55,351 nt of DNA from a virus: the IMG/VR virus record IMGVR_UViG_3300044846_001270, positions 1 to 55,351 of that record, one strand, 5' to 3'. Made by a program: the position numbers and the translations under genes. The notes beneath the pieces were generated by a model, which saw only the letters and a list, made by a program, of their open reading frames with translations, did no database searches and had not been told where the DNA came from. The stretch's first letter is position 1; every line of letters begins with the position of its first letter. Positions 1 through 55,351 of this stretch are shown one piece after another.

Positions 1-546
1 CAGCGCTCCTTGTAAACCGATTGGTCCAACGGGGGCTGTGCCAATTTCTACCCAGTAAGTGCCGTCATAGATGTATGACTTGCCAGTCGTTGGGTCGTAC
101 CAGCCTGAGCCGATACCAACTGTTCCGCCTGTTGGAGGCGTGGTGCCTTGAATAAAAAATGAGCCTTGAATACCTTGTATACCTGTGATGCCTTGGGTAC
201 CTTGAAGACCCTGTAGACCTTGCGTCCCTTGAAGACCTTGAATACCTTGAAGTTGTTCGTATCCAAAACCTTGAAGACCCTGTAGACCTTGGAGACCTTG
301 TAAGCCCTGTAAGCCTTGGATGCCTTGGTTTCCCGTGGAACCTTGTGAACCAGTTATACCTTGCATTCCAGTTGCACCTGTTGTGCCTTGGGAACCAGTT
401 ACACCAGTTGTGCCTTGCGCTCCTATAGCAGCAAACGACCCTGCAGTACCTTGAATACCAGTGCCACTACCAGAACTACGTCTAGTTTCTAGGTTACGAA
501 GGCGACGGTCATGGTTATTAAGGATATTATTTAAATCTTCAGCCAT
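1..546 (-). CDS. Collagen-like phage fibre protein, 3' end truncated by window edge
   Basis: The frame opens at an ATG (TAATG overlap with the upstream tail gene) and stays open to the window edge, giving 182 codons without a stop. It starts with a short helical segment (MAEDLNNILNNHDRRLRNLE) that could form a trimerising coiled coil. About 100 residues of Gly-X-Gln/Thr triplets (GIQG, GLQG, GTTG) follow, then a globular stretch with GSGWYDPTTGKSYIYDGTYW, and a second collagen stretch begins at the edge. Collagen-like triplets in phage proteins form trimeric fibres; its place after the tail-tip genes suggests a tail fibre. The family is recognised only by repeat composition, and the missing C-terminus would hold any receptor-binding head. 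Confidence 0.85.
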   Translation of the reverse strand, partial: MAEDLNNILNNHDRRLRNLETRRSSGSGTGIQGTAGSFAAIGAQGTTGVTGSQGTTGATGMQGITGSQGSTGNQGIQGLQGLQGLQGLQGLQGFGYEQLQGIQGLQGTQGLQGLQGTQGITGIQGIQGSFFIQGTTPPTGGTVGIGSGWYDPTTGKSYIYDGTYWVEIGTAPVGPIGLQGAL

Positions 547-2411
547 TAACTAGTCACCTCCCACTCAACAATAAGTTCTAATTCTACTGTTTCAGGGTAT
601 GCTGGGCTGTCTGGGACATTAACTTTATAAGAACCAATTTTTCTTACAAGAAGACCACTTCTATTTTCATATGGAACTCTAAGTCTGTTGTTTATAAACT
701 CGTCGTTAGGGATAATTACGCACCAGTCGCCTGGAATATATGTACCTACTTCTGGAGCAATTGAGCCGTTCACAACAATTTTATAGTCTCCTACAGGAGG
801 AGCAAGACGATAGCCCATCTCTTTCGCGAAAGGAACTACAGACTCATCGCTTTCTGCAGGTAAGTCTCTATCCGTAATTGCTACATCCAGCAAAGGAAAA
901 AGGTCGCCAAGATAAGGAATATTTGTATATGAACCATAAAAAGGAGCAGCCTCTGACCCTAAATCATTTTTATTGTCTACAACCCAAGTACGAGAAGCAC
1001 CTTTTTCAGCACTTTCATTTAGAGTCAAACTGGCAATATTACCTGGATGTTCAAATACTAACTGATTAGCGCCCAAACTAGATGGACCATAAAGAGTCTC
1101 TAAATCTTGCCCATCATCAATTGTTCCAAGAGGGTTGTTCGTGTCTTTTTGGACTAACCAAGCCTGAAAAACATTACTAAAAGTTTTAGTGTTTGGGTTG
1201 TAGTTTGGTTCTACGGTAAAATCAAAACGAACAGAAACAACGTCTGAGCCAACAAGAGTTTCTGGAACGTCTGGACTTATTGTTTTTGCGTAAGAAAAAG
1301 TGTAAATATCTACAGCACTAATCGTATAAGTACCATTGAACACGCTATCAACATTAGCAACAGTGACGCTGTTTCCAATAACAAAACCATGAGGAGTACT
1401 AGTAGTTAGTGTTGCCACGTTTGCTGTGGTTTGTTTTTTAACTACTCGTTTAACATTGCCCCCAACGGTAGCCTTTGGATACTCTCCTCCAGCAGTTACT
1501 GCCTGTGAATATGCAGGAACACCATTTTTTGCAAAGTTTTCAATAATTTCGCCAACATACATCATTCTATGACCACGGAACTCAAATGGGTTATTATCAC
1601 CTGAACCAATAATTTTGTAGTCGTCTAGTTCGATGTCTACGTCTGACGTTAAATTAACTGCTGAAGCCGACTGAATTTTTTCATAGTTGGCATTAAGAAT
1701 TGCGTGAGCCCCTGAGTCAGCACTAAATGGAGTAGTTGTAACTGTTCTAGAACCGCTACTAGCAAAAGTAAACTGTCTAGGGTTTAATACAGTAACTACT
1801 TTATTGCCGTCGTAGTCGTATAGGTTAGTGTTTTCTATTTTTACTAAATCTCCAGTAGTAAAATTATGCTTTTCTTCAGTGGTAAAAGTTACTGTGACCC
1901 CAGACTGCGCGTAGTAAGTAACTAAGTTATGCGTATCTGAAGCAGCATACGTAGTGTTGATTGTGTCCTGGTCATTGTTGATGTATGTGATAAAAGTATC
2001 AAGCATATCTTTAACAGAGGTTGTAATCTCTGGAAGAACAAATGTCTTCCAAAAAACGCGGTGATAGAGGTAACTTACAAACTCAAGGGCTGATACATTT
2101 ACAACTTTAGTTTTAATATCGTAGTCGCGAGTCCAGATAATTCCGCCCCAAACAATCTGGTCATTTCGCATAATGTAAATTGCATTTTTTCCGGGCAGGG
2201 TGGAATTGTAGAGGTCAAAGTGGTCTTCACTAGAAGATAGTCGAATTGCATCGGTTGCAGCATTTCCAGGAATAGCAATAGACCCAGAAAAAGAACCAGC
2301 AGAGTTGATTTTTCTTTCCCAAGAAACGCCAGAAAACGGTACCTCCATCACGAAAGCACCGTCAGATACCCGCGCAATGAGGTATCTATACTTTGGAGCC
2401 TGAGTATCCAT
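546..2411 (-). CDS. Minor tail / tail-tip protein, Gp37-like
   Basis: A 621-residue protein that follows the Dit-like gene and the 552-residue tail protein. Residues 1-125 resemble the Gp28/Gp37-like tail proteins of actinobacterial siphophages: a domain that sets up a beta-rich base (VSWERKINSAGSFSGSI), then W-G-G-I-I-W and a segment ending VSALEFVSYLYHRVFW. Two copies of a roughly 65-residue beta domain with the signature HGF/HNF-x2-G-x2-V lie around residues 165-235 and 330-395. The same domain recurs in other structural proteins of this window. The C-terminal part (ENRSGLLVRKIGSYKVNVPD) resembles a tail-hub closing domain. It is probably part of the tail tip complex. Family assignment is from order and pattern only. 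Confidence 0.7.
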   Translation of the reverse strand: MDTQAPKYRYLIARVSDGAFVMEVPFSGVSWERKINSAGSFSGSIAIPGNAATDAIRLSSSEDHFDLYNSTLPGKNAIYIMRNDQIVWGGIIWTRDYDIKTKVVNVSALEFVSYLYHRVFWKTFVLPEITTSVKDMLDTFITYINNDQDTINTTYAASDTHNLVTYYAQSGVTVTFTTEEKHNFTTGDLVKIENTNLYDYDGNKVVTVLNPRQFTFASSGSRTVTTTPFSADSGAHAILNANYEKIQSASAVNLTSDVDIELDDYKIIGSGDNNPFEFRGHRMMYVGEIIENFAKNGVPAYSQAVTAGGEYPKATVGGNVKRVVKKQTTANVATLTTSTPHGFVIGNSVTVANVDSVFNGTYTISAVDIYTFSYAKTISPDVPETLVGSDVVSVRFDFTVEPNYNPNTKTFSNVFQAWLVQKDTNNPLGTIDDGQDLETLYGPSSLGANQLVFEHPGNIASLTLNESAEKGASRTWVVDNKNDLGSEAAPFYGSYTNIPYLGDLFPLLDVAITDRDLPAESDESVVPFAKEMGYRLAPPVGDYKIVVNGSIAPEVGTYIPGDWCVIIPNDEFINNRLRVPYENRSGLLVRKIGSYKVNVPDSPAYPETVELELIVEWEVTS

Positions 2412-2438
2412 TTTCGTCTCTTTGTTTAGTTATTAAAA

Positions 2439-4097
2439 CTATGTATAAGTGTTTGTTGCAAGCGGGCTAAATGGAAGTACTAAAAATCTAACGTCATTAA
2501 CAGTAAAATTGTCAGCAGTTGTAGCCCTAGTCTCCATCCAACCACCAAGTTCAAATACTTGACCATTTGCAGCGCCACCAAAATAAAAATATCTCATGCA
2601 GGTAATATTAAATCTACCGTTAGTTTCGCCAATAGAAGTGTTCACTTCTATACCGCCTCCTAATCTAATACCTAAAAAAGCATTAGCATCAGCGGCAGAA
2701 ACACTTGCCCATCCTACTGCAATTACCATGACCCATGTATTGGCGGGAATGTTGACTGCACCAGAAGAAGCAAGAATAGTAGGGGCTGCTGAATTTTCTG
2801 AAGTAATTCTTCCACCACCACCTACGTAAGAATGAGCAGTATCGTTTACCGCTAATCTATTGCTAATGCCGTGAATGTGGTTTCCTCTAGACGCTTGGTT
2901 TGCCCCAGTCCCTAGAGTGTGGTGAAGAGCAGTTGGTGATGCATCAACGGAAACCGAATCGTGGTGCCCTGTACTTCCTTGGAAAAAAGTTCTCCAGCCA
3001 GCAGTACCAGTAGTGTCGTAGACCTCTAACTTATTTGTGTGAGTGTCGTAACGAAGACGACCTTGTACTCCTAAAGGGTCAACACTTACACCAGGTATAT
3101 TGCTGTTATATAGGTATACTCCACCAAGACCTGTAGTAAATTTACGAAGGTCTGCAACACTAGTAGCGGCAGACCCTGTAACTAAAACACTAGCAAGCGC
3201 TAGGTTTGTACCTGCAGGTAGAGTGGGGACCGTACTTCCACCGACTCCTACTTCAACTTTAATAGCAAACGGAACACGAGCGCGAGCAACAAAACTTTGT
3301 GTTACAGGTGTACTGCCCTCGTTTGCTGCTACTTTGATGTATTTAATTTCATTTGTAGCGGTACCAACAACTGTTTCATAGACACCATCAAGTTCATTTG
3401 ACACGCCAACAACTTCTATCCTTACTCCAGCCCCCAAACTGTGGCTACCGTCAGTTGTTAGGGTTACAAGATTTGTAGCAATTTCTTTGTTGGTTATTTT
3501 TCTCTGAAACAAAGCATTAGAAGCATTAACATATTCAACATACGCACTAACAGTAGCACCAAGTCCTTGATTTGCTGGGGCTGTGTATGTTCCAGCGCGA
3601 GCATATTTAATTGTTGAGGCTGTAGTTCCTGCTATAAGAACATAAGAACCATCAAAAAAATTATCAACACCAGAAATAAATACTGTTTGACCGACTTTAA
3701 AACCATGATTAGCAGATGTTGTAAGAGTGGCATCCGTACCGTCTGAACTTTTTCCAATAACTGTGTAAAAATTTTCATCCACTGAAGCATAGATAAGGTC
3801 TGTTCTAGTGGTTCCAGAAGATGTCAAAGTCATCTGCTCAACAGAAGAGTCAATAGCGCATAAATGTAGCCCTGGCGAGTCAGCACCTGAGCCAGTGTCA
3901 GGAATAACGCAGAATCCAGTGTCAACCGAAATAGTTAGCCCAGAAGAGATAGAAACCTGCATACTATCTACTGGTGGAATAACGCCACCAGTACGAACGC
4001 CACCAGACTCAGGGTCAATGAGCGCAGTAAGAAGTTTGCGGTCAGTAGATGCAGTGTATCTACCGCCAGCAAAGTAAAGGGGTTGCAAAACAGCCAT
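2439..4097 (-). CDS. Minor tail protein with jelly-roll-like C-terminus
   Basis: This 552-residue protein begins MAVLQPLYFAGGRYTAS, a start seen in actinophage tail-tip proteins, followed by a domain with SGLTISVDTGFCVIPD. Two copies of the HG beta domain (NHGFKVGQTVFISGV and SHSLGAGVRIEVVGV) lie near residues 110-175 and 195-260. A short trimerisation-type segment (RLRYDTHTNKLEVYD, then an HHDSVSVDASPTALHHTLG stretch) precedes a C-terminal domain of about 120 residues (NTWVMVIAVGWASVS to FLVLPFSPL) that looks like a C1q/TNF-type jelly roll, the usual form of a phage receptor-binding tip. It lies between the Dit-like and Gp37-like genes. Start supported by AGGATAATTAC upstream of the ATG. Receptor binding is inferred. 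Confidence 0.65.
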   Translation of the reverse strand: MAVLQPLYFAGGRYTASTDRKLLTALIDPESGGVRTGGVIPPVDSMQVSISSGLTISVDTGFCVIPDTGSGADSPGLHLCAIDSSVEQMTLTSSGTTRTDLIYASVDENFYTVIGKSSDGTDATLTTSANHGFKVGQTVFISGVDNFFDGSYVLIAGTTASTIKYARAGTYTAPANQGLGATVSAYVEYVNASNALFQRKITNKEIATNLVTLTTDGSHSLGAGVRIEVVGVSNELDGVYETVVGTATNEIKYIKVAANEGSTPVTQSFVARARVPFAIKVEVGVGGSTVPTLPAGTNLALASVLVTGSAATSVADLRKFTTGLGGVYLYNSNIPGVSVDPLGVQGRLRYDTHTNKLEVYDTTGTAGWRTFFQGSTGHHDSVSVDASPTALHHTLGTGANQASRGNHIHGISNRLAVNDTAHSYVGGGGRITSENSAAPTILASSGAVNIPANTWVMVIAVGWASVSAADANAFLGIRLGGGIEVNTSIGETNGRFNITCMRYFYFGGAANGQVFELGGWMETRATTADNFTVNDVRFLVLPFSPLATNTYT

Positions 4098-4111
4098 GTA
4101 ATTATCCTACC

Positions 4112-7100
4112 TTATCCTAACCAACCTGACCGCCAGTAAATTTGCAGTTGCGGGGATGCCGTAATTGCGTCAGAACCGTAGTCATTGAATGTAATTGAAT
4201 TATTTCCTGGTTGTAGATATATCCAGTCTACAACAGGGTCTAGTAATCCTCTAGAACTTCCTGTTTGCTCCCCATTAGTAAAATCACCTTTATGTACCTC
4301 ACGAATTTTAGTGTCAATATCTAAGTACTCTAAAAGCGATGTATTATTTTCATCTGGTAGTAGAACCTGAAGAGTTCCTGAAATTGGAGCAATAATTGTC
4401 ATAACTTGCCTAGTGGTGTTGTTAATTATTTCTGCTGGACCAAATAGAGGACCGACAACTCTAAAGTAGCAATAAACATTTGAAGTTCCACTGTTTATGA
4501 CTGTTGTAGATGCCGAGATACCAGTTTTACCTGCATTTAAATCGTAGTCTCTATCGTACTCTCTAAATTTTTCTATGTCCGTTGTATCGTAGTCTGTGTT
4601 ACCGTACTTGTCATACGTTTCAGCATAAATACTTGGATAACCAAACTCGCCAATAGTTTTGATGTTATAACCGTTTGCAACTGCTTGAGTCCCTACAGGA
4701 ACATTGTCTGCTGTTCCTTCAATCCATTCATATTTAATAGGGTCAGCAGCCTTAAGACCGATTGAAAACTCAATACGACCTCTATTATTAACTGTACTAA
4801 TGTTTGGTCTACCGCTCAATCTTACAAAGCAAGCACGCTTATAATTGTCTTCATCTACAACAAACCACGTACCACGTCTAACTAAATTAAATGCAGAAAG
4901 AAGTTTTTGTCTAGCAGATGCACTAGCAGCAGCAATCCCACCACGAGAGGAATCTGTCACAAGAACAGAACCGTTAATAGTTATTACTCTTGCAGCACTA
5001 CGACCAGAAACATCAAAAGAACCATCACCAAAGCCTCGTTCGATATCAGGAATCTGAGGCTCGGGAAGATTCCACCAACCATCAATATCCGAGATTACCC
5101 AAACTAGACCGTCAGAGTCGATAGTGTTAAATGTTAAATAGTCAACTTGGTTTTCAAGGAGAACTCTTATATCGCCAGCAAGTTTTGGACCAAAGTTATA
5201 TCGGTCCTGCTCCGCGTGTATAGGTGTAAGACCTTTATTAATAACACTAAGAACGTAGTCCCGCGAAGATGGGGTACCAGACACGGCAACAGAGCGAGCA
5301 CTAGCACCTATTTTATTTATTGCTCTTACAGTTACAGAATATAAAGTACCATTTGTCAGACCCGTAGCACGAAGGGTGTTAGTTTCAAAGTAACTAGAGT
5401 ATGTAACCCCAGCATCCAAGGAGTATTGGTAGTAAACAATAGGGCTTCCACCGTTGTTTAGAGGTGGGGTTACGGAAATAATTAAAGCATTATCAGAGGG
5501 AGACACGCTAAGAATTGAAGGAGCATTAGGTACTGTTGCTGGAATTGCTTCTACAGCATTAGATGGCTCGCCAAATGCAGCAAAAGTCGATGCTCTAATT
5601 GTTACTAAATATGTAACTCCATTAGATAAACCAGATATAACTATAGGAGCAGTAGAAACACTTAATGAGGTAGTAGATGTTGAAGAAGGGTCTACAGGGT
5701 ATACAAAAGTCCAAGTATTATTTCCATCAAGTGAGTACTGATAGTTAGTAATAGTGTTAGTGCCGTCGTAGGTAGGCGGAGTAAAAACTACAGTAAGAGA
5801 GCCATTTCCTGAAGCAATAGACGTAATTGTCGGAGGGCTTGGAACATTAGAAGGAGTTCCAGCAACACCGTTAGAGGAAAGACCTGAACCAACGCTATTT
5901 ATTGCTCTTATGTATACGGTATATTCGACTTGGCTCTCAAGACCAGTGATTCTTACAGGTGTAGTAGTATCTGTAGGACTAAAAGCATCCCACACCCCCG
6001 ATGTGGATGTAGGGCTTGTACCTAATGTTAAAGAACCATTAGAAGCAACATAAGCAATAGTGTATGTTACAGAACTAGGTACCGATAAAACTACATAATC
6101 TTTAATTTCTACGTCTGCAGTTAAATTGTATGTGGACGCAGAAACTCCAGCAACCATTCCATGTGCCGTAGCAGTAGTTATTGTTGCAATGTTGCTAGAG
6201 ACAGTGGCAGAAGAAATTACTACTGTTGCTGAGGTGTATGAGTACGCATAGTTTGATATAGCGTTCCCACCAGTAGAGGTAGGAGCAATAAAGTTTACAT
6301 CTAAGTAGTCACCACCTCTACTAACTGAGGTAATAATAGGAGTAGTAGGAACACCAGGCTTTACTAAAATACCTGTAGAAGCATCTCCAGCATCCCCTGA
6401 CGAGTTAACAGCGCGAAGTTTTACAACGTATGCAACATTGTTTGTAAGACCAGTAATTGTCACGGGACTAGTAGTGTTTGCTGGACTAAATGCTGTAAAT
6501 GTTAGACCGTCATCCAAAGAGTATTCGTAGTTTGCTACCCACTCAGGGTAAGTAGTCGGAGCATTAAAAGTCAGTGTTATTTCTGTGTCACCGTGAGAAG
6601 CGCTAGTGATTGAAGGGGCAGATGGAGTTTGTTCTTGGTGGTATATATACGTAGCGCCGTTACCGCTATTAGGCGATGTATCTTCATCTGGAGCACCAAC
6701 AAAAAAAGTCAAACCATCGTCAGACACAGCAACTGAAACACCAAGGGAATCACTTGTTGCTGGGTCTGATGCTAAAAGTTTTTGTTGCTGTGTCCATACA
6801 CCTGCTGAGCGGGTGAATACATATGCAGCGCCATTGTCTGTATTAGGGGAGGTGTCTTCGGCATCGGCACCGATAAGGGCTACATTTCCGTCTGCGGATA
6901 TAGAAACTGAAACACCTAAAGTTTCATTTGATGCAGCGTCTGATGCTAGGATTTTTTGTTGTTGGGTCCATGTAGAACCTGAGCGGGTGAATACATATGC
7001 AGCGCCATTGTTTGTGTTTGGGGATGTGTCTTCACTTGGAGCACCAATAATTGCAGTTAGACCATCTGAAGATAGAGACACCGAGTAACCAAAACTGTCG

Positions 7101-7858
7101 AGTGTTGCTGGGTCTGATGCTAAAAGTTTTTGTTGTTGAGTCCATGTACCTGCTGTGCGGGTAAATACGTAGACTGCGCCGTTGCCTGTGTTAGGGGAGG
7201 TGTCCTCACCACTAGCACTAATTAAGGCTGTATTACCGTCTGATGAAAGGGCGACCCCCCAGCCAAAAAAATCATCTGTTGCGGGGTCAGACGCTAGGAG
7301 TTTTTGTTGCTCAGTCCACGCGCCAGACTCATAAATAAATACGTATGCAGCGCCGTTGGTTGTGTTTGGGGATGTGTCTTCTAGGTAAGCGCCAACAATT
7401 AGTGACAATCCGTCTGCTGAGAGGGAAACTGACCAACCAAAACGGTCACCTGTTGCAGGGTCAAATGCCGAAAGTGTCTGTTGCTGTGTCCATACACCTG
7501 CTGAGCGGGTGAATACATATGCAGCGCCTATGCTTGACGTTGCACCACCAAGGTCAGATAAAGGAGCACCAATTACTACTGTATTTCCGTCTGCTGAGAT
7601 GGAGACTGATTTACCAAATCGGATGTCGTTTGAAGACTCTGATGCTAAAAGTTTTTGTTGCTCAGTCCATGTAGAACCTGAGCGAACGTAGACGTAAACT
7701 GCGCCATTGTCTAAAAAAGAATCACTATTCTCTAGGGGAGCACCAATAACTGCGGTGTTTCCATCTAGAGAAATATCAACAGAGGCTCCATAGGAATCAC
7801 CAGATTCGCGGTCTGATGCTAGAAGTTTTGTTATATAGGAGGAACTAATAAAAGTCAT
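4112..7858 (-). CDS. Distal tail (Dit-like) protein fused to FG-GAP propeller and FN3 domains
   Basis: I place the start at the ATG at 7858: it overlaps the tape-measure stop as TAATG and has GGAGAGG upstream; a start eight codons earlier would lie inside the tape measure. The protein (1248 residues) has three parts. Residues about 7-407 are seven FG-GAP/integrin-alpha-type repeats (LLASDPAT..D.FG.SVSLS.DG, GAP.EDTSPNT.NGAAYVFTR), enough for one closed seven-bladed propeller. Residues about 410-865 are four FN3 domains; the second is interrupted by an HG beta domain. Residues about 868-1248 are a Dit/siphovirus tail-component domain (YNFGPKLAGDIRVLLENQ, VITINGSVLVTDS, RIEFSIGLKAADPIKYEW). Dit forms the hub joining tail tube and tip. 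The long N-terminal extension probably projects and may bind sugars or proteins on the host. Confidence 0.85.
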   Translation of the reverse strand: MTFISSSYITKLLASDRESGDSYGASVDISLDGNTAVIGAPLENSDSFLDNGAVYVYVRSGSTWTEQQKLLASESSNDIRFGKSVSISADGNTVVIGAPLSDLGGATSSIGAAYVFTRSAGVWTQQQTLSAFDPATGDRFGWSVSLSADGLSLIVGAYLEDTSPNTTNGAAYVFIYESGAWTEQQKLLASDPATDDFFGWGVALSSDGNTALISASGEDTSPNTGNGAVYVFTRTAGTWTQQQKLLASDPATLDSFGYSVSLSSDGLTAIIGAPSEDTSPNTNNGAAYVFTRSGSTWTQQQKILASDAASNETLGVSVSISADGNVALIGADAEDTSPNTDNGAAYVFTRSAGVWTQQQKLLASDPATSDSLGVSVAVSDDGLTFFVGAPDEDTSPNSGNGATYIYHQEQTPSAPSITSASHGDTEITLTFNAPTTYPEWVANYEYSLDDGLTFTAFSPANTTSPVTITGLTNNVAYVVKLRAVNSSGDAGDASTGILVKPGVPTTPIITSVSRGGDYLDVNFIAPTSTGGNAISNYAYSYTSATVVISSATVSSNIATITTATAHGMVAGVSASTYNLTADVEIKDYVVLSVPSSVTYTIAYVASNGSLTLGTSPTSTSGVWDAFSPTDTTTPVRITGLESQVEYTVYIRAINSVGSGLSSNGVAGTPSNVPSPPTITSIASGNGSLTVVFTPPTYDGTNTITNYQYSLDGNNTWTFVYPVDPSSTSTTSLSVSTAPIVISGLSNGVTYLVTIRASTFAAFGEPSNAVEAIPATVPNAPSILSVSPSDNALIISVTPPLNNGGSPIVYYQYSLDAGVTYSSYFETNTLRATGLTNGTLYSVTVRAINKIGASARSVAVSGTPSSRDYVLSVINKGLTPIHAEQDRYNFGPKLAGDIRVLLENQVDYLTFNTIDSDGLVWVISDIDGWWNLPEPQIPDIERGFGDGSFDVSGRSAARVITINGSVLVTDSSRGGIAAASASARQKLLSAFNLVRRGTWFVVDEDNYKRACFVRLSGRPNISTVNNRGRIEFSIGLKAADPIKYEWIEGTADNVPVGTQAVANGYNIKTIGEFGYPSIYAETYDKYGNTDYDTTDIEKFREYDRDYDLNAGKTGISASTTVINSGTSNVYCYFRVVGPLFGPAEIINNTTRQVMTIIAPISGTLQVLLPDENNTSLLEYLDIDTKIREVHKGDFTNGEQTGSSRGLLDPVVDWIYLQPGNNSITFNDYGSDAITASPQLQIYWRSGWLG

Positions 7859-10800
7859 TACACGCCTCTCCTCATGGACCAAGCAATTTGACGAGATACA
7901 TTATGAGCCATCTCTACTTCATCCATCCCCTGTGAAGGATACACATTTACTACAGTTGATGCTCCGCCAGCGTTAACAGAAGAAAGTTTGTTGTTAGGTA
8001 TGATAGTGCCTGAAGAAGGAGCCTGGAAAAATTCTGGACCTTTTTCTCCAACCAGGTAAGTTTTTCCTTGGCTAACTGGACCACCTAAAGCCTTAGCAGG
8101 GAGTTTAGTTACTTCAACATAGAGGGGGTCTTGGCTATTGTTGCCCTTACCAAACTTAATTGTCATTGCTTGTTCAATCTTAGCCTTAAACTCTATAACT
8201 TCGTTTCGTATTTCTTTAAATTCTCCAGTTTTTCCTTGAATAGTGCTTCTACTACCAGTACTAAGTTTTTCAAGTTCCGCTAACTGGGTCACCAACATTT
8301 GAAGGTCTCCAAGACCACTCGCTTCAAATGTTTTCTTAATTGTTGCTGGAGTTAGAGCAAGTTTATCCGCTAATCTTTCAGCCTCATCTCCAAAAATTCC
8401 AATTTTTTCAGCGCTTTCAATAAAGGCAGCCCTACCGTCTTCCATGATTTTAGTTGTTGATGCTTGAGTACCACCAAGTTCTATGTCCTTTTTAATAGCA
8501 TCAAGTACAGAAGCAGAGTAGCCATATAGAGCGTCTTCTTTTTGTTCGAGAGACAGACTTCCATCTTTTATAGTAGTGGTCAGTTTATCTGTTTCTTCTT
8601 TAAATGCCTTTGCAGCGTCTCTAGCATTAATAAGAGAACGAGCACCTTTAGTAACAATATCGAATACGTCTTCTAGTCCTTGACGAACTGTTGCTTGAAT
8701 ATCTTTTAGGCTTCCAAATTCTTTATAAAGATTAGCAGCAGAAGCAGCAGTCGCTTCTATCTTCTTTCTAGCCTCGTCTTGAGCAATAATTAGAGGGTCT
8801 GTGGAGTTTTCAAGGTCTTTAGTGGCTTGTCTTGCATCATTCATGTAAGGAACGTATGGGATATCCTTGAAAGGATTTAAAGAGTTTAGGGCATCAATAA
8901 TTGTATTAACGCCATCAATTATTCCGTCAATAAAATTCTCAAAAGCCTTCTGTAGAGGCTCAAAACTTCCAGTTCTGATTGATTGGAATAGACCAATCCA
9001 AAGCCCTACAAAACCTTTAATGTAGTTAATAAAGATTGTAAGGTTACCAATAAAAGTTACAATAAAGAAAGTTGCTAATTTAATAAGAAAGGTATACCAA
9101 ATTGTAAGTGGAGGCATGACATATTTAGCAACAAAGTCTCCCATTTTTTTGAAAATATCAGAAACATTTTCAATGTCAGGCATAAGTTTTTGAAGTGCAC
9201 TTTTAATTAGTTCCCAACTTGCTACTAATTGGTCTTTAAGTGCTTTACCAAGTTCTGAAACAGCCTTTCTTAAATCTTCGCTGTTTTTGTACATCAAGTA
9301 AAAAGCACCAGCAACTACAGCAATTGCAGCGACTACGAGTAAGACTGGCCAGGTAGCGCCAATCCAAGCAACAGCAAGACCTCTAAGAGCGCCAATAAGT
9401 TTTGGAATTGCAGTTAGTTTTGTTTTTATTCCTGTTAGGAAACCCGCAGAAGCCCCACCAGAGGCTTTAAGTGCTGCAGTTTGCATTACAATTGCTTGAG
9501 TTAGTCCAAAAGTATGAGCAGTTGCTTTAAAAGATGCAGGCACTAGAAGAAGTAAGTTTCCAAGAAGAACTTTAAAAGCAAAACTGGCTACTGTTCCTAT
9601 AAGTCCAATAGCAAGGGTTATTCCCTTAACAGCAGCCAAGAATAAGAATACTTTTTGAACTATTTCGTTACTAAAAATAGCAACTAGGATTTTTAACGCT
9701 CCATTTAAAATAGAGAAGAACATTTGAATTCCACCAGTCTCGGTGAAAGCCTTAAGAAGTAGAGCGATGTTTACTAAAAACTCTCCAAAAACTGGACCTG
9801 TCTTGGTCAACTTGCTAAAGATGTCTGCAAAAATAGCAGGAATAGGCTTGATTGCATCAAAGAAAGCCTTAACTCCTTCGTTACCGCTAATTTGGTAAAA
9901 CATTTTTGCTACTTCGCCGAGGAAGCCACCAATAGCAATTATGTTATCTGCTATTGCATCAAACTTTTCTTGTAGCGCCCCTGTACGATTACCCTCATCT
10001 GCGAACGCTTTAAGTTTGTCAAAAGCACCTGCAAACGCATCAATAATTTTTTTACCAGAATCGCTTGCCCCCGCTCCAAGAGACTTAAATGCACCGAAAG
10101 CACTACTCAACAGTCCGCCAATACTTTTAGCAAACTCTCCTGCTCTTTCAAAAGATGTAGTTAGTTCTCCTGTAGCATTCTTAAATCTCATAGTGCCAAC
10201 CCAAGCGTCAGCAGTTTTCTTAATAAACTCAGAGAACTGTAAAGTCAAAGGCGAAACAGCATCAAGAATGTTAAGTGCCCCTTCAGCAACGTCAACAAAT
10301 GCTTCACCAAGATTTCTCATAATCTCGATGTTTGCTCCACCAAATACTCGCTTAATAATGTCTAAATTATCTACACGGGTGAGCATTTCAGTGAATTTAC
10401 GAGCAATATTTCCAATTACTCCGCCCATCTCGGTAAGCATTGGCTTTAAGACAGGGAACAGTTTCGTAACAAGCATGTCAATGGACACAGTGAGAGGACC
10501 AAACAGGTTTTCACCAGCAGCGGCTCTAAGTTTTAAAAACTCTGGTTTTAAGTCTGCAACATAAAGAGCAAACCTTCTTGCCTCTGCCGAGAGGTCTTTA
10601 AGAAGGTCAACTGAAGCAGCAGAGTTTTGGTTAGTTTTTTGCATAGCGCGCTGTAGTGCAAGTTGCGCTTCAAGAATATCTTGCGCGTTATCGCGCTGGG
10701 TCTTAGCGAGGTCTGCTTCTGCCTCTGCAAGGTCCTCTTTTGCTGCCTGAACTTCTTTAGTTCCTTCAATACCAGTTTCAGCAGCGTACTCCTGAGCCTT

Positions 10801-11631
10801 AGCAAGGTCGTTTGAGCGGTCTGCTGCTTGTCGATAATCTAAGTCTGCTTGCTTAAAAGCAAGTTCGGCTTCACGTCTAGCGCGAGAATCAGGAGGAAGG
10901 TCTTGGACTCGAAGAAGAGTTTCCCGAGCGCGTTCCAACTCAATTGCTGCTTTTTGTTGCGCAATAGCAGCGTCTTCAGCATCAAAACCAAGTTGCTGTA
11001 ATGATTCAGCGCCTTCTTCGTAGGCTTGGTTAAGCGCTACCTGAGATTTGCGAACCTTGTCATTGGCTGCAGCCATTTTTTCAGCAGCCTGTTGGTAGAC
11101 CATAGCAAGTCTTTTACGAGCATCCTCAATAGCAGCATCGTTGTTGGCTCCACCACCAGCACTCGAGCCAGTTTTTTGTTTAAGAAGAGCGCCAATACCT
11201 TTTGCCACGCCACCAAAGGCAAGTTTTGCCGTTAAAGCCCCTTGTGCAACCGCTGCCAAAAGTCCAGGCAAAACTGCAAGTGCAGGTGCTGCAGCGCCAA
11301 CGGCAGAGCCCATAGCAAATAGTCCCATGACTAAATCGCCAACAGCGCTTACAGCACCAGCAATTGCTGGACCAAGAGCATACCCAGTTTTAATTAACTT
11401 GTTGAATGTTTTTCTGGCTCCTTCTGCTTCTTTTTCAAGCCTAGAAAACGGACTTTTACCTCCGCCTCCCATGCCTTTAGACACAGAGCGACTAAAGTCT
11501 TTACCGACATCTTCACCCATCTTTTTTGTGACAGGTTTGATATCTTTAAGAGCATTTTCTACATCTTCTTTAAAGCCAGCAGTTACTGCCCTTATGACAA
11601 TATTTGCCGAGCCAATATTTGTTACAGCCAT
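7858..11631 (-). CDS. Tail tape measure protein
   Basis: This 1257-residue protein is directly downstream of the tail assembly chaperone pair and upstream of the Dit-like gene, the standard position of the tape measure. The N-terminal 330 residues are helical and rich in Ala/Lys/Glu with coiled-coil character (for example AQAELALQRAMQKTNQ-type stretches). Several long hydrophobic segments occur at about 80-135, 640-700 and 745-775 (AVAWIGATWPVLLVVAAIAV), typical of tape measures that insert into membranes during DNA ejection. The C-terminus has GGPVSQGKTYLVGEKGPEFF, common at tape-measure ends. The protein sets tail length; by the usual length rule it implies a tail somewhat under 200 nm. No peptidase motif was recognised. 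Confidence 0.95.
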   Translation of the reverse strand: MAVTNIGSANIVIRAVTAGFKEDVENALKDIKPVTKKMGEDVGKDFSRSVSKGMGGGGKSPFSRLEKEAEGARKTFNKLIKTGYALGPAIAGAVSAVGDLVMGLFAMGSAVGAAAPALAVLPGLLAAVAQGALTAKLAFGGVAKGIGALLKQKTGSSAGGGANNDAAIEDARKRLAMVYQQAAEKMAAANDKVRKSQVALNQAYEEGAESLQQLGFDAEDAAIAQQKAAIELERARETLLRVQDLPPDSRARREAELAFKQADLDYRQAADRSNDLAKAQEYAAETGIEGTKEVQAAKEDLAEAEADLAKTQRDNAQDILEAQLALQRAMQKTNQNSAASVDLLKDLSAEARRFALYVADLKPEFLKLRAAAGENLFGPLTVSIDMLVTKLFPVLKPMLTEMGGVIGNIARKFTEMLTRVDNLDIIKRVFGGANIEIMRNLGEAFVDVAEGALNILDAVSPLTLQFSEFIKKTADAWVGTMRFKNATGELTTSFERAGEFAKSIGGLLSSAFGAFKSLGAGASDSGKKIIDAFAGAFDKLKAFADEGNRTGALQEKFDAIADNIIAIGGFLGEVAKMFYQISGNEGVKAFFDAIKPIPAIFADIFSKLTKTGPVFGEFLVNIALLLKAFTETGGIQMFFSILNGALKILVAIFSNEIVQKVFLFLAAVKGITLAIGLIGTVASFAFKVLLGNLLLLVPASFKATAHTFGLTQAIVMQTAALKASGGASAGFLTGIKTKLTAIPKLIGALRGLAVAWIGATWPVLLVVAAIAVVAGAFYLMYKNSEDLRKAVSELGKALKDQLVASWELIKSALQKLMPDIENVSDIFKKMGDFVAKYVMPPLTIWYTFLIKLATFFIVTFIGNLTIFINYIKGFVGLWIGLFQSIRTGSFEPLQKAFENFIDGIIDGVNTIIDALNSLNPFKDIPYVPYMNDARQATKDLENSTDPLIIAQDEARKKIEATAASAANLYKEFGSLKDIQATVRQGLEDVFDIVTKGARSLINARDAAKAFKEETDKLTTTIKDGSLSLEQKEDALYGYSASVLDAIKKDIELGGTQASTTKIMEDGRAAFIESAEKIGIFGDEAERLADKLALTPATIKKTFEASGLGDLQMLVTQLAELEKLSTGSRSTIQGKTGEFKEIRNEVIEFKAKIEQAMTIKFGKGNNSQDPLYVEVTKLPAKALGGPVSQGKTYLVGEKGPEFFQAPSSGTIIPNNKLSSVNAGGASTVVNVYPSQGMDEVEMAHNVSRQIAWSMRRGV

Positions 11632-11638
11632 GACTTAC

Positions 11639-12088
11639 CTAACCTAGAGGCGCTTCCCTGAGAGTCCCGCCGAATGGGTTCTCAGAGTTAGGGTCAAAGT
11701 TAGTTGGGGGTACGTATGGCTTTACATTATTTGTTTTGTTAGGGACATAGTTGCCATCTTTATCAAACGGTTCGGACGAGTAATTATTTTCAGCGTCAGT
11801 AAAATCTTTACTTTGTTTTGTTGAATAAGCAAATTTTCTACCATACACATTTTCATATACAATATCTCTAACAGAATTTTTTGTATCAAACTCTTCTTGA
11901 CTAGTTATGGTAGCGTCTTGCTCAAAGAGGTAGTGAATTACGTCTAGCATGTCACTTACCTCCAGTTCCTTAAGATTTATTCCGTTTAGTAAACAGCGTC
12001 CGTTAATGTAGTGCCAAAGTTCTAACGCCCACTCCGTTAATCCGATGACACCTGCGTGGGGCGGTTTGCATACGTCTCCAAAATCCAA
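11639..12088 (-). CDS. Tail assembly chaperone, frameshifted T part
   Basis: The reading frame lies in the -1 frame relative to the upstream chaperone gene and overlaps its end. It is open from 12136 to the stop at 11639. The listed start is a TTG with no clear ribosome binding site, so it is probably translated only as a C-terminal extension after a -1 programmed frameshift within 12040-12136. The extension (TEWALELWHYINGRCLLNGI, YENVYGRKF) is followed by a polar, Pro/Asn-rich tail. Pairs of G and GT chaperones with this arrangement bind the tape measure during tail assembly in nearly all long-tailed phages. No canonical X-XXY-YYZ heptamer was found; a CGC-CCC-ACG run of four C near 12061 is the most slippage-prone site. 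Confidence 0.8.
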   Translation of the reverse strand: MDFGDVCKPPHAGVIGLTEWALELWHYINGRCLLNGINLKELEVSDMLDVIHYLFEQDATITSQEEFDTKNSVRDIVYENVYGRKFAYSTKQSKDFTDAENNYSSEPFDKDGNYVPNKTNNVKPYVPPTNFDPNSENPFGGTLREAPLG

Positions 12089-12372
12089 CCAATAATTTCT
12101 CCAAGAGTTTCTACGGAGACAATCTTGTCTGGGTCCTCAATTAGTTTTTCAAAACGCTTGTGGCTTTCAGGAAGCAGTGCTACCTCGAAGAATCCAAGGA
12201 TTGCATTTGTTGAGTCAGCAGCGTCTTCAGATGAACTACTTGCTGCAAACTTAAGCAAAACCTTGCCTTGAAGTGCAGGACGGCAGTTGAAGTCTTCACC
12301 ATATAACTTAAAAGATAGGCTTTCTTTGGCGTTATCCTCTAGAGGAGAACCAAAATCCTTAAATCGTGACAT
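12037..12372 (-). CDS. Tail assembly chaperone, G part
   Basis: This 111-residue acidic protein is immediately upstream of the tape measure region. The start is an ATG preceded by AAAGGAAAAAATT. The sequence (FNCRPALQGKVLLKFAA, then AILGFFEVALLPESHKRFEK) resembles actinophage tail assembly chaperones: a tubulin-like beta start followed by helices. It stops with TAA inside the next frame, which continues as the T part. The unshifted product should be the abundant form and the shifted product a minority, as in the lambda gpG/gpGT system. The assignment rests mainly on the overlap geometry and the position before the tape measure. Confidence 0.85.
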   Translation of the reverse strand: MSRFKDFGSPLEDNAKESLSFKLYGEDFNCRPALQGKVLLKFAASSSSEDAADSTNAILGFFEVALLPESHKRFEKLIEDPDKIVSVETLGEIIGWILETYANRPTQVSSD

Positions 12373-12409
12373 AATTTTTTCCTTTGTCTTTGTATTATTT
12401 ATTTATGTG

Positions 12410-12817
12410 TCAGTCCCTTAGTGCTAAGTATAGATTATCTGTGAGATACCTATTTGGCTTAGTACCAGGGTGTCGAACACTTGTTGCGTAGATAACTCTG
12501 CCTCCCTTGTTAAAAACAAGGTATTGAGAGCGATTTGGGGTGATGATGTGAGGCTTAGTCCCCTCGTGATGCATGAGGGCATAATTAAGAGGGGAGCCTA
12601 CTTTTACAAACTGACCACGAACATCTCTTTTGTGGCTTATTGATATAGAACGTCTAAGAGCACCAGTATCTACGCCCACTTGCCTTTTAGCAGCATTTGC
12701 TACTCTAAGTCCTCGTTTGCTGAGACTTCTACCTACTGGACCAAGAGGATTATTAAGCAAATAATCTAATCCTGGCATGTTCCACGTAATGTCAGTTGCT
12801 GTAAAAGATAATTTCAT
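12410..12817 (-). CDS. Neck / tail completion protein, HK97 gp10-like
   Basis: This 135-residue basic protein contains the features of the HK97 gp10-like family: a helical N-terminus with VANAAKRQVGVDTGALRRSI, a beta hairpin around RDVRGQFVKVGSPLNYALMH and an H-x-G-T pocket (HHEGTKPHIITP). The family joins the head connector to the tail tube. It starts two bases after the stop of the tail-terminator candidate, so the two are co-translated, and it precedes the tail chaperones, a common order. The usual family length is 100-150 residues. Confidence 0.8.
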   Translation of the reverse strand: MKLSFTATDITWNMPGLDYLLNNPLGPVGRSLSKRGLRVANAAKRQVGVDTGALRRSISISHKRDVRGQFVKVGSPLNYALMHHEGTKPHIITPNRSQYLVFNKGGRVIYATSVRHPGTKPNRYLTDNLYLALRD

Positions 12818-12819
12818 GG

Positions 12820-13326
12820 CTATGGCACCGCAATCGTAAAGGTAGCGCTAACTGCTTGAAAACCACCCTCTGGAGAGGGCACATCTACAGTTCCAATGAC
12901 ACCTAAACCAAATGCTCCAGTGGTTTCCCACTGGTCTAAAAACGCAACGCAGTCAAGCAGAACCCAAGCGTCTACAGCAGCGATATACGAACCTTGCTCA
13001 ATCTTGTCTGATGTAGGAACTAAACCTTTTCCAGATGTTGTAGGAATTTGGCGCACAACTGTTGCTTTGAGTACGGCGCTACGAGGAGAGTTGCAACGCT
13101 GAGGGGCGGTTGCTTCATCTCCCGGAGGACCAATATAGAGTTGTTGAAAAGATACAACTAATTGTTCGCAATCAAAAGCCTCTTGACCAGCCATCCAATA
13201 TTGACGAGGAGGCAAAGTTACGGCGTGAAAGGCATATCTATCTACAATAACCTGCAGAATATCATCTAAAAGATTCTTTAGACTTAGAGAGTCAGCAGAC
13301 ACACCAGTTACACTGGTAATCGGCAT
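12820..13326 (-). CDS. Probable tail terminator / head-tail joining protein
   Basis: This 168-residue protein lies between a 55-residue gene and the gp10-like neck gene. It starts with a helix (SLSLKNLLDDILQVIVDRY), followed by LPPRQYWMAGQEAFDCEQLVVSFQQLYIGPPG and a C-terminal beta region ending FQAVSATFTIAVP. The pattern of an N-terminal helix, a Cys-Glu-Gln segment and alternating strands is similar to actinophage proteins annotated as tail terminators. The position just before gp10-like and chaperone genes agrees. No catalytic motif is seen. The assignment is from pattern and order and could instead be a head-tail stopper. Confidence 0.5.
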   Translation of the reverse strand: MPITSVTGVSADSLSLKNLLDDILQVIVDRYAFHAVTLPPRQYWMAGQEAFDCEQLVVSFQQLYIGPPGDEATAPQRCNSPRSAVLKATVVRQIPTTSGKGLVPTSDKIEQGSYIAAVDAWVLLDCVAFLDQWETTGAFGLGVIGTVDVPSPEGGFQAVSATFTIAVP

Positions 13327-13328
13327 AA

Positions 13329-13496
13329 CTACTCAGTTTCTTCAGCAGGTGCTTCTTCTGCAACAACTTCAACTACAGGTGCTTCTGCTTTTTTTGGAGC
13401 AGGTGCAGCAGCCTTTTTAGCAGCCTTCGGTGAAACAGGTGCAACAGTCTGAACAGCGCCTATCATATCAGAGGCACGAAAATTCGTCTGAGCCAT
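13329..13496 (-). CDS. Small Ala/Pro/Lys/Glu-rich protein (55 aa)
   Basis: A short frame from an ATG (AGGA seven bases upstream) to a TAG that lies two bases before the start of the tail-terminator candidate. The product starts MAQTNFRASDMIGAVQTV, continues with a positively charged Ala-Pro-Lys stretch (PKAAKKAAAPAPKKAEAP) and ends with an acidic tail (EVVAEEAPAEETE). The composition suggests a disordered linker or histone-H1-like peptide. The tight spacing to the next gene and the good ribosome binding site support it as a real gene. The function is unknown. Confidence 0.65.
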   Translation of the reverse strand: MAQTNFRASDMIGAVQTVAPVSPKAAKKAAAPAPKKAEAPVVEVVAEEAPAEETE

Positions 13497-13560
13497 TATT
13501 TTTCCTAACGGTAGGTGGTGGTTCTATTTTATCCTATTTTTTCCGTGGTTATTTGTAGCC

Positions 13561-13779
13561 TTAGATTACTATTCCACAAGAATTAAGTATGTTTTTTTCG
13601 TACTCATTTAGGTCTAAAGTTCTTATTTTTTCTGTCAAAGTTTGAGTAGCCGAATCTGTAGCAGCAGTTTTTTCTAGAAAAGACTCTCTAATTTTGGTCG
13701 TAACCTCAGTAACGCCATTACAAGTTGCGCAATCTCCGCCTAAGGCATCTGGTCCTGCGCACGCTGGACATTTTACCAT
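13561..13779 (-). CDS. Small zinc-finger-like protein (72 aa)
   Basis: The product begins MVKCPACAGPDALGGDCATC, with two CxxC pairs spaced like a zinc ribbon or DnaJ-type zinc knuckle, followed by a helical segment (TQTLTEKIRTLDLNEYEKN). The start has a strong AAAGGAGATACTAAA leader. It lies between the delta-60 fibre gene and the neck genes in the late operon. The four cysteines predict zinc binding. The function is unknown; an assembly factor for the adjacent fibre or neck proteins is possible but unsupported. Confidence 0.75.
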   Translation of the reverse strand: MVKCPACAGPDALGGDCATCNGVTEVTTKIRESFLEKTAATDSATQTLTEKIRTLDLNEYEKNILNSCGIVI

Positions 13780-13792
13780 TTTAGTATCTCCT

Positions 13793-16168
13793 TTAAGATG
13801 TTAAATCTCCGCCAAGTCTAGCAAGATGAGTTCTGGTTACTTCATTAAATCCTTGAAAGCCTCCACCTAAGATGATTTTACCGTCAGACTGGATTGCTAT
13901 TGAGTTTACCGTGCTGTCTACACCTGTACCTGTATTTGTTGTAAAGGCGGTGTCCTGTGTGCCGTCTGTGTTAAGGCGAACTATACGGTTTACGGTTACT
14001 TCGTTGAAGGTTGTAAAGCCTCCACCTAAGATGATTTTACCGTCAGACTGGATTGCTATTGCGCTTACGCTGTTGCTTGCACCTATACCTGTATTTGTTG
14101 TGAAAGTAGTGTCCTGTGTGCCGTCTGTGTTAAGGCGAACTATACGGTTTACGGTTACTTCGTTGAAGGTTAAAAATAAACCACCTAATACAATTTTACC
14201 GTCAGACTGGATTGCTATTGCGCTTACGCTGTTGGGTGCACCTGTACCTGTATTTGTTGTGAAAGTAGTGTCTCGTGTGCCGTTTGTGTTAAGGCGAACT
14301 ATACGGTTTACGGTTACTCCGTTGAAGGTTGTAAAGGCACCACCTAAGATGATTTTACCGTCAGACTGGATTGCTATTGCGTTTACGCTGTTGGGTGCAG
14401 GACCTGTACCTGTATTTGTTGTAAAGGCGGTGTCCCGTGTGCCATCTGAATTTAGGCGAACTATACGGTTTACGGTTACTGTGTTGAAGGTTGTAAAATC
14501 ACCACCTAATACAATTTTACCGTCAGACTGAATTTTTATTGAGTTTACCGTGCCGTTTGTGCCTGTACCTGTATTTGTTGTGAAAGTAGTGTCTCGTGTG
14601 CCGTTTGTGTTAAGGCGAACTATACGGTTTACGGTTACTCCGTTGAATGCAGGGAAAGCACCACCTAAGATGATTTTACCGTCAGACTGGATTGCTATTG
14701 AGTTTACCGTGCTGGTTGCACCTGTACCTGTATTTGTTGTAAAGGCGGTGTCCTGTGTGCCGTCTGTGTTAAGGCGAACTATACGGTTTACGGTTACTCC
14801 GTTGAAGGTTGTAAAGCCTCCACCTAAGATGATTTTACCGTCAGACTGGATTGCCACTGCGACTACTGACAGTCCTGCACCTGTATTTGTCGGAAACCCA
14901 GCGGTGTCCTGTGTGCCGTTTGTGTTAAGGCGAACTATACGGTTTACGGTTACTCCGTTGAAGGTTGTAAAGGCACCACCTAAGATGATTTTACCGTCAG
15001 ACTGGATTGCTATTGCGCTTACGCTGTTGCTTGCACCTATACCTGTATTTGTTGTGAAAATAGTGTCTCGTGTGCCATCTGAATTTAGGCGAACTATAAG
15101 GTTTACAGTTACTCCGTTGAATGTAGAAAAGGTACCACCTAATACAATTTTACCGTCAGACTGGATTGCTATTGCGTCTATTGAGGTGCTTGCGGCTGTA
15201 CCTGTATTTGTTGTGAAAGTAGTGTCTCGTGTGCCATCTGAATTTAGGCGAACTATACGGTTTACGGTTACTGTGTTGAAGGTTGTAAAATCACCACCTA
15301 ATACAATTTTACCGTCAGACTGAATTGCTATTGCGCGTACTGTGCTGCTTGCACCTGTACCTGTATTTGTTGTAAAGGCGGTGTCCTGTGTGCCGTCTGT
15401 GTTAAGGCGAACTATACGGTTTACGGTTACTCCGTTGAAGGTTAAAAATAAACCACCTAATACAATTTTACCGTCAGACTGGATTGCTATTGCGCTTACG
15501 CTGCTGGGTGCACCTGTACCTGTATTTGTTGTGAAAGTAGTGTCTCGTGTGCCGTTTGTGTTAAGGCGAACTATACGGTTTACGGTTACTCCGTTGAAGG
15601 TTGTAAAGGCACCACCTAAGATGATTTTACCGTCAGACTGGATTGCTATCGAGTTTATTGAACCGTCTACACCTGTACCTGTATTTGTTGTGAAAGTAGT
15701 GTCCTGTGTGCCGTCTGTGTTAAGGCGAACTATACGGTTTACGGTTACTTCGTTGAAGGTTAAAAATAAACCACCTAATACAATTTTACCGTCAGACTGA
15801 ATTTTTATTGAGTTTACCGTGCTGGGTGCACCTGTACCTGTATTTGTTGTAAAGGCGGTGTCCTGTGTGCCGTCTGTGTTAAGGCGAACTATACGGTTTA
15901 CGGTTACTCCGTTGAAGGTTGTAAAGGCACCACCTAAGATGATTTTACCGTCAGACTGGATTGCTATTGCGTTTACTGAGCCGTTTGCAGCATTGTAAAC
16001 ATCATACGTAGCAAAAGAACTATCGTTTACTCCAGCAGATAAAAACCAATTTTTCCACTCCCCAGAAACATTTTCCCAAGCCTCTGGAGAAAATTTCCAA
16101 GTTCCCCCTACTTTTATGTAAGGAGCCGCTTCTTTCCATGTCCCAGAAGCATTTACATACCCAGGCAT
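13793..16168 (-). CDS. Fibre/whisker protein of 14 delta-60 (beta-propeller) repeats
   Basis: The 791-residue protein has an N-terminal anchor of about 45 residues with three W-K turns (ASGTWKEAAPYIKVGGTWKF, then NVSGEWKNWF). It is followed by 14 tandem repeats of about 53 residues with the delta-60 signature (IAIQSDGKI-I/V-LGG-x-FTTFNGVTVNRIVRLN, then DGTQDT-x-FTTNTGTG). Repeats of this type form beta-propeller blades, and 14 would give two seven-bladed propellers. The repeats are nearly identical except at a few positions, and the DNA is a long tandem array. The gene starts in TAATG overlap with the collagen-like gene, so the two are translated together. It probably forms an exposed adhesin on the head, neck or tail; which one is inference. 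Confidence 0.85.
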   Translation of the reverse strand: MPGYVNASGTWKEAAPYIKVGGTWKFSPEAWENVSGEWKNWFLSAGVNDSSFATYDVYNAANGSVNAIAIQSDGKIILGGAFTTFNGVTVNRIVRLNTDGTQDTAFTTNTGTGAPSTVNSIKIQSDGKIVLGGLFLTFNEVTVNRIVRLNTDGTQDTTFTTNTGTGVDGSINSIAIQSDGKIILGGAFTTFNGVTVNRIVRLNTNGTRDTTFTTNTGTGAPSSVSAIAIQSDGKIVLGGLFLTFNGVTVNRIVRLNTDGTQDTAFTTNTGTGASSTVRAIAIQSDGKIVLGGDFTTFNTVTVNRIVRLNSDGTRDTTFTTNTGTAASTSIDAIAIQSDGKIVLGGTFSTFNGVTVNLIVRLNSDGTRDTIFTTNTGIGASNSVSAIAIQSDGKIILGGAFTTFNGVTVNRIVRLNTNGTQDTAGFPTNTGAGLSVVAVAIQSDGKIILGGGFTTFNGVTVNRIVRLNTDGTQDTAFTTNTGTGATSTVNSIAIQSDGKIILGGAFPAFNGVTVNRIVRLNTNGTRDTTFTTNTGTGTNGTVNSIKIQSDGKIVLGGDFTTFNTVTVNRIVRLNSDGTRDTAFTTNTGTGPAPNSVNAIAIQSDGKIILGGAFTTFNGVTVNRIVRLNTNGTRDTTFTTNTGTGAPNSVSAIAIQSDGKIVLGGLFLTFNEVTVNRIVRLNTDGTQDTTFTTNTGIGASNSVSAIAIQSDGKIILGGGFTTFNEVTVNRIVRLNTDGTQDTAFTTNTGTGVDSTVNSIAIQSDGKIILGGGFQGFNEVTRTHLARLGGDLTS
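13850..15990 (-). repeat. Tandem DNA repeats, period about 159 bp, 14 copies
   Basis: The repeated core on the plus strand includes GATTTTACCGTCAGACTGGA and CGAACTATACGGTTTACGGT, spaced at about 159 bases. Copies differ at only a few codons, and several copies share the same variant combinations in different order. This suggests recombination or gene conversion between copies. The array encodes the delta-60 repeats of the fibre gene. Confidence 0.9.
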
Positions 16169-19149
16169 TATGTATACCTAAACCAGAGGTCTCCATCACT
16201 ACCACCAGTTGGTCCTGATGTTGATGCAGTTATTTGATACAAATACCCTCCCGTTGTGCCTTGAGTACCTGTTATGCCTTGGGTTCCAGCACCTGTATTT
16301 CCTTGGATACCTTGTATACCTTGTATACCTGTTGCGCCTTGAGCACCTGTTGTTCCTTGAATTCCTTGAGCGCCTGTTGGTCCTGGAGGTCCATAAAATC
16401 CTTCTGGTCCTTCTGGTCCAGTTATGCCTTGAATACCAAGTAATCCTTGTATGCCCTGAAGACCTTGAATGCCTTGAGCACCAGTCGCGCCGTTAGCACC
16501 TGCCGCGCCAGGTGCGCCAGGAGTACCTTCTGTACCAATTAATCCTTGGATGCCTTGAATGCCTGTAGCACCAGTTTCTCCAGTTGTGCCTTGGATACCT
16601 TGCTCACCCTGAGGTCCATTATCGCCAATAGAACCAGTAAGACCTATATCTCCAGTTAGACCTATTGTGCCTTGGGTTCCTTGGATGCCTTGGGTTCCTT
16701 CTATACCTTGGATTCCTTGATTTCCTGTAAAGCCTTGAGTTCCCTGAACTCCTTGCACCCCTTGCAGACCCTGAATACCTTGAGTACCCTGTAAACCTTG
16801 GGTGCCTTGTAATCCCCAGGTGCCCTGAACACCTTGTAAACCTGTAGAGCCTTGGATGCCTTGAGGACCTGTATCGCCGATGTCTCCTGTGCGTTGGAAT
16901 GTTATTTGCATTTCCTCAGCGTCAGTGAAGGATGTTACAGACCCGCTCAGGTAGGAAACTGGGATGTGGTAATGATTGTTGTAGTTTATGTGGCTTCCAG
17001 TAATAGAAACCATAACAAAATTTTCAGGGTTGGTGCTACTTTGTAGTTTAAAGTTACCCTTCACTGAAGATGTAGAGTCATCAACAGTATCTAGAAAACT
17101 AGTAACATCTATATTGTTTGCGTCAAAGTATGAGATAAGTAAAGTTGTTGCAGAAGATATAGTGGTGTTATCAAAACCTAAAATCCCGCTTGGGAAATCA
17201 TCATGTATTTCTATAGGAAATGAAGTTTCGTAAACATACTCAAACGCTGCTCCACCAAATGAACCTGTGAGACCTTGGGTGCCTGTAGAGCCTTGAATAC
17301 CTGTAGTGCCTTGGATGCCTTGGATGCCTTGAGTACCCTGGATTCCCGTTGCCCCTTGCATACCTTCGGTGCCCTGAATACCCTGCGTTCCTTGTAGACC
17401 CTGAGTGCCTTGGACACCTAGTAGACCTTGAAGACCTTCGATGCCTTGGATTCCTGCTACACCCTGTAGACCAGTACTACCTTGCGCACCAGTTGTACCC
17501 GTTTCTCCTGTGAGCCCTTGAGTACCTGCAGAACCTTGTACACCTATAAAGCCTTGGATTCCAGTTATTCCTTGGACTCCTAGCATGCCTTGAGTACCCT
17601 GTAAACCTTGGGTTCCTTGGATTCCTTCTATACCTTGATTACCCTGAATACCTAATAAGCCCTGAGTTCCTGTCTCGCCAGTCGAACCTGCCGAGCCTTG
17701 GATGCCTTGGACCCCTTGCTCGCCTGTCGTGCCTTGTATACCTATTGTGCCTTGGATACCTTGCTCGCCTTGGAGACCTATTGCGCCTTGGAGACCTTGG
17801 ATGCCTTGAGTTCCAGTCGTGCCAGTGTTTCCCTGAGTACCTTGAGTTCCTTGAGTTCCTGTTTCACCAGTCGAACCTGTTGGTCCTTGAATTCCTTGAG
17901 CGCCTGTTGGTCCTGTAGCGCCAGTGTCGCCAATCGAACTTAAAAGAGTCCAGTCAAGAGACGTAGAACCTGGAATAGGTGGAGAGAATTGATTTGCGCG
18001 AGATGCATACCACGTAGAACCTTCATAAGTAACAACATCTCCAGTTACATACTCAGCGCTTTCTACATACTCTCCTTGAAAATTCCATAATGCATCTGTT
18101 CCCGTTATGCCTTGAGTCCCCTGAATACCCTGAATACCTTGTAAACCTGTAGAGCCTTGGATGCCTTGGACCCCTTGCTCTCCCGTTGCGCCTTGGATAC
18201 CTGCTATGCCTTGGGTTCCTGTAGAGCCAGTCGAGCCTTGGGTACCCTGTGCTCCCGTTTGACCTGTTTCTCCTTGCGCACCCTGAGCACCATTAGTGCC
18301 CTGTATTCCTTCTACCCCTTGAACACCGTTAACCCCTATGGTGCCTTGTGTGCCAGTTGCGCCTTGAGCACCTGTTGCACCCTGTAAACCTGTTGTCCCT
18401 TGTGAACCTGTTATCCCTTGACTACCTGTAGAACCTTGAACACCAAGTGCGCCTTGAATACCTGTGGTGCCTTGGACTCCTGTTGTTCCTTGAGTTCCCT
18501 GAACGCCTTGAAGACCAGTTGTACCTGTTGCACCTGTTATGCCTTGAGTACCTGTCTCGCCTTGAATGCCTTGGGTTCCTTGGATACCTAACCCAGTTTC
18601 GCCTTGAATGCCTGTAAAACCTTGTAAGCCAGTCGCGCCTTGAGTGCCTGTTGTGCCTTGGATTCCTTCGGTGCCTTGTGCGCCTGTGAAGCCCTGCGTT
18701 CCTTGTATGCCAGTCGCGCCTTGAGTACCTGTCTCGCCTTGGGCACCAATTAAACCTTGGATACCCTGTGCGCCAGTCGAACCTTGCGTTCCTATTGCGC
18801 CTTGGATTCCTGTACTGCCTTGGATTCCTTGAGCGCCTGTAGTTCCTTGTGCTCCAACGCTTCCTTGTATGCCAGTTGCGCCTTGCGTACCAGTTGTGCC
18901 CTGAGTACCCTGCAAACCTTGAGTGCCTTGGAAACCTAGAGAGCCTTGAATACCTAAAGAGCCAAGAACACCAGCAGTGCCTTGCGCTCCTGTTATGCCT
19001 TGTAGACCCGTCTCACCTTTAGCGCCCTGAGGACCACTTCTACCAAGTTCTACAGTTGAATTAACCTCAACGAGGGCAACTTTATTTACATTACTGCCAT
19101 CTTCTATAGATACTGAAACTACTTCGCCATTAATTTCTACTGAACTCAT
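16168..19149 (-). CDS. Large collagen-like fibre protein (993 aa)
   Basis: The first 35 residues (MSSVEINGEVVSVSIEDGSN) form a globular anchor. Most of the rest is Gly-X-Y triplets of the type GIQGTQG and GTTGLQG. Two globular interruptions occur: one near residue 355-410 with YVTGDVVTYEGSTWYASRAN, similar to the CBM5/12-like chitin-binding pattern, and one near 640-770 (FEYVYETSFPIEIHDDFPSG to EEMQITFQRTGD). The protein ends in a short cap (GGSDGDLWFRYT). Gly-X-Gln triplets are typical of bacterial and phage collagens, which form trimeric rods; about 800 residues of triplets implies a rod over 200 nm long. The start overlaps the connector stop as ATGA. Its position beside the connector suggests a head or neck fibre. 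Confidence 0.9.
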   Translation of the reverse strand: MSSVEINGEVVSVSIEDGSNVNKVALVEVNSTVELGRSGPQGAKGETGLQGITGAQGTAGVLGSLGIQGSLGFQGTQGLQGTQGTTGTQGATGIQGSVGAQGTTGAQGIQGSTGIQGAIGTQGSTGAQGIQGLIGAQGETGTQGATGIQGTQGFTGAQGTEGIQGTTGTQGATGLQGFTGIQGETGLGIQGTQGIQGETGTQGITGATGTTGLQGVQGTQGTTGVQGTTGIQGALGVQGSTGSQGITGSQGTTGLQGATGAQGATGTQGTIGVNGVQGVEGIQGTNGAQGAQGETGQTGAQGTQGSTGSTGTQGIAGIQGATGEQGVQGIQGSTGLQGIQGIQGTQGITGTDALWNFQGEYVESAEYVTGDVVTYEGSTWYASRANQFSPPIPGSTSLDWTLLSSIGDTGATGPTGAQGIQGPTGSTGETGTQGTQGTQGNTGTTGTQGIQGLQGAIGLQGEQGIQGTIGIQGTTGEQGVQGIQGSAGSTGETGTQGLLGIQGNQGIEGIQGTQGLQGTQGMLGVQGITGIQGFIGVQGSAGTQGLTGETGTTGAQGSTGLQGVAGIQGIEGLQGLLGVQGTQGLQGTQGIQGTEGMQGATGIQGTQGIQGIQGTTGIQGSTGTQGLTGSFGGAAFEYVYETSFPIEIHDDFPSGILGFDNTTISSATTLLISYFDANNIDVTSFLDTVDDSTSSVKGNFKLQSSTNPENFVMVSITGSHINYNNHYHIPVSYLSGSVTSFTDAEEMQITFQRTGDIGDTGPQGIQGSTGLQGVQGTWGLQGTQGLQGTQGIQGLQGVQGVQGTQGFTGNQGIQGIEGTQGIQGTQGTIGLTGDIGLTGSIGDNGPQGEQGIQGTTGETGATGIQGIQGLIGTEGTPGAPGAAGANGATGAQGIQGLQGIQGLLGIQGITGPEGPEGFYGPPGPTGAQGIQGTTGAQGATGIQGIQGIQGNTGAGTQGITGTQGTTGGYLYQITASTSGPTGGSDGDLWFRYT

Positions 19150-20876
19150 ATTGTGGTCACTTCGGGGGTTACAACGAACTGACCCTCAAGCAACCTAGTA
19201 ACAGTTCCACTACTTGAAGTCAACTCTAAATCGTAAACATAACTTCCATCAATCAAATCTGAGGTGTAGTCTGCATCAATAGTAACTACAATAGTTCCAG
19301 CAGCGCCACCTAAAGTAATACCAGCATTAAGTGTAGATGTAGGGCTTGTGCCAAGTACTAAGGCACCGTTTGTAGCCGCGTAAGCAATGGTAAATGTTGT
19401 TGCAGTAGGCGCAGACAAAACAATATATTTTATTGAACCTGAACTTGCAGTTAAGTTAAACAGGGTAATGGTGCTACCAGAAGTGAGACCATGATTAGTT
19501 GCTGTTGTTACAGTAGCAATATTGCTAGAAACAGTAGCGCTGTTTATTACTTTTGTTGCACCTGATGTAGAGACCAAAGACAACGCTGAACTTGTGCTGG
19601 AGTAAGATGCCCTAACCTGCATTGCAGCAGTGTAGTTAGTTATATCTACTGCAACTCCGTCAATGCTCCAAGTCATTGTACGAGTAAATGTTGCACCTTG
19701 CTGACAAGTAAGTCTTGTCGGGGTAGCAGAAGTTGTAGATACAGGGTTAATCTGGCTTTGTAGAACTTTCTTAATTTGAAGATTACCTTCAAGAAGTTGA
19801 ATGGTAGCACCAGTTCCGTCTACGGCATAAAGAACCCATTTACCTGGGTCATTTGGACCTAAAGCACCATAGGTGTTCATATAAGCAAAAGTTAAATCTA
19901 TGTAGGTAATTCCACCACTAGTAGAAAATGCAGCAGAAGTAGAAGCGTAGGTCTTCGTGTAGTAACCATTCCAACTAACAGCCTCGAGACGTAAGGTGTA
20001 AGAAGCATTGTTATATGCAGTTAGACCAGCATTTGCGCCAGTACAGGTAATAGTCTTACTTCCCGTGAAACTATTTGCACTTGATAAAACAACATCTTTT
20101 GTTGCATCAGCAGTTAGAACAATAGGACGGCTAGGAGCAGCGCGACGAGCGCGAGGGATGTCAGGGCTAAATACCTTTGAAGGAGCAAGAGCCTTGGAAG
20201 GATTGGCAGTTTTGATAAATAAATCAACAGCATAGATGCCGATGCGCATATTCTCAAGAAAGTCTTGATTATCAAGAACAGTATAGGAAACGCCCTGCCG
20301 AGAAATAGATGTAACGCGGTCTGGAAGAGCGCAATCGTCTCCAGTCCAAAACTTAATAAGTTCAATTGCAAAAAGTTTTGCAGCCATACGACCAGCAGTA
20401 GGAACTCTAATTCCGTATGTGTAGGTGACTTCTACGTTTCCTGGCGGCCAGGGGGTACCAGTGTAGGCGCGAATTTCGCTATGCTCTGCGACATAATAAT
20501 AGTCAGGGTTGATAATTTGACCATCATACAAAGAACGTAGTAAATGAATTTCCTGCACTGGTTTTCCACGTAAACGAATGCGGGAAAGCGAGGAAGTGCC
20601 ATCAGTTTGGTATGCGGAGTCGTTCCAGTCTTCTGAAGGCATGTTATACACAGACCCGTTTACCAAGTGAGGCTGAAAATTGTTTGCAGAAATTCCTTGG
20701 TAGCGAAAAGCATCAATAGATGTGATGTAACGCTCTGTCACCGTTGATATGCCGTGATACTTACGACCAGACATAGCCCAAAGGATGTTAGATGCCATTT
20801 GGCAAGCGTCGTCGGCATACTCTGAATCAGAGTATGTTGCGCCTAAATCAGAAGGTACTACCCAAAGATTTGTCAT
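19146..20876 (-). CDS. Head-tail connector with appended beta domains
   Basis: Residues 1-230 look like a gp6-type head-tail adaptor: helices (DDACQMASNILWAMSGRKYH), a beta insertion with PVQEIHLLRSLYDGQ and VEVTYTYGIRVPTAGRMAAK, and a C-terminal helix (NMRIGIYAVDLFI). Actinophage connectors usually end near here. In this protein about 345 more residues follow: a beta domain (VLTADATKDVVLSSAN), a segment similar to the N-terminal domain of lactococcal baseplate protein BppU (QGATFTRTMTWSIDGVAVDI), an HG beta domain (about 455-535) and a final strand-rich end. The extension could be the attachment site for the two fibre proteins encoded next. The connector call is from pattern and order. Confidence 0.65.
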   Translation of the reverse strand: MTNLWVVPSDLGATYSDSEYADDACQMASNILWAMSGRKYHGISTVTERYITSIDAFRYQGISANNFQPHLVNGSVYNMPSEDWNDSAYQTDGTSSLSRIRLRGKPVQEIHLLRSLYDGQIINPDYYYVAEHSEIRAYTGTPWPPGNVEVTYTYGIRVPTAGRMAAKLFAIELIKFWTGDDCALPDRVTSISRQGVSYTVLDNQDFLENMRIGIYAVDLFIKTANPSKALAPSKVFSPDIPRARRAAPSRPIVLTADATKDVVLSSANSFTGSKTITCTGANAGLTAYNNASYTLRLEAVSWNGYYTKTYASTSAAFSTSGGITYIDLTFAYMNTYGALGPNDPGKWVLYAVDGTGATIQLLEGNLQIKKVLQSQINPVSTTSATPTRLTCQQGATFTRTMTWSIDGVAVDITNYTAAMQVRASYSSTSSALSLVSTSGATKVINSATVSSNIATVTTATNHGLTSGSTITLFNLTASSGSIKYIVLSAPTATTFTIAYAATNGALVLGTSPTSTLNAGITLGGAAGTIVVTIDADYTSDLIDGSYVYDLELTSSSGTVTRLLEGQFVVTPEVTTI

Positions 20877-20890
20877 TTCTACACATTCCT

Positions 20891-20943
20891 ATTTTAAAAG
20901 AAAGGGCGGGCGCGGGAACCTTTTTACAGTTGCCACGCCCGCC
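20891..20943 (-). terminator. Strong intrinsic terminator after the tail tube gene
   Basis: On the minus strand, GGCGGGCGTGG (arm 20929-20943) pairs with CCGCGCCCGCC (arm 20905-20919) with one mismatch and one wobble across about 15 bp, then TTTCTTTT follows. It lies between the tail tube stop and the connector start. It would confine high-level transcripts to the capsid-tail tube segment and lower expression of the fibre genes downstream. Confidence 0.85.
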
Positions 20944-20974
20944 TCCGATTTTCTAGTTAACTACCAACCTGAGA

Positions 20975-22009
20975 CTAAACGTCTGAGCCAATAATGTCTG
21001 TATCAGAAGCACTTAAGTATTCTTCTCCACCAGGTACGTTGGTGTCAATATCAACATCAGCAATTGGAAGACTAGCAACTGCAGTTGGTGCAGCAGTAGC
21101 AGCCCAAGTGTAGAAGCCCTTGTAGTGGTACTGCGATGGGGACCAAGTTGAGCGAGCGTATGCGTATGGACGGTCTGTAACTTCTGCCCACTCCCAACGA
21201 GTATCTGGACCCGTGCCGAAAGCGGTGTTTCCAATGCCGTAACCTTCAAAGGTGTTGGCAAGCATTCCGTTTTCAATTACGCGGTCGCCTGATTGACGTA
21301 GACGAGCGTATGGGAAAATCCAGTGGAAGTAAGGATTAGTTGCAGCACGCTTGCCGTTAGCAACAGCATGCGACCAAACTTCAATTGCAACACCGTTACC
21401 TGAAGGGTCATCACCAATTGCAGGAGCAGCCCAACCAACGCTGGTATCGTCGCGCTTAGTTACTGTACCTAAACCAGAAACAACAGTCGCTGCTGTTTCG
21501 GTAGATGCAAAAACAACCTGAGTAGATGTTGTCGAAAGAACTCTTTTAATACCAACAATACTTGTAGGTGCTGTGAATACTCCAACAGTTACGTTGTCTC
21601 CAGCAACAATTCCGTGGCTTGAGCCAAGAACAACAGTTGCAGTGGTTCCACTAAAAGTAACTGCTGAAGTGGCAGTTACTGCAACTGCAGAGGATGTTGA
21701 GTAGTTCTTAGACAATAGAACGCCACCTGCAAGCAGAGCGGATAGTTCTGGGTCTGGTTCACAGATAGCAAGTTCCATTGTTGCACGCTTTAAGCGGTCT
21801 GGAGCCTTGTACGAGACACATACTGTGCCGTCGGCTGCCTTTTCTGTGATTTCTTCGCCGTCTTCATACTCTGGTGTGAAGGACATGCGAATGAATGCGG
21901 ACGTTGTGTAACTGTCCAAGTCGCCATTCAGTAATCCGCCAGCCGCACTTAGGCGGGTGACGCGAATGGCAGCACCTTGAACGGATGCGGCGTAATCTTG
22001 AGTTGCCAT
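20975..22009 (-). CDS. Major tail (tail tube) protein
   Basis: This 344-residue protein has the tail-tube pattern of actinophage siphoviruses: GAAIRVTRLSAAGGLL near the start, SFTPEYEDGEEITEKAADG, KAPDRLKRATMELAIC, then WIFPYARLRQSGDRVIENG and FEGYGIGNT. An HG-type beta domain (SSHGIVAGDNVTV) lies around residues 103-180, inserted into a loop of the tube fold, where tube proteins of other phages often carry Ig-like decorations. The start has AGGAGATAGCC upstream. A strong terminator follows, which fits an abundant virion protein. Unusually, it precedes the connector and neck genes. Confidence 0.8.
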   Translation of the reverse strand: MATQDYAASVQGAAIRVTRLSAAGGLLNGDLDSYTTSAFIRMSFTPEYEDGEEITEKAADGTVCVSYKAPDRLKRATMELAICEPDPELSALLAGGVLLSKNYSTSSAVAVTATSAVTFSGTTATVVLGSSHGIVAGDNVTVGVFTAPTSIVGIKRVLSTTSTQVVFASTETAATVVSGLGTVTKRDDTSVGWAAPAIGDDPSGNGVAIEVWSHAVANGKRAATNPYFHWIFPYARLRQSGDRVIENGMLANTFEGYGIGNTAFGTGPDTRWEWAEVTDRPYAYARSTWSPSQYHYKGFYTWAATAAPTAVASLPIADVDIDTNVPGGEEYLSASDTDIIGSDV

Positions 22010-22035
22010 GATGGGCTATCTCCTATGGTTGTTAA

Positions 22036-23184
22036 CTAGACGGATGCTGAAAAATCGACCCGGACTGCGTAATGACAATCTGGTTCAAAGTGGACAGCCG
22101 CTGCGCGGACGGCTTTTATGCGCATGTCATTGGTGTTGGACGAAGCAGTTATGCCCTGTGCCAAACTTTCATTCACTACTTTAGTTGCACCAAGATGCAC
22201 ATCTACGTAACCAGTAGCAAACATCCACTCGGTTGTATTGCTTACTGCACGGTTAGCGTGTCCAATTGGACCAACTCCTGTGTACCCAGAACCCACAATT
22301 ACTGGTGTTCCTAGTTTGGTTACGAGAATCTGACCCTTTTTATTTACATCATCTTCATCAAGACGGGCTTGGAAATCTAAACGCTCTAAGAAGTCATAGC
22401 AAATACCAGCCATACGACGTGACATATGGATAACACCACGCAGACCTGCCGGGCTACCTGCAAGTGCGCCTTCAAGACGAGCCAAGGATACACGTGGTAC
22501 GTCTCCGCCAGCAGTAACTGTTACATCTGTAGATGCTTTTTCTTTTACAAGATAATTGTTGCTTAGAGTAGCAATAGGGGTCGTGCCAAGCACTAGAGAG
22601 CCGTCTGTTGCGGTGTAAGCAATGATAAATGTTGTTGCAGTTCCAGCAGTGATTACGTAGTTATCGTAGCCACTTGCAGAAGTTAAGTTAAATACAGTAA
22701 CAATGTCGCCAACCTTAAACCCGTGGGCAGTTGCTGTTGTTACGGTAGCAAAGTTTGATGCCACAGTTGCGCTTGACACAACGTGTGAGGTGTAGCCAGT
22801 GAAGTGCTGAGCAGCAGAACCAAGCCATAGTTCGCTTTCTACAGCCTTTTGAGTTGCTGCATCCATAATCTTTTCAACGCGGTTGAAACGGTCCTGTGCA
22901 GGAAGGCTAAAAGTAGAGGAGAAGTCTTCAACTTCAATCCCGAAAGGAACATAGTTAGCAAAGCGTGGCTTTGTTGTTCCATCGTACAACTCGCCATTAG
23001 TAACGTCATCATCGTTAATGGTAAGTAGACGCAAGGCAAATGCGTCAGAGTCAAACTCATGGGCTGCGAAACGTGCCCAATGGTCTTGTGCCTCGGTATA
23101 TTGTGAAACGCTGGCGACGCTCAGAACCCCAAAAGGGTACGGAGTTAAGGGGTGAGGTGTCGTGATAGACAAATCCTGAGCCAT
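22036..23184 (-). CDS. Second capsid-like structural protein (minor capsid or decoration candidate)
   Basis: This 382-residue protein is directly after the major capsid gene. Features resemble the HK97 fold: an N-terminal region with RFANYVPFGIEVEDFSSTF, a spine-like helix (EKIMDAATQKAVESELWLG), an A-domain-like stretch (GLRGVIHMSRRMAGICYDFL, then VTKLGTPVIVGSGYTG) and a terminal strand (HFEPDCHYAVRVDFSAS). An HG beta domain lies at about residues 130-205. It could be a minor capsid paralogue such as a vertex protein, or an unrelated abundant virion protein. The start has AGGAGAAATAAG upstream. The fold assignment is tentative. Confidence 0.45.
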   Translation of the reverse strand: MAQDLSITTPHPLTPYPFGVLSVASVSQYTEAQDHWARFAAHEFDSDAFALRLLTINDDDVTNGELYDGTTKPRFANYVPFGIEVEDFSSTFSLPAQDRFNRVEKIMDAATQKAVESELWLGSAAQHFTGYTSHVVSSATVASNFATVTTATAHGFKVGDIVTVFNLTSASGYDNYVITAGTATTFIIAYTATDGSLVLGTTPIATLSNNYLVKEKASTDVTVTAGGDVPRVSLARLEGALAGSPAGLRGVIHMSRRMAGICYDFLERLDFQARLDEDDVNKKGQILVTKLGTPVIVGSGYTGVGPIGHANRAVSNTTEWMFATGYVDVHLGATKVVNESLAQGITASSNTNDMRIKAVRAAAVHFEPDCHYAVRVDFSASV

Positions 23185-23243
23185 TATCTTATTTCTCCTA
23201 TGTTCTGAGCGTCGCCGTCGAGTTTCTTTAGAGTCTAATTAGA

Positions 23244-25226
23244 TTAGAACTCTACAGTTGCTGATGCTGTACCAGCAAGAGTGTCGCGCAATGCAGAGCG
23301 AGCACCGTTGATGCTGATTGTTGAAGTTACCTTGATGGATTGAACGCCAACCTTGGCGATTCCTTCAAAGGTTTCAACGAACATCTTGTAGTCGTTGGTG
23401 CCAACAAGGGTTGAGTCACGAATAACTCCAAGGTCAAGCGTGCCACCATCTAGGAACAAGAATGTTCCTTCAGCGAATAGGTACCATACGAATGTGTCGT
23501 AGAACTCATTCATAGCACCTGAACTCTGCGCAGCGTATGCATTTGCATCGTCCAAGTGGAATGTAGCGTTTACGCCACGGTCACGTAGGTAACCTTCGAT
23601 TTCGCTGTCAGATACAGACAACTTGTTGTCGCCTGGCATTTGCAGAGCAAAGTCAGAGCGAATAGCAGCCTTAATCCATGCTGGAGCAACAAGACGCAAC
23701 TGAGCATCGTCAACCATACGGTGACGTGCACGGTACTGTGAAGCAGCGCGGCTAACCTGAAGCAGGAAGTCTACGCCAAGACCAAGTACGTTGGTGCTTG
23801 TTACAGCAGTGGAACCGCTACTTAGAGCAGAAAGAAGGTTCTCTTCTGCTTCACGAGCGTGCTGAATCAGACCTAGTTCGTTGTGACGAGCAATAAGTTC
23901 TGGGTAAGCACGAGTAGCAAGGTTACCGAACTGCATCTGCAGGGTTACTGCATCTGCAACTGCGGTTGTTTCGGTTGCAGCAGTTACAACAAGGTTTGCC
24001 TTGGTAGCACTTGAAGTAGCCGAATCGGTTACGTAAGCGGTGTCAAGAGCAGTTGTCCATACGCCAACAGCGTTGCCATATGAAGACAATACTGGTGGAA
24101 CGATGTAACGGATACCGCCACGGTCTGCTTGGAATGATGGCAAAGAGTCGCGGATTGGGCGAACATTGGAGCCAATTCCAAAGATTTCGTAACGGGTAGC
24201 AAATGGAGACTGGTATGAACCAGAAGCGGTAAGAGCACTTGGAGCACCCTTAATCTTTTCCATGTTTGCTTCTGCATCGCTACCAAGTTGCATTGATTCT
24301 GGGTATGCGGTGCTAAATGATGCAACGATGTGCTGTTCGCCGTCGCCACCGTTTACGCGGCGCAAGCCGTGTAGACGCTTGGCGAATGCATCTGCTACAT
24401 CGCTCATGTCGGATAGTTCTGTACCTGCAGTCACACCTGGGATGTCAGCGCCAGCAGTAATTGCTACTGGAATGGCAGTTGTCATCGAAGCGGGACGGCG
24501 GTCGGCTGGGACTTCAGGAGTTACATCCTGAGCGTCAAAAGCAGCGGCGGTCACTGTTGCCTCTTCCTGCACCTCTACTGGTGCATCAATTGGGGTTTCG
24601 GTTTCTTCGGTTGAAAGTTCAACAACTTCTTCTGTTGATAATTCAACAGTTTCTTCGGTTGAAAGTTCAATAGTTTCTTCTGTTGATAGTTCTGCTTCTG
24701 CAACTGGTGCTTCTTCGGCAACAGGTGCTTCTTCAGTAACTTCTGGTTCTTCGGTAGAAAGTTCGATAACTTCTTCCGCAATAGTTGATGCTTCTTCAAC
24801 TGCTGATACTTCATCGGCTTCAGCAGATGCCATAACTGGCTTCTCTTCTTCCTTTTCCATACCTTCAGCGTCATCCTCTACTGGAGTCTCAGTCTCGACC
24901 TCTACTTCGGTCTCTTCTGGCATTTTTTCCATGTCAGTATCTTCCTCTGGTTGTTCGGTCGCGGCTTCCATCTCCTCGCCGTGCACACGAGCACTGGCTT
25001 CACTTGCTGTTGCAGCAAGTTCTTCAGCCTGTACTTCGCGACGCTGTACTTCAGAACGAACTGAATCAAGCATGTCGGCTAGTGAGGTCATCGCCTCAAC
25101 TGTTTGGGGAGTTGGTTCTTCGCTTTCGACCGATTCGAACTGGCTGATGATTTCACTCTGAAGTTCGACCATTTGTTCGTCGGATAATTCAGGCATGTTT
25201 TCCATCATGTTTATAATGCGGTCCAC
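23244..25226 (-). CDS. Major capsid protein with N-terminal scaffold domain
   Basis: I choose the GTG at 25226 because GGAGGAGGG lies six bases upstream; the longer frame from 25262 would run through that ribosome binding site and encode an odd Cys/Pro-rich start. Residues 1-230 are acidic and helical with repeats of ELSTEE/VELSTEE, the composition of a scaffold (delta) domain. Residues from about 290 form an HK97-type capsid protein (TRYEIFGIGSNVRPIRDSLP, IAKVGVQSIKVTSTISINGA). The upstream gene encodes the maturation protease, which would remove the scaffold. Where cleavage occurs is not visible. Fusion of scaffold and capsid is known from HK97; here the delta domain is long. Confidence 0.85.
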   Translation of the reverse strand: MDRIINMMENMPELSDEQMVELQSEIISQFESVESEEPTPQTVEAMTSLADMLDSVRSEVQRREVQAEELAATASEASARVHGEEMEAATEQPEEDTDMEKMPEETEVEVETETPVEDDAEGMEKEEEKPVMASAEADEVSAVEEASTIAEEVIELSTEEPEVTEEAPVAEEAPVAEAELSTEETIELSTEETVELSTEEVVELSTEETETPIDAPVEVQEEATVTAAAFDAQDVTPEVPADRRPASMTTAIPVAITAGADIPGVTAGTELSDMSDVADAFAKRLHGLRRVNGGDGEQHIVASFSTAYPESMQLGSDAEANMEKIKGAPSALTASGSYQSPFATRYEIFGIGSNVRPIRDSLPSFQADRGGIRYIVPPVLSSYGNAVGVWTTALDTAYVTDSATSSATKANLVVTAATETTAVADAVTLQMQFGNLATRAYPELIARHNELGLIQHAREAEENLLSALSSGSTAVTSTNVLGLGVDFLLQVSRAASQYRARHRMVDDAQLRLVAPAWIKAAIRSDFALQMPGDNKLSVSDSEIEGYLRDRGVNATFHLDDANAYAAQSSGAMNEFYDTFVWYLFAEGTFLFLDGGTLDLGVIRDSTLVGTNDYKMFVETFEGIAKVGVQSIKVTSTISINGARSALRDTLAGTASATVEF

Positions 25227-25375
25227 TACTGTCCCTCCTCCGGGGCAGTCGGGGGAAACCATCTATGTATATGATTTCCCGGCTTATGTAGTCGAGATTG
25301 AGGGACTCCAAACAGAAACCTGTAGGAGGCACTCCACCTATATCTGATAATACAGTATTCTTAAATACGCTATTT
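25227..25375. other. Spacer between protease polyprotein and capsid gene
   Basis: About 150 bases without a gene. It holds a short palindrome GTATT-TAAG-AATAC near the protease stop, a GGAG-GCA-CTCC inverted repeat near 25325, and on the minus strand a TATTAT that could serve as a -10, but no good -35. It is the largest gap inside the head gene cluster and might carry a capsid promoter or an RNA processing site. Nothing firm is visible. Confidence 0.35.
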
Positions 25376-28300
25376 TTAAGTTAGCAGTCTAAGAAGTCTA
25401 TTCATTTTGCTTGAAATCTCGCTCTGACTGTATACGTCTCCGCCAGCCATAAAAGATTTTAAGTCTTTAGTTACTTCGCCAGCATCTTCTTTACCAATTT
25501 TGGCTTCAACTTTTTGTATCATATCTTTCATTAAATCAGCCAAGGCAGATGGGACATCACTAAAGCGAATCTTCTGGGACTGGTTTTCGAAAGGTAAAGG
25601 TAGGTTTGAAATTGTCTCTGCCAAAGCAGTAGCGCCAGTACGAACATTTGTTAAGGCTGTACTGTCCAAAGCACCTGTATCTATACGATTAACAGTGTCA
25701 ATCACATCCCGAGCGCCCTGAGCAGCGCGGGCATAGTTACCAACATTGTCAAGGTTTTCTACCTCACCAATACGCTTAGAAAGCGCATCAAGTGATGCAA
25801 CTCCTGAGTCCTTCTTCAAACGGGCTAAAACTAAGCGAAACTTGCCTCGAGCATCTCTAGGCTGAGTTTGGGCAGTGTATTTACCTTCAGACTGAGGAGC
25901 CTCGTTAGAGGCTGGTACTTTTGGGTCAACACCACCTGTGGCTTCCACAGTTGCGTCGGCTTGCATAATATCTGCAGCAGCAGTCAAAGAATTAGTAGAG
26001 ATTTTGCTTCTCATATCTGCTAGAGAGATTGAAAGTTCCATTCTGCTTGCAGAAAGGTTTTTCCACTCATCTGGGACAAGGTCTGGTTTACCAAGAGCCT
26101 TAGCACGCTTAGTGATGTGACGACGAACTTTAGCGCGGTCAGATGGCTTAGAGCGACCATATGCTCTAACTGCTTTGCGCAAGTCAGATACGTTGCGGAT
26201 TGGGTAAGAGCCATTTGGCAGTGCTTCACCTGATTCAGCCAACTTCTCGCGGATGGCTTCAGACGGACCAGCAGCAACTAAACCTTGCTCTTCAAGTGCT
26301 GAAAAAACTGTTTCAAAATTTATTTCTACAGGCTCATTTTCAGTCATTAGTAGTTCTACTTCACTAAGCGAAGAAGATAACTGCCATTGCCACTTCTGAT
26401 GCATGTCAATTCGACCAGCAATAAAGTCAGCAACACCCTGCTCATTTGCAGCCTCAAGCATTTGGAACATAGCCTTAAGTTCATCAATTACTACTTCATT
26501 TGCAAGAAGCAAGTCTGCAGCGAGTGCCCGTGGGCTTCCGCCTGACAATTCAGAACCTGAAAGGCTAGACATATGTGCGTAGTCCGCTATAGAAATCTTA
26601 GGGAATCCTCCGAGTTTGCGGATATTTTCTCCCATAGGGTCTATTGAACTGTAGACATCTTCGTAGATTTCTTGGAATAGTTCGTGGTACTGAGCAAAGT
26701 CCGCACCAACTACATTCCAGTGATAACCATGAGCACGGAAATATAGATTTACTACATCTGCCATTAAAGAGTGTAGAGAACTTAAGTAAAGAGGCTCTAT
26801 GTCTCCTGCTCCACCTGCCGTGATACCAGACTCATTAATGAATTCTTCTTTAAGTGATGCAAAACGACTCTTTGCAATTTCTGCATATTGATTAAGCAAT
26901 TCTGGGTCATCTTTTAGTCTCGCTAGGTAGTTTGCACCAGCAGCAACAAGAGCCATTACTTCGCCAGACGCTACGCGAGCGCGTGCAATTGGGAAACCTG
27001 GAACATTTACTTGGCAAACAGCAACAAGTTCAAGAGCGCCTTGAATTGGTCGCCAGTCACCTGATGGAGCAGAAGCGCGAATAGCGCGAACTTGGTGAGG
27101 AGTTACCTCTGGGCGAAGTGAGCCAGAGACCCAGATTCCAAATGAATCTTCGCCAGCGTGGACATCGGCAAATGCTGAAGCGGTATCGTCATAATGCTTT
27201 GCAGCAGACTTAGCCGATGCTTCTAGTGGAGCGTGTCCACCAGCAAGAGTTAGTTGACCTACTGGAACATCTGCGCCTTCTTCAGTACGGCAAACACCTG
27301 TATGGAAGTAGGAGTATCCGCTCTTTGAGCGAGGAGGCTTTGTTCCAAAACTAAGACCAATATGGTCTACATGCCAAGCAGCAATATGACCAAACACGCG
27401 ACCGTCGTCAGTTACTGTAAGAGGTGTTGGACCAGTCAACTTAGGGTTTTCAAACCATGACTTAGGCGGGGTCATAGGGATGGAAGCAACTACAGCAGCA
27501 CAAGCCACCAAAGCGCTCTCGCTAGAAACAGGCTTCTTAACCTGCATACCGATTGAACTCACAGGTTCCTCCTGTACATCGACGATTTCGTCAGTTAATA
27601 GTATTCTACACTCTTGAAAGGCTGGCTTAGGAACTAAAGTAACGCCCATGATGCGTCCCTTAGTAATTTTTATTTTTCCTGTGCCCATTTTCTTATTTTC
27701 TTCAGAGGATGTTTCTTCCTCTGCGTCTGCTTCAAATCTATCTAAATCTGCAGATATTCCACGAATGAAACCACCGCGAACTAGACGCTCTGCTTCACGA
27801 CCGTACTCACCTGAATCAAATACGCCATAGGCATTTCCAACACCATCAGCAGTACGTTCCATTTTGTCGATACGACCAACAACTACAGAACCGTCATGCC
27901 CTTGAGCAGTTTTAATCTGCCACATCAATGGAAGCGGAAGTTGACGCATGGTAACAGCACCTATAGAGAAACTCCGACCATCACCTGACTCTGCTCCTTC
28001 AGGTAGAACAACAGGAATAAAAAACTCTGCTCCAGATGTTGCAGGGGCTTGGAATCCACCAGAAGCAACAAGAACTCTATTCTTTATCTCTTCTGCCTGA
28101 GCCGATAGTTCTGCGTTCGAAATAATCTCCGCACTAGAGCGAATGTAATCATCACTGTAGGTATTGAAAGCGCCCTTACGACCATACATTTGACGATGAG
28201 CCTTGTCGCCAGTCCAAAGACCAGTCATTTCTTTGTGACGAAGTGCGCAGTAGCCCTTGGCACGAGGACCCATGTATTTGGATAGTTGACGTACACAGCG

Positions 28301-30505
28301 AGTCCAATCTCCGCCAGTTCCCCAACGAATCTTTGCACCACCCTCACCAACAGTCCAATAACGACGTAGTGTCTCAGCGTTGCCACGGTTACGGTCCGCG
28401 CCACCTGCAGCAATAATTGCTAGAAGGTCACCAGTTGGACCCCAAAGAACAGACAATTGAGAATTAATCTCTTCTTGTTTTTGTAGTTCTTCTTGCTTCT
28501 CCATGCCATTTTTCTCCATCTGAACCATGACATCAGAGAGTGTTTCATCATCTAAAACAACTACAGGAGGTGGAGTAGGGCTGTTTAGGTCAGTTAAAAT
28601 TGCTTCGTCTTTAACCCATTTACCTTCGTGACGCTTGAAGAGAGTAGGAGTTGTTGACTTATTGTCAGCAGGAATAAGAGCAACTAAATTCATTACAGCC
28701 TGGGGGTCATCCTGAGCAACAATTGCCATATAAATTGCTGGAATATCTGAATTTTCCGGGGTCAGAGCAGTCAAATCTGCAGCAGCAGTGATACTTTCGT
28801 AGACTGAAGTGTAGTTCTTAGTCGTTGTGACAATTCCATTTTTCATAGAGACATTTTTAGTCCACTTACCTGAGCCACTACCAGAACCGCCACTACGAGA
28901 AGGACCTCTGTATCCTACAGATTTAGCACTTTCTTGTGATTCAATATCGTCAGTTCGTACTGGGTTATACCAAGAACGATTAGGGTAGGTTTTATTTGAA
29001 CCCTTACCATATACAGTATCCAACCAACGACGTAAGTATGGGTCGTTGTAAGCATTTGGAGCCAACTCATCGTCAGCCTGTGTATTAACTTTAACTTTAG
29101 GAATTTCTTGTCTATTTGCTTCATAAGATGCGCGCTGGTCTGAGACCCATGAGCCCCAGTCGTTAAGCATTATCTGCATACTGTCTGCAGTCAGAGGTGG
29201 AAGACGGTTAGGTAGTCCAGCAAGTTTAGGGTTTGTTGACTGACGAGGCTCTCCAAGAATTCCTGAAACATCTAGCGGTTGACCATAACGAGGTGGCGGA
29301 ACTGCTGCAGGTGCTTGTTCTGCTGGTCTAGTGTCGCTAACAGCAACATCGGCAGTATTTCCGTTATCAAACTCGATGGTAGCCGTACCGCCACTTACCG
29401 CTCTGATAGTTCCTGTAGCCTGTGGGTTGTTTGCAACAGTTACTCGTCCGCCCATTTTTGCAAATTTGCCAGAAGCATCTCGTACTTGGCTTTCCACATT
29501 TTCTGCACGCTCGTCAGAAGTATAGTTTCCGTCAGCGTCAGATGCCTCAGCAAATGTAAGAGAATCTATGTAGCCCCAGTCGATGTCTGCAGATGCTGCT
29601 AATACCATTTCAGTTTCTGTAATATCGATGTTTTGGATGCCAGTAGCCAAAAATGGACTGGAATCTAAAAGAGCAGAAGCAACAAGAGCAGCCTCTTGGT
29701 CTACAGGGAAGTGATAGAAAAACTTTCCATCTACGTCAAAATCTAGGACAGAATCTATGTCTTGGAAAGATTTACAAGTCTCTCCTAAATTAAACCAAGA
29801 ACCGTTATCCCAAACTTCAACTGAGTTGTCTTGGTGAACTGCATATAAGCGGTCAATGCCAGAGCCATTACCTTGAACTCTAATAGCAAAATCTACATTA
29901 GTAGAGTTTGAAAAATATGAAACATCAATGTTGTCTACTTTTTTATATATTGATGCAGTTACAGCCTTTTTGTTTTCGCGCTCTACAATTGCTGAAGCCC
30001 AACTCTTAGCAGAGTCACCACCCCAAAGTGCCCAAGCAATACGACCATTAGATGGGTAACCATCTTCTGCTGGTTTGTATCCCTTACCTCTTTTATCTAC
30101 CTCATGGCGAGGAAAGTATTTTGCAATGTGACGAACCTTGCGAATACCGATTTGTCCGCCTTTTGCAAGGGTACGAGCAGTGTTAAGACCTACAGGAGTT
30201 CCACCGCGTCCTTCTTCTTTGCGCCACTCAAGTGCACGCTTGGCTTCTGACTGTACAGACTTTGGAATGGTGTACATGCGGTCGCTATCTGCAAAAACTT
30301 TAATGTCTAAATCAACTGCATATCCCGTAGCAATCTCATAGGAAGTGGTTGAGGGTTCTTCCCCATGTTCGTTCCAAGAAACTGAAGCAAGTACTGAAGC
30401 AATATTATCTACGGGGCTAACCTCGTTGGTGTCTTCGTTTACAATGACAGATACATTGTCGGATGTCAGGAGAACATCACTACCGTTGCGACCGACAAAT
30501 TGCAT
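25376..30505 (-). CDS. Prohead protease polyprotein with embedded Dps/ferritin-like domain
   Basis: This 1709-residue protein has several modules. Residues 70-175 hold a phage domain with GYPSNGRIAWALWGGDSAKS. Around 350 is RDASGKFAKMG. Residues 690-790 hold another module (RYWTVGEGGAKIRWGTGGDW, then RAKGYCALRHKEMTGLW). Residues 830-1010 form the HK97-type maturation protease, with candidate catalytic His870 (TAQGHDGSVVVGRI) and Ser918 (FIRGISADLD). Residues 1240-1390 are a Dps-like four-helix domain with ferroxidase-type H1262, H1274, D1289, E1293. A DUF6582-like segment (DLRKAVRAYGRSKPSDRAKV) and a C-terminal module starting RDARGKFRLV and ending SEISSKMNRLLRLL follow. The start has GGAGACGAAAAC. 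It would cleave scaffold from capsid; whether it is itself cut into parts is unknown. Confidence 0.85.
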   Translation of the reverse strand: MQFVGRNGSDVLLTSDNVSVIVNEDTNEVSPVDNIASVLASVSWNEHGEEPSTTSYEIATGYAVDLDIKVFADSDRMYTIPKSVQSEAKRALEWRKEEGRGGTPVGLNTARTLAKGGQIGIRKVRHIAKYFPRHEVDKRGKGYKPAEDGYPSNGRIAWALWGGDSAKSWASAIVERENKKAVTASIYKKVDNIDVSYFSNSTNVDFAIRVQGNGSGIDRLYAVHQDNSVEVWDNGSWFNLGETCKSFQDIDSVLDFDVDGKFFYHFPVDQEAALVASALLDSSPFLATGIQNIDITETEMVLAASADIDWGYIDSLTFAEASDADGNYTSDERAENVESQVRDASGKFAKMGGRVTVANNPQATGTIRAVSGGTATIEFDNGNTADVAVSDTRPAEQAPAAVPPPRYGQPLDVSGILGEPRQSTNPKLAGLPNRLPPLTADSMQIMLNDWGSWVSDQRASYEANRQEIPKVKVNTQADDELAPNAYNDPYLRRWLDTVYGKGSNKTYPNRSWYNPVRTDDIESQESAKSVGYRGPSRSGGSGSGSGKWTKNVSMKNGIVTTTKNYTSVYESITAAADLTALTPENSDIPAIYMAIVAQDDPQAVMNLVALIPADNKSTTPTLFKRHEGKWVKDEAILTDLNSPTPPPVVVLDDETLSDVMVQMEKNGMEKQEELQKQEEINSQLSVLWGPTGDLLAIIAAGGADRNRGNAETLRRYWTVGEGGAKIRWGTGGDWTRCVRQLSKYMGPRAKGYCALRHKEMTGLWTGDKAHRQMYGRKGAFNTYSDDYIRSSAEIISNAELSAQAEEIKNRVLVASGGFQAPATSGAEFFIPVVLPEGAESGDGRSFSIGAVTMRQLPLPLMWQIKTAQGHDGSVVVGRIDKMERTADGVGNAYGVFDSGEYGREAERLVRGGFIRGISADLDRFEADAEEETSSEENKKMGTGKIKITKGRIMGVTLVPKPAFQECRILLTDEIVDVQEEPVSSIGMQVKKPVSSESALVACAAVVASIPMTPPKSWFENPKLTGPTPLTVTDDGRVFGHIAAWHVDHIGLSFGTKPPRSKSGYSYFHTGVCRTEEGADVPVGQLTLAGGHAPLEASAKSAAKHYDDTASAFADVHAGEDSFGIWVSGSLRPEVTPHQVRAIRASAPSGDWRPIQGALELVAVCQVNVPGFPIARARVASGEVMALVAAGANYLARLKDDPELLNQYAEIAKSRFASLKEEFINESGITAGGAGDIEPLYLSSLHSLMADVVNLYFRAHGYHWNVVGADFAQYHELFQEIYEDVYSSIDPMGENIRKLGGFPKISIADYAHMSSLSGSELSGGSPRALAADLLLANEVVIDELKAMFQMLEAANEQGVADFIAGRIDMHQKWQWQLSSSLSEVELLMTENEPVEINFETVFSALEEQGLVAAGPSEAIREKLAESGEALPNGSYPIRNVSDLRKAVRAYGRSKPSDRAKVRRHITKRAKALGKPDLVPDEWKNLSASRMELSISLADMRSKISTNSLTAAADIMQADATVEATGGVDPKVPASNEAPQSEGKYTAQTQPRDARGKFRLVLARLKKDSGVASLDALSKRIGEVENLDNVGNYARAAQGARDVIDTVNRIDTGALDSTALTNVRTGATALAETISNLPLPFENQSQKIRFSDVPSALADLMKDMIQKVEAKIGKEDAGEVTKDLKSFMAGGDVYSQSEISSKMNRLLRLLT

Positions 30506-30586
30506 GTTTTCGTCTCCAGATTCTAGACAGATATACTAATAATAACAAAAGAACAGAATGGTTATTTTGTTAAATTACTCGAATTA

Positions 30587-31285
30587 CTACTTTTCTTCGG
30601 TTACTGGTCCGCCAGCGACCCATGCATCACAGGTACGGGAAGAAGCGCACTTAAAATCAAATGCCTCGCAGTAGCCAAGTTCTCCAGCGTTAATAACGCC
30701 CCAAGCGTCGTTTCCTTGCTCGTTACCTAAGCCAGACTCGATGCAGTCAAGCATTCTAGGTGTCTTAATAAATACTGCGCAGTTTCCGCAAGTAGAAGAC
30801 TTTGCCTCTTCAATATCCGTAGACCAGCGCTCAGCCTTTTTTTGCCAAAACTCGTTGTTTGGGCGAGCAGGGTTTAGTGGACCGTAGGCAGCAACCTTTA
30901 TTGCGTTTTCACGGTTCTGTAGGTTTAGACCGATATCTTGAGTTGCAGGTGGACAAGACCCGTTAGCAGCAGCAGTTATAGTTTCAGGACCAAACTCAAA
31001 TTCTGGAGCAACACCATAATCTTCTTGAACTGACTTTTGTTCTATACTCTGACCAACAGTGCCTGTAATAAGGTCAAATTCGTCAATAAAGTTTGGATTA
31101 ACAAAAACAATGTTTGCCCCAGAACCAATTGGAGATGTTTGACTAGTCAAAGGCAACCATTCGTTACGGATGCGTGAAAACGAACCCTCATTTGATTTAT
31201 AAATAAGACCAGTTAAACGACCTTTTATATCAAAAGTTGCATACAAGTCCTGAGGCTTATCAGGTTTTTCGGGGGTAAATGCCAT
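30587..31285 (-). CDS. Structural/accessory protein with Cys-rich (HiPIP-like) motif
   Basis: A 232-residue protein whose C-terminal half contains C-x2-C-x11-C followed by three more Cys (STCGNCAVFIKTPRMLDC, later GYCEAF, KCASSRTC). The same C-x2-C-x11-C spacing occurs in the gene upstream of the giant protein. The arrangement is reminiscent of high-potential iron-sulfur-type or zinc-binding phage proteins; the segment AYGPLNPARPNNEFWQKKAE occurs in similar phage proteins. The start is in TAATG overlap with the preceding gene. It may bind an Fe-S cluster or zinc and act in the head. The function is not known. Confidence 0.6.
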   Translation of the reverse strand: MAFTPEKPDKPQDLYATFDIKGRLTGLIYKSNEGSFSRIRNEWLPLTSQTSPIGSGANIVFVNPNFIDEFDLITGTVGQSIEQKSVQEDYGVAPEFEFGPETITAAANGSCPPATQDIGLNLQNRENAIKVAAYGPLNPARPNNEFWQKKAERWSTDIEEAKSSTCGNCAVFIKTPRMLDCIESGLGNEQGNDAWGVINAGELGYCEAFDFKCASSRTCDAWVAGGPVTEEK

Positions 31286-31896
31286 TAGTCTTTTTCCTTT
31301 GTCTCTGGTTCTTCGTAATTATATTTAGTGTTGTACCGATTAAGCACTAAACCTTTAGAGAAGTCTAATCCCTCAGTTTGACCAGCAAGCCAAGGCTCTA
31401 GCCAAGGATTTAAGTCGCGAGTTCCAGCAGCGTCAATCATGGAAAAAATAAAAGCCTTTTCTGCATCCTCCGAAATTGTGTCAGATTCCCCAATTGAGTA
31501 AGCATGAAAGTCTGGGTCCTCCAGCATTATATCTGCAGCAATATTCATTTTTTGCTCTGATAGACGTAAACCACTGACACCTGAAGGCTCTTTTAAAACT
31601 TTCTGCTCTTGATTTACTGCATCTTTTACTGCCTTATACGGCTTTTCAGGCTGTACTTCTGAAGCAACATAGGAGTTAAGGTTAAATAAAGCAATGTTAA
31701 GCCAACCATTTGCAGTTGTTGGTTTTACACCGCCACGCGCTTCAATGATTCTATTAACTCTGTCAGCCCCATCAAAAGACTCTTGACCTTCAGGAAAGAC
31801 ATATCTAACAGAAGTGTCTGAGGCAACAATAGAGAAACTATGCTTTCCATCTCCATAGATAGAGTCACTCAGCCGTACTACTTTAATATTTGCCAC
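31285..31896 (-). CDS. Unknown late protein (203 aa)
   Basis: The frame begins at a GTG with AGGAATGACATCAA upstream, just after the giant protein stop, and ends overlapping the next ATG (TAATG). The product has a beta N-terminus (SFSIVASDTSVRYVFPEG) and a helical middle and C-terminus (NIAADIMLEDPDFHAYSIGE, AFIFSMIDAAGTRDLNPWLE). No known motif was recognised. The tight coupling with the giant gene and the Cys-motif gene suggests the three act together in head assembly or DNA packaging/ejection. Confidence 0.7.
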   Translation of the reverse strand: MANIKVVRLSDSIYGDGKHSFSIVASDTSVRYVFPEGQESFDGADRVNRIIEARGGVKPTTANGWLNIALFNLNSYVASEVQPEKPYKAVKDAVNQEQKVLKEPSGVSGLRLSEQKMNIAADIMLEDPDFHAYSIGESDTISEDAEKAFIFSMIDAAGTRDLNPWLEPWLAGQTEGLDFSKGLVLNRYNTKYNYEEPETKEKD

Positions 31897-31908
31897 TTGA
31901 TGTCATTC

Positions 31909-34900
31909 CTATCCGTAAATATCTGACCAGTTGTCAGTGGTGTAATTTAGTATCTCACTGGCTCTGTCAGAAATCATATCTAACACATCCTGTGGCATAT
32001 ATCCACTACTGTATCTGCTTTTTAGTTCTTGTAAAGCCTGTGCAATTCTTTTATCCATTAACATCTTGAATGTTACAGGACCCACTCTATCAAATATTTG
32101 CTTTCCAAGGTCATTACTTACTCCAAGACTTGTAGTTAGATAGTCGTAAGGACTTTGGTATCCATTACTAGTCTGTTCTATAGCAGTGCGAATAGCAACA
32201 GCATCAGCATGGTCAAACGGTATTGGAATCCATGCTTCAGCCACATTTTCGTGGACTGGAGTGTTGGGAACATCGTTTCCACGTACCATCATAACATTAT
32301 TTGACCCGCGGTCATTATTCTGGATAATAGCATCCATAGCCAATATACCAAGAGCATTGTTAATGCTAACGTGACTAGCAACATCTACAGCATTTACATC
32401 AAATATTCCTGATTCAGACATGCGGACTAGATGAGGAGTGTCAAGTTCTGGGCTACTATTTGCACCAACAACAAGTTCGTCACTGTTGATAGAAGGGATA
32501 CTTAGGTTAGTCCCAAGTTCACTGGTGATTATTCTGGTGCTGTTTGCATCTCCTTGACGGTCAACAACTGGAAGACCAACAATACCAAGAGCGCGACCAA
32601 CAATATTAGATGCTATTTCGGACTGGACGTTGGTCTCTGTTGATACATTTTTTACAAAGAAACGCTCTTCAGTTTTGGTGCTTTGTACCAACCAGATATC
32701 ACTTGCACCAGCGTAAGCACCTGAAATTGTAGGTCCATCCTCTGGGCTAGTTGTATTCTGTTGAACCAACTTTGTAATGGTGAATGGTAGAATCTCACCA
32801 GTTTCTTGGTTAGTAACATTTTTTGTTTCTCCAGGAGTCATGCTCGTATCAAATACTTCACTAGGAAGATTCTTTACAGTCTCTCCAGCCTCACTTAACT
32901 TTGTGCGGTTAGGCTCGAATGACAACCTATCTCTTTGAAGAGCATCAAGCATAGAAACAAAGTCAGCCTTAATTGAAGCATCCTTAGCCTTATCACTAGG
33001 GCTGTCTCCGTTAGTAAATACTGGGTCATTGCCATCAGCAAGAATAGTAGCAAGATACTTACCAAGTGCAGCCTTGGCAGGAGGCGATAGTTGGGATACA
33101 GAACGCTTTCCTTCGTAGCCAGTAAGTTGCGTCAACTCATCTGCATAAGGTGCAAGAATCTCTCCAATACCGTCATAGGTACTACGAGTAGCAAAATGGC
33201 TTTTAATTTTCTCATTATTTTCAAATGCATTAGCGCCACTAGCAGCCAACTTATCAATAGCCTTTTTCATGTTTTCGTATGCGCTGTTCTGGACTCGCTC
33301 TGTAGATGTTGGTATTAGAGTTTTCTTTCCTGAGAACCCTGTATCCATCGAGTAAGCCTTACCAAACCAATGCTGTTCGTTAGCGCGTAGGTCTGGTGTC
33401 CAACCAATCATTGCCATTTCACGAGGAGTCGGGAATGTAGGAGCAAGTTCAGCATCTGATGTCATTGCTTGTCTTAGACCTTCCCAGTCTGAGACTCCAT
33501 AAGCGTCAAATGCTTGCTGAACAACTTTATCCATACTAGCCTTTGCTCTAGCATAGCCAGTACTACTACCGTAATAATCTACTCTTTCTCCACTAGTGTA
33601 GCCACGCTGTATGTAGTCATAACGCGATTTTAGTTGGTTGTACCCTACCCCAGCGCCATTCCAGTTAAATCCAGTGATAGCCCAGACGTAACCGCCAGTA
33701 GCAGACCCAGGATGGCTGAAGCCACCAGCCGCAGCAGATACCGTTATGGATTTAGCGCCATTTGCAATGTACCAGTTTTCAGCGTATTGATTGAATAGAG
33801 AAGAGAACCCTGAAGGTTTTGCTCCTTCAATAAACATGCTTGCATTGTAAACATTATCAAGTTTTCCATCTACAAATCTGAATTGCCTAGATGCACTGTA
33901 AGTTTTACCTGTTTCAGTACTCTTAATTCTTACACTTACATCCATGTTGCCAGTGCCAGATGAGTTAATACGTCCGCCAGCGCTAACGCCTTCAATAGTT
34001 AAATCGCCACCAAAGACGTTACCTACGCCCATGCCAAGTGCTACAGCCTTGTTTAGTTCTCTGCTGTCGCCACTTCTAATAAGTTCTATAACTCGGTCAA
34101 TTGATGGTCTAGAAACACCAGCGTGCGCAATCTGGGCAGCCTTTTCTGCTTCCCATCCTTGGTCTTGGAAGTGCTTTTGAGTAACAGGGTCACCGTTAGG
34201 TGTTACTACAAAGTTGTCATCTATCCTGTCAAAGTTAGGATTAGAGACTCCTGCCATAGAACCATCAAACTCTATTTGCTGAACAGGGGTAAGTAGATTC
34301 TTAGCAATATTGAGGAATCTTCTGTGTAGAGGGATAGGATTTGGAGCAAGTTGTAGGTTAAGTTCAGCCTCTAATATCTCTTCAGCCTTAGCATCAGCGC
34401 GGGCTCGTTTTGTAGCCAAACTTTCTTCACTATTTGTTGTAGCAAGTTCGTCTACTTTGGTCTTAACGCTCTCTAATACAGTATCAAGATTAGCATTTGA
34501 TGGAATTTCATAACTATCCATAGTTCCATCAGGAGAAACAACAGTAACAATAGCAGTATTCTCACCCTTAGGGTCGATGTTTACATCAACTCTATACTCA
34601 TTGACATATCCTGCTGGCTTATGAGTAAAGCCGTAGTCCCATGTTCCTTCAGAACCAGCAGAATCTACTCTAGCGCTCGCGCGGGAATTAGGTACGTAAT
34701 CTTTTAACTCTTGCTGGAGAGTTTGCATACGAGTACGCTGAGCCTGAACCCTAGCCATGTGATAACCATCAACAGCATTTCTAGAAGACAAATTTATTCT
34801 ATCTAGTGCTTCTTCTGTTCTTCTATAGCGTCCACTATTCTTAATAGTCCCATCGGTATTTAATGAAGAAAGAGTCCAACCACCTTGACTAGTATCTTGA

Positions 34901-37900
34901 GTTAAAATCATTTCATGCTCTACTGAAGGAACACTAATCTTGTAGGAAAGACCAGTAAAACTATTATCATCAGATGCAATAGATACTTCTACTGGAGCAC
35001 TTGCATTTAGTGCGGCTAGTCTTCCTTCAATAGCACTCTTAAGATTTGCTACTTCACGAGCATTAAGACGCTTTTCTCTAGGTGCTAGAGGATAAGGACG
35101 CGAAGCCGTTCCGCCAGTAGACCTTGGAACTTCAATAGCCTCTCGTTTTTCTAAGAACTTTTGTATGACCGCGTCGCCAGCGTCATCAACAGTGTCAAAC
35201 TTGTTTGGGAATTCAACACCGTCAGCAGTTGCTACATATTTACCACTTGCAGTTTCGTAGTAAACCATTCCTTGAGTCCCAGTTACCCTGTCAGTCATGT
35301 TGATTTCTTTTGTAGCCGAAGACTGAGAAACAGACAAGTTTTGACGAGCACCTGGAACTGCATAAGCCCTACTAGGGTATGACTCCAAATCCTGAATGTA
35401 AGCGTATGTGTTTGGTGCTTCGGTTATAGGATTACCTGGAAGAACCTGAGGATTAGCACCAGCAGGTCCTGAGTCTCCTCGCGAAGATGGGGAACCATTA
35501 GCACCAGCAAGATAAAGATTTGCTTGCGCTGCTGCTTCATTTAGAGTATCAAAATCATCTGAGAAATCAGGATTTCTACCTTGTTGCATTGCCATTGACG
35601 CTAACCAAGCAGATGTTCTAAACTTACCCTCAGGAGTAGCAGTGATTGATACTGCTCTACCACTTGAACTATTTTCGTAGCCGCGTCTTGTCCAGAAAAC
35701 ACCCTTAAGGTTTTCATCTACTGTAGACATATTAGTTATTGCATATGAACCTGGAGCCTGAAGACCTGCATTTATAATCTTTTGATAAGCCTCTGTCTGC
35801 ACATCAGGAGCATCAGTGTCGGTAGGAGTGTCGCCCTCTCGAGAAGGTCTCAAATCAAGGAGACGGAACTCTGCTCGCGCAATTGCTACATCAAGGTTAG
35901 AAATGTACTCAGTCTCAAGTGAATCAAAATCAGATTCTATATCTACTGAATAGGTCTTACGGTCTTCATCCCATTCAATAGTAGCAACATTTGTCGCATC
36001 TATTTTATCGCTTAAGTCTCTTAATTTAATAAATTTGTTGCCTGCACTAGCCTCTATTGCCTTGTCATTTCTAACATTAAATGAGTCTGCAGAGTTTTGT
36101 AGTGCTCTTGTTCTTTCCTCATCAGTCATAGGGATAGGAGTCGGAGCCTGTGGAGTAGTAGGAGTTGGAGTGGTAGTAGAAGCGCGGTCTATATTTTCTT
36201 GTTCAATAGTGTTGATAATCTGTTTCGCTCTATAAGTTACACCTCCAAGGTTGTCAAAATACTCAATCTCTCCATAAGGACTTCCCTCAGCAAATGCTTG
36301 CAAAGAATAAGCCTGACGGTTTTCAGCCCATTCAATGTTTACTTGACCATCGCTGTCATCGCCTACGTTAGATATTTTAAGGATGTCTCCATCCATTTCA
36401 GCATCTCTTAGCCCATTATCTCTGTCAGCATTAAATATTTGCACATAGGTCTCTAGCGCTGCTGTTCTTTCTTCAGAGGATATTGCAGTAGGTGATGGCT
36501 CTGGTGTCGGGGTAGGAGTAGGTGTTTGAACCTGTGGAGTAGTAGGAGTTGGTTCTTCGCCTCTACCAGTAGCGCGTCGCCAAATTGGACCAAGAACTCG
36601 GTCTTTAGGGTCAGCAAGTTCAACAATTCTCTCGGATAGAGGCGGAAGACCAGCACGTTCGCGGTACTCGCGTACTCTTTCTTGGCGGTCTAGCCACATT
36701 TGGTAGGCACGGCGTGTTTCAGCAACACCCTTACTTAAACCAGTTCCACCTCGCTTTGATACGTATGGACGGATTACTGTCTTAAATTGAGCACCAGCAC
36801 CTCTACCAGTGCCTTCAACTCTACGTACTTCAACAGTGTATTTTTCAGTTGTCTCAAACTTACGAGGCGCTTCAATTCCTTTTTGAATATTCAATAAAGG
36901 ACGTTCCATGTTTCGTGCTTCGTCGGAAACTGGAGGAGCGAATCTTAGGTCTTCCGTATCTCTACCGCGACCATTCAAGAATAAGAAGTCAGTAGCATAC
37001 GTTCCATAAGAACCATCAGCAAATGCTACATAGGCATAACCCTTACGGGCACGGTCTCCTGAGTTTTCAATTGTCTCCCAAGCGACAATAACTCCTTCGC
37101 CTCTACCTTCGTTCCATCCGTCATACTGGTGAACGACGCGGTCGCCAAGACGAGCCTGATTTTGTCCATCGGCAAATATGTAGTTTTCTTCAGAGTAGCG
37201 TTGCCAATCTTTATCGCCAATCATTCTTACTCGGAAAGGCTCTTCTCCTGGTAGAAGTCCACTAGTAACAAATGGAGATGAGTCTCCAGCAGTAGCATCC
37301 TTTATATCCTGACCAAAGTTAGGGTCACTGTTGTAGACTACTCGACCTTCAGCAAGAGCGCGTTGTAGGTCTGCATACATAATGTCTGCTTCTCCACGGC
37401 TTGATGCTTCTTGGTATGCAAGTTCAATATTGTTACGCTCTGGGTCACGAATGATTACGTTGTAGTGCTCTGGGTCGCCTTCAAAACCAGCGCCAGATTG
37501 AAGTTCAATACTGAACTCTCTGCCATTAGGGTCAACTACTGTAGTACTATCAATCTGCCCATGAGGACGAACAATCCTATCTCCAATAGGAGTTCCAGGA
37601 GCAAATACTGTTGGCTCGTCTAACGCTTCTTCGCCAACATCAACAGTAGAGAGCGTGTCGCGGATTGCTTCTCCACCATCGATAATACGGGTAGCAGGCT
37701 GACCAAATACACGACCTTCTGTTAGGTCTCCTGCTTGTTCAGGGTCACTCATGTCTAGTGGAACTTTTGAACCATCTGGATTTACCCAGTTAAATATGTC
37801 CACCCAGTCGCCACGGTCTGTCCAAGCCCGTCGCTCTGCACGATTGTCGCGCTCTAAATAAGCGCCATCTTGAATTCGCGAGCGTCTTTCATTTTGCTTT

Positions 37901-40900
37901 TGTTCCTTTGAGCGGGCTGGCTTCTTAGGAGTTTTTACTTCTGGCTGTAGGGACTTGCTAATTTCTTTGCCAGCAGATTTTGCATCCTCTAGAGTTTCAA
38001 ATCTTTGGAAGTTGTCAATATCTGGTGCTTCTTCCCAGTTGCTTAAGCCACTATCCTTGAAGACACCAACTTCATAACCGCCACCAAAACGCTTAGGCAT
38101 CTGCATAATTGTAATTCTGTAAGCATTGGCATCTTTATCAAATACTATTTCTTCAGACCTCTGTGTTGGGTAAGTAATATCTGAAATCTGCGAAGGCTTT
38201 TCTTCATTAGTAGGTTTTGTACCTTCCATAGATTCAAACATCTCTAAAGTAAGAGCAACAATGTCTTCATGCAATGCGCGTAATACGCTGTCTCCGACCT
38301 CTTGGGCTTCTTCAACAGAATTAACAATATTTTCTTGCTCGCCAACTAAGTCGCCATTGTCGTCAAATACCTTGGTAGTAGCGGTTAGTACTCCATCGCC
38401 ACTTTCTTCAATAGTTGTTTCAGCACTGAAATCATCAATGTTTTCATCAGAGTGCTCTAATCTTGGAGCAGGTTTTTCACTAGGCTCTACAACATTAGTT
38501 AGCGATGAGTCGCCTTCTTCACCAGTGTTTAGAGAGTTGGCGCTGATTGGACGACGAACATTATCAAGACGTGTTCCGCCCCAATAAGGACCGCTAGTAA
38601 ATTCTTCGCCAGTTTCTAGGTCAACTCGGTGAATAGTAAATCGGTTTTCTTCAACCTCTTCAACTCCAACAACCTGAGACCAACGGTCACCCTTACGGGT
38701 ACGCATAAAGTCACCAACTTCAAGAGAGTTAGCACGAACATCTTCGCGGTCTATTGGACGAGTGTTAGCGTCATCTAATACCCATTCGGCTGTACCTAAA
38801 CGAGTTGGCTTTGATACTAAGTCTTTAGATGCCTTTACGCCAGCGATATCTTCAGCAGATTCTGGAGTAATAGTTGGAGTAGTGTTTTTTGAATCTTCAA
38901 TTAACTGTTCAACAGTGACCTCTTGACCAGCAAGTGCATTCTCCACAGCCTGAGCCATGTTCCATGCTTCAAGGTCGCGTAAGTAATTAGGGTAAGTTAC
39001 TGAGTCGTAGAAGGCTAAATCCTCTGCGTGCTTAGCAGCAATTGCATCAACATCAAATTGACCATTGGCAAGATTTTCTGCTTGAGCGCGGTCTAGAAGT
39101 TTTTCAAAGATTAACGCTGCTGCTTCTGCATCAGCATCGGCGCTATGCCAATTCTCTAGTGATACTCCATACTCTTCTGCAAGTTTACCTAATGCAACTC
39201 CCTTACGAGGGACACCAGCATCAGCATTAATTGCTCTAGCAAGAGACTGAGGGTCAATGTAACCTGTAGGAGTGAAATCTACGCCTGTGTTAGATAGTGC
39301 ATTCTCCAAGAACCTACGGTCAAATCTAGAGTTCTGAGCGCCAAGAATTGTATCGGCTCCAGCCCAATCAGCAAATGCTTGATGAGCATCTGCCATGCTT
39401 GCTTGTTGTTGTAAGAAATCATCCGATAAAGGATTTCCATCGCCATCTTTAAGGTTGTCTTTTGACCAACCTTCAAGCGGTCTGCCTGGATTCATGTACA
39501 TATTGAATCGGTCTACTACAACGCCATCTTTAATCTTTACAGCACCAAGTTGGACAGGGTTTTCTGTATTAGGGTCAAGACCAGTTGTTTCGTAGTCAAA
39601 GAACGTGAAAGTCATACCCTTTATATTTTCTCGAAGTTGTTCCCAACTTCCAGCGTCGCGCAACATCTGAGCAAATGCGCCCTGTGCGAATGGGTCACTT
39701 ACTTCGAATGGGGAGCGTGGCTCGCGTGTAGGAACTGCGCGAGGTGCTTCTCTAAGGGCAGGATTGACTTCCTGAGGGTAGTCAACTTCTGGAGCATCGC
39801 TTGGGAAGTTATAGAGTGATGCAGCGTTAGCAATATTTTGGTTGTACTGCTTAACAAACTCTGGGTCAGTGTTACGAACATAAACGCCGTCAATGACTTC
39901 GCCTTGATTAATTGCAGGTAGCGGACCAGAATCAGGAAGTTCACTGTTACGAATAACTTCCATTTTGTATTCGCGACCGTTACGACCCTCTTGACGAGGT
40001 TTCCACATCTTTTCCTGTAATTCGTGTCCTGGGTAGTAACCCTTAACTACAAGAAGACCTTGAGAGATTGCATCTGCATGGTCTGGATTGTTTGGGTTAG
40101 GGTCGGAAACACTAGCAATAACAAAATTACCCTTAGTTGGGTCAGCCATAACATCGCCAGGCTTAAGTTCATTTGCATGAACTTTTACGCGGTGAATGTC
40201 CGTGCCTGCGTCAAATTCGTAAGAGGCTACGTCGTATTTATTAGACCAACGCGCACGCGCTGCATTAATCATGCCGCGCCATCTAGCGTAGGTAAGTTTG
40301 AATTCTTGGCTGTTGCTTCCTCCAAGGAAATCCCCGTACTGAGGCTTATGAATCTCTGGGAGATTGCCTGACATAGGCATGTCTTCTTCTGGTATACCTC
40401 TTACAAAGTTAATAGGAGTTATGTTCTTCCACAACTTCTCTTGTACTGGATGTCCTGGGAAGTAACCCTTAACAGAAAGTTTTCCGCGAGAATCTGGCTC
40501 GGTTCCAACTTCAGTAATAGTGAAGCAGTCGCCGATTGTTAAATCTCCAGGTTGCATACTTGTAACAGGAGCACTGAACTTTACAATGCTTGCTTTACTA
40601 GGAAGATTACTTTCCGTATTAGGACCCCAGATATCCTCAGGTAGAGTTCCATCTTTAGGAGGGTCTTGCATTATGAAATCAACAGTTTCTTTTGAAGTTT
40701 TATCTCTAGGATAATCGTCCATTACGTACTCAAAGATTTCTTTTGAAGTTCCGCCCTTAGGAGGGTCTTGCATTATAAAATCTTCTCGCGGAGCCTGCTC
40801 AGGTACAACAACTTTTTTCTGGGCACCTACAGCATCGCCGTAGTCAGAGAACATTTCGCCCTGACCAGCAGTATAACCAGCAGTGTCTTCTGGGTCGTAA

Positions 40901-43900
40901 GCCATAAATGTGACATCAGGCTGACCATTGTTAAAGTCTGAGAAGGTATCTTTGTTCCAGTCAGATGGCGCTTGTGAATCGTCCCAAGGTAGGCGGGCTA
41001 CAGTCTTTAGACCGTGGTCACCGTAGATTTCTGGAAGGGTGGTGTCAAATGCATCAGCAGTGATAGCACCTTCTTGCGTAGCAAGAGGAACCATTGCATG
41101 TGCGACACGCTTATCCTGCGTGTCACCCTTGAAAACAGAAACAAGGTCAGTACCCTTAAGGGCAAAACCTGACTTGCCATCTGCAGAAATAAACATACGC
41201 ATATCTACGTACTCTTCTGGGGTATAGATAAACACAGACGCGCCAAATTCGTTAGCATTCTTTGCATCAGTAATAGCCTGATGGAAAATTGCAGCATTTT
41301 CTGGACTTGACTTTAGTTCGTGCATAGTTAGTGGTGTAATACCACCATCTTGCATTAATTCTATTGCTTCAGTAGACGGAGTGAATGAGTTTGCCGTCTC
41401 TACATTGCCTACAGGTAAAGAGACATTGCCTTCGCCTGCTGAGGTGTAAAGTCGTACTCCTTCGCCATCTCTAAGTCCACGAAGTCGGTAGACGCTTGCT
41501 CTGGCTGGTTTTCCTGCACTGGCAAGTTCGTCTGCTCTGGCGTTGAGTCTTGAGGCTCGTTCTGCATTTGGTTCTCCAATTCTTTCTGGCTCTGGCTGAG
41601 CCTCTGTAATAATACCCGATGGTACCTCTGGCTTGTCAAGTTCAGGCTCAATGCCTTCGCCGTCCATCATTGCTTGCATTTCTTCGTCAGATAGGTCACC
41701 AGATGAGCGACCCTCTTCTACGTCAGAGGCAACTGGCTTGTTTTCAGCCTGTGCAGCCCAAGCGCGGTCTGCAATTTCTTGAAGGATTTCGTTGGTGTCT
41801 TCACCTTGAAGTTGGAGCGCATCTCGTATAAATTCTGAGGCAATGTCTACATAGAACTCATCGCCGTTTTCATCGAAGTATGTAAATGGTGTTACTCCTA
41901 CTTCGTATTTGCTGCCCTCTTCGCGAGGCTCTAAGGAAAATTCGAGATTGTCAATTAATTCTTGAGTATCAAAATTTTGTGCAAGAACATATGGGTCATT
42001 AGTCCAACCTACAGAAAAACCATCTTGATTTAAAGCATCGCCTTCTTCAACTGTGGTGATGTCTTCAAGAGCGACTGGATTAGGGTCAATCTGCGTGTAG
42101 CCTTCTGGAAGTTTAATATCTTCATTACTTGGCAAGAATGGAACGTGGTCAAAACCACTATCAACCCATGACTGCAGTTCATCTTCAGTCAAACCTTCAA
42201 TAAGTGCTGGGTAGTTAGGGTCCTCTTCCTGAGCGTCTTCTTCGGCAGTGTTTACATCTTCAATTGGCTGTTCGCCCTTTGCAGGGGTTACTTCGCTAAC
42301 TTCTGGAATATCTTTAATGCGGTCAAGAGCGTCTGCAACATCCTCTCCCTTGACTTCTTCAATAAATCCACTCTTAGGAGGGTCGTAAAATGCAGTAATT
42401 TCTTCTTCGTCTTCTGCCTTGCTAGGTCCACTCTTAGGAGGGTCAGAAATTATATTAATTTCTTCGTCTTTTGCGCGGTCTAGACGAGCCTTACCCTTTT
42501 CATAAGTATCAGCAACAAACTTATCTGCATTCTTACCTTGCTTCTTAAGAGCAAAGTAAAGTGCTTCTGCTGAAACCTCTTCTATACCCTCGTTAAACTC
42601 TAAACCGCCGTATCCTAATCCGTTAATACGGTCTAGGCTGTCTCCGATAAGAGCCTCTTGCAAAGCGTTAGCAATTTCCCGTGGCTTAAATTTAGTAGCA
42701 AGTGTTTCAGGGTCATCGGTGAAGTCAGTGCTGTCTTCATTTACGCGACCACTTGGGGTGTAGTCTCCTTGCTCAAGTTCGTAAGCGCCCTGCGGAACTT
42801 CAAGAGCAGGAACAACTTTCTTAGGAAGTTGTGCAATAGGTTGTTTTTCTTCTTTTTTGTCTTGCTGTATTTCCTGTCCACCAAGTTTTTTAGTAATAGC
42901 CTCTGAGCCCTTACGGAAATCATCTTCAAAGCCTTGAAACTTCTTTTCAAATGTTTTTTGGTTAGGGTTTGTAGTTTCTTTATCGCCAGCAATTGCGTCA
43001 GCAATTCTTTTTGCTTGCTCGGCAAGTTGTTCAGGAGTTCGGTCTGAAGGAGCAGTACCGTCACGCAAAAAGTTTGCAATATTACTTGCTACGTCGCGAA
43101 GCGAACCTGCGGTTTCGTTGTTTGCAATTTCATCAAGACCACTAAGAAGCATGTCGTCAGTAAGTTCTGAAGGAGTTTCTGCTCCACCAAGAGCATCCTT
43201 GATGGACTCATCAAGCATTGAGGTCCAGTTGTCGCCCTTAGCAACTTCGCCTCCGTTTTCGTCAATTAAACGGTAAGACTTGGAGCCATATTCATTGTTA
43301 GTCTGAGCAACAGTGTAAACGCCATCCGAGAAAGCCTTTTCTCCTGCGTTTCCTTGGAAGTTCTCTACTGCTTCCCAGCCTGCAGGGGAGTCCACAAACT
43401 CTAAATCTGCTTCTGCAATAATGTCGGACTCATCTGCTGCTGTAGTACGAGCAGTGGCAGGGCTGTAGCCGTCTTTAGTTTTTCCTGGAAGATATGCTTC
43501 AATGCCTTCTGCAGAACTTGCAGGAACACGAACAATACCTTTAGGAGTTTCAACATCAAAAGTATTTGAATCAGCAGCAGCGCCAACCGAGCGACCAGTT
43601 AGCCAACGAACTGAACCATCGCCAGTACGCACAAGAAGACGCATACCGCCACCTTGTTCAGCGAATCGACCTAAGCGGTCACGACGCTGGCGCATAGCAC
43701 GCATACGACGTGCCCAGTACGAGTTGCCATCTCCAGAGAATGCTGCAGTAATTGTTTCAAAGGCTTGTACGCCTTCTTGAGTAGCACCTAAGCGAGTTGT
43801 AGCGTACTTACGCTGTTCTTCGGTTGACTCAACCGAGAAAGCAGAAGCAAGAAGAGGAGCGTGTTCTTCAGAAATACGAGGGTCAGCCAAGTACCACTGC

Positions 43901-44268
43901 ATTTGAGCATCTGCAAGAGCAGAAGCAGTCATTGCATGAGGTGCTGCTGAGAATGGGTGAGCGGTTGTAAGAAGGTCAGAGTACTTAGAAACTGAAGAGA
44001 AAGAAACGTGACCTTGCGCAAGATTAATAAATGACTTAAGTTCATTGAATGCATAGTTACGACGACCAGCAAAAGAACTAAAGTGACGGCTTTCATTTAA
44101 AGCGCGCCAAACTACTTCGACAGCAGATGTATCAGTTACTTGACGTAGTGGAGCAACTCTGGAGTTAGCAGAGGCAACAACAGCCAATACGTCTTGGCGG
44201 ATTAAAAGAGCCTGTTCAACTGCGGAACGACGCTTTACGCCTTTAGTTACTTTAATTCTGTTATTCAC
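31909..44268 (-). CDS. Giant virion protein with DEDDh exonuclease and C-terminal kinase-like domain
   Basis: The 4119-residue frame starts at a GTG overlapping the upstream stop (GTGA). The N-terminal 200 residues are helical and end with RDRLGRFAEQGGG. Long acidic segments follow, with repeated DPPKSG-type motifs near 610-635 and 1157-1210. Two related modules of the type KPGDV...VKGYYPGHELQEKMWK lie near 1230-1285 and 1357-1427. Residues 1552-1725 are a DnaQ-type exonuclease: D1558/E1560 (FFDYETTGLDP), D1650 (NSRFDRRFL), H1708 and D1713 (WHSADADAE). Two similar modules near 2600-2830 are separated by Pro-Thr linkers. Residues about 3810-4119 resemble HipA/PI3-4-kinase-like folds: K3873 (FFVKN), D3986-N3991 (NNDRGSNN), D4019 (IPFDHADA). 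It lies between portal-proximal genes and the protease, so it is probably a head protein that may be ejected with DNA. Confidence 0.85.
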   Translation of the reverse strand: MNNRIKVTKGVKRRSAVEQALLIRQDVLAVVASANSRVAPLRQVTDTSAVEVVWRALNESRHFSSFAGRRNYAFNELKSFINLAQGHVSFSSVSKYSDLLTTAHPFSAAPHAMTASALADAQMQWYLADPRISEEHAPLLASAFSVESTEEQRKYATTRLGATQEGVQAFETITAAFSGDGNSYWARRMRAMRQRRDRLGRFAEQGGGMRLLVRTGDGSVRWLTGRSVGAAADSNTFDVETPKGIVRVPASSAEGIEAYLPGKTKDGYSPATARTTAADESDIIAEADLEFVDSPAGWEAVENFQGNAGEKAFSDGVYTVAQTNNEYGSKSYRLIDENGGEVAKGDNWTSMLDESIKDALGGAETPSELTDDMLLSGLDEIANNETAGSLRDVASNIANFLRDGTAPSDRTPEQLAEQAKRIADAIAGDKETTNPNQKTFEKKFQGFEDDFRKGSEAITKKLGGQEIQQDKKEEKQPIAQLPKKVVPALEVPQGAYELEQGDYTPSGRVNEDSTDFTDDPETLATKFKPREIANALQEALIGDSLDRINGLGYGGLEFNEGIEEVSAEALYFALKKQGKNADKFVADTYEKGKARLDRAKDEEINIISDPPKSGPSKAEDEEEITAFYDPPKSGFIEEVKGEDVADALDRIKDIPEVSEVTPAKGEQPIEDVNTAEEDAQEEDPNYPALIEGLTEDELQSWVDSGFDHVPFLPSNEDIKLPEGYTQIDPNPVALEDITTVEEGDALNQDGFSVGWTNDPYVLAQNFDTQELIDNLEFSLEPREEGSKYEVGVTPFTYFDENGDEFYVDIASEFIRDALQLQGEDTNEILQEIADRAWAAQAENKPVASDVEEGRSSGDLSDEEMQAMMDGEGIEPELDKPEVPSGIITEAQPEPERIGEPNAERASRLNARADELASAGKPARASVYRLRGLRDGEGVRLYTSAGEGNVSLPVGNVETANSFTPSTEAIELMQDGGITPLTMHELKSSPENAAIFHQAITDAKNANEFGASVFIYTPEEYVDMRMFISADGKSGFALKGTDLVSVFKGDTQDKRVAHAMVPLATQEGAITADAFDTTLPEIYGDHGLKTVARLPWDDSQAPSDWNKDTFSDFNNGQPDVTFMAYDPEDTAGYTAGQGEMFSDYGDAVGAQKKVVVPEQAPREDFIMQDPPKGGTSKEIFEYVMDDYPRDKTSKETVDFIMQDPPKDGTLPEDIWGPNTESNLPSKASIVKFSAPVTSMQPGDLTIGDCFTITEVGTEPDSRGKLSVKGYFPGHPVQEKLWKNITPINFVRGIPEEDMPMSGNLPEIHKPQYGDFLGGSNSQEFKLTYARWRGMINAARARWSNKYDVASYEFDAGTDIHRVKVHANELKPGDVMADPTKGNFVIASVSDPNPNNPDHADAISQGLLVVKGYYPGHELQEKMWKPRQEGRNGREYKMEVIRNSELPDSGPLPAINQGEVIDGVYVRNTDPEFVKQYNQNIANAASLYNFPSDAPEVDYPQEVNPALREAPRAVPTREPRSPFEVSDPFAQGAFAQMLRDAGSWEQLRENIKGMTFTFFDYETTGLDPNTENPVQLGAVKIKDGVVVDRFNMYMNPGRPLEGWSKDNLKDGDGNPLSDDFLQQQASMADAHQAFADWAGADTILGAQNSRFDRRFLENALSNTGVDFTPTGYIDPQSLARAINADAGVPRKGVALGKLAEEYGVSLENWHSADADAEAAALIFEKLLDRAQAENLANGQFDVDAIAAKHAEDLAFYDSVTYPNYLRDLEAWNMAQAVENALAGQEVTVEQLIEDSKNTTPTITPESAEDIAGVKASKDLVSKPTRLGTAEWVLDDANTRPIDREDVRANSLEVGDFMRTRKGDRWSQVVGVEEVEENRFTIHRVDLETGEEFTSGPYWGGTRLDNVRRPISANSLNTGEEGDSSLTNVVEPSEKPAPRLEHSDENIDDFSAETTIEESGDGVLTATTKVFDDNGDLVGEQENIVNSVEEAQEVGDSVLRALHEDIVALTLEMFESMEGTKPTNEEKPSQISDITYPTQRSEEIVFDKDANAYRITIMQMPKRFGGGYEVGVFKDSGLSNWEEAPDIDNFQRFETLEDAKSAGKEISKSLQPEVKTPKKPARSKEQKQNERRSRIQDGAYLERDNRAERRAWTDRGDWVDIFNWVNPDGSKVPLDMSDPEQAGDLTEGRVFGQPATRIIDGGEAIRDTLSTVDVGEEALDEPTVFAPGTPIGDRIVRPHGQIDSTTVVDPNGREFSIELQSGAGFEGDPEHYNVIIRDPERNNIELAYQEASSRGEADIMYADLQRALAEGRVVYNSDPNFGQDIKDATAGDSSPFVTSGLLPGEEPFRVRMIGDKDWQRYSEENYIFADGQNQARLGDRVVHQYDGWNEGRGEGVIVAWETIENSGDRARKGYAYVAFADGSYGTYATDFLFLNGRGRDTEDLRFAPPVSDEARNMERPLLNIQKGIEAPRKFETTEKYTVEVRRVEGTGRGAGAQFKTVIRPYVSKRGGTGLSKGVAETRRAYQMWLDRQERVREYRERAGLPPLSERIVELADPKDRVLGPIWRRATGRGEEPTPTTPQVQTPTPTPTPEPSPTAISSEERTAALETYVQIFNADRDNGLRDAEMDGDILKISNVGDDSDGQVNIEWAENRQAYSLQAFAEGSPYGEIEYFDNLGGVTYRAKQIINTIEQENIDRASTTTPTPTTPQAPTPIPMTDEERTRALQNSADSFNVRNDKAIEASAGNKFIKLRDLSDKIDATNVATIEWDEDRKTYSVDIESDFDSLETEYISNLDVAIARAEFRLLDLRPSREGDTPTDTDAPDVQTEAYQKIINAGLQAPGSYAITNMSTVDENLKGVFWTRRGYENSSSGRAVSITATPEGKFRTSAWLASMAMQQGRNPDFSDDFDTLNEAAAQANLYLAGANGSPSSRGDSGPAGANPQVLPGNPITEAPNTYAYIQDLESYPSRAYAVPGARQNLSVSQSSATKEINMTDRVTGTQGMVYYETASGKYVATADGVEFPNKFDTVDDAGDAVIQKFLEKREAIEVPRSTGGTASRPYPLAPREKRLNAREVANLKSAIEGRLAALNASAPVEVSIASDDNSFTGLSYKISVPSVEHEMILTQDTSQGGWTLSSLNTDGTIKNSGRYRRTEEALDRINLSSRNAVDGYHMARVQAQRTRMQTLQQELKDYVPNSRASARVDSAGSEGTWDYGFTHKPAGYVNEYRVDVNIDPKGENTAIVTVVSPDGTMDSYEIPSNANLDTVLESVKTKVDELATTNSEESLATKRARADAKAEEILEAELNLQLAPNPIPLHRRFLNIAKNLLTPVQQIEFDGSMAGVSNPNFDRIDDNFVVTPNGDPVTQKHFQDQGWEAEKAAQIAHAGVSRPSIDRVIELIRSGDSRELNKAVALGMGVGNVFGGDLTIEGVSAGGRINSSGTGNMDVSVRIKSTETGKTYSASRQFRFVDGKLDNVYNASMFIEGAKPSGFSSLFNQYAENWYIANGAKSITVSAAAGGFSHPGSATGGYVWAITGFNWNGAGVGYNQLKSRYDYIQRGYTSGERVDYYGSSTGYARAKASMDKVVQQAFDAYGVSDWEGLRQAMTSDAELAPTFPTPREMAMIGWTPDLRANEQHWFGKAYSMDTGFSGKKTLIPTSTERVQNSAYENMKKAIDKLAASGANAFENNEKIKSHFATRSTYDGIGEILAPYADELTQLTGYEGKRSVSQLSPPAKAALGKYLATILADGNDPVFTNGDSPSDKAKDASIKADFVSMLDALQRDRLSFEPNRTKLSEAGETVKNLPSEVFDTSMTPGETKNVTNQETGEILPFTITKLVQQNTTSPEDGPTISGAYAGASDIWLVQSTKTEERFFVKNVSTETNVQSEIASNIVGRALGIVGLPVVDRQGDANSTRIITSELGTNLSIPSINSDELVVGANSSPELDTPHLVRMSESGIFDVNAVDVASHVSINNALGILAMDAIIQNNDRGSNNVMMVRGNDVPNTPVHENVAEAWIPIPFDHADAVAIRTAIEQTSNGYQSPYDYLTTSLGVSNDLGKQIFDRVGPVTFKMLMDKRIAQALQELKSRYSSGYMPQDVLDMISDRASEILNYTTDNWSDIYG

Positions 44269-45260
44269 GAAGAAGTACCCTTCTCGAACTGAGGCAATAA
44301 GTCAGCGTCTTTACTGTCGTATGTATATTCTGCCATATTTTTTACACGGCTATATGGGTCTTCGTTATCTTTGACTGCTCGCAACCAAGTTGCGCGAAGT
44401 GCTGGGATAACTTCGTAACCTAAACCAGAAAATTCTGCCAAAGCAGTAATAGCATTCTCTGTTGATTCATATTCTTCTAAATCTTTAATAGTTACAGAAA
44501 GTTCTTCTTCGTAGTAAACATCGTCTACGTCTTGCTTTAGTTTTGCTCTGTCGTATTCAATGATTGCATCGGCACTAACAACACCGTCAGGAATTACAGC
44601 AAAACGACACTTACCTAAGTCTTCAATTGGAAGAGAGATAATTTGGCAGACATCTCCCTGCTCTGTCTCTTGGTAGAAGACGCAGTTCATGCAAACAACA
44701 CCAATTTTTGCAACTTCGTTCTCTGCAGCAGGGGTGTAGCCAGCCCAAACGCCAATTTGGTCTTCGTTAAACTTTCCGTGCTTAGCAACAACTTCAAGTA
44801 GAGCCTTTGCTAGGTCTTGCTCTTCTGGAACCAAGCGAGCAGATGCCGTCAATGCCAAAGCAGAAGCAGAACTCTTCGTGCTACGAGGGTGAGAGGCAGG
44901 AAGCAAATCGTTATCTTGCTTGTAAGCAGAGTTAGAAGGCTTTCCAGACTTAAGAAGTTTTAGATAAGCGTTAACGCGACCCATAGCCCACTGGTCGCGA
45001 CTCATTCCGGGACGGTGGCTTGTTGAGAAAGCACCAGCACCTCGGCGGTAGACAGCCTTAAGCATTCCTAAAGTAGCCTTGCGACCTTCTTTAGCGTTTT
45101 CGTTGTGCTCGGAAACTTTATTCTCTAAAGACTTCTCTACTTTGGCAGAAAACTTAATAGCCTTAGATTTTCCAGTCGAAGCAGAGCCTTTAGGGTTCGT
45201 GCTAGAACCTTTGATTCTGTCTTTCTTTGGAGCAGGAGTCTTCGGGTCTGATTTAGGCAT
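44265..45260 (-). CDS. Portal-adjacent protein with Cys motif
   Basis: A 331-residue protein overlapping the portal stop by eight bases. The Lys-rich, disordered N-terminus (60 residues) leads into a conserved phage segment (YRRGAGAFSTSHRPGMSRDQ, then WAMGRVNAYLKLL and DNDLLPASHPRS). The middle has C-x2-C-x11-C-x12-C (CMNCVFYQETEQGDVC, then LGKCRFAVIP), the same spacing as in the 30.6 kb gene. The C-terminus is helical and acidic. The Cys set predicts a metal or Fe-S site. The position between portal and giant protein suggests a role at the portal vertex. No function is established. Confidence 0.65.
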   Translation of the reverse strand: MPKSDPKTPAPKKDRIKGSSTNPKGSASTGKSKAIKFSAKVEKSLENKVSEHNENAKEGRKATLGMLKAVYRRGAGAFSTSHRPGMSRDQWAMGRVNAYLKLLKSGKPSNSAYKQDNDLLPASHPRSTKSSASALALTASARLVPEEQDLAKALLEVVAKHGKFNEDQIGVWAGYTPAAENEVAKIGVVCMNCVFYQETEQGDVCQIISLPIEDLGKCRFAVIPDGVVSADAIIEYDRAKLKQDVDDVYYEEELSVTIKDLEEYESTENAITALAEFSGLGYEVIPALRATWLRAVKDNEDPYSRVKNMAEYTYDSKDADLLPQFEKGTSS

Positions 45261-47004
45261 TTTCTACACCTTCTGTAGGTGGACCAAACAATTCAGGAAA
45301 GTTCTCTACTGTTGGCTCTAAGGGCGTGCCAACTTCAACTGGTTCTTCTGTAGGTGCCTGCGGAGTCTCTGGTGATGCTGGCTCTACTGGTGCTTCTGTT
45401 ACTGGTTCACCTGAAAGGGCTTGCGCAACATTTTCAGGTAGCGGACCAACAGATGAAGCCTGTTGCGCACCCTTAATCTTTGTCATCATGTCAGGAGCAA
45501 GGGCAGCGAGTGCTGCTTCGGTAAGTTCAGGTGAGAGCATACCCTTTTCAAAGAACATTCGGATTGCAAGTTCTTCGGGGGTAGGTGCATCTGCATCAGA
45601 GAAACCGTGAGCATGTCGCCAAGTAGAAAGCGAGATTGCCATCTTGTCGAAACCTGCATCAGCATCAGCAGCGCGGTCATTACGAGTTGAAATTGCTGAT
45701 GGGTCATACCAAACAACGATGCGGTCTACGTCTGATTCTGCAAAACCGTTTGCAAGTAGGTATGGACGCAAGTAAACAACTGTAAGAGCGTCTGCAATAA
45801 GAAGCATGAGTGGCTCAATGTGGGTCTTGTAGAGCGTCTCATCAATCTGCAGGGCGTTTGAGTACTTGACGTTGGCTAAGCCAGTGATTACGTCCTTAGG
45901 CACGTCTACGCCCTGCAGAATGCGTTCCAGTACGCGGTCAGCACGTTGGGCTAGGGCAGGGTCGAAGGAACGCTCAAACTTGAATTGCTTAATAGCATCG
46001 CCAAGTTCTGCAGGACCACGAATAATAAGTGGAACAACTGCGCTGGCAGAGTCCTCATCCTTAATAGGAGTTGTCATCGCGTCGATAAGTTGCTCTTCGA
46101 AGTCGTCTTGCTGTTCTTCAATAAGAATTTCTGGGTCTACATCTACATCATCAGAGTATGGGTAGTCAGGTTGAGCGTTTGCTGCAACGCTTAATCCATC
46201 TGGCAAGTAAAGTGCGCCAGCGTTTAGGCGTGAGCGCGCTGTTGCGCGGAATGTACGGTTAAGAAGTAGAAGTTCGGCGCAAAGGTCTAACAAACCACGT
46301 AGTGATGAATCTGCTTCATCAGAGAAGCGTGGGTGTGAGCGCCAAATGCGTCCTACAAATGCTTGATTACCTAGTTGATGAACAGACTTGTTCTGAGAAC
46401 CACTCATACCGCTACCAGTTGATTGTTCTCTGCGACCAATTACGTTGTAGCCACCCTTAGGGTCTGCAAGAATTTCATCTACAGACTTAATATCCCAAGA
46501 TTCAGAGGTTCCGTAGTTAGGTCGTGAAGGCATTTGCACTAAGTAGCATTCGCCAGCAACAGAAAGGTTAAGAGCAGCGTCGCGCAAGAGACCAGCCTGA
46601 CCACCGTAAGCAGAATCTAAACGATTAAGAGCGCGTTCTGCGCCATCTTTCATGCGCTGGTCAATAATCGAGGAATCTCTAACATTTACAGGAGTTTCAG
46701 CAGGATTTTCTACAACTGCTGCGTAAATACGGATACGTGAGATTACAGAGGCTACAAGATTGAATGCGTATTTAAGTTCGCCGATTGCATCGTAGTATTC
46801 CCAAGCCTCTTGTTGCCAAGAAGATGAGTTGGCAGAGCGACGTTGACGAAATTGTTCTGATTCCCCTTTGTCCCCAATTTTTACTTGTTGCGCTGCAGCA
46901 GTTAGAGGACGGATTGCTGAATATGGTAGCGGTTCTAGTGGAGTACCACCAGAATTGAAAGCGCGTACTGGACGGTCGGCATCATCGCGACTAAATACAC
47001 CCAT
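45253..47004 (-). CDS. Portal protein
   Basis: A 583-residue protein at the head of the structural block. It has the actinophage portal pattern: YYDAIGELKYAFNLVASVIS, then LLRDAALNLSVAGECYLVQM, a wing with RLNAGALYLPDGLSVAAN, a stem region with LEELRDAM-like helices and VPKDVITGLANVKYSNALQI, and YDPSAIS near the clip. The C-terminal tail is Pro/Glu-rich and disordered. The start has AAGGAGTAATAA upstream. The dodecameric portal forms the DNA entry vertex. The large terminase usually lies just upstream but is absent here. Confidence 0.9.
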   Translation of the reverse strand: MGVFSRDDADRPVRAFNSGGTPLEPLPYSAIRPLTAAAQQVKIGDKGESEQFRQRRSANSSSWQQEAWEYYDAIGELKYAFNLVASVISRIRIYAAVVENPAETPVNVRDSSIIDQRMKDGAERALNRLDSAYGGQAGLLRDAALNLSVAGECYLVQMPSRPNYGTSESWDIKSVDEILADPKGGYNVIGRREQSTGSGMSGSQNKSVHQLGNQAFVGRIWRSHPRFSDEADSSLRGLLDLCAELLLLNRTFRATARSRLNAGALYLPDGLSVAANAQPDYPYSDDVDVDPEILIEEQQDDFEEQLIDAMTTPIKDEDSASAVVPLIIRGPAELGDAIKQFKFERSFDPALAQRADRVLERILQGVDVPKDVITGLANVKYSNALQIDETLYKTHIEPLMLLIADALTVVYLRPYLLANGFAESDVDRIVVWYDPSAISTRNDRAADADAGFDKMAISLSTWRHAHGFSDADAPTPEELAIRMFFEKGMLSPELTEAALAALAPDMMTKIKGAQQASSVGPLPENVAQALSGEPVTEAPVEPASPETPQAPTEEPVEVGTPLEPTVENFPELFGPPTEGVENA

Positions 47005-47043
47005 TTATTACTCCTTTGTCGTTTTTATTACGGAGCATGAGGG

Positions 47044-47343
47044 TTATTCCTTGTTCTCATACGCGGTAAGCAATCCAGCCATCGCAGAAAGTGCTAATGC
47101 AACTGCAAAAAAGCGGAATGTTGTTGAGTCGATTGTATACCAAGTTGCAAAGCCTAATCCTAGCCACACGCTGGAGCACCACTCGCAAGTAAGTAGGTAT
47201 CCTGTGTGTGTAGTTTCTGGTGGATAGCGGTTCCATATCTTATTTCTGACGTTAGAAAAGATTTCATCCTGCGTAATTAGCCTTGTAGCGCGGTAAATTG
47301 CAAGTGAAAACACAATAAAATCAACAATATTTAGAGTTTGCAT
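47044..47343 (-). CDS. DUF1360-family membrane protein
   Basis: A 99-residue protein with two or three hydrophobic segments and the DUF1360 signature: an N-terminal helix with YRATRLITQDEIF, a Cys pair TCEWCSSVWLGL and a C-terminal membrane helix. The family is common in actinophages near the structural genes, with no known function. AAGGAATTAC precedes the ATG. It lies between the portal and the small genes at the operon front. Confidence 0.85.
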   Translation of the reverse strand: MQTLNIVDFIVFSLAIYRATRLITQDEIFSNVRNKIWNRYPPETTHTGYLLTCEWCSSVWLGLGFATWYTIDSTTFRFFAVALALSAMAGLLTAYENKE

Positions 47344-47351
47344 GTAATTCC

Positions 47352-47711
47352 TTAGTTAGCGCTCAAAATTGAGCCAACTGGTGACCAGTTTTTTAGCCGT
47401 GAACCGCACCCACAAGATTTATCTTTTTTAACTGCGATAATTTTATTCGTAACTGTGATAAAACGTGTTATTTTTTGCTCGTCTGCTTCCCTTTTTGTGT
47501 ATTGCTCCCTAAAAAACGTAACAGGACCAGTACTAGAGTCAACAGCAATGTAAATAGTTGTCTCATCTGCAATAACGCGAGCAGTAGGAAGCAATTTTGA
47601 GCCTCTTAGGGCTGAACTTTGGTGGTGGTTGATTTCATACATATCTACGTTGGGGTAGGTATCGCTCGGAGTGATGTGAACATTGGCTGGAAAAGTGTCA
47701 AAAAGTCTCAA
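47352..47711 (-). CDS. Unknown small protein with C-terminal CGCGSRL
   Basis: I choose the TTG at 47711, which has AGGA six bases upstream and directly follows the upstream stop; a longer frame from a TTG at 47756 overlaps the neighbour by 36 bases without a ribosome binding site. The product (119 residues) begins MRLFDTFPANVHITP and contains a beta segment (ADETTIYIAVDSSTGPV) and a conserved-looking end (SCGCGSRLKNWSP). The Cys-Gly-Cys-Gly motif could bind metal. No family was recognised. It is in a tight operon with the next gene. Confidence 0.6.
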   Translation of the reverse strand: MRLFDTFPANVHITPSDTYPNVDMYEINHHQSSALRGSKLLPTARVIADETTIYIAVDSSTGPVTFFREQYTKREADEQKITRFITVTNKIIAVKKDKSCGCGSRLKNWSPVGSILSAN

Positions 47712-47719
47712 GGGGGTTC

Positions 47720-48007
47720 CTATCGGACGTAGTGCGTGAATTGAAAGTCTTCCCAACCGAGAATTTCGGTAGCAAGTTCGGTGGAAATGATAATAGGCGA
47801 TTCGGGGCTTGAACTGTTCAGACTTTTCTGGAAATCGTCTTCTGAATAAATGTAAGTAGCGTTTTTGAAGGCTTGTAGTTCCTCACGGGGGATGGAAAGT
47901 GGTTTTGGTGGGGTTCCGTGACTAGTTAGGGCTTGAAGAAGTCTTGATTGGGGGTGGTCTATACGTGATGGGTTTAGCCACACAACACAGCAAAGGTCAG
48001 TTGTCAT
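47720..48007 (-). CDS. Unknown small protein (95 aa)
   Basis: The ATG overlaps the stop of the upstream HTH gene (ATGA), indicating translational coupling. The product has an N-terminal strand-loop (DLCCVVWLNPSRIDHPQS) and an alternating helix-strand region (REELQAFKNATYIYSEDDF, IIISTELATEILGW). No motif was recognised. The position in the leading part of the late operon suggests a regulatory or packaging role, but there is no direct evidence. Confidence 0.6.
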   Translation of the reverse strand: MTTDLCCVVWLNPSRIDHPQSRLLQALTSHGTPPKPLSIPREELQAFKNATYIYSEDDFQKSLNSSSPESPIIISTELATEILGWEDFQFTHYVR

Positions 48008-48471
48008 AAGGTCGATAATCCTTTACTTACTCGGCGGAACATTGCCCGTGAAGAAACCCCGCAGGCTTTAGCGATTCTTTGGACAGGAACGCCTTTTAGG
48101 TATAACTCGGTGGCAAGTTGAGTTAGGTCGTCATTTGCTAGGCGAAACGGCGAAGATGGGGGCGTTTTTGCCCGACAGCGTTGCGCTAGATGAGCAAGAC
48201 GCTTAAGTTCTGGGACAAGTTTAGGTGGGACCTTAGGGGATATTGGGCGTATAGGAAGATTAGGAGTTGGCAGAGGGGCTGGGTTCTCTTTGTCTATGTA
48301 GCCAGTGTTTTCCTGTTTAATCCAGTTGTAAACCGTAGATTTTGGGCGCGGAGGTGTTAAGGAGTCGCCTAGTTCTTTGAGAGACCAGCCAGCCTCGTGG
48401 AGCGCCAAAAGACGGTTTGGAATAAGTGGTCCAAGTGAGTTCAGAAACTCTTTTTCAGATTCTGGGAGCAT
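48004..48471 (-). CDS. Double helix-turn-helix DNA-binding protein (possible small terminase)
   Basis: The 155-residue protein contains two HTH-like units: residues about 18-52 (NRLLALHEAGWSLKELGDSL, then KSTVYNWIKQ) and about 113-150 (TELYLKGVPVQRIAKACGVS, then SRAMFRRVSKG), separated by a Pro-rich linker. It sits at the head of the structural operon, where small terminase or late regulator genes usually lie. The two DNA-binding domains fit either a late regulator or a TerS-like protein. No nearby large terminase supports the second idea. The start follows the zinc microprotein stop by four bases. Confidence 0.65.
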   Translation of the reverse strand: MLPESEKEFLNSLGPLIPNRLLALHEAGWSLKELGDSLTPPRPKSTVYNWIKQENTGYIDKENPAPLPTPNLPIRPISPKVPPKLVPELKRLAHLAQRCRAKTPPSSPFRLANDDLTQLATELYLKGVPVQRIAKACGVSSRAMFRRVSKGLSTL

Positions 48472-48475
48472 GGCT

Positions 48476-48601
48476 CTATTGTACAGAGTTTTCTCTTAAG
48501 TGTTTCTCCTCGCAGTCACGGGCGAGTTGGGGGACAACGTATTGTTTTCCGCACCAATCGCAGAACCAGAGATGGTCGTAGTTTGACTTCGAGTTGGACA
48601 A
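48476..48601 (-). CDS. 41-residue zinc-finger-like microprotein
   Basis: A short frame with a TTG start and AAAGGAA five bases upstream, ending at a TAG four bases before the HTH gene. The product includes WFCDWCGKQY and RDCEEKH, a C-x2-C-x12-C-x3-H arrangement typical of small zinc fingers. The tight coupling to the HTH gene and the ribosome binding site support it; a longer overlapping frame (48516-48740) on the same strand lacks a ribosome binding site and has no recognisable motif. It could be a DNA-binding partner of the HTH protein, which is inference. Confidence 0.5.
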   Translation of the reverse strand: MSNSKSNYDHLWFCDWCGKQYVVPQLARDCEEKHLRENSVQ

Positions 48602-48671
48602 AGAGTTCCTTTCGACACTTACATTCTAAGCCGGGATAAGTTGAACGGAAAGACGAAAAAGGTGAACAGTA

Positions 48672-48677
48672 ACTATA
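48672..48677 (-). promoter_or_regulatory. Possible -10 element for the leftward late operon
   Basis: The minus strand reads TATAGT here, about 70 bases upstream of the first leftward gene start (48601). No good -35 is seen 16-18 bases upstream, so if a promoter is present it may need an activator, as late promoters often do. Weak evidence. Confidence 0.25.
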
Positions 48678-48740
48678 TTTGGATTTGGTCGCTGAGGCGG
48701 CTGTCGTTGTTTCGTACACTTGTTCTAATCGTTTCGGCAT

Positions 48741-49347
<607 letters not shown>

Positions 49348-49414
49348 AGGTAAGGGCTTAGAGGGCTATCCGCAAGGGATAGGCAAGGGATAAGGTTATC
49401 CGCAAGGGGTTAGA

Positions 49415-49439
49415 TAGTGTGACCTAACTCACACAACTA
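49415..49439. promoter_or_regulatory. Palindromic operator-like site
   Basis: TAGTGTGA-CCTAAC-TCACACAACTA forms an inverted repeat (GTGTGA / TCACAC, six-base centre). It lies about 16 bases upstream of the -35 of the 49.5 kb promoter, a usual place for a regulator. The two HTH proteins in this window are candidates to bind it, which is inference. Confidence 0.5.
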
Positions 49440-49454
49440 ATTGAGTGAACTACC

Positions 49455-49482
49455 TTGCACTAAGTCAGGTATCTGATAGTCT
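49455..49482 (+). promoter_or_regulatory. Putative promoter of the 49.5 kb gene
   Basis: TTGCAC (49455-49460), 16-base spacer, TAGTCT (49477-49482). The spacer contains GTCAGGTA, related to the element seen in other promoters of this region. Transcription would start near 49489, giving a leader with a CCGC-AAGGC-GCGG hairpin before the gene. Confidence 0.55.
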
Positions 49483-49539
49483 TATCTTATAAGCAACACC
49501 GCAAGGCGCGGAACTGCTAAGAACTAAGGGAGTAACACA

Positions 49540-49791
49540 ATGGAACTATCAAACACACTAACCGCAGAACTAGCAACCTCTTTTGGAGTAGTGTTCGTAA
49601 CTACTGACGGTATGACCTACTCATACCACTTAGACACACTAGCCAGCGTTATCGAGTTAGTAGAGTCCGCTAAGAGAGTCATTAGCGTAGAGGTTACCGC
49701 TCAGCGTGACAACAACTACAAGACTCTAAGCGTAGATGAGTTGCGCTCAGCAATCTACCTACACAACAACCCTCTATCTATCGCTATCTAA
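49540..49791 (+). CDS. Small early protein (83 aa), unknown
   Basis: The first clear rightward gene. The ATG has AAGGGAG seven bases upstream. The product (MELSNTLTAELATSFGVVFV, then YHLDTLASVIELVESAKRV) looks like a small alpha/beta protein with two helices; no family was recognised. A good promoter precedes it and a perfect GAAA-loop terminator follows 12 bases after the stop, so it is a single-gene transcription unit. Such short, separately controlled genes are typical of early phage regions that act on the host. Confidence 0.75.
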   Translation: MELSNTLTAELATSFGVVFVTTDGMTYSYHLDTLASVIELVESAKRVISVEVTAQRDNNYKTLSVDELRSAIYLHNNPLSIAI

Positions 49792-49803
49792 CTAGACAGC
49801 ACC

Positions 49804-49844
49804 GCAACCCTCTAGCCGAAAGGTTAGGGGGTTGCTTGCTTTAT
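49804..49844 (+). terminator. Intrinsic terminator with GAAA loop
   Basis: GCAACCCTCTAGCC (49804-49817), GAAA loop, GGTTAGGGGGTTGC (49822-49835), then TTGCTTTAT. The arms pair over 14 bases with two wobble or mismatch positions. It ends the 49.5 kb unit. Confidence 0.85.
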
Positions 49845-49857
49845 GGTGTGTCTTAGT

Positions 49858-49886
49858 TTGACTATTGTCATAGATAGCCGTATACT
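49858..49886 (+). promoter_or_regulatory. Sigma70-like promoter TTGACT-N17-TATACT
   Basis: TTGACT (49858-49863), 17-base spacer, TATACT (49881-49886). Predicted start is at 49893, the first base of a conserved ATGAGGTTGCA leader also found at the second early promoter. It drives the 36-residue zinc-knuckle gene. The spacer contains TTGTCATAGA rather than the GTCAGGTTA seen elsewhere. Confidence 0.7.
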
Positions 49887-49892
49887 TTAGGT

Positions 49893-49914
49893 ATGAGGTT
49901 GCAGGGAGTAACCG
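49893..49914 (+). promoter_or_regulatory. Conserved 5' leader hairpin, copy 1
   Basis: ATGAGGTTGCAGGGAGTAACC, with GGTTGC pairing with GTAACC (one G-U pair). A second copy at 50282 reads GGTTGC/GCAACC, so one pair changes from G-U to G-C and pairing is kept. It begins at the predicted transcription start, so it would be a 5'-terminal stem-loop that could protect the mRNA or control translation. Confidence 0.55.
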
Positions 49915-49931
49915 CAGAGAGGGGCAAGACA

Positions 49932-50042
49932 ATGGCTAAAGGTACTGGTGCTTTCACACCTAATCCAAATTGCGATAAGTGTAAAGATGATGACGCTGCT
50001 TGCATTAGTTGCTATATGAGCGCAGGCGGATACAACGACTAA
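49932..50042 (+). CDS. 36-residue zinc-knuckle microprotein
   Basis: Starts at an ATG with GAGAGGGG about seven bases upstream and ends at TAA. The product contains NCDKCKDDDAACISCY, two CxxC pairs separated by seven residues, as in small zinc-binding peptides. An in-frame upstream ATG at 49893 would add 13 residues, but it lies at the predicted transcript end. A dedicated promoter precedes it and a terminator follows. The function is unknown; small zinc peptides in early phage regions often bind host proteins. Confidence 0.6.
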   Translation: MAKGTGAFTPNPNCDKCKDDDAACISCYMSAGGYND

Positions 50043-50055
50043 CCGCAAAGGATAG

Positions 50056-50099
50056 CCCTCAACCCGCAAGGGTTGGGGGTTATTTTTTTTTTTTTTTTT
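50056..50099 (+). terminator. Intrinsic terminator with GCAA loop and 17-base T run
   Basis: CCCTCAACCC (50056-50065), GCAA, GGGTTGGGGG (50070-50079), then TTA and 17 consecutive T. It ends the zinc-knuckle unit. The T run is unusually long for a phage. Confidence 0.9.
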
Positions 50100-50246
50100 G
50101 GCTAACAGCAGGGAGATAGTTACCAGCCCAGAAGAGTTAGAAATTTTTAAGATAGATAACTGAAATTTTTTAGGGAAGGGGGAAGAACAGACAAAACGGA
50201 CACCGCAAGCGTTACCAAATTGTGACACGCCGTATGTCTTTTTAGT

Positions 50247-50275
50247 TTGCATTAACCTGACTTTTGTGTAATAAT
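50247..50275 (+). promoter_or_regulatory. Putative promoter TTGCAT-N16-TAATAA with TAACCTGAC spacer
   Basis: TTGCAT (50247-50252), 16-base spacer, TAATAAT (50269-50275). The spacer starts TAACCTGAC, the reverse complement of the GTCAGGTTA element found in four other promoters. Predicted start near 50282, at the conserved leader. Confidence 0.6.
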
Positions 50276-50281
50276 TGTTCT

Positions 50282-50302
50282 ATGAGGTTGCAAGGGGCAA
50301 CC
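50282..50302 (+). promoter_or_regulatory. Conserved 5' leader hairpin, copy 2
   Basis: ATGAGGTTGCAAGGGGCAACC pairs GGTTGC with GCAACC. It matches the leader at 49893 in sequence and position relative to the promoter, but here the ATG is out of frame with the following gene, which argues that the conserved feature is the RNA stem, not a peptide. Confidence 0.55.
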
Positions 50303-50315
50303 GCGAGAGGGAAGA

Positions 50316-50630
50316 ATGACAGTATCAGAATTAATCGAACAGTACCTAGAGGTTCTAAACGAGAAGGCAACTACTATTTCAACAACCGCTTACGGAGTAA
50401 GCAAGGGTCGTAAGTTTGCAAAGGTATTAGCACACGGTTCACAAACATCAGTCCACGCTTTTGTTAATCTAGAGAATGGTGATGTGATTAAGCCAGCAAC
50501 ATTCAATGCACCGCAGAAGAACGCAGATGGTACTTTTGCAGTCCGCTACAACCTAGTAGACGACGAGTCACGCGAGTTGCTATTCGAGAAGGCAGAGTTT
50601 AGTGGGGGCTACCTCTACCTTAATAGGTAG
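50316..50630 (+). CDS. Conserved phage protein of unknown function (104 aa)
   Basis: Starts at an ATG with GAGAGGGAAG upstream. A helical N-terminus (MTVSELIEQYLEVLNEKAT) is followed by a beta-rich domain with GSQTSVHAFVNLENGDVIKP and TFNAPQKNADGTF. The pattern F-V-x2-x-NGDV-x-KPA, followed by aPqK, is common to many phage hypothetical proteins. No activity is known. It forms a single-gene unit with its own promoter, leader hairpin and terminator. Confidence 0.8.
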   Translation: MTVSELIEQYLEVLNEKATTISTTAYGVSKGRKFAKVLAHGSQTSVHAFVNLENGDVIKPATFNAPQKNADGTFAVRYNLVDDESRELLFEKAEFSGGYLYLNR

Positions 50631-50642
50631 CCAAATAGAAAG

Positions 50643-50680
50643 ACCCCCCTCACCGCAAGGTGAAGGGGGCTTTCTTATTT
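50643..50680 (+). terminator. Bidirectional terminator between convergent genes
   Basis: CCCCCTCACC (50645-50654), GCAA, GGTGAAGGGGG (50659-50669), then TTTCTTATTT. On the minus strand it is followed by TCTTTCTATTT, so it can also stop leftward transcription of the holin-like gene. Confidence 0.85.
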
Positions 50681-50688
50681 ACGAAAGA

Positions 50689-50958
50689 TTAAACGCTTTC
50701 GCTTTTCTTGCCCTTTGACTTTGTATCAACCGAGTTGAACACTTCATCAATTTCTGCATCAGACAAGTCACCGTCATTAATGTAGGCGCGTGATAAGCCC
50801 TCCACTACGGTAGCGACTCCACCGACTCCAGCCATAAGAATTGCTTGCCAGAGTTCTACTCCAGCAAGCGCTCCTGCACCGATAACCGATAGACCTGACG
50901 CAGAGAATACGGCAAGAATACGCAAGGTAATCTTCTGTATTTTTTTAGTTACTGTCAT
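50689..50958 (-). CDS. Holin-like membrane protein
   Basis: I choose the ATG at 50958, preceded by GGAAGGACGACACACT; the longer frame uses a TTG inside that site. The 89-residue product has a charged start (MTVTKKIQKITLRILAVF), two hydrophobic segments (SASGLSVIGAGALAGVELWQ, AILMAGVGGVATVVEGL), and a polar C-terminus (AYINDGDLSDAEIDEVF) like those of actinophage holins. Holins form pores that time lysis. The endolysin is not seen nearby. Confidence 0.7.
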   Translation of the reverse strand: MTVTKKIQKITLRILAVFSASGLSVIGAGALAGVELWQAILMAGVGGVATVVEGLSRAYINDGDLSDAEIDEVFNSVDTKSKGKKSESV

Positions 50959-50997
50959 AGTGTGTCGTCCTTCCAAGTTTTCACACGATGCTAAAAC

Positions 50998-51049
50998 AAT
51001 TTCAGCACCCAGTATTACGAGTTTATCGCAGGTACTGAGTGCTGAAATT
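50998..51049 (-). terminator. Long inverted repeat / terminator before the holin-like gene
   Basis: Arms 50998-51014 (AATTTCAGCACCCAGTA) and 51033-51049 (TACTGAGTGCTGAAATT) are complementary over 17 bases with one mismatch; on the minus strand a TTGTTTT run follows. It lies between the Pro/Glu-rich gene and the holin-like gene and may end or attenuate transcription into the holin gene. Confidence 0.75.
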
Positions 51050-51059
51050 TTTGTGGCAA

Positions 51060-51335
51060 CTACTTAACAACAATTCTCATCGCTGTAGGTGGAGTTACTT
51101 CAACAATTGGTGCAGATGCAGGTTCGACAACTGGTTCAATAATTGGTTCTGGTTCTGGCTCAACCGTAGGTTCAACTACGACTGGTGCAGGTGCAGACTT
51201 CCTACCTTTGTATGTCTTTGCATCTGGTTCTTCTACCGTAACTTCCGCTACTGGTTCGACAATTAATTCAGGTGCAGACTCTTCGAGTTCTGCAACTTCA
51301 TCAACTATCACTTCAAGTTCTGGATTCAGTTCCAT
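51060..51335 (-). CDS. Acidic Pro/Glu/Val-rich protein (91 aa)
   Basis: I choose the ATG at 51335 with AAAGGAATACT upstream; the longer frame from 51380 has no ribosome binding site. The product is mostly low-complexity (PEPEPIIEPVVEPASAP), with a central basic TYKGRKSAP patch. It is probably disordered. No function is recognised. It lies in a leftward group with small membrane and HTH proteins. Confidence 0.6.
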   Translation of the reverse strand: MELNPELEVIVDEVAELEESAPELIVEPVAEVTVEEPDAKTYKGRKSAPAPVVVEPTVEPEPEPIIEPVVEPASAPIVEVTPPTAMRIVVK

Positions 51336-51391
51336 AGTATTCCTTTGTTGAGGTTGTGCCTTGTATCTATTGTAAGACACAACCTAACTTC

Positions 51392-51544
51392 CTAGTTCTC
51401 TCTAATAGAGAGCAACGCAAGGCTAATGGCATTAAGACCGAAAGCAAGTGTTAGTAAGTCCTTGCCTAGAGTTGCCGAAACTATCGCCAATACTCCTGAG
51501 GCAAGTGAGGCTACCGCCACCCAAATAATTTCAGTTCTATTCAC
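51392..51544 (-). CDS. Small two-helix membrane protein (50 aa)
   Basis: Starts at a GTG overlapping the stop of the HTH gene, with AAAAAGG upstream. The product has two hydrophobic segments (IIWVAVASLASGVLAIVSAT, then LLTLAFGLNAISLALLSI), separated by LGKD, with short charged ends (MNRTE, REN). It could be a second holin or antiholin because of its closeness to the holin-like gene. Evidence is the overlap and the hydrophobic pattern. Confidence 0.6.
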   Translation of the reverse strand: MNRTEIIWVAVASLASGVLAIVSATLGKDLLTLAFGLNAISLALLSIREN

Positions 51545-51731
51545 TAGAAACCTTTTTCGGTCGGGTTCTACCCTTCAATCGAGTAGACGAGTCACGCAAT
51601 TCAACGCCTTCAGCCCACACCGCTTTGCGAGCAGTACGGTAGCAAACATCTAGTTCACTAGCAATTGTTTCAATTGACTTACCTTCTAAATACATTTCGC
51701 TTGCTTGCTTACTAATTTTCTTTACAATCAT
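51537..51731 (-). CDS. Small helix-turn-helix protein (64 aa)
   Basis: Residues 5-45 form a homeodomain-like HTH (ISKQASEMYLEGKSIETIAS, then ELDVCYRTARKAVWAEGV), followed by a basic tail. AGGAAAAATAAATA precedes the ATG. Such proteins occur in phages as regulators or as DNA-binding parts of recombination systems. It is a candidate to bind the repeated element seen in the nearby promoters, but this is inference. Confidence 0.8.
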   Translation of the reverse strand: MIVKKISKQASEMYLEGKSIETIASELDVCYRTARKAVWAEGVELRDSSTRLKGRTRPKKVSSE

Positions 51732-51779
51732 TATTTATTTTTCCTTTTCCTTTTCTATGTAAGGGCTTGCCCTACCCCC

Positions 51780-51938
51780 TTAGGGGTAGAGCAAGTCTTT
51801 ACAACCTTGAGACATCTGACTGATATCTACCTTGCACTTGTCTGGTGTAGTTGCGTTATCTACTGCCACGAACACTACGACTAGTAGTACCGCAATAAAT
51901 AAGTTCCGTACAATAACTCCGCGCTTAGTAAGTTTCAT
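51780..51938 (-). CDS. Small single-span membrane protein (52 aa)
   Basis: I choose the ATG at 51938 with AAGGAGAGCAAG upstream; the predicted promoter starts transcription near 51970, after the longer frame's start. The product is MKLTKRGVIVRNLFIAVLLV with a long hydrophobic helix, then a short outer tail with two Cys (DKCKVD, GCKDLLYP) that could form a disulfide. The positive N-terminus predicts the C-terminus outside. The function is unknown. Confidence 0.7.
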   Translation of the reverse strand: MKLTKRGVIVRNLFIAVLLVVVFVAVDNATTPDKCKVDISQMSQGCKDLLYP

Positions 51939-51976
51939 CTTGCTCTCCTTTTCGTTGAACCATTCAACTAAAGACA

Positions 51977-52005
51977 ATCTTACGCATTAACCTGCACTTT
52001 GTCAA
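51977..52005 (-). promoter_or_regulatory. Sigma70-like promoter TTGACA-N17-TAAGAT (leftward)
   Basis: Minus strand: TTGACA (52000-52005), 17-base spacer aagtgcAGGTTAatgcg, TAAGAT (51977-51982). It lies in the 3' end of the deacetylase gene and drives the small membrane protein, HTH and downstream genes. The spacer carries AGGTTA. Confidence 0.75.
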
Positions 52006-52924
52006 ACCCAGACACGCGAGTCTTTTCATAGACATTAGCCACTACTTCCGCCCAGATAGACGGGGTATGTGTATGAGGTTGGTAGCCTCCAGCACCGCCA
52101 ATCAATACGCGCCCTTGCGAGTAAGTATTAGCAATGTCCGCAACTATGTCTGATGCGTATGCGTAGCCATCATAGTCAAATTGCAAACTAGCAAGCGGGT
52201 CAGTCTTGTGACCATCCGCACCAGTAGCAAGCAACACAACGTCAGGCTTATACCTATCCGCAAGTTCGCGTATCTCATCCATAGCGTTAGCAAACTCCAA
52301 GTTTCCAGCACCTCTAGGCAATGCCCAGTTGTAAACTGAATTCTTTTCGTCGTGACCACTACGCCCAGTTCCGGGGAATACAGTTCCGTCGTGAATACTC
52401 ATAGTAGGAATGTCGGTGTTGTAAAGCAATGCCTCAACTCCGTCGCCGTGATGAGCATCCCAGTCGATGTAGATAGTCCGCAAACCTGCTTCAGCAAACT
52501 TTTTAGCAGACCAAGCAATGTCATTAAACACGCAGAAACCACTTGAGTAGTCATAGTTAGCGTGATGCTTTGCGCCTTGAGGATTAAAGCCAACTTGCAC
52601 TTCTCCAGCAATCATCTTCTCAACTAACCGAGCCGTACCTGCAAACATCTTGAGCGCAGTAAGACCAAGTTCTGGTTTAGTTCCTGCCCACTCATTCGAT
52701 AAGCCAAGTAGCACTTCTTGAATGTAGGCAGGGTGATGCACTTTGTGTAGTTCTTTAATGTCTGCATCTGTGTATTTGGGTGCAACAATCTTCACGCTAT
52801 CCTTACCTAACTTGTCAATAAGCAAGTCGGCAGCAAGTAATGCGCGTTCTGGATTAGTAGGGTGACCTTCACCTAACTGCCAATCAAGATAATCATTTCC
52901 GTATGCAATGTGTAATTTTGTCAT
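51980..52924 (-). CDS. Histone deacetylase / AcuC-family zinc hydrolase
   Basis: The 314-residue protein has the full HDAC-family set: the His pair H120-H121 (GAKHHANYDYSSGFCVFND), zinc ligands D156 and H158 (YIDWDAHHGDG), D237 (ATGADGHKTDPL) and the GGAGGY loop near the C-terminus with the catalytic Tyr. Family members remove acetyl or similar groups from Lys, polyamines or small molecules. Length matches bacterial AcuC-like enzymes. It begins right after the phosphatase stop (TAA-ATG), so the two are translated together. In a phage it could reverse host protein acylation or act on modified polyamines or nucleotides; the substrate is unknown. Confidence 0.9.
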   Translation of the reverse strand: MTKLHIAYGNDYLDWQLGEGHPTNPERALLAADLLIDKLGKDSVKIVAPKYTDADIKELHKVHHPAYIQEVLLGLSNEWAGTKPELGLTALKMFAGTARLVEKMIAGEVQVGFNPQGAKHHANYDYSSGFCVFNDIAWSAKKFAEAGLRTIYIDWDAHHGDGVEALLYNTDIPTMSIHDGTVFPGTGRSGHDEKNSVYNWALPRGAGNLEFANAMDEIRELADRYKPDVVLLATGADGHKTDPLASLQFDYDGYAYASDIVADIANTYSQGRVLIGGAGGYQPHTHTPSIWAEVVANVYEKTRVSGFDKVQVNA

Positions 52925-53431
52925 TTAGTCGTTTCCTTTCTCTTCTAAATTTAGTAACCACTTCTCGTAGTCTTTGTTGCAAAGGACAAGAACACTTCTT
53001 GTCTTTCGCAGGTGTGTAATAGTTTCTTCAGCCGTGTAGCCTCTACTGATTAACACTAATGCGCTAACTAATCCAGACCTATTAAGCCCAGACAAGCAAC
53101 GAATCAAAACATTCTTTCCCGCATCAAGTTCGTAGTTTACAAAGTCCACCAAAAATTTCAGTTCTTCTTCGTTAAACTCGGTAACACTTCCGTCTTGAAA
53201 GTGTTGCCGAAACTCTCTAACGTGCCAATCCACGGGATTACTCCAAGCGTGTAGTGTCACCACGGTATCAAAGTCCTGCTTAGTAATCCGTGGCTCTATC
53301 TCTGGCTTGCCAACAATGTCATCTTCATCAGTACCACCCATAAATAAATTGGGATACACTTCTGTCCATAACTCTTTTGGCATCAGTTCCGCATAAGTTC
53401 CGAGTCCTTCTTCTTTTTCGTATTTCGTCAT
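52925..53431 (-). CDS. Dual-specificity/tyrosine-type protein phosphatase
   Basis: The 168-residue protein has the CX5R active-site loop C112-LSGLNR118-SG, preceded by a strand (KNVLI), as in cysteine-dependent phosphatases. The N-terminal part (TEVYPNLFMGGTDEDD) resembles dual-specificity phosphatases, and the following helix (LVSALVLISRGYTAEETITH) fits. A general-acid Asp may lie in SNPVDWHVREF. A good TTGACA-TATAGT promoter precedes it. The gene is coupled with the deacetylase. Substrates are unknown; it might act on host phosphoproteins or on targets of the kinase-like domain of the giant virion protein, which is speculation. Confidence 0.85.
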   Translation of the reverse strand: MTKYEKEEGLGTYAELMPKELWTEVYPNLFMGGTDEDDIVGKPEIEPRITKQDFDTVVTLHAWSNPVDWHVREFRQHFQDGSVTEFNEEELKFLVDFVNYELDAGKNVLIRCLSGLNRSGLVSALVLISRGYTAEETITHLRKTRSVLVLCNKDYEKWLLNLEEKGND

Positions 53432-53448
53432 TTCTTCCTTTCTCCTGA

Positions 53449-53477
53449 ACTATAACAAGTTAATAACCTCTTGTCAA
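53449..53477 (-). promoter_or_regulatory. Sigma70-like promoter TTGACA-N17-TATAGT (leftward)
   Basis: Minus strand: TTGACA (53472-53477), 17-base spacer agAGGTTAttaacttgt, TATAGT (53449-53454). Predicted start near 53442 gives an 11-base leader with AGGAGAAAGGAAG before the phosphatase gene. Confidence 0.8.
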
Positions 53478-53479
53478 AT

Positions 53480-53522
53480 TGACAGGAAAGAAATAACCCC
53501 CGCACCGCAAGCGGTACAGGGG
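53480..53522 (-). terminator. Terminator of the 52-residue gene
   Basis: Minus strand: CCCCTGTACCGC, TTGC loop, GGTGCGGGGG and then TTATTTCTTT. Arms 53511-53522 and 53497-53508. It isolates the 53.5 kb gene from the phosphatase promoter. Confidence 0.75.
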
Positions 53523-53536
53523 CTAGACCTTTTAGA

Positions 53537-53695
53537 CTATTCCGCCCAATGATGATTAAGTAGTTCCAACTCATCCGAGTTGTCAGACCACGCTTTCATC
53601 CTGATGATGTTCACTATCTGGTCAAAGGTTAGTTCCTCGTCTGCCTTGTAAGTGATGTTCAAGGTTAAAGGAATCTTTGCTGTGTAGTTTTCCAT
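53537..53695 (-). CDS. Small protein (52 aa), unknown
   Basis: I choose the ATG at 53695, with GAGGGAAACCCAGACA upstream; the predicted promoter starts near 53738, so the longer frame from 53779 would begin before the transcript. The product MENYTAKIPLTLNITYKADE continues with a helix (LTFDQIVNIIRMKAW) and an acidic end. No family was recognised. It is a single-gene unit between promoter and terminator. Confidence 0.65.
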   Translation of the reverse strand: MENYTAKIPLTLNITYKADEELTFDQIVNIIRMKAWSDNSDELELLNHHWAE

Positions 53696-53744
53696 TGTCT
53701 GGGTTTCCCTCTTTTCAGTTATACACCAACTTGGTGATAACACC

Positions 53745-53773
53745 ATTCTATCATCTAACCTGACATTTGTCAA
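53745..53773 (-). promoter_or_regulatory. Sigma70-like promoter TTGACA-N17-TAGAAT (leftward)
   Basis: Minus strand: TTGACA (53768-53773), 17-base spacer aatGTCAGGTTAgatga, TAGAAT (53745-53750). It drives the 52-residue gene. It is back-to-back with the rightward promoter at 53806, and both carry GTCAGGTTA right after the -35 region. Confidence 0.8.
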
Positions 53774-53805
53774 ACACAAGTATTTACCGCGTGTCTGGTG
53801 TCAAT

Positions 53806-53835
53806 TTGCTTTTTGTCAGGTTAATGTGGTATGCT
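53806..53835 (+). promoter_or_regulatory. Putative rightward promoter TTGCTT-N18-TATGCT
   Basis: TTGCTT (53806-53811), 18-base spacer tttGTCAGGTTAatgtgg, TATGCT (53830-53835). It has no clear gene after it: a terminator occurs about 30 bases beyond the predicted start near 53842. Confidence 0.5.
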
Positions 53836-53841
53836 TATCTT

Positions 53842-53900
53842 GTAGGACAACGAAGGGTCACACAGAAGAAAGCCTCCCGAAAGGGGGGCTTTCTTTATTT
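53842..53900 (+). ncRNA. Candidate short RNA between promoter and terminator
   Basis: From the predicted start near 53842 to the end of the GAAA-loop terminator there are about 60 bases with no useful open frame. The RNA would end with the AGAAAGCCTCCC / GGGGGGCTTTCT stem. It would be complementary to the 3' end of the leftward 53.9 kb gene transcript. Alternatively the promoter may be fortuitous and the hairpin serves only the leftward gene. Confidence 0.35.
53866..53900 (-). terminator. Bidirectional terminator with GAAA/TTTC loop
   Basis: AGAAAGCCTCCC (53867-53878), GAAA, GGGGGGCTTTCT (53883-53894), flanked by TTTATTT on the plus side and CTTCTGTG on the minus side. It follows the stop of the leftward 53.9 kb gene immediately. 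Confidence 0.85.
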
Positions 53901-54080
53901 GTCTAGAATTCTAAATACGGGTTCGCAAGGGTCGCCACCCTCTTCAGCGTATTCCTGTTCTTCAGGTGTTAGGTAGTCCCAGCCACTATCGTGTACCGCA
54001 CAATACTGTTCGCTAATCCACCCTTTTGTTATACCGAACAGCACCCATTCTGCGCGTTCATCCCATTCTTCGTCTTGCAT
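53895..54080 (-). CDS. Small acidic conserved phage protein (61 aa)
   Basis: AAGGGGTCGAG precedes the ATG, and a CTGAAATTTTTA element lies just before it. The product (MQDEEWDERAEWVLFGITKG, then CAVHDSGWDYLTPEEQEYAE and DPCEPVFRI) follows a pattern common in actinobacterial and phage proteins: WIS..yCavHD, then a Thr-Pro-Glu-Glu stretch and DPC before the C-terminal strand. The two Cys and His may bind metal. The function is unknown. Confidence 0.75.
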   Translation of the reverse strand: MQDEEWDERAEWVLFGITKGWISEQYCAVHDSGWDYLTPEEQEYAEEGGDPCEPVFRILDK

Positions 54081-54098
54081 CTCGACCCCTTAAAAATT

Positions 54099-54659
54099 TC
54101 AGTTATCTTTATACTGTACCGTAATGTGAATAGTTCCGCCAGTACCTGAATCCAAGTAAGACGAGATAGTTATGGCTTCCTTTAGGTAAGCCTTTGCTTC
54201 TTCCACTGTGACCTTAGCCCCAACCATTGAATGCAATGCGCCAAGCGCGAATGATGAACCGCTACCAATACCGTAAATACCTGCAACATCTCTTGCCCAG
54301 CAGTAGTCGTTAGCAATTTCATAGACAATCCCATTGACACAAACTATGATGTCAAACTCTTGGTTTCCGTCTTTTGCGTAGCCATTTGTTTCAAAGTAGC
54401 CTCTGATTACTGGAATCAGTTTAGTAGAAACAAACTTATCGAGTTTAACTCCACTCAAGTTCTCCGCATCAGGCAAAGGAATGTCCGCAAGTAAGTTCAC
54501 AGCCCTTAAATCTCCCGCTGCGCCTACGAGATAGTTTCCGTTCTTAGATACTTTCTTTATCCCATTTGGTAAAAGATAGACTCTGTTGTCTGAGGAAATC
54601 TGAGAGTCGAACCCAACAACCGTGAAACCCTCTCCCTGAATTGCTGCAATAGTTGTCAT
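54099..54659 (-). CDS. Proteasome beta/HslV-like Ntn hydrolase
   Basis: The 186-residue protein begins MTTIAAIQGEGFTVVGFDSQ. Removal of Met would expose Thr as the nucleophile, followed by the Asp of GFDSQ and Lys in the IKKVSK segment, as in HslV and proteasome beta subunits. The conserved GIGSGSSFALGALHSM motif near residues 128-143 supports the Ntn fold. There is no propeptide. The family forms peptidase chambers fed by an ATPase; no ATPase is seen here. The phage enzyme could use the host Mpa/ARC or HslU-type ATPase or act in virion or host protein turnover. The ATG has no Shine-Dalgarno but a CTGAAATTTTTTCCA leader. Confidence 0.85.
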   Translation of the reverse strand: MTTIAAIQGEGFTVVGFDSQISSDNRVYLLPNGIKKVSKNGNYLVGAAGDLRAVNLLADIPLPDAENLSGVKLDKFVSTKLIPVIRGYFETNGYAKDGNQEFDIIVCVNGIVYEIANDYCWARDVAGIYGIGSGSSFALGALHSMVGAKVTVEEAKAYLKEAITISSYLDSGTGGTIHITVQYKDN

Positions 54660-54676
54660 TGGAAAAAATTTCAGTC

Positions 54677-54943
54677 CTAAACTTCGTAGTCAATCGCGTC
54701 ATCCCAAAGTAAATCTTTTAGTTCACTTTCGTATTTTGCTGAGTTCCAGCCATTAGTTTTTTCGGAGATGTCTTCCTCATCAACAATTGAATCTAAAGAT
54801 AATACTGCCGTGTAGCCGTCATCCTCGAACATAACTATTAACTTGGTGTCATCTCTGTCCGCGTCATCAACAATAGCAACGACAAAGGACTCGCCCATAC
54901 GATTAACGTGATACGCGCTCTGGAGAATTTCTAATCTGCTCAT
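54677..54943 (-). CDS. Small unknown protein (88 aa)
   Basis: The product has a helix-strand start (MSRLEILQSAYHVNRMGESF) and a very acidic middle (VAIVDDADRDDTKLIVMFED). No motif was recognised. The ATG has no good ribosome binding site (GGTAATGTTTTTGCT upstream), as with the next gene, so these genes may use leaderless or weak initiation. It lies 17 bases upstream of the Ntn hydrolase gene and could be co-transcribed with it. Confidence 0.6.
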   Translation of the reverse strand: MSRLEILQSAYHVNRMGESFVVAIVDDADRDDTKLIVMFEDDGYTAVLSLDSIVDEEDISEKTNGWNSAKYESELKDLLWDDAIDYEV

Positions 54944-54980
54944 AGCAAAAACATTACCGCATCCTAAGAGAGGCTATTTT

Positions 54981-55226
54981 TTACTTAGAAACCCTGCCTA
55001 CATACACGGTAGTACGCCTATCGCTTAGGCTCACTACCTTGACAATCTTGCTAGTGTTGTCGAGATTAAGTTCTCTAATCAACGCACTAGCCCTTGGGTT
55101 ATTGACCGTGCTAAGTTGCTTATGCGCGTAGGCAATCGCCAACCCCAAAGAGGTTTGAGTTCTACTCTCTAGGGGAGGCTTTATTTCCTTGCCCTTAGAG
55201 TTCATTAGTGTTACTGAATACTTCAT
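54981..55226 (-). CDS. Small unknown protein (81 aa), leaderless
   Basis: The product (MKYSVTLMNSKGKEIKPPLE, then GLAIAYAHKQLSTVNN and VKVVSLSDRRTTVYVGRVSK) looks like a small alpha/beta protein. The -10 of a good promoter lies six bases before the ATG, so transcription would start at the start codon and the mRNA would be leaderless, a common state in actinobacteria. No function was recognised. Confidence 0.65.
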   Translation of the reverse strand: MKYSVTLMNSKGKEIKPPLESRTQTSLGLAIAYAHKQLSTVNNPRASALIRELNLDNTSKIVKVVSLSDRRTTVYVGRVSK

Positions 55227-55232
55227 ACCTCT

Positions 55233-55260
55233 AGTCTACCTAAAAATTTCAGTTTGTCAA
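55233..55260 (-). promoter_or_regulatory. Sigma70-like promoter TTGACA-N16-TAGACT (leftward)
   Basis: Minus strand: TTGACA (55255-55260), 16-base spacer aaCTGAAATTTTTAgg, TAGACT (55233-55238). Predicted start is at the ATG at 55226. The spacer contains the CTGAAATTTTTA element also found before the starts at 54659 and 54080. Confidence 0.7.
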
Positions 55261-55261
55261 G

Positions 55262-55351
55262 TTAGTCAAAATACTCTATGACAACCGCGCCCACGAAAGA
55301 AACCGCACCAATTACTAGAGTTGCGATTAGGTAGGTAGGTGTTATAACTAC
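55262..55351 (-). CDS. C-terminus of a membrane protein, cut by window edge
   Basis: The frame is open from the window edge to a TAA at 55262 (30 codons). The visible end (VVITPTYLIATLVIGAVSFV, then GAVVIEYFD) is a hydrophobic helix followed by a short acidic tail. It is a single transmembrane segment at least. The N-terminus and family are unknown. Confidence 0.5.
   Translation of the reverse strand, partial: VVITPTYLIATLVIGAVSFVGAVVIEYFD

Follow-up and report, generated by a model that had tools for sequence, protein, structure and literature searches.

The HNWD genes het-d, het-e and het-r of Podospora anserina encode arrays of near-identical blades that undergo concerted evolution and exchange, that vary at hypervariable fixed sites and that have been modelled as two seven-bladed propellers (PMC12222747, PMC2873952). 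High blade identity, with homologues that are similar only blade by blade, is also a property of the highly repetitive beta-propellers of recent amplification that Pereira and Lupas describe (2022, PMC9218822). Among phages, the parts of PMC4901313 that treat phi11 Gp45, PRD1 P2 and PhiKZ gp131C place beta-propellers in known or putative host-recognition proteins, and receptor-binding proteins diversified by diversity-generating retroelements (DGRs), such as the tentaclins (PMC10743442), show concentrated variability in phage host recognition. Our literature search found no paper on DUF5122 propellers in phages. Here we describe such a gene in IMG/VR record IMGVR_UViG_3300044846_001270, the whole of which (55,351 nt, hereafter the window) was analysed. 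The reading that we favour, and regard as fairly probable, is that its product is a tail adhesin of two seven-bladed rings, and that gene conversion among the blades re-mixes its binding face.

The propeller gene, its units and its predicted fold

A single ORF on the minus strand of the window (13793–16168) encodes a protein of 791 aa, which matches the PF17164 (DUF5122/delta-60) profile over 14 stretches with an E-value of 7.9e-196 and 634 bits, against a curated cut-off of 27. DUF5122 was the only Pfam family with independently passing stretches in this protein, WD40 giving a weak whole-protein match, and Tandem Repeats Finder returned a period of 159 for the array, with 13.3 copies and a score of 2809. 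The protein comprises an N-terminal part of 62 aa, 13 units of 52–54 aa and a final unit of 40 aa; the units of odd length are unit 7 (52 aa), which carries the aberrant connector DTAGFPTNTGAG, unit 10 (54 aa) and the truncated unit 14 (40 aa). Its features are as follows.

13793..16168, minus strand: propeller gene with 14 DUF5122 (delta-60) units, 791 aa (from the ORF, Pfam and the unit alignment)
15983..16168, minus strand: N-terminal part, residues 1–62, with three V-x-G-x-W-K-like motifs and NDSSFATYDVYNAAN (putative role discussed below)
14873..15982, minus strand: units 1–7, probable first seven-bladed propeller (assigned from unit counts and from the model of residues 416–791)
14873–15028, minus strand: unit 7, 52 aa, with an aberrant last segment
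13796..14872, minus strand: units 8–14, second seven-bladed propeller as predicted by AlphaFold2 for residues 416–791
13796–13915, minus strand: unit 14, truncated to 40 aa, ring-closing

An earlier note on this DNA had described 14 almost identical repeats with variation limited to a few positions. The 14 units are real, but they are merely similar, the eleven units of 53 aa sharing 79–96 % DNA identity (mean 87 %), and variation is wider than had been supposed: 21 of the 53 unit columns differ in amino acid, nine differ at synonymous sites only and 23 are invariant. All of the sites that had been named do vary, namely the residue after LGG (column 19), F-x-T-F (21), N-G/E/T (25), D/N-G (37), T-Q/R (40) and the linker (52–53 and 1–2); the list was nevertheless incomplete, having omitted columns 4 (N/S/R/D/V), 5, 7, 15 and 43.

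For the half-array spanning residues 416–791, AlphaFold2 predicted a seven-bladed propeller with high confidence (pLDDT 93.9, pTM 0.92) from an alignment of 69 seven-unit stretches; the seven-unit range had been chosen beforehand, so that the model is in itself no proof of the number. The model aligns with solved seven-bladed propellers over 280–286 residues, with Z of about 31 and an rmsd of 2.2–2.4 Å. A full-length AlphaFold2 model built with a four-row alignment had a pLDDT of 31 and was set aside, and a sequence search of solved structures gave chance matches only. Among proteins that no contig end truncates, drawn from viral and bacterial relatives and including several near-identical contigs, seven units were counted 18 times, 14 units 18 times and six units, the next most frequent number, six times, with single cases at 21 and 28. 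Fourteen units are present in L002–L004 (identical over their shared DNA), in L005 and L006 and in L048 and L054, and the 12 and 13 units detected in L008 and L009 become 14 once long gaps are filled. Furthermore, the aberrant connector of unit 7 is found at the same place in the window array, L002, L005 and L048, as expected of a seam between two rings. Given the confident half-array model and counts that peak at seven and 14, two tandem seven-bladed propellers are the most likely predicted arrangement of the 14-unit protein, the fold of the second half coming from the model and the 2 × 7 split from the counts of seven and 14 together with the aberrant unit 7.

Propeller rings are usually closed by an N-terminal segment that completes a truncated last unit. 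The segment NDSSFATYDVYNAAN resembles the end of a unit and probably closes the first ring by supplying the missing segment. The three V-x-G-x-W-K-like motifs of the N-terminal part are also present in L002, L005 and L048, and this part is a probable attachment module. In another viral contig of 135 kb (L012), three consecutive ORFs at 5320–11449 each carry seven to nine DUF5122 units.

Exchange between blades and the location of variable sites

In permutation and shuffle tests, which treat blades as exchangeable and ignore relatedness among them, the incompatibility of informative sites within 20 bp in the window array was 0.187, against 0.491 under shuffled site order (0/5000), and the longest identical inter-unit tract was about 144–145 bp, against a mean maximum of 66 with columns shuffled (0/2000). 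Site incompatibility grows with distance, and linkage falls from 0.61 at 1–5 bp to about 0.1 beyond 25 bp, decaying within about 10–20 bp; the minimum number of recombination events (Rm) within the 159-bp unit is six. Short allele blocks, in which synonymous and amino-acid variants are mixed (columns 42–44 read ACC-GCC-TTT or ACT-ACT-TTC), reappear in differing combinations across units. The longest tract is shared by two units that lie eight units apart, a sign of recent exchange between distant blades.

15504..15648, minus strand: 145-bp tract in unit 3, identical to 14232–14376 (exact repeat)
14232..14376, minus strand: 145-bp tract in unit 11, second copy (exact repeat)

The recombination signal was repeated in two homologous arrays, L002 and L048. 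Mean unit identity is 0.78 within the window gene versus 0.70 to L002, and we rejected a one-to-one descent of blades by position, as only unit 14 of the window matches its own positional counterpart in L002. By these comparisons, the blades undergo concerted evolution. Shuffling by recombination between units, as the earlier note had proposed, is well supported.

A natural variant was found in L045–L054, a set of contigs that come from several metagenomes, represent a single phage population and are 99.6–100 % identical where in register. Unit 6 of L046 and L051 differs from that of L048 by three synonymous differences within 16 bp; the L046 ORF otherwise agrees with L048 throughout its first 1330 nt. 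Up to 55 bp of the alternative tract match unit 1 of that array exactly. All three alternative alleles, which are the majority allele, also occur together in several further blades, and the donor is not certain. The change looks like a short gene-conversion tract.

In the secondary structure of the model, strand a occupies columns 3–8 and is followed by a turn (9–13), strand b (14–18), the b–c loop (19–30), strand c (31–34), a turn (35–41), a helix (42–47) and a connector (48–53 and 1–2). An antiparallel meander of this kind brings the b–c loop and the connector to one end. Variability over eight arrays was highest in columns 19 and 4, followed by 53 and 2, column 4 lying near the start of strand a, where it adjoins the end of strand b. 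Connector and b–c loop columns exceed the rest in variability (permutation P 0.002), and the a–b turn is almost invariant. The topology of the confidently predicted propeller thus supports a location of the variable columns on the face of b–c loops and interblade connectors, in keeping with the earlier proposal that variable residues line a ligand face, and burial of these residues in the core is not indicated by the strand topology of the model.

Array-wide dN/dS was 0.56 for the window, 0.21 for L002 and 0.35 for L048. When the seven most variable window columns were followed in seven other arrays, they changed at 0.90–1.99 times the array-wide synonymous rate, and the remaining columns of the same arrays at 0.16–1.08 times. 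The comparison shows columns released from constraint; this is compatible with diversifying selection, of which it is not proof, and relaxed constraint also fits these rates. Neutral amplification would derive the array from repeated amplification of blades, as is common in young propellers; variation in the loops would then reflect a lack of constraint, and exchange among near-identical repeats would be incidental and serve no repertoire. This account draws on the same data: columns 19 and 4 vary in all arrays examined and, out of sample, change at roughly the synonymous rate, array-wide dN/dS lies below 1, and single-blade amplification is documented across propeller families (PMC9218822). 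One recent amplification, however, gives no mosaic allele blocks with synonymous markers, nor does it explain why several homologues retain both the 14 units and the aberrant unit 7. We consider this account rather unlikely, with the qualification that neutral gene conversion would be compatible with these observations.

The tail-fibre cassette and the number of blades

The propeller gene is placed within the tail module, in a cassette whose parts and neighbours are listed here.

13533..19087, no strand: variable tail-fibre cassette (L041 matches the DNA down to about 19087 and again from 13533)
19146..20876, minus strand: head-tail adaptor, upstream of the cassette
16168..19149, minus strand: 993-aa collagen-like tail fibre gene of the same cassette, directly upstream of the propeller gene, with start/stop overlap
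13561..13779, minus strand: 72-aa Cys-rich ORF inside the cassette, downstream of the propeller gene
12820..13326, minus strand: conserved neck-region gene of 168 aa, beyond the downstream end of the cassette

On both sides of the cassette L041 is 84–86 % identical to the window in DNA and its interior is replaced, the content being a 1411-aa collagen-like protein that ends in a Peptidase_G2 domain, with no propeller. The matches of L042 and L043 to the window stop at 13539–13541; at the cassette site L042 (neck protein 80 % identical) carries a propeller gene and tail-collar genes, and L043 has tail-fibre-like genes, with no propeller near. DSL-LC01, the closest isolated phage that we found (from a lake, capsid 65 % identical, host recorded as Actinomycetia), has its adaptor and neck genes 3 bp apart and lacks the cassette, and DUF5122 was not found in its 30-kb stretch. 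Searches of isolated-phage records with the propeller by tblastn and blastn gave no match, to which the low-complexity filter may contribute. In homologues, the propeller gene is preceded in L054 by genes for a collagen fibre and a CBM_4_9 tail fibre, and in L003 by a lectin-like (Laminin_G_3) gene. The swapped or absent cassette in relatives, together with the neighbours of the homologues' propellers, therefore points to an exchangeable host-recognition cassette. From this gene context, which is where the adhesion suggested in the earlier note finds its support, we infer an adhesin role. The host of the window phage is probably an actinobacterium, to judge from its capsid and tail relatives.

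A role in the structure or attachment of the tail or neck, in which the variable face meets a co-varying phage protein and not a receptor, would suit a gene that lies between the adaptor and neck genes and adjoins a collagen-like fibre. The whole cassette is, however, absent from DSL-LC01 and swapped in L041 and L043, which places the propeller gene outside the conserved tail core and makes such a role, in our judgement, unlikely.

The window, L041, L042 and L043 share a sharp common boundary at 13500–13541, where they converge at the conserved TAAAATAGAACCACCACCTACC, a stretch immediately ahead of a small gene, itself followed by the neck gene; this boundary is possibly a promoter or a recombination site. 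A reverse transcriptase (PF00078) gave no match in the 55-kb record, which is possibly a fragment, and we rejected the array as a DGR target on the basis that no reverse transcriptase is linked to it in this record.

Several other features of the record were observed. A 1256-aa minor tail protein (4112–7882, minus strand) with seven FG-GAP_2 repeats and an fn3 domain is a probable second propeller in the tail region, and a diverged 174-bp tandem repeat lies within its gene (6755–7528). Between the portal and capsid genes, a giant protein of 4119 aa (31909–44268, minus strand) contains an RNase_T exonuclease domain at residues 1556–1721, and a protein of 1709 aa just upstream of the capsid gene (25376–30505, minus strand) contains a Ferritin-like domain at residues 1244–1385. 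The major capsid gene contains short tandem repeats of 24 and 18 bp in its N-terminal part (24601–24752, minus strand), and long low-complexity repeats with ATTTTT, GCCTAT and TGTATG-like units occupy a region without clear genes at 48739–49345.

The number of units is nearly fixed across relatives, and the sequences of the blades are not. Full-length homologues of the same architecture have 14 units and the family peaks at seven and 14, against the earlier suggestion of change through copy number. Within the population L045–L054, 13 units are present in L045, L047, L049 and L053 and 14 in L048 and L054, and L047 and L048 align without a mismatch over 3566 bp of upstream and 4638 bp of downstream flank. 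The difference in unit number falls on a 157-bp exact direct repeat at which other contigs break, shift frame or misjoin, and it is thus not separable from assembly collapse. A repertoire in which binding is altered by gain or loss of blades could appeal to this one population, with 13 or 14 blades between identical flanks, and to some other repetitive propellers in which blade number varies (PMC9218822); with the other homologues at 14 and the 13/14 case on an exact repeat, we do not accept that variation arises mainly through copy number, and regard such a repertoire as very improbable. An exact flank-pattern search found no other contig of the window phage in the searched set, from which near records are possibly absent. 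Production of the mosaic or of the unit order by short-read assembly of the repeat is the least credible reading of all, for although an exact repeat of 145 bp is present in the window array and short-read assemblies of fungal HNWD arrays are unreliable (PMC12222747), the mosaic alleles are linked over 10–20 bp, far under read length, the pattern is repeated in two other arrays, unit number agrees with homologues and the unit-6 variant is common to two metagenomes.

Proposed mechanism and comparison with known systems

In the tail adhesin that we propose for this lake phage, an N-terminal attachment module would precede two tandem seven-bladed propellers in a protein of tail-fibre type, and the variable face, made up of b–c loops and connectors, would probably bind host surface glycans or proteins. 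Blades trade short DNA tracts via gene conversion or unequal recombination, as shown by the statistics and by one natural polymorphism, and this exchange would keep the scaffold uniform and re-mix the residues of the binding face. Because two rings have to close, blade number would stay at 14. A repertoire under selection is, for now, a testable idea. More tentatively, and with somewhat less than even confidence, the gene may be read as a combinatorial adhesin of 14 interchangeable blades in two rings, with binding-face residues subject to short-tract conversion, a prokaryotic-virus counterpart of fungal HNWD and an alternative to DGRs. If true, the phage varies its host-binding surface by exchange between blades, without a retroelement or phase switch, in an apparently independent parallel to the fungal HNWD receptors.

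Phage and bacterial DUF5122/delta-60 (PF17164) propellers share with this protein the unit family, the seven or 14 units and the way in which rings are closed, whereas internal unit identity is ≤ 0.51 in the bacterial DUF5122 arrays that we retrieved, a set chosen for similarity to the window protein, versus 0.78 here. The recently amplified propellers of Pereira and Lupas (2022) differ in that they arose by independent single-blade amplification, and the main text of that paper is without DUF5122, phage, recombination or gene conversion. The propellers of phi11 Gp45, PRD1 P2 and PhiKZ gp131C are five-bladed or form a single seven-bladed ring, and the parts of PMC4901313 that treat them hold nothing on repeat shuffling. 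Tentaclins and other DGR-diversified proteins (PMC10743442) are set apart by their mechanism, as the phage array varies by inter-blade exchange and the window has no reverse transcriptase. The HNWD genes encode WD40 repeats in a fungal NLR immune receptor, whereas the phage gene encodes DUF5122 units in a tail-fibre cassette, and HNWD is the case for which diversifying selection and an effect on specificity were shown. Membership of the HNWD family was rejected, since it calls for an NLR that bears NACHT and HET domains as well as WD40 repeats, and what we found is DUF5122 in a 791-aa phage gene. Fungal HNWD is the closest parallel to this phage gene in mechanism, although not in family.
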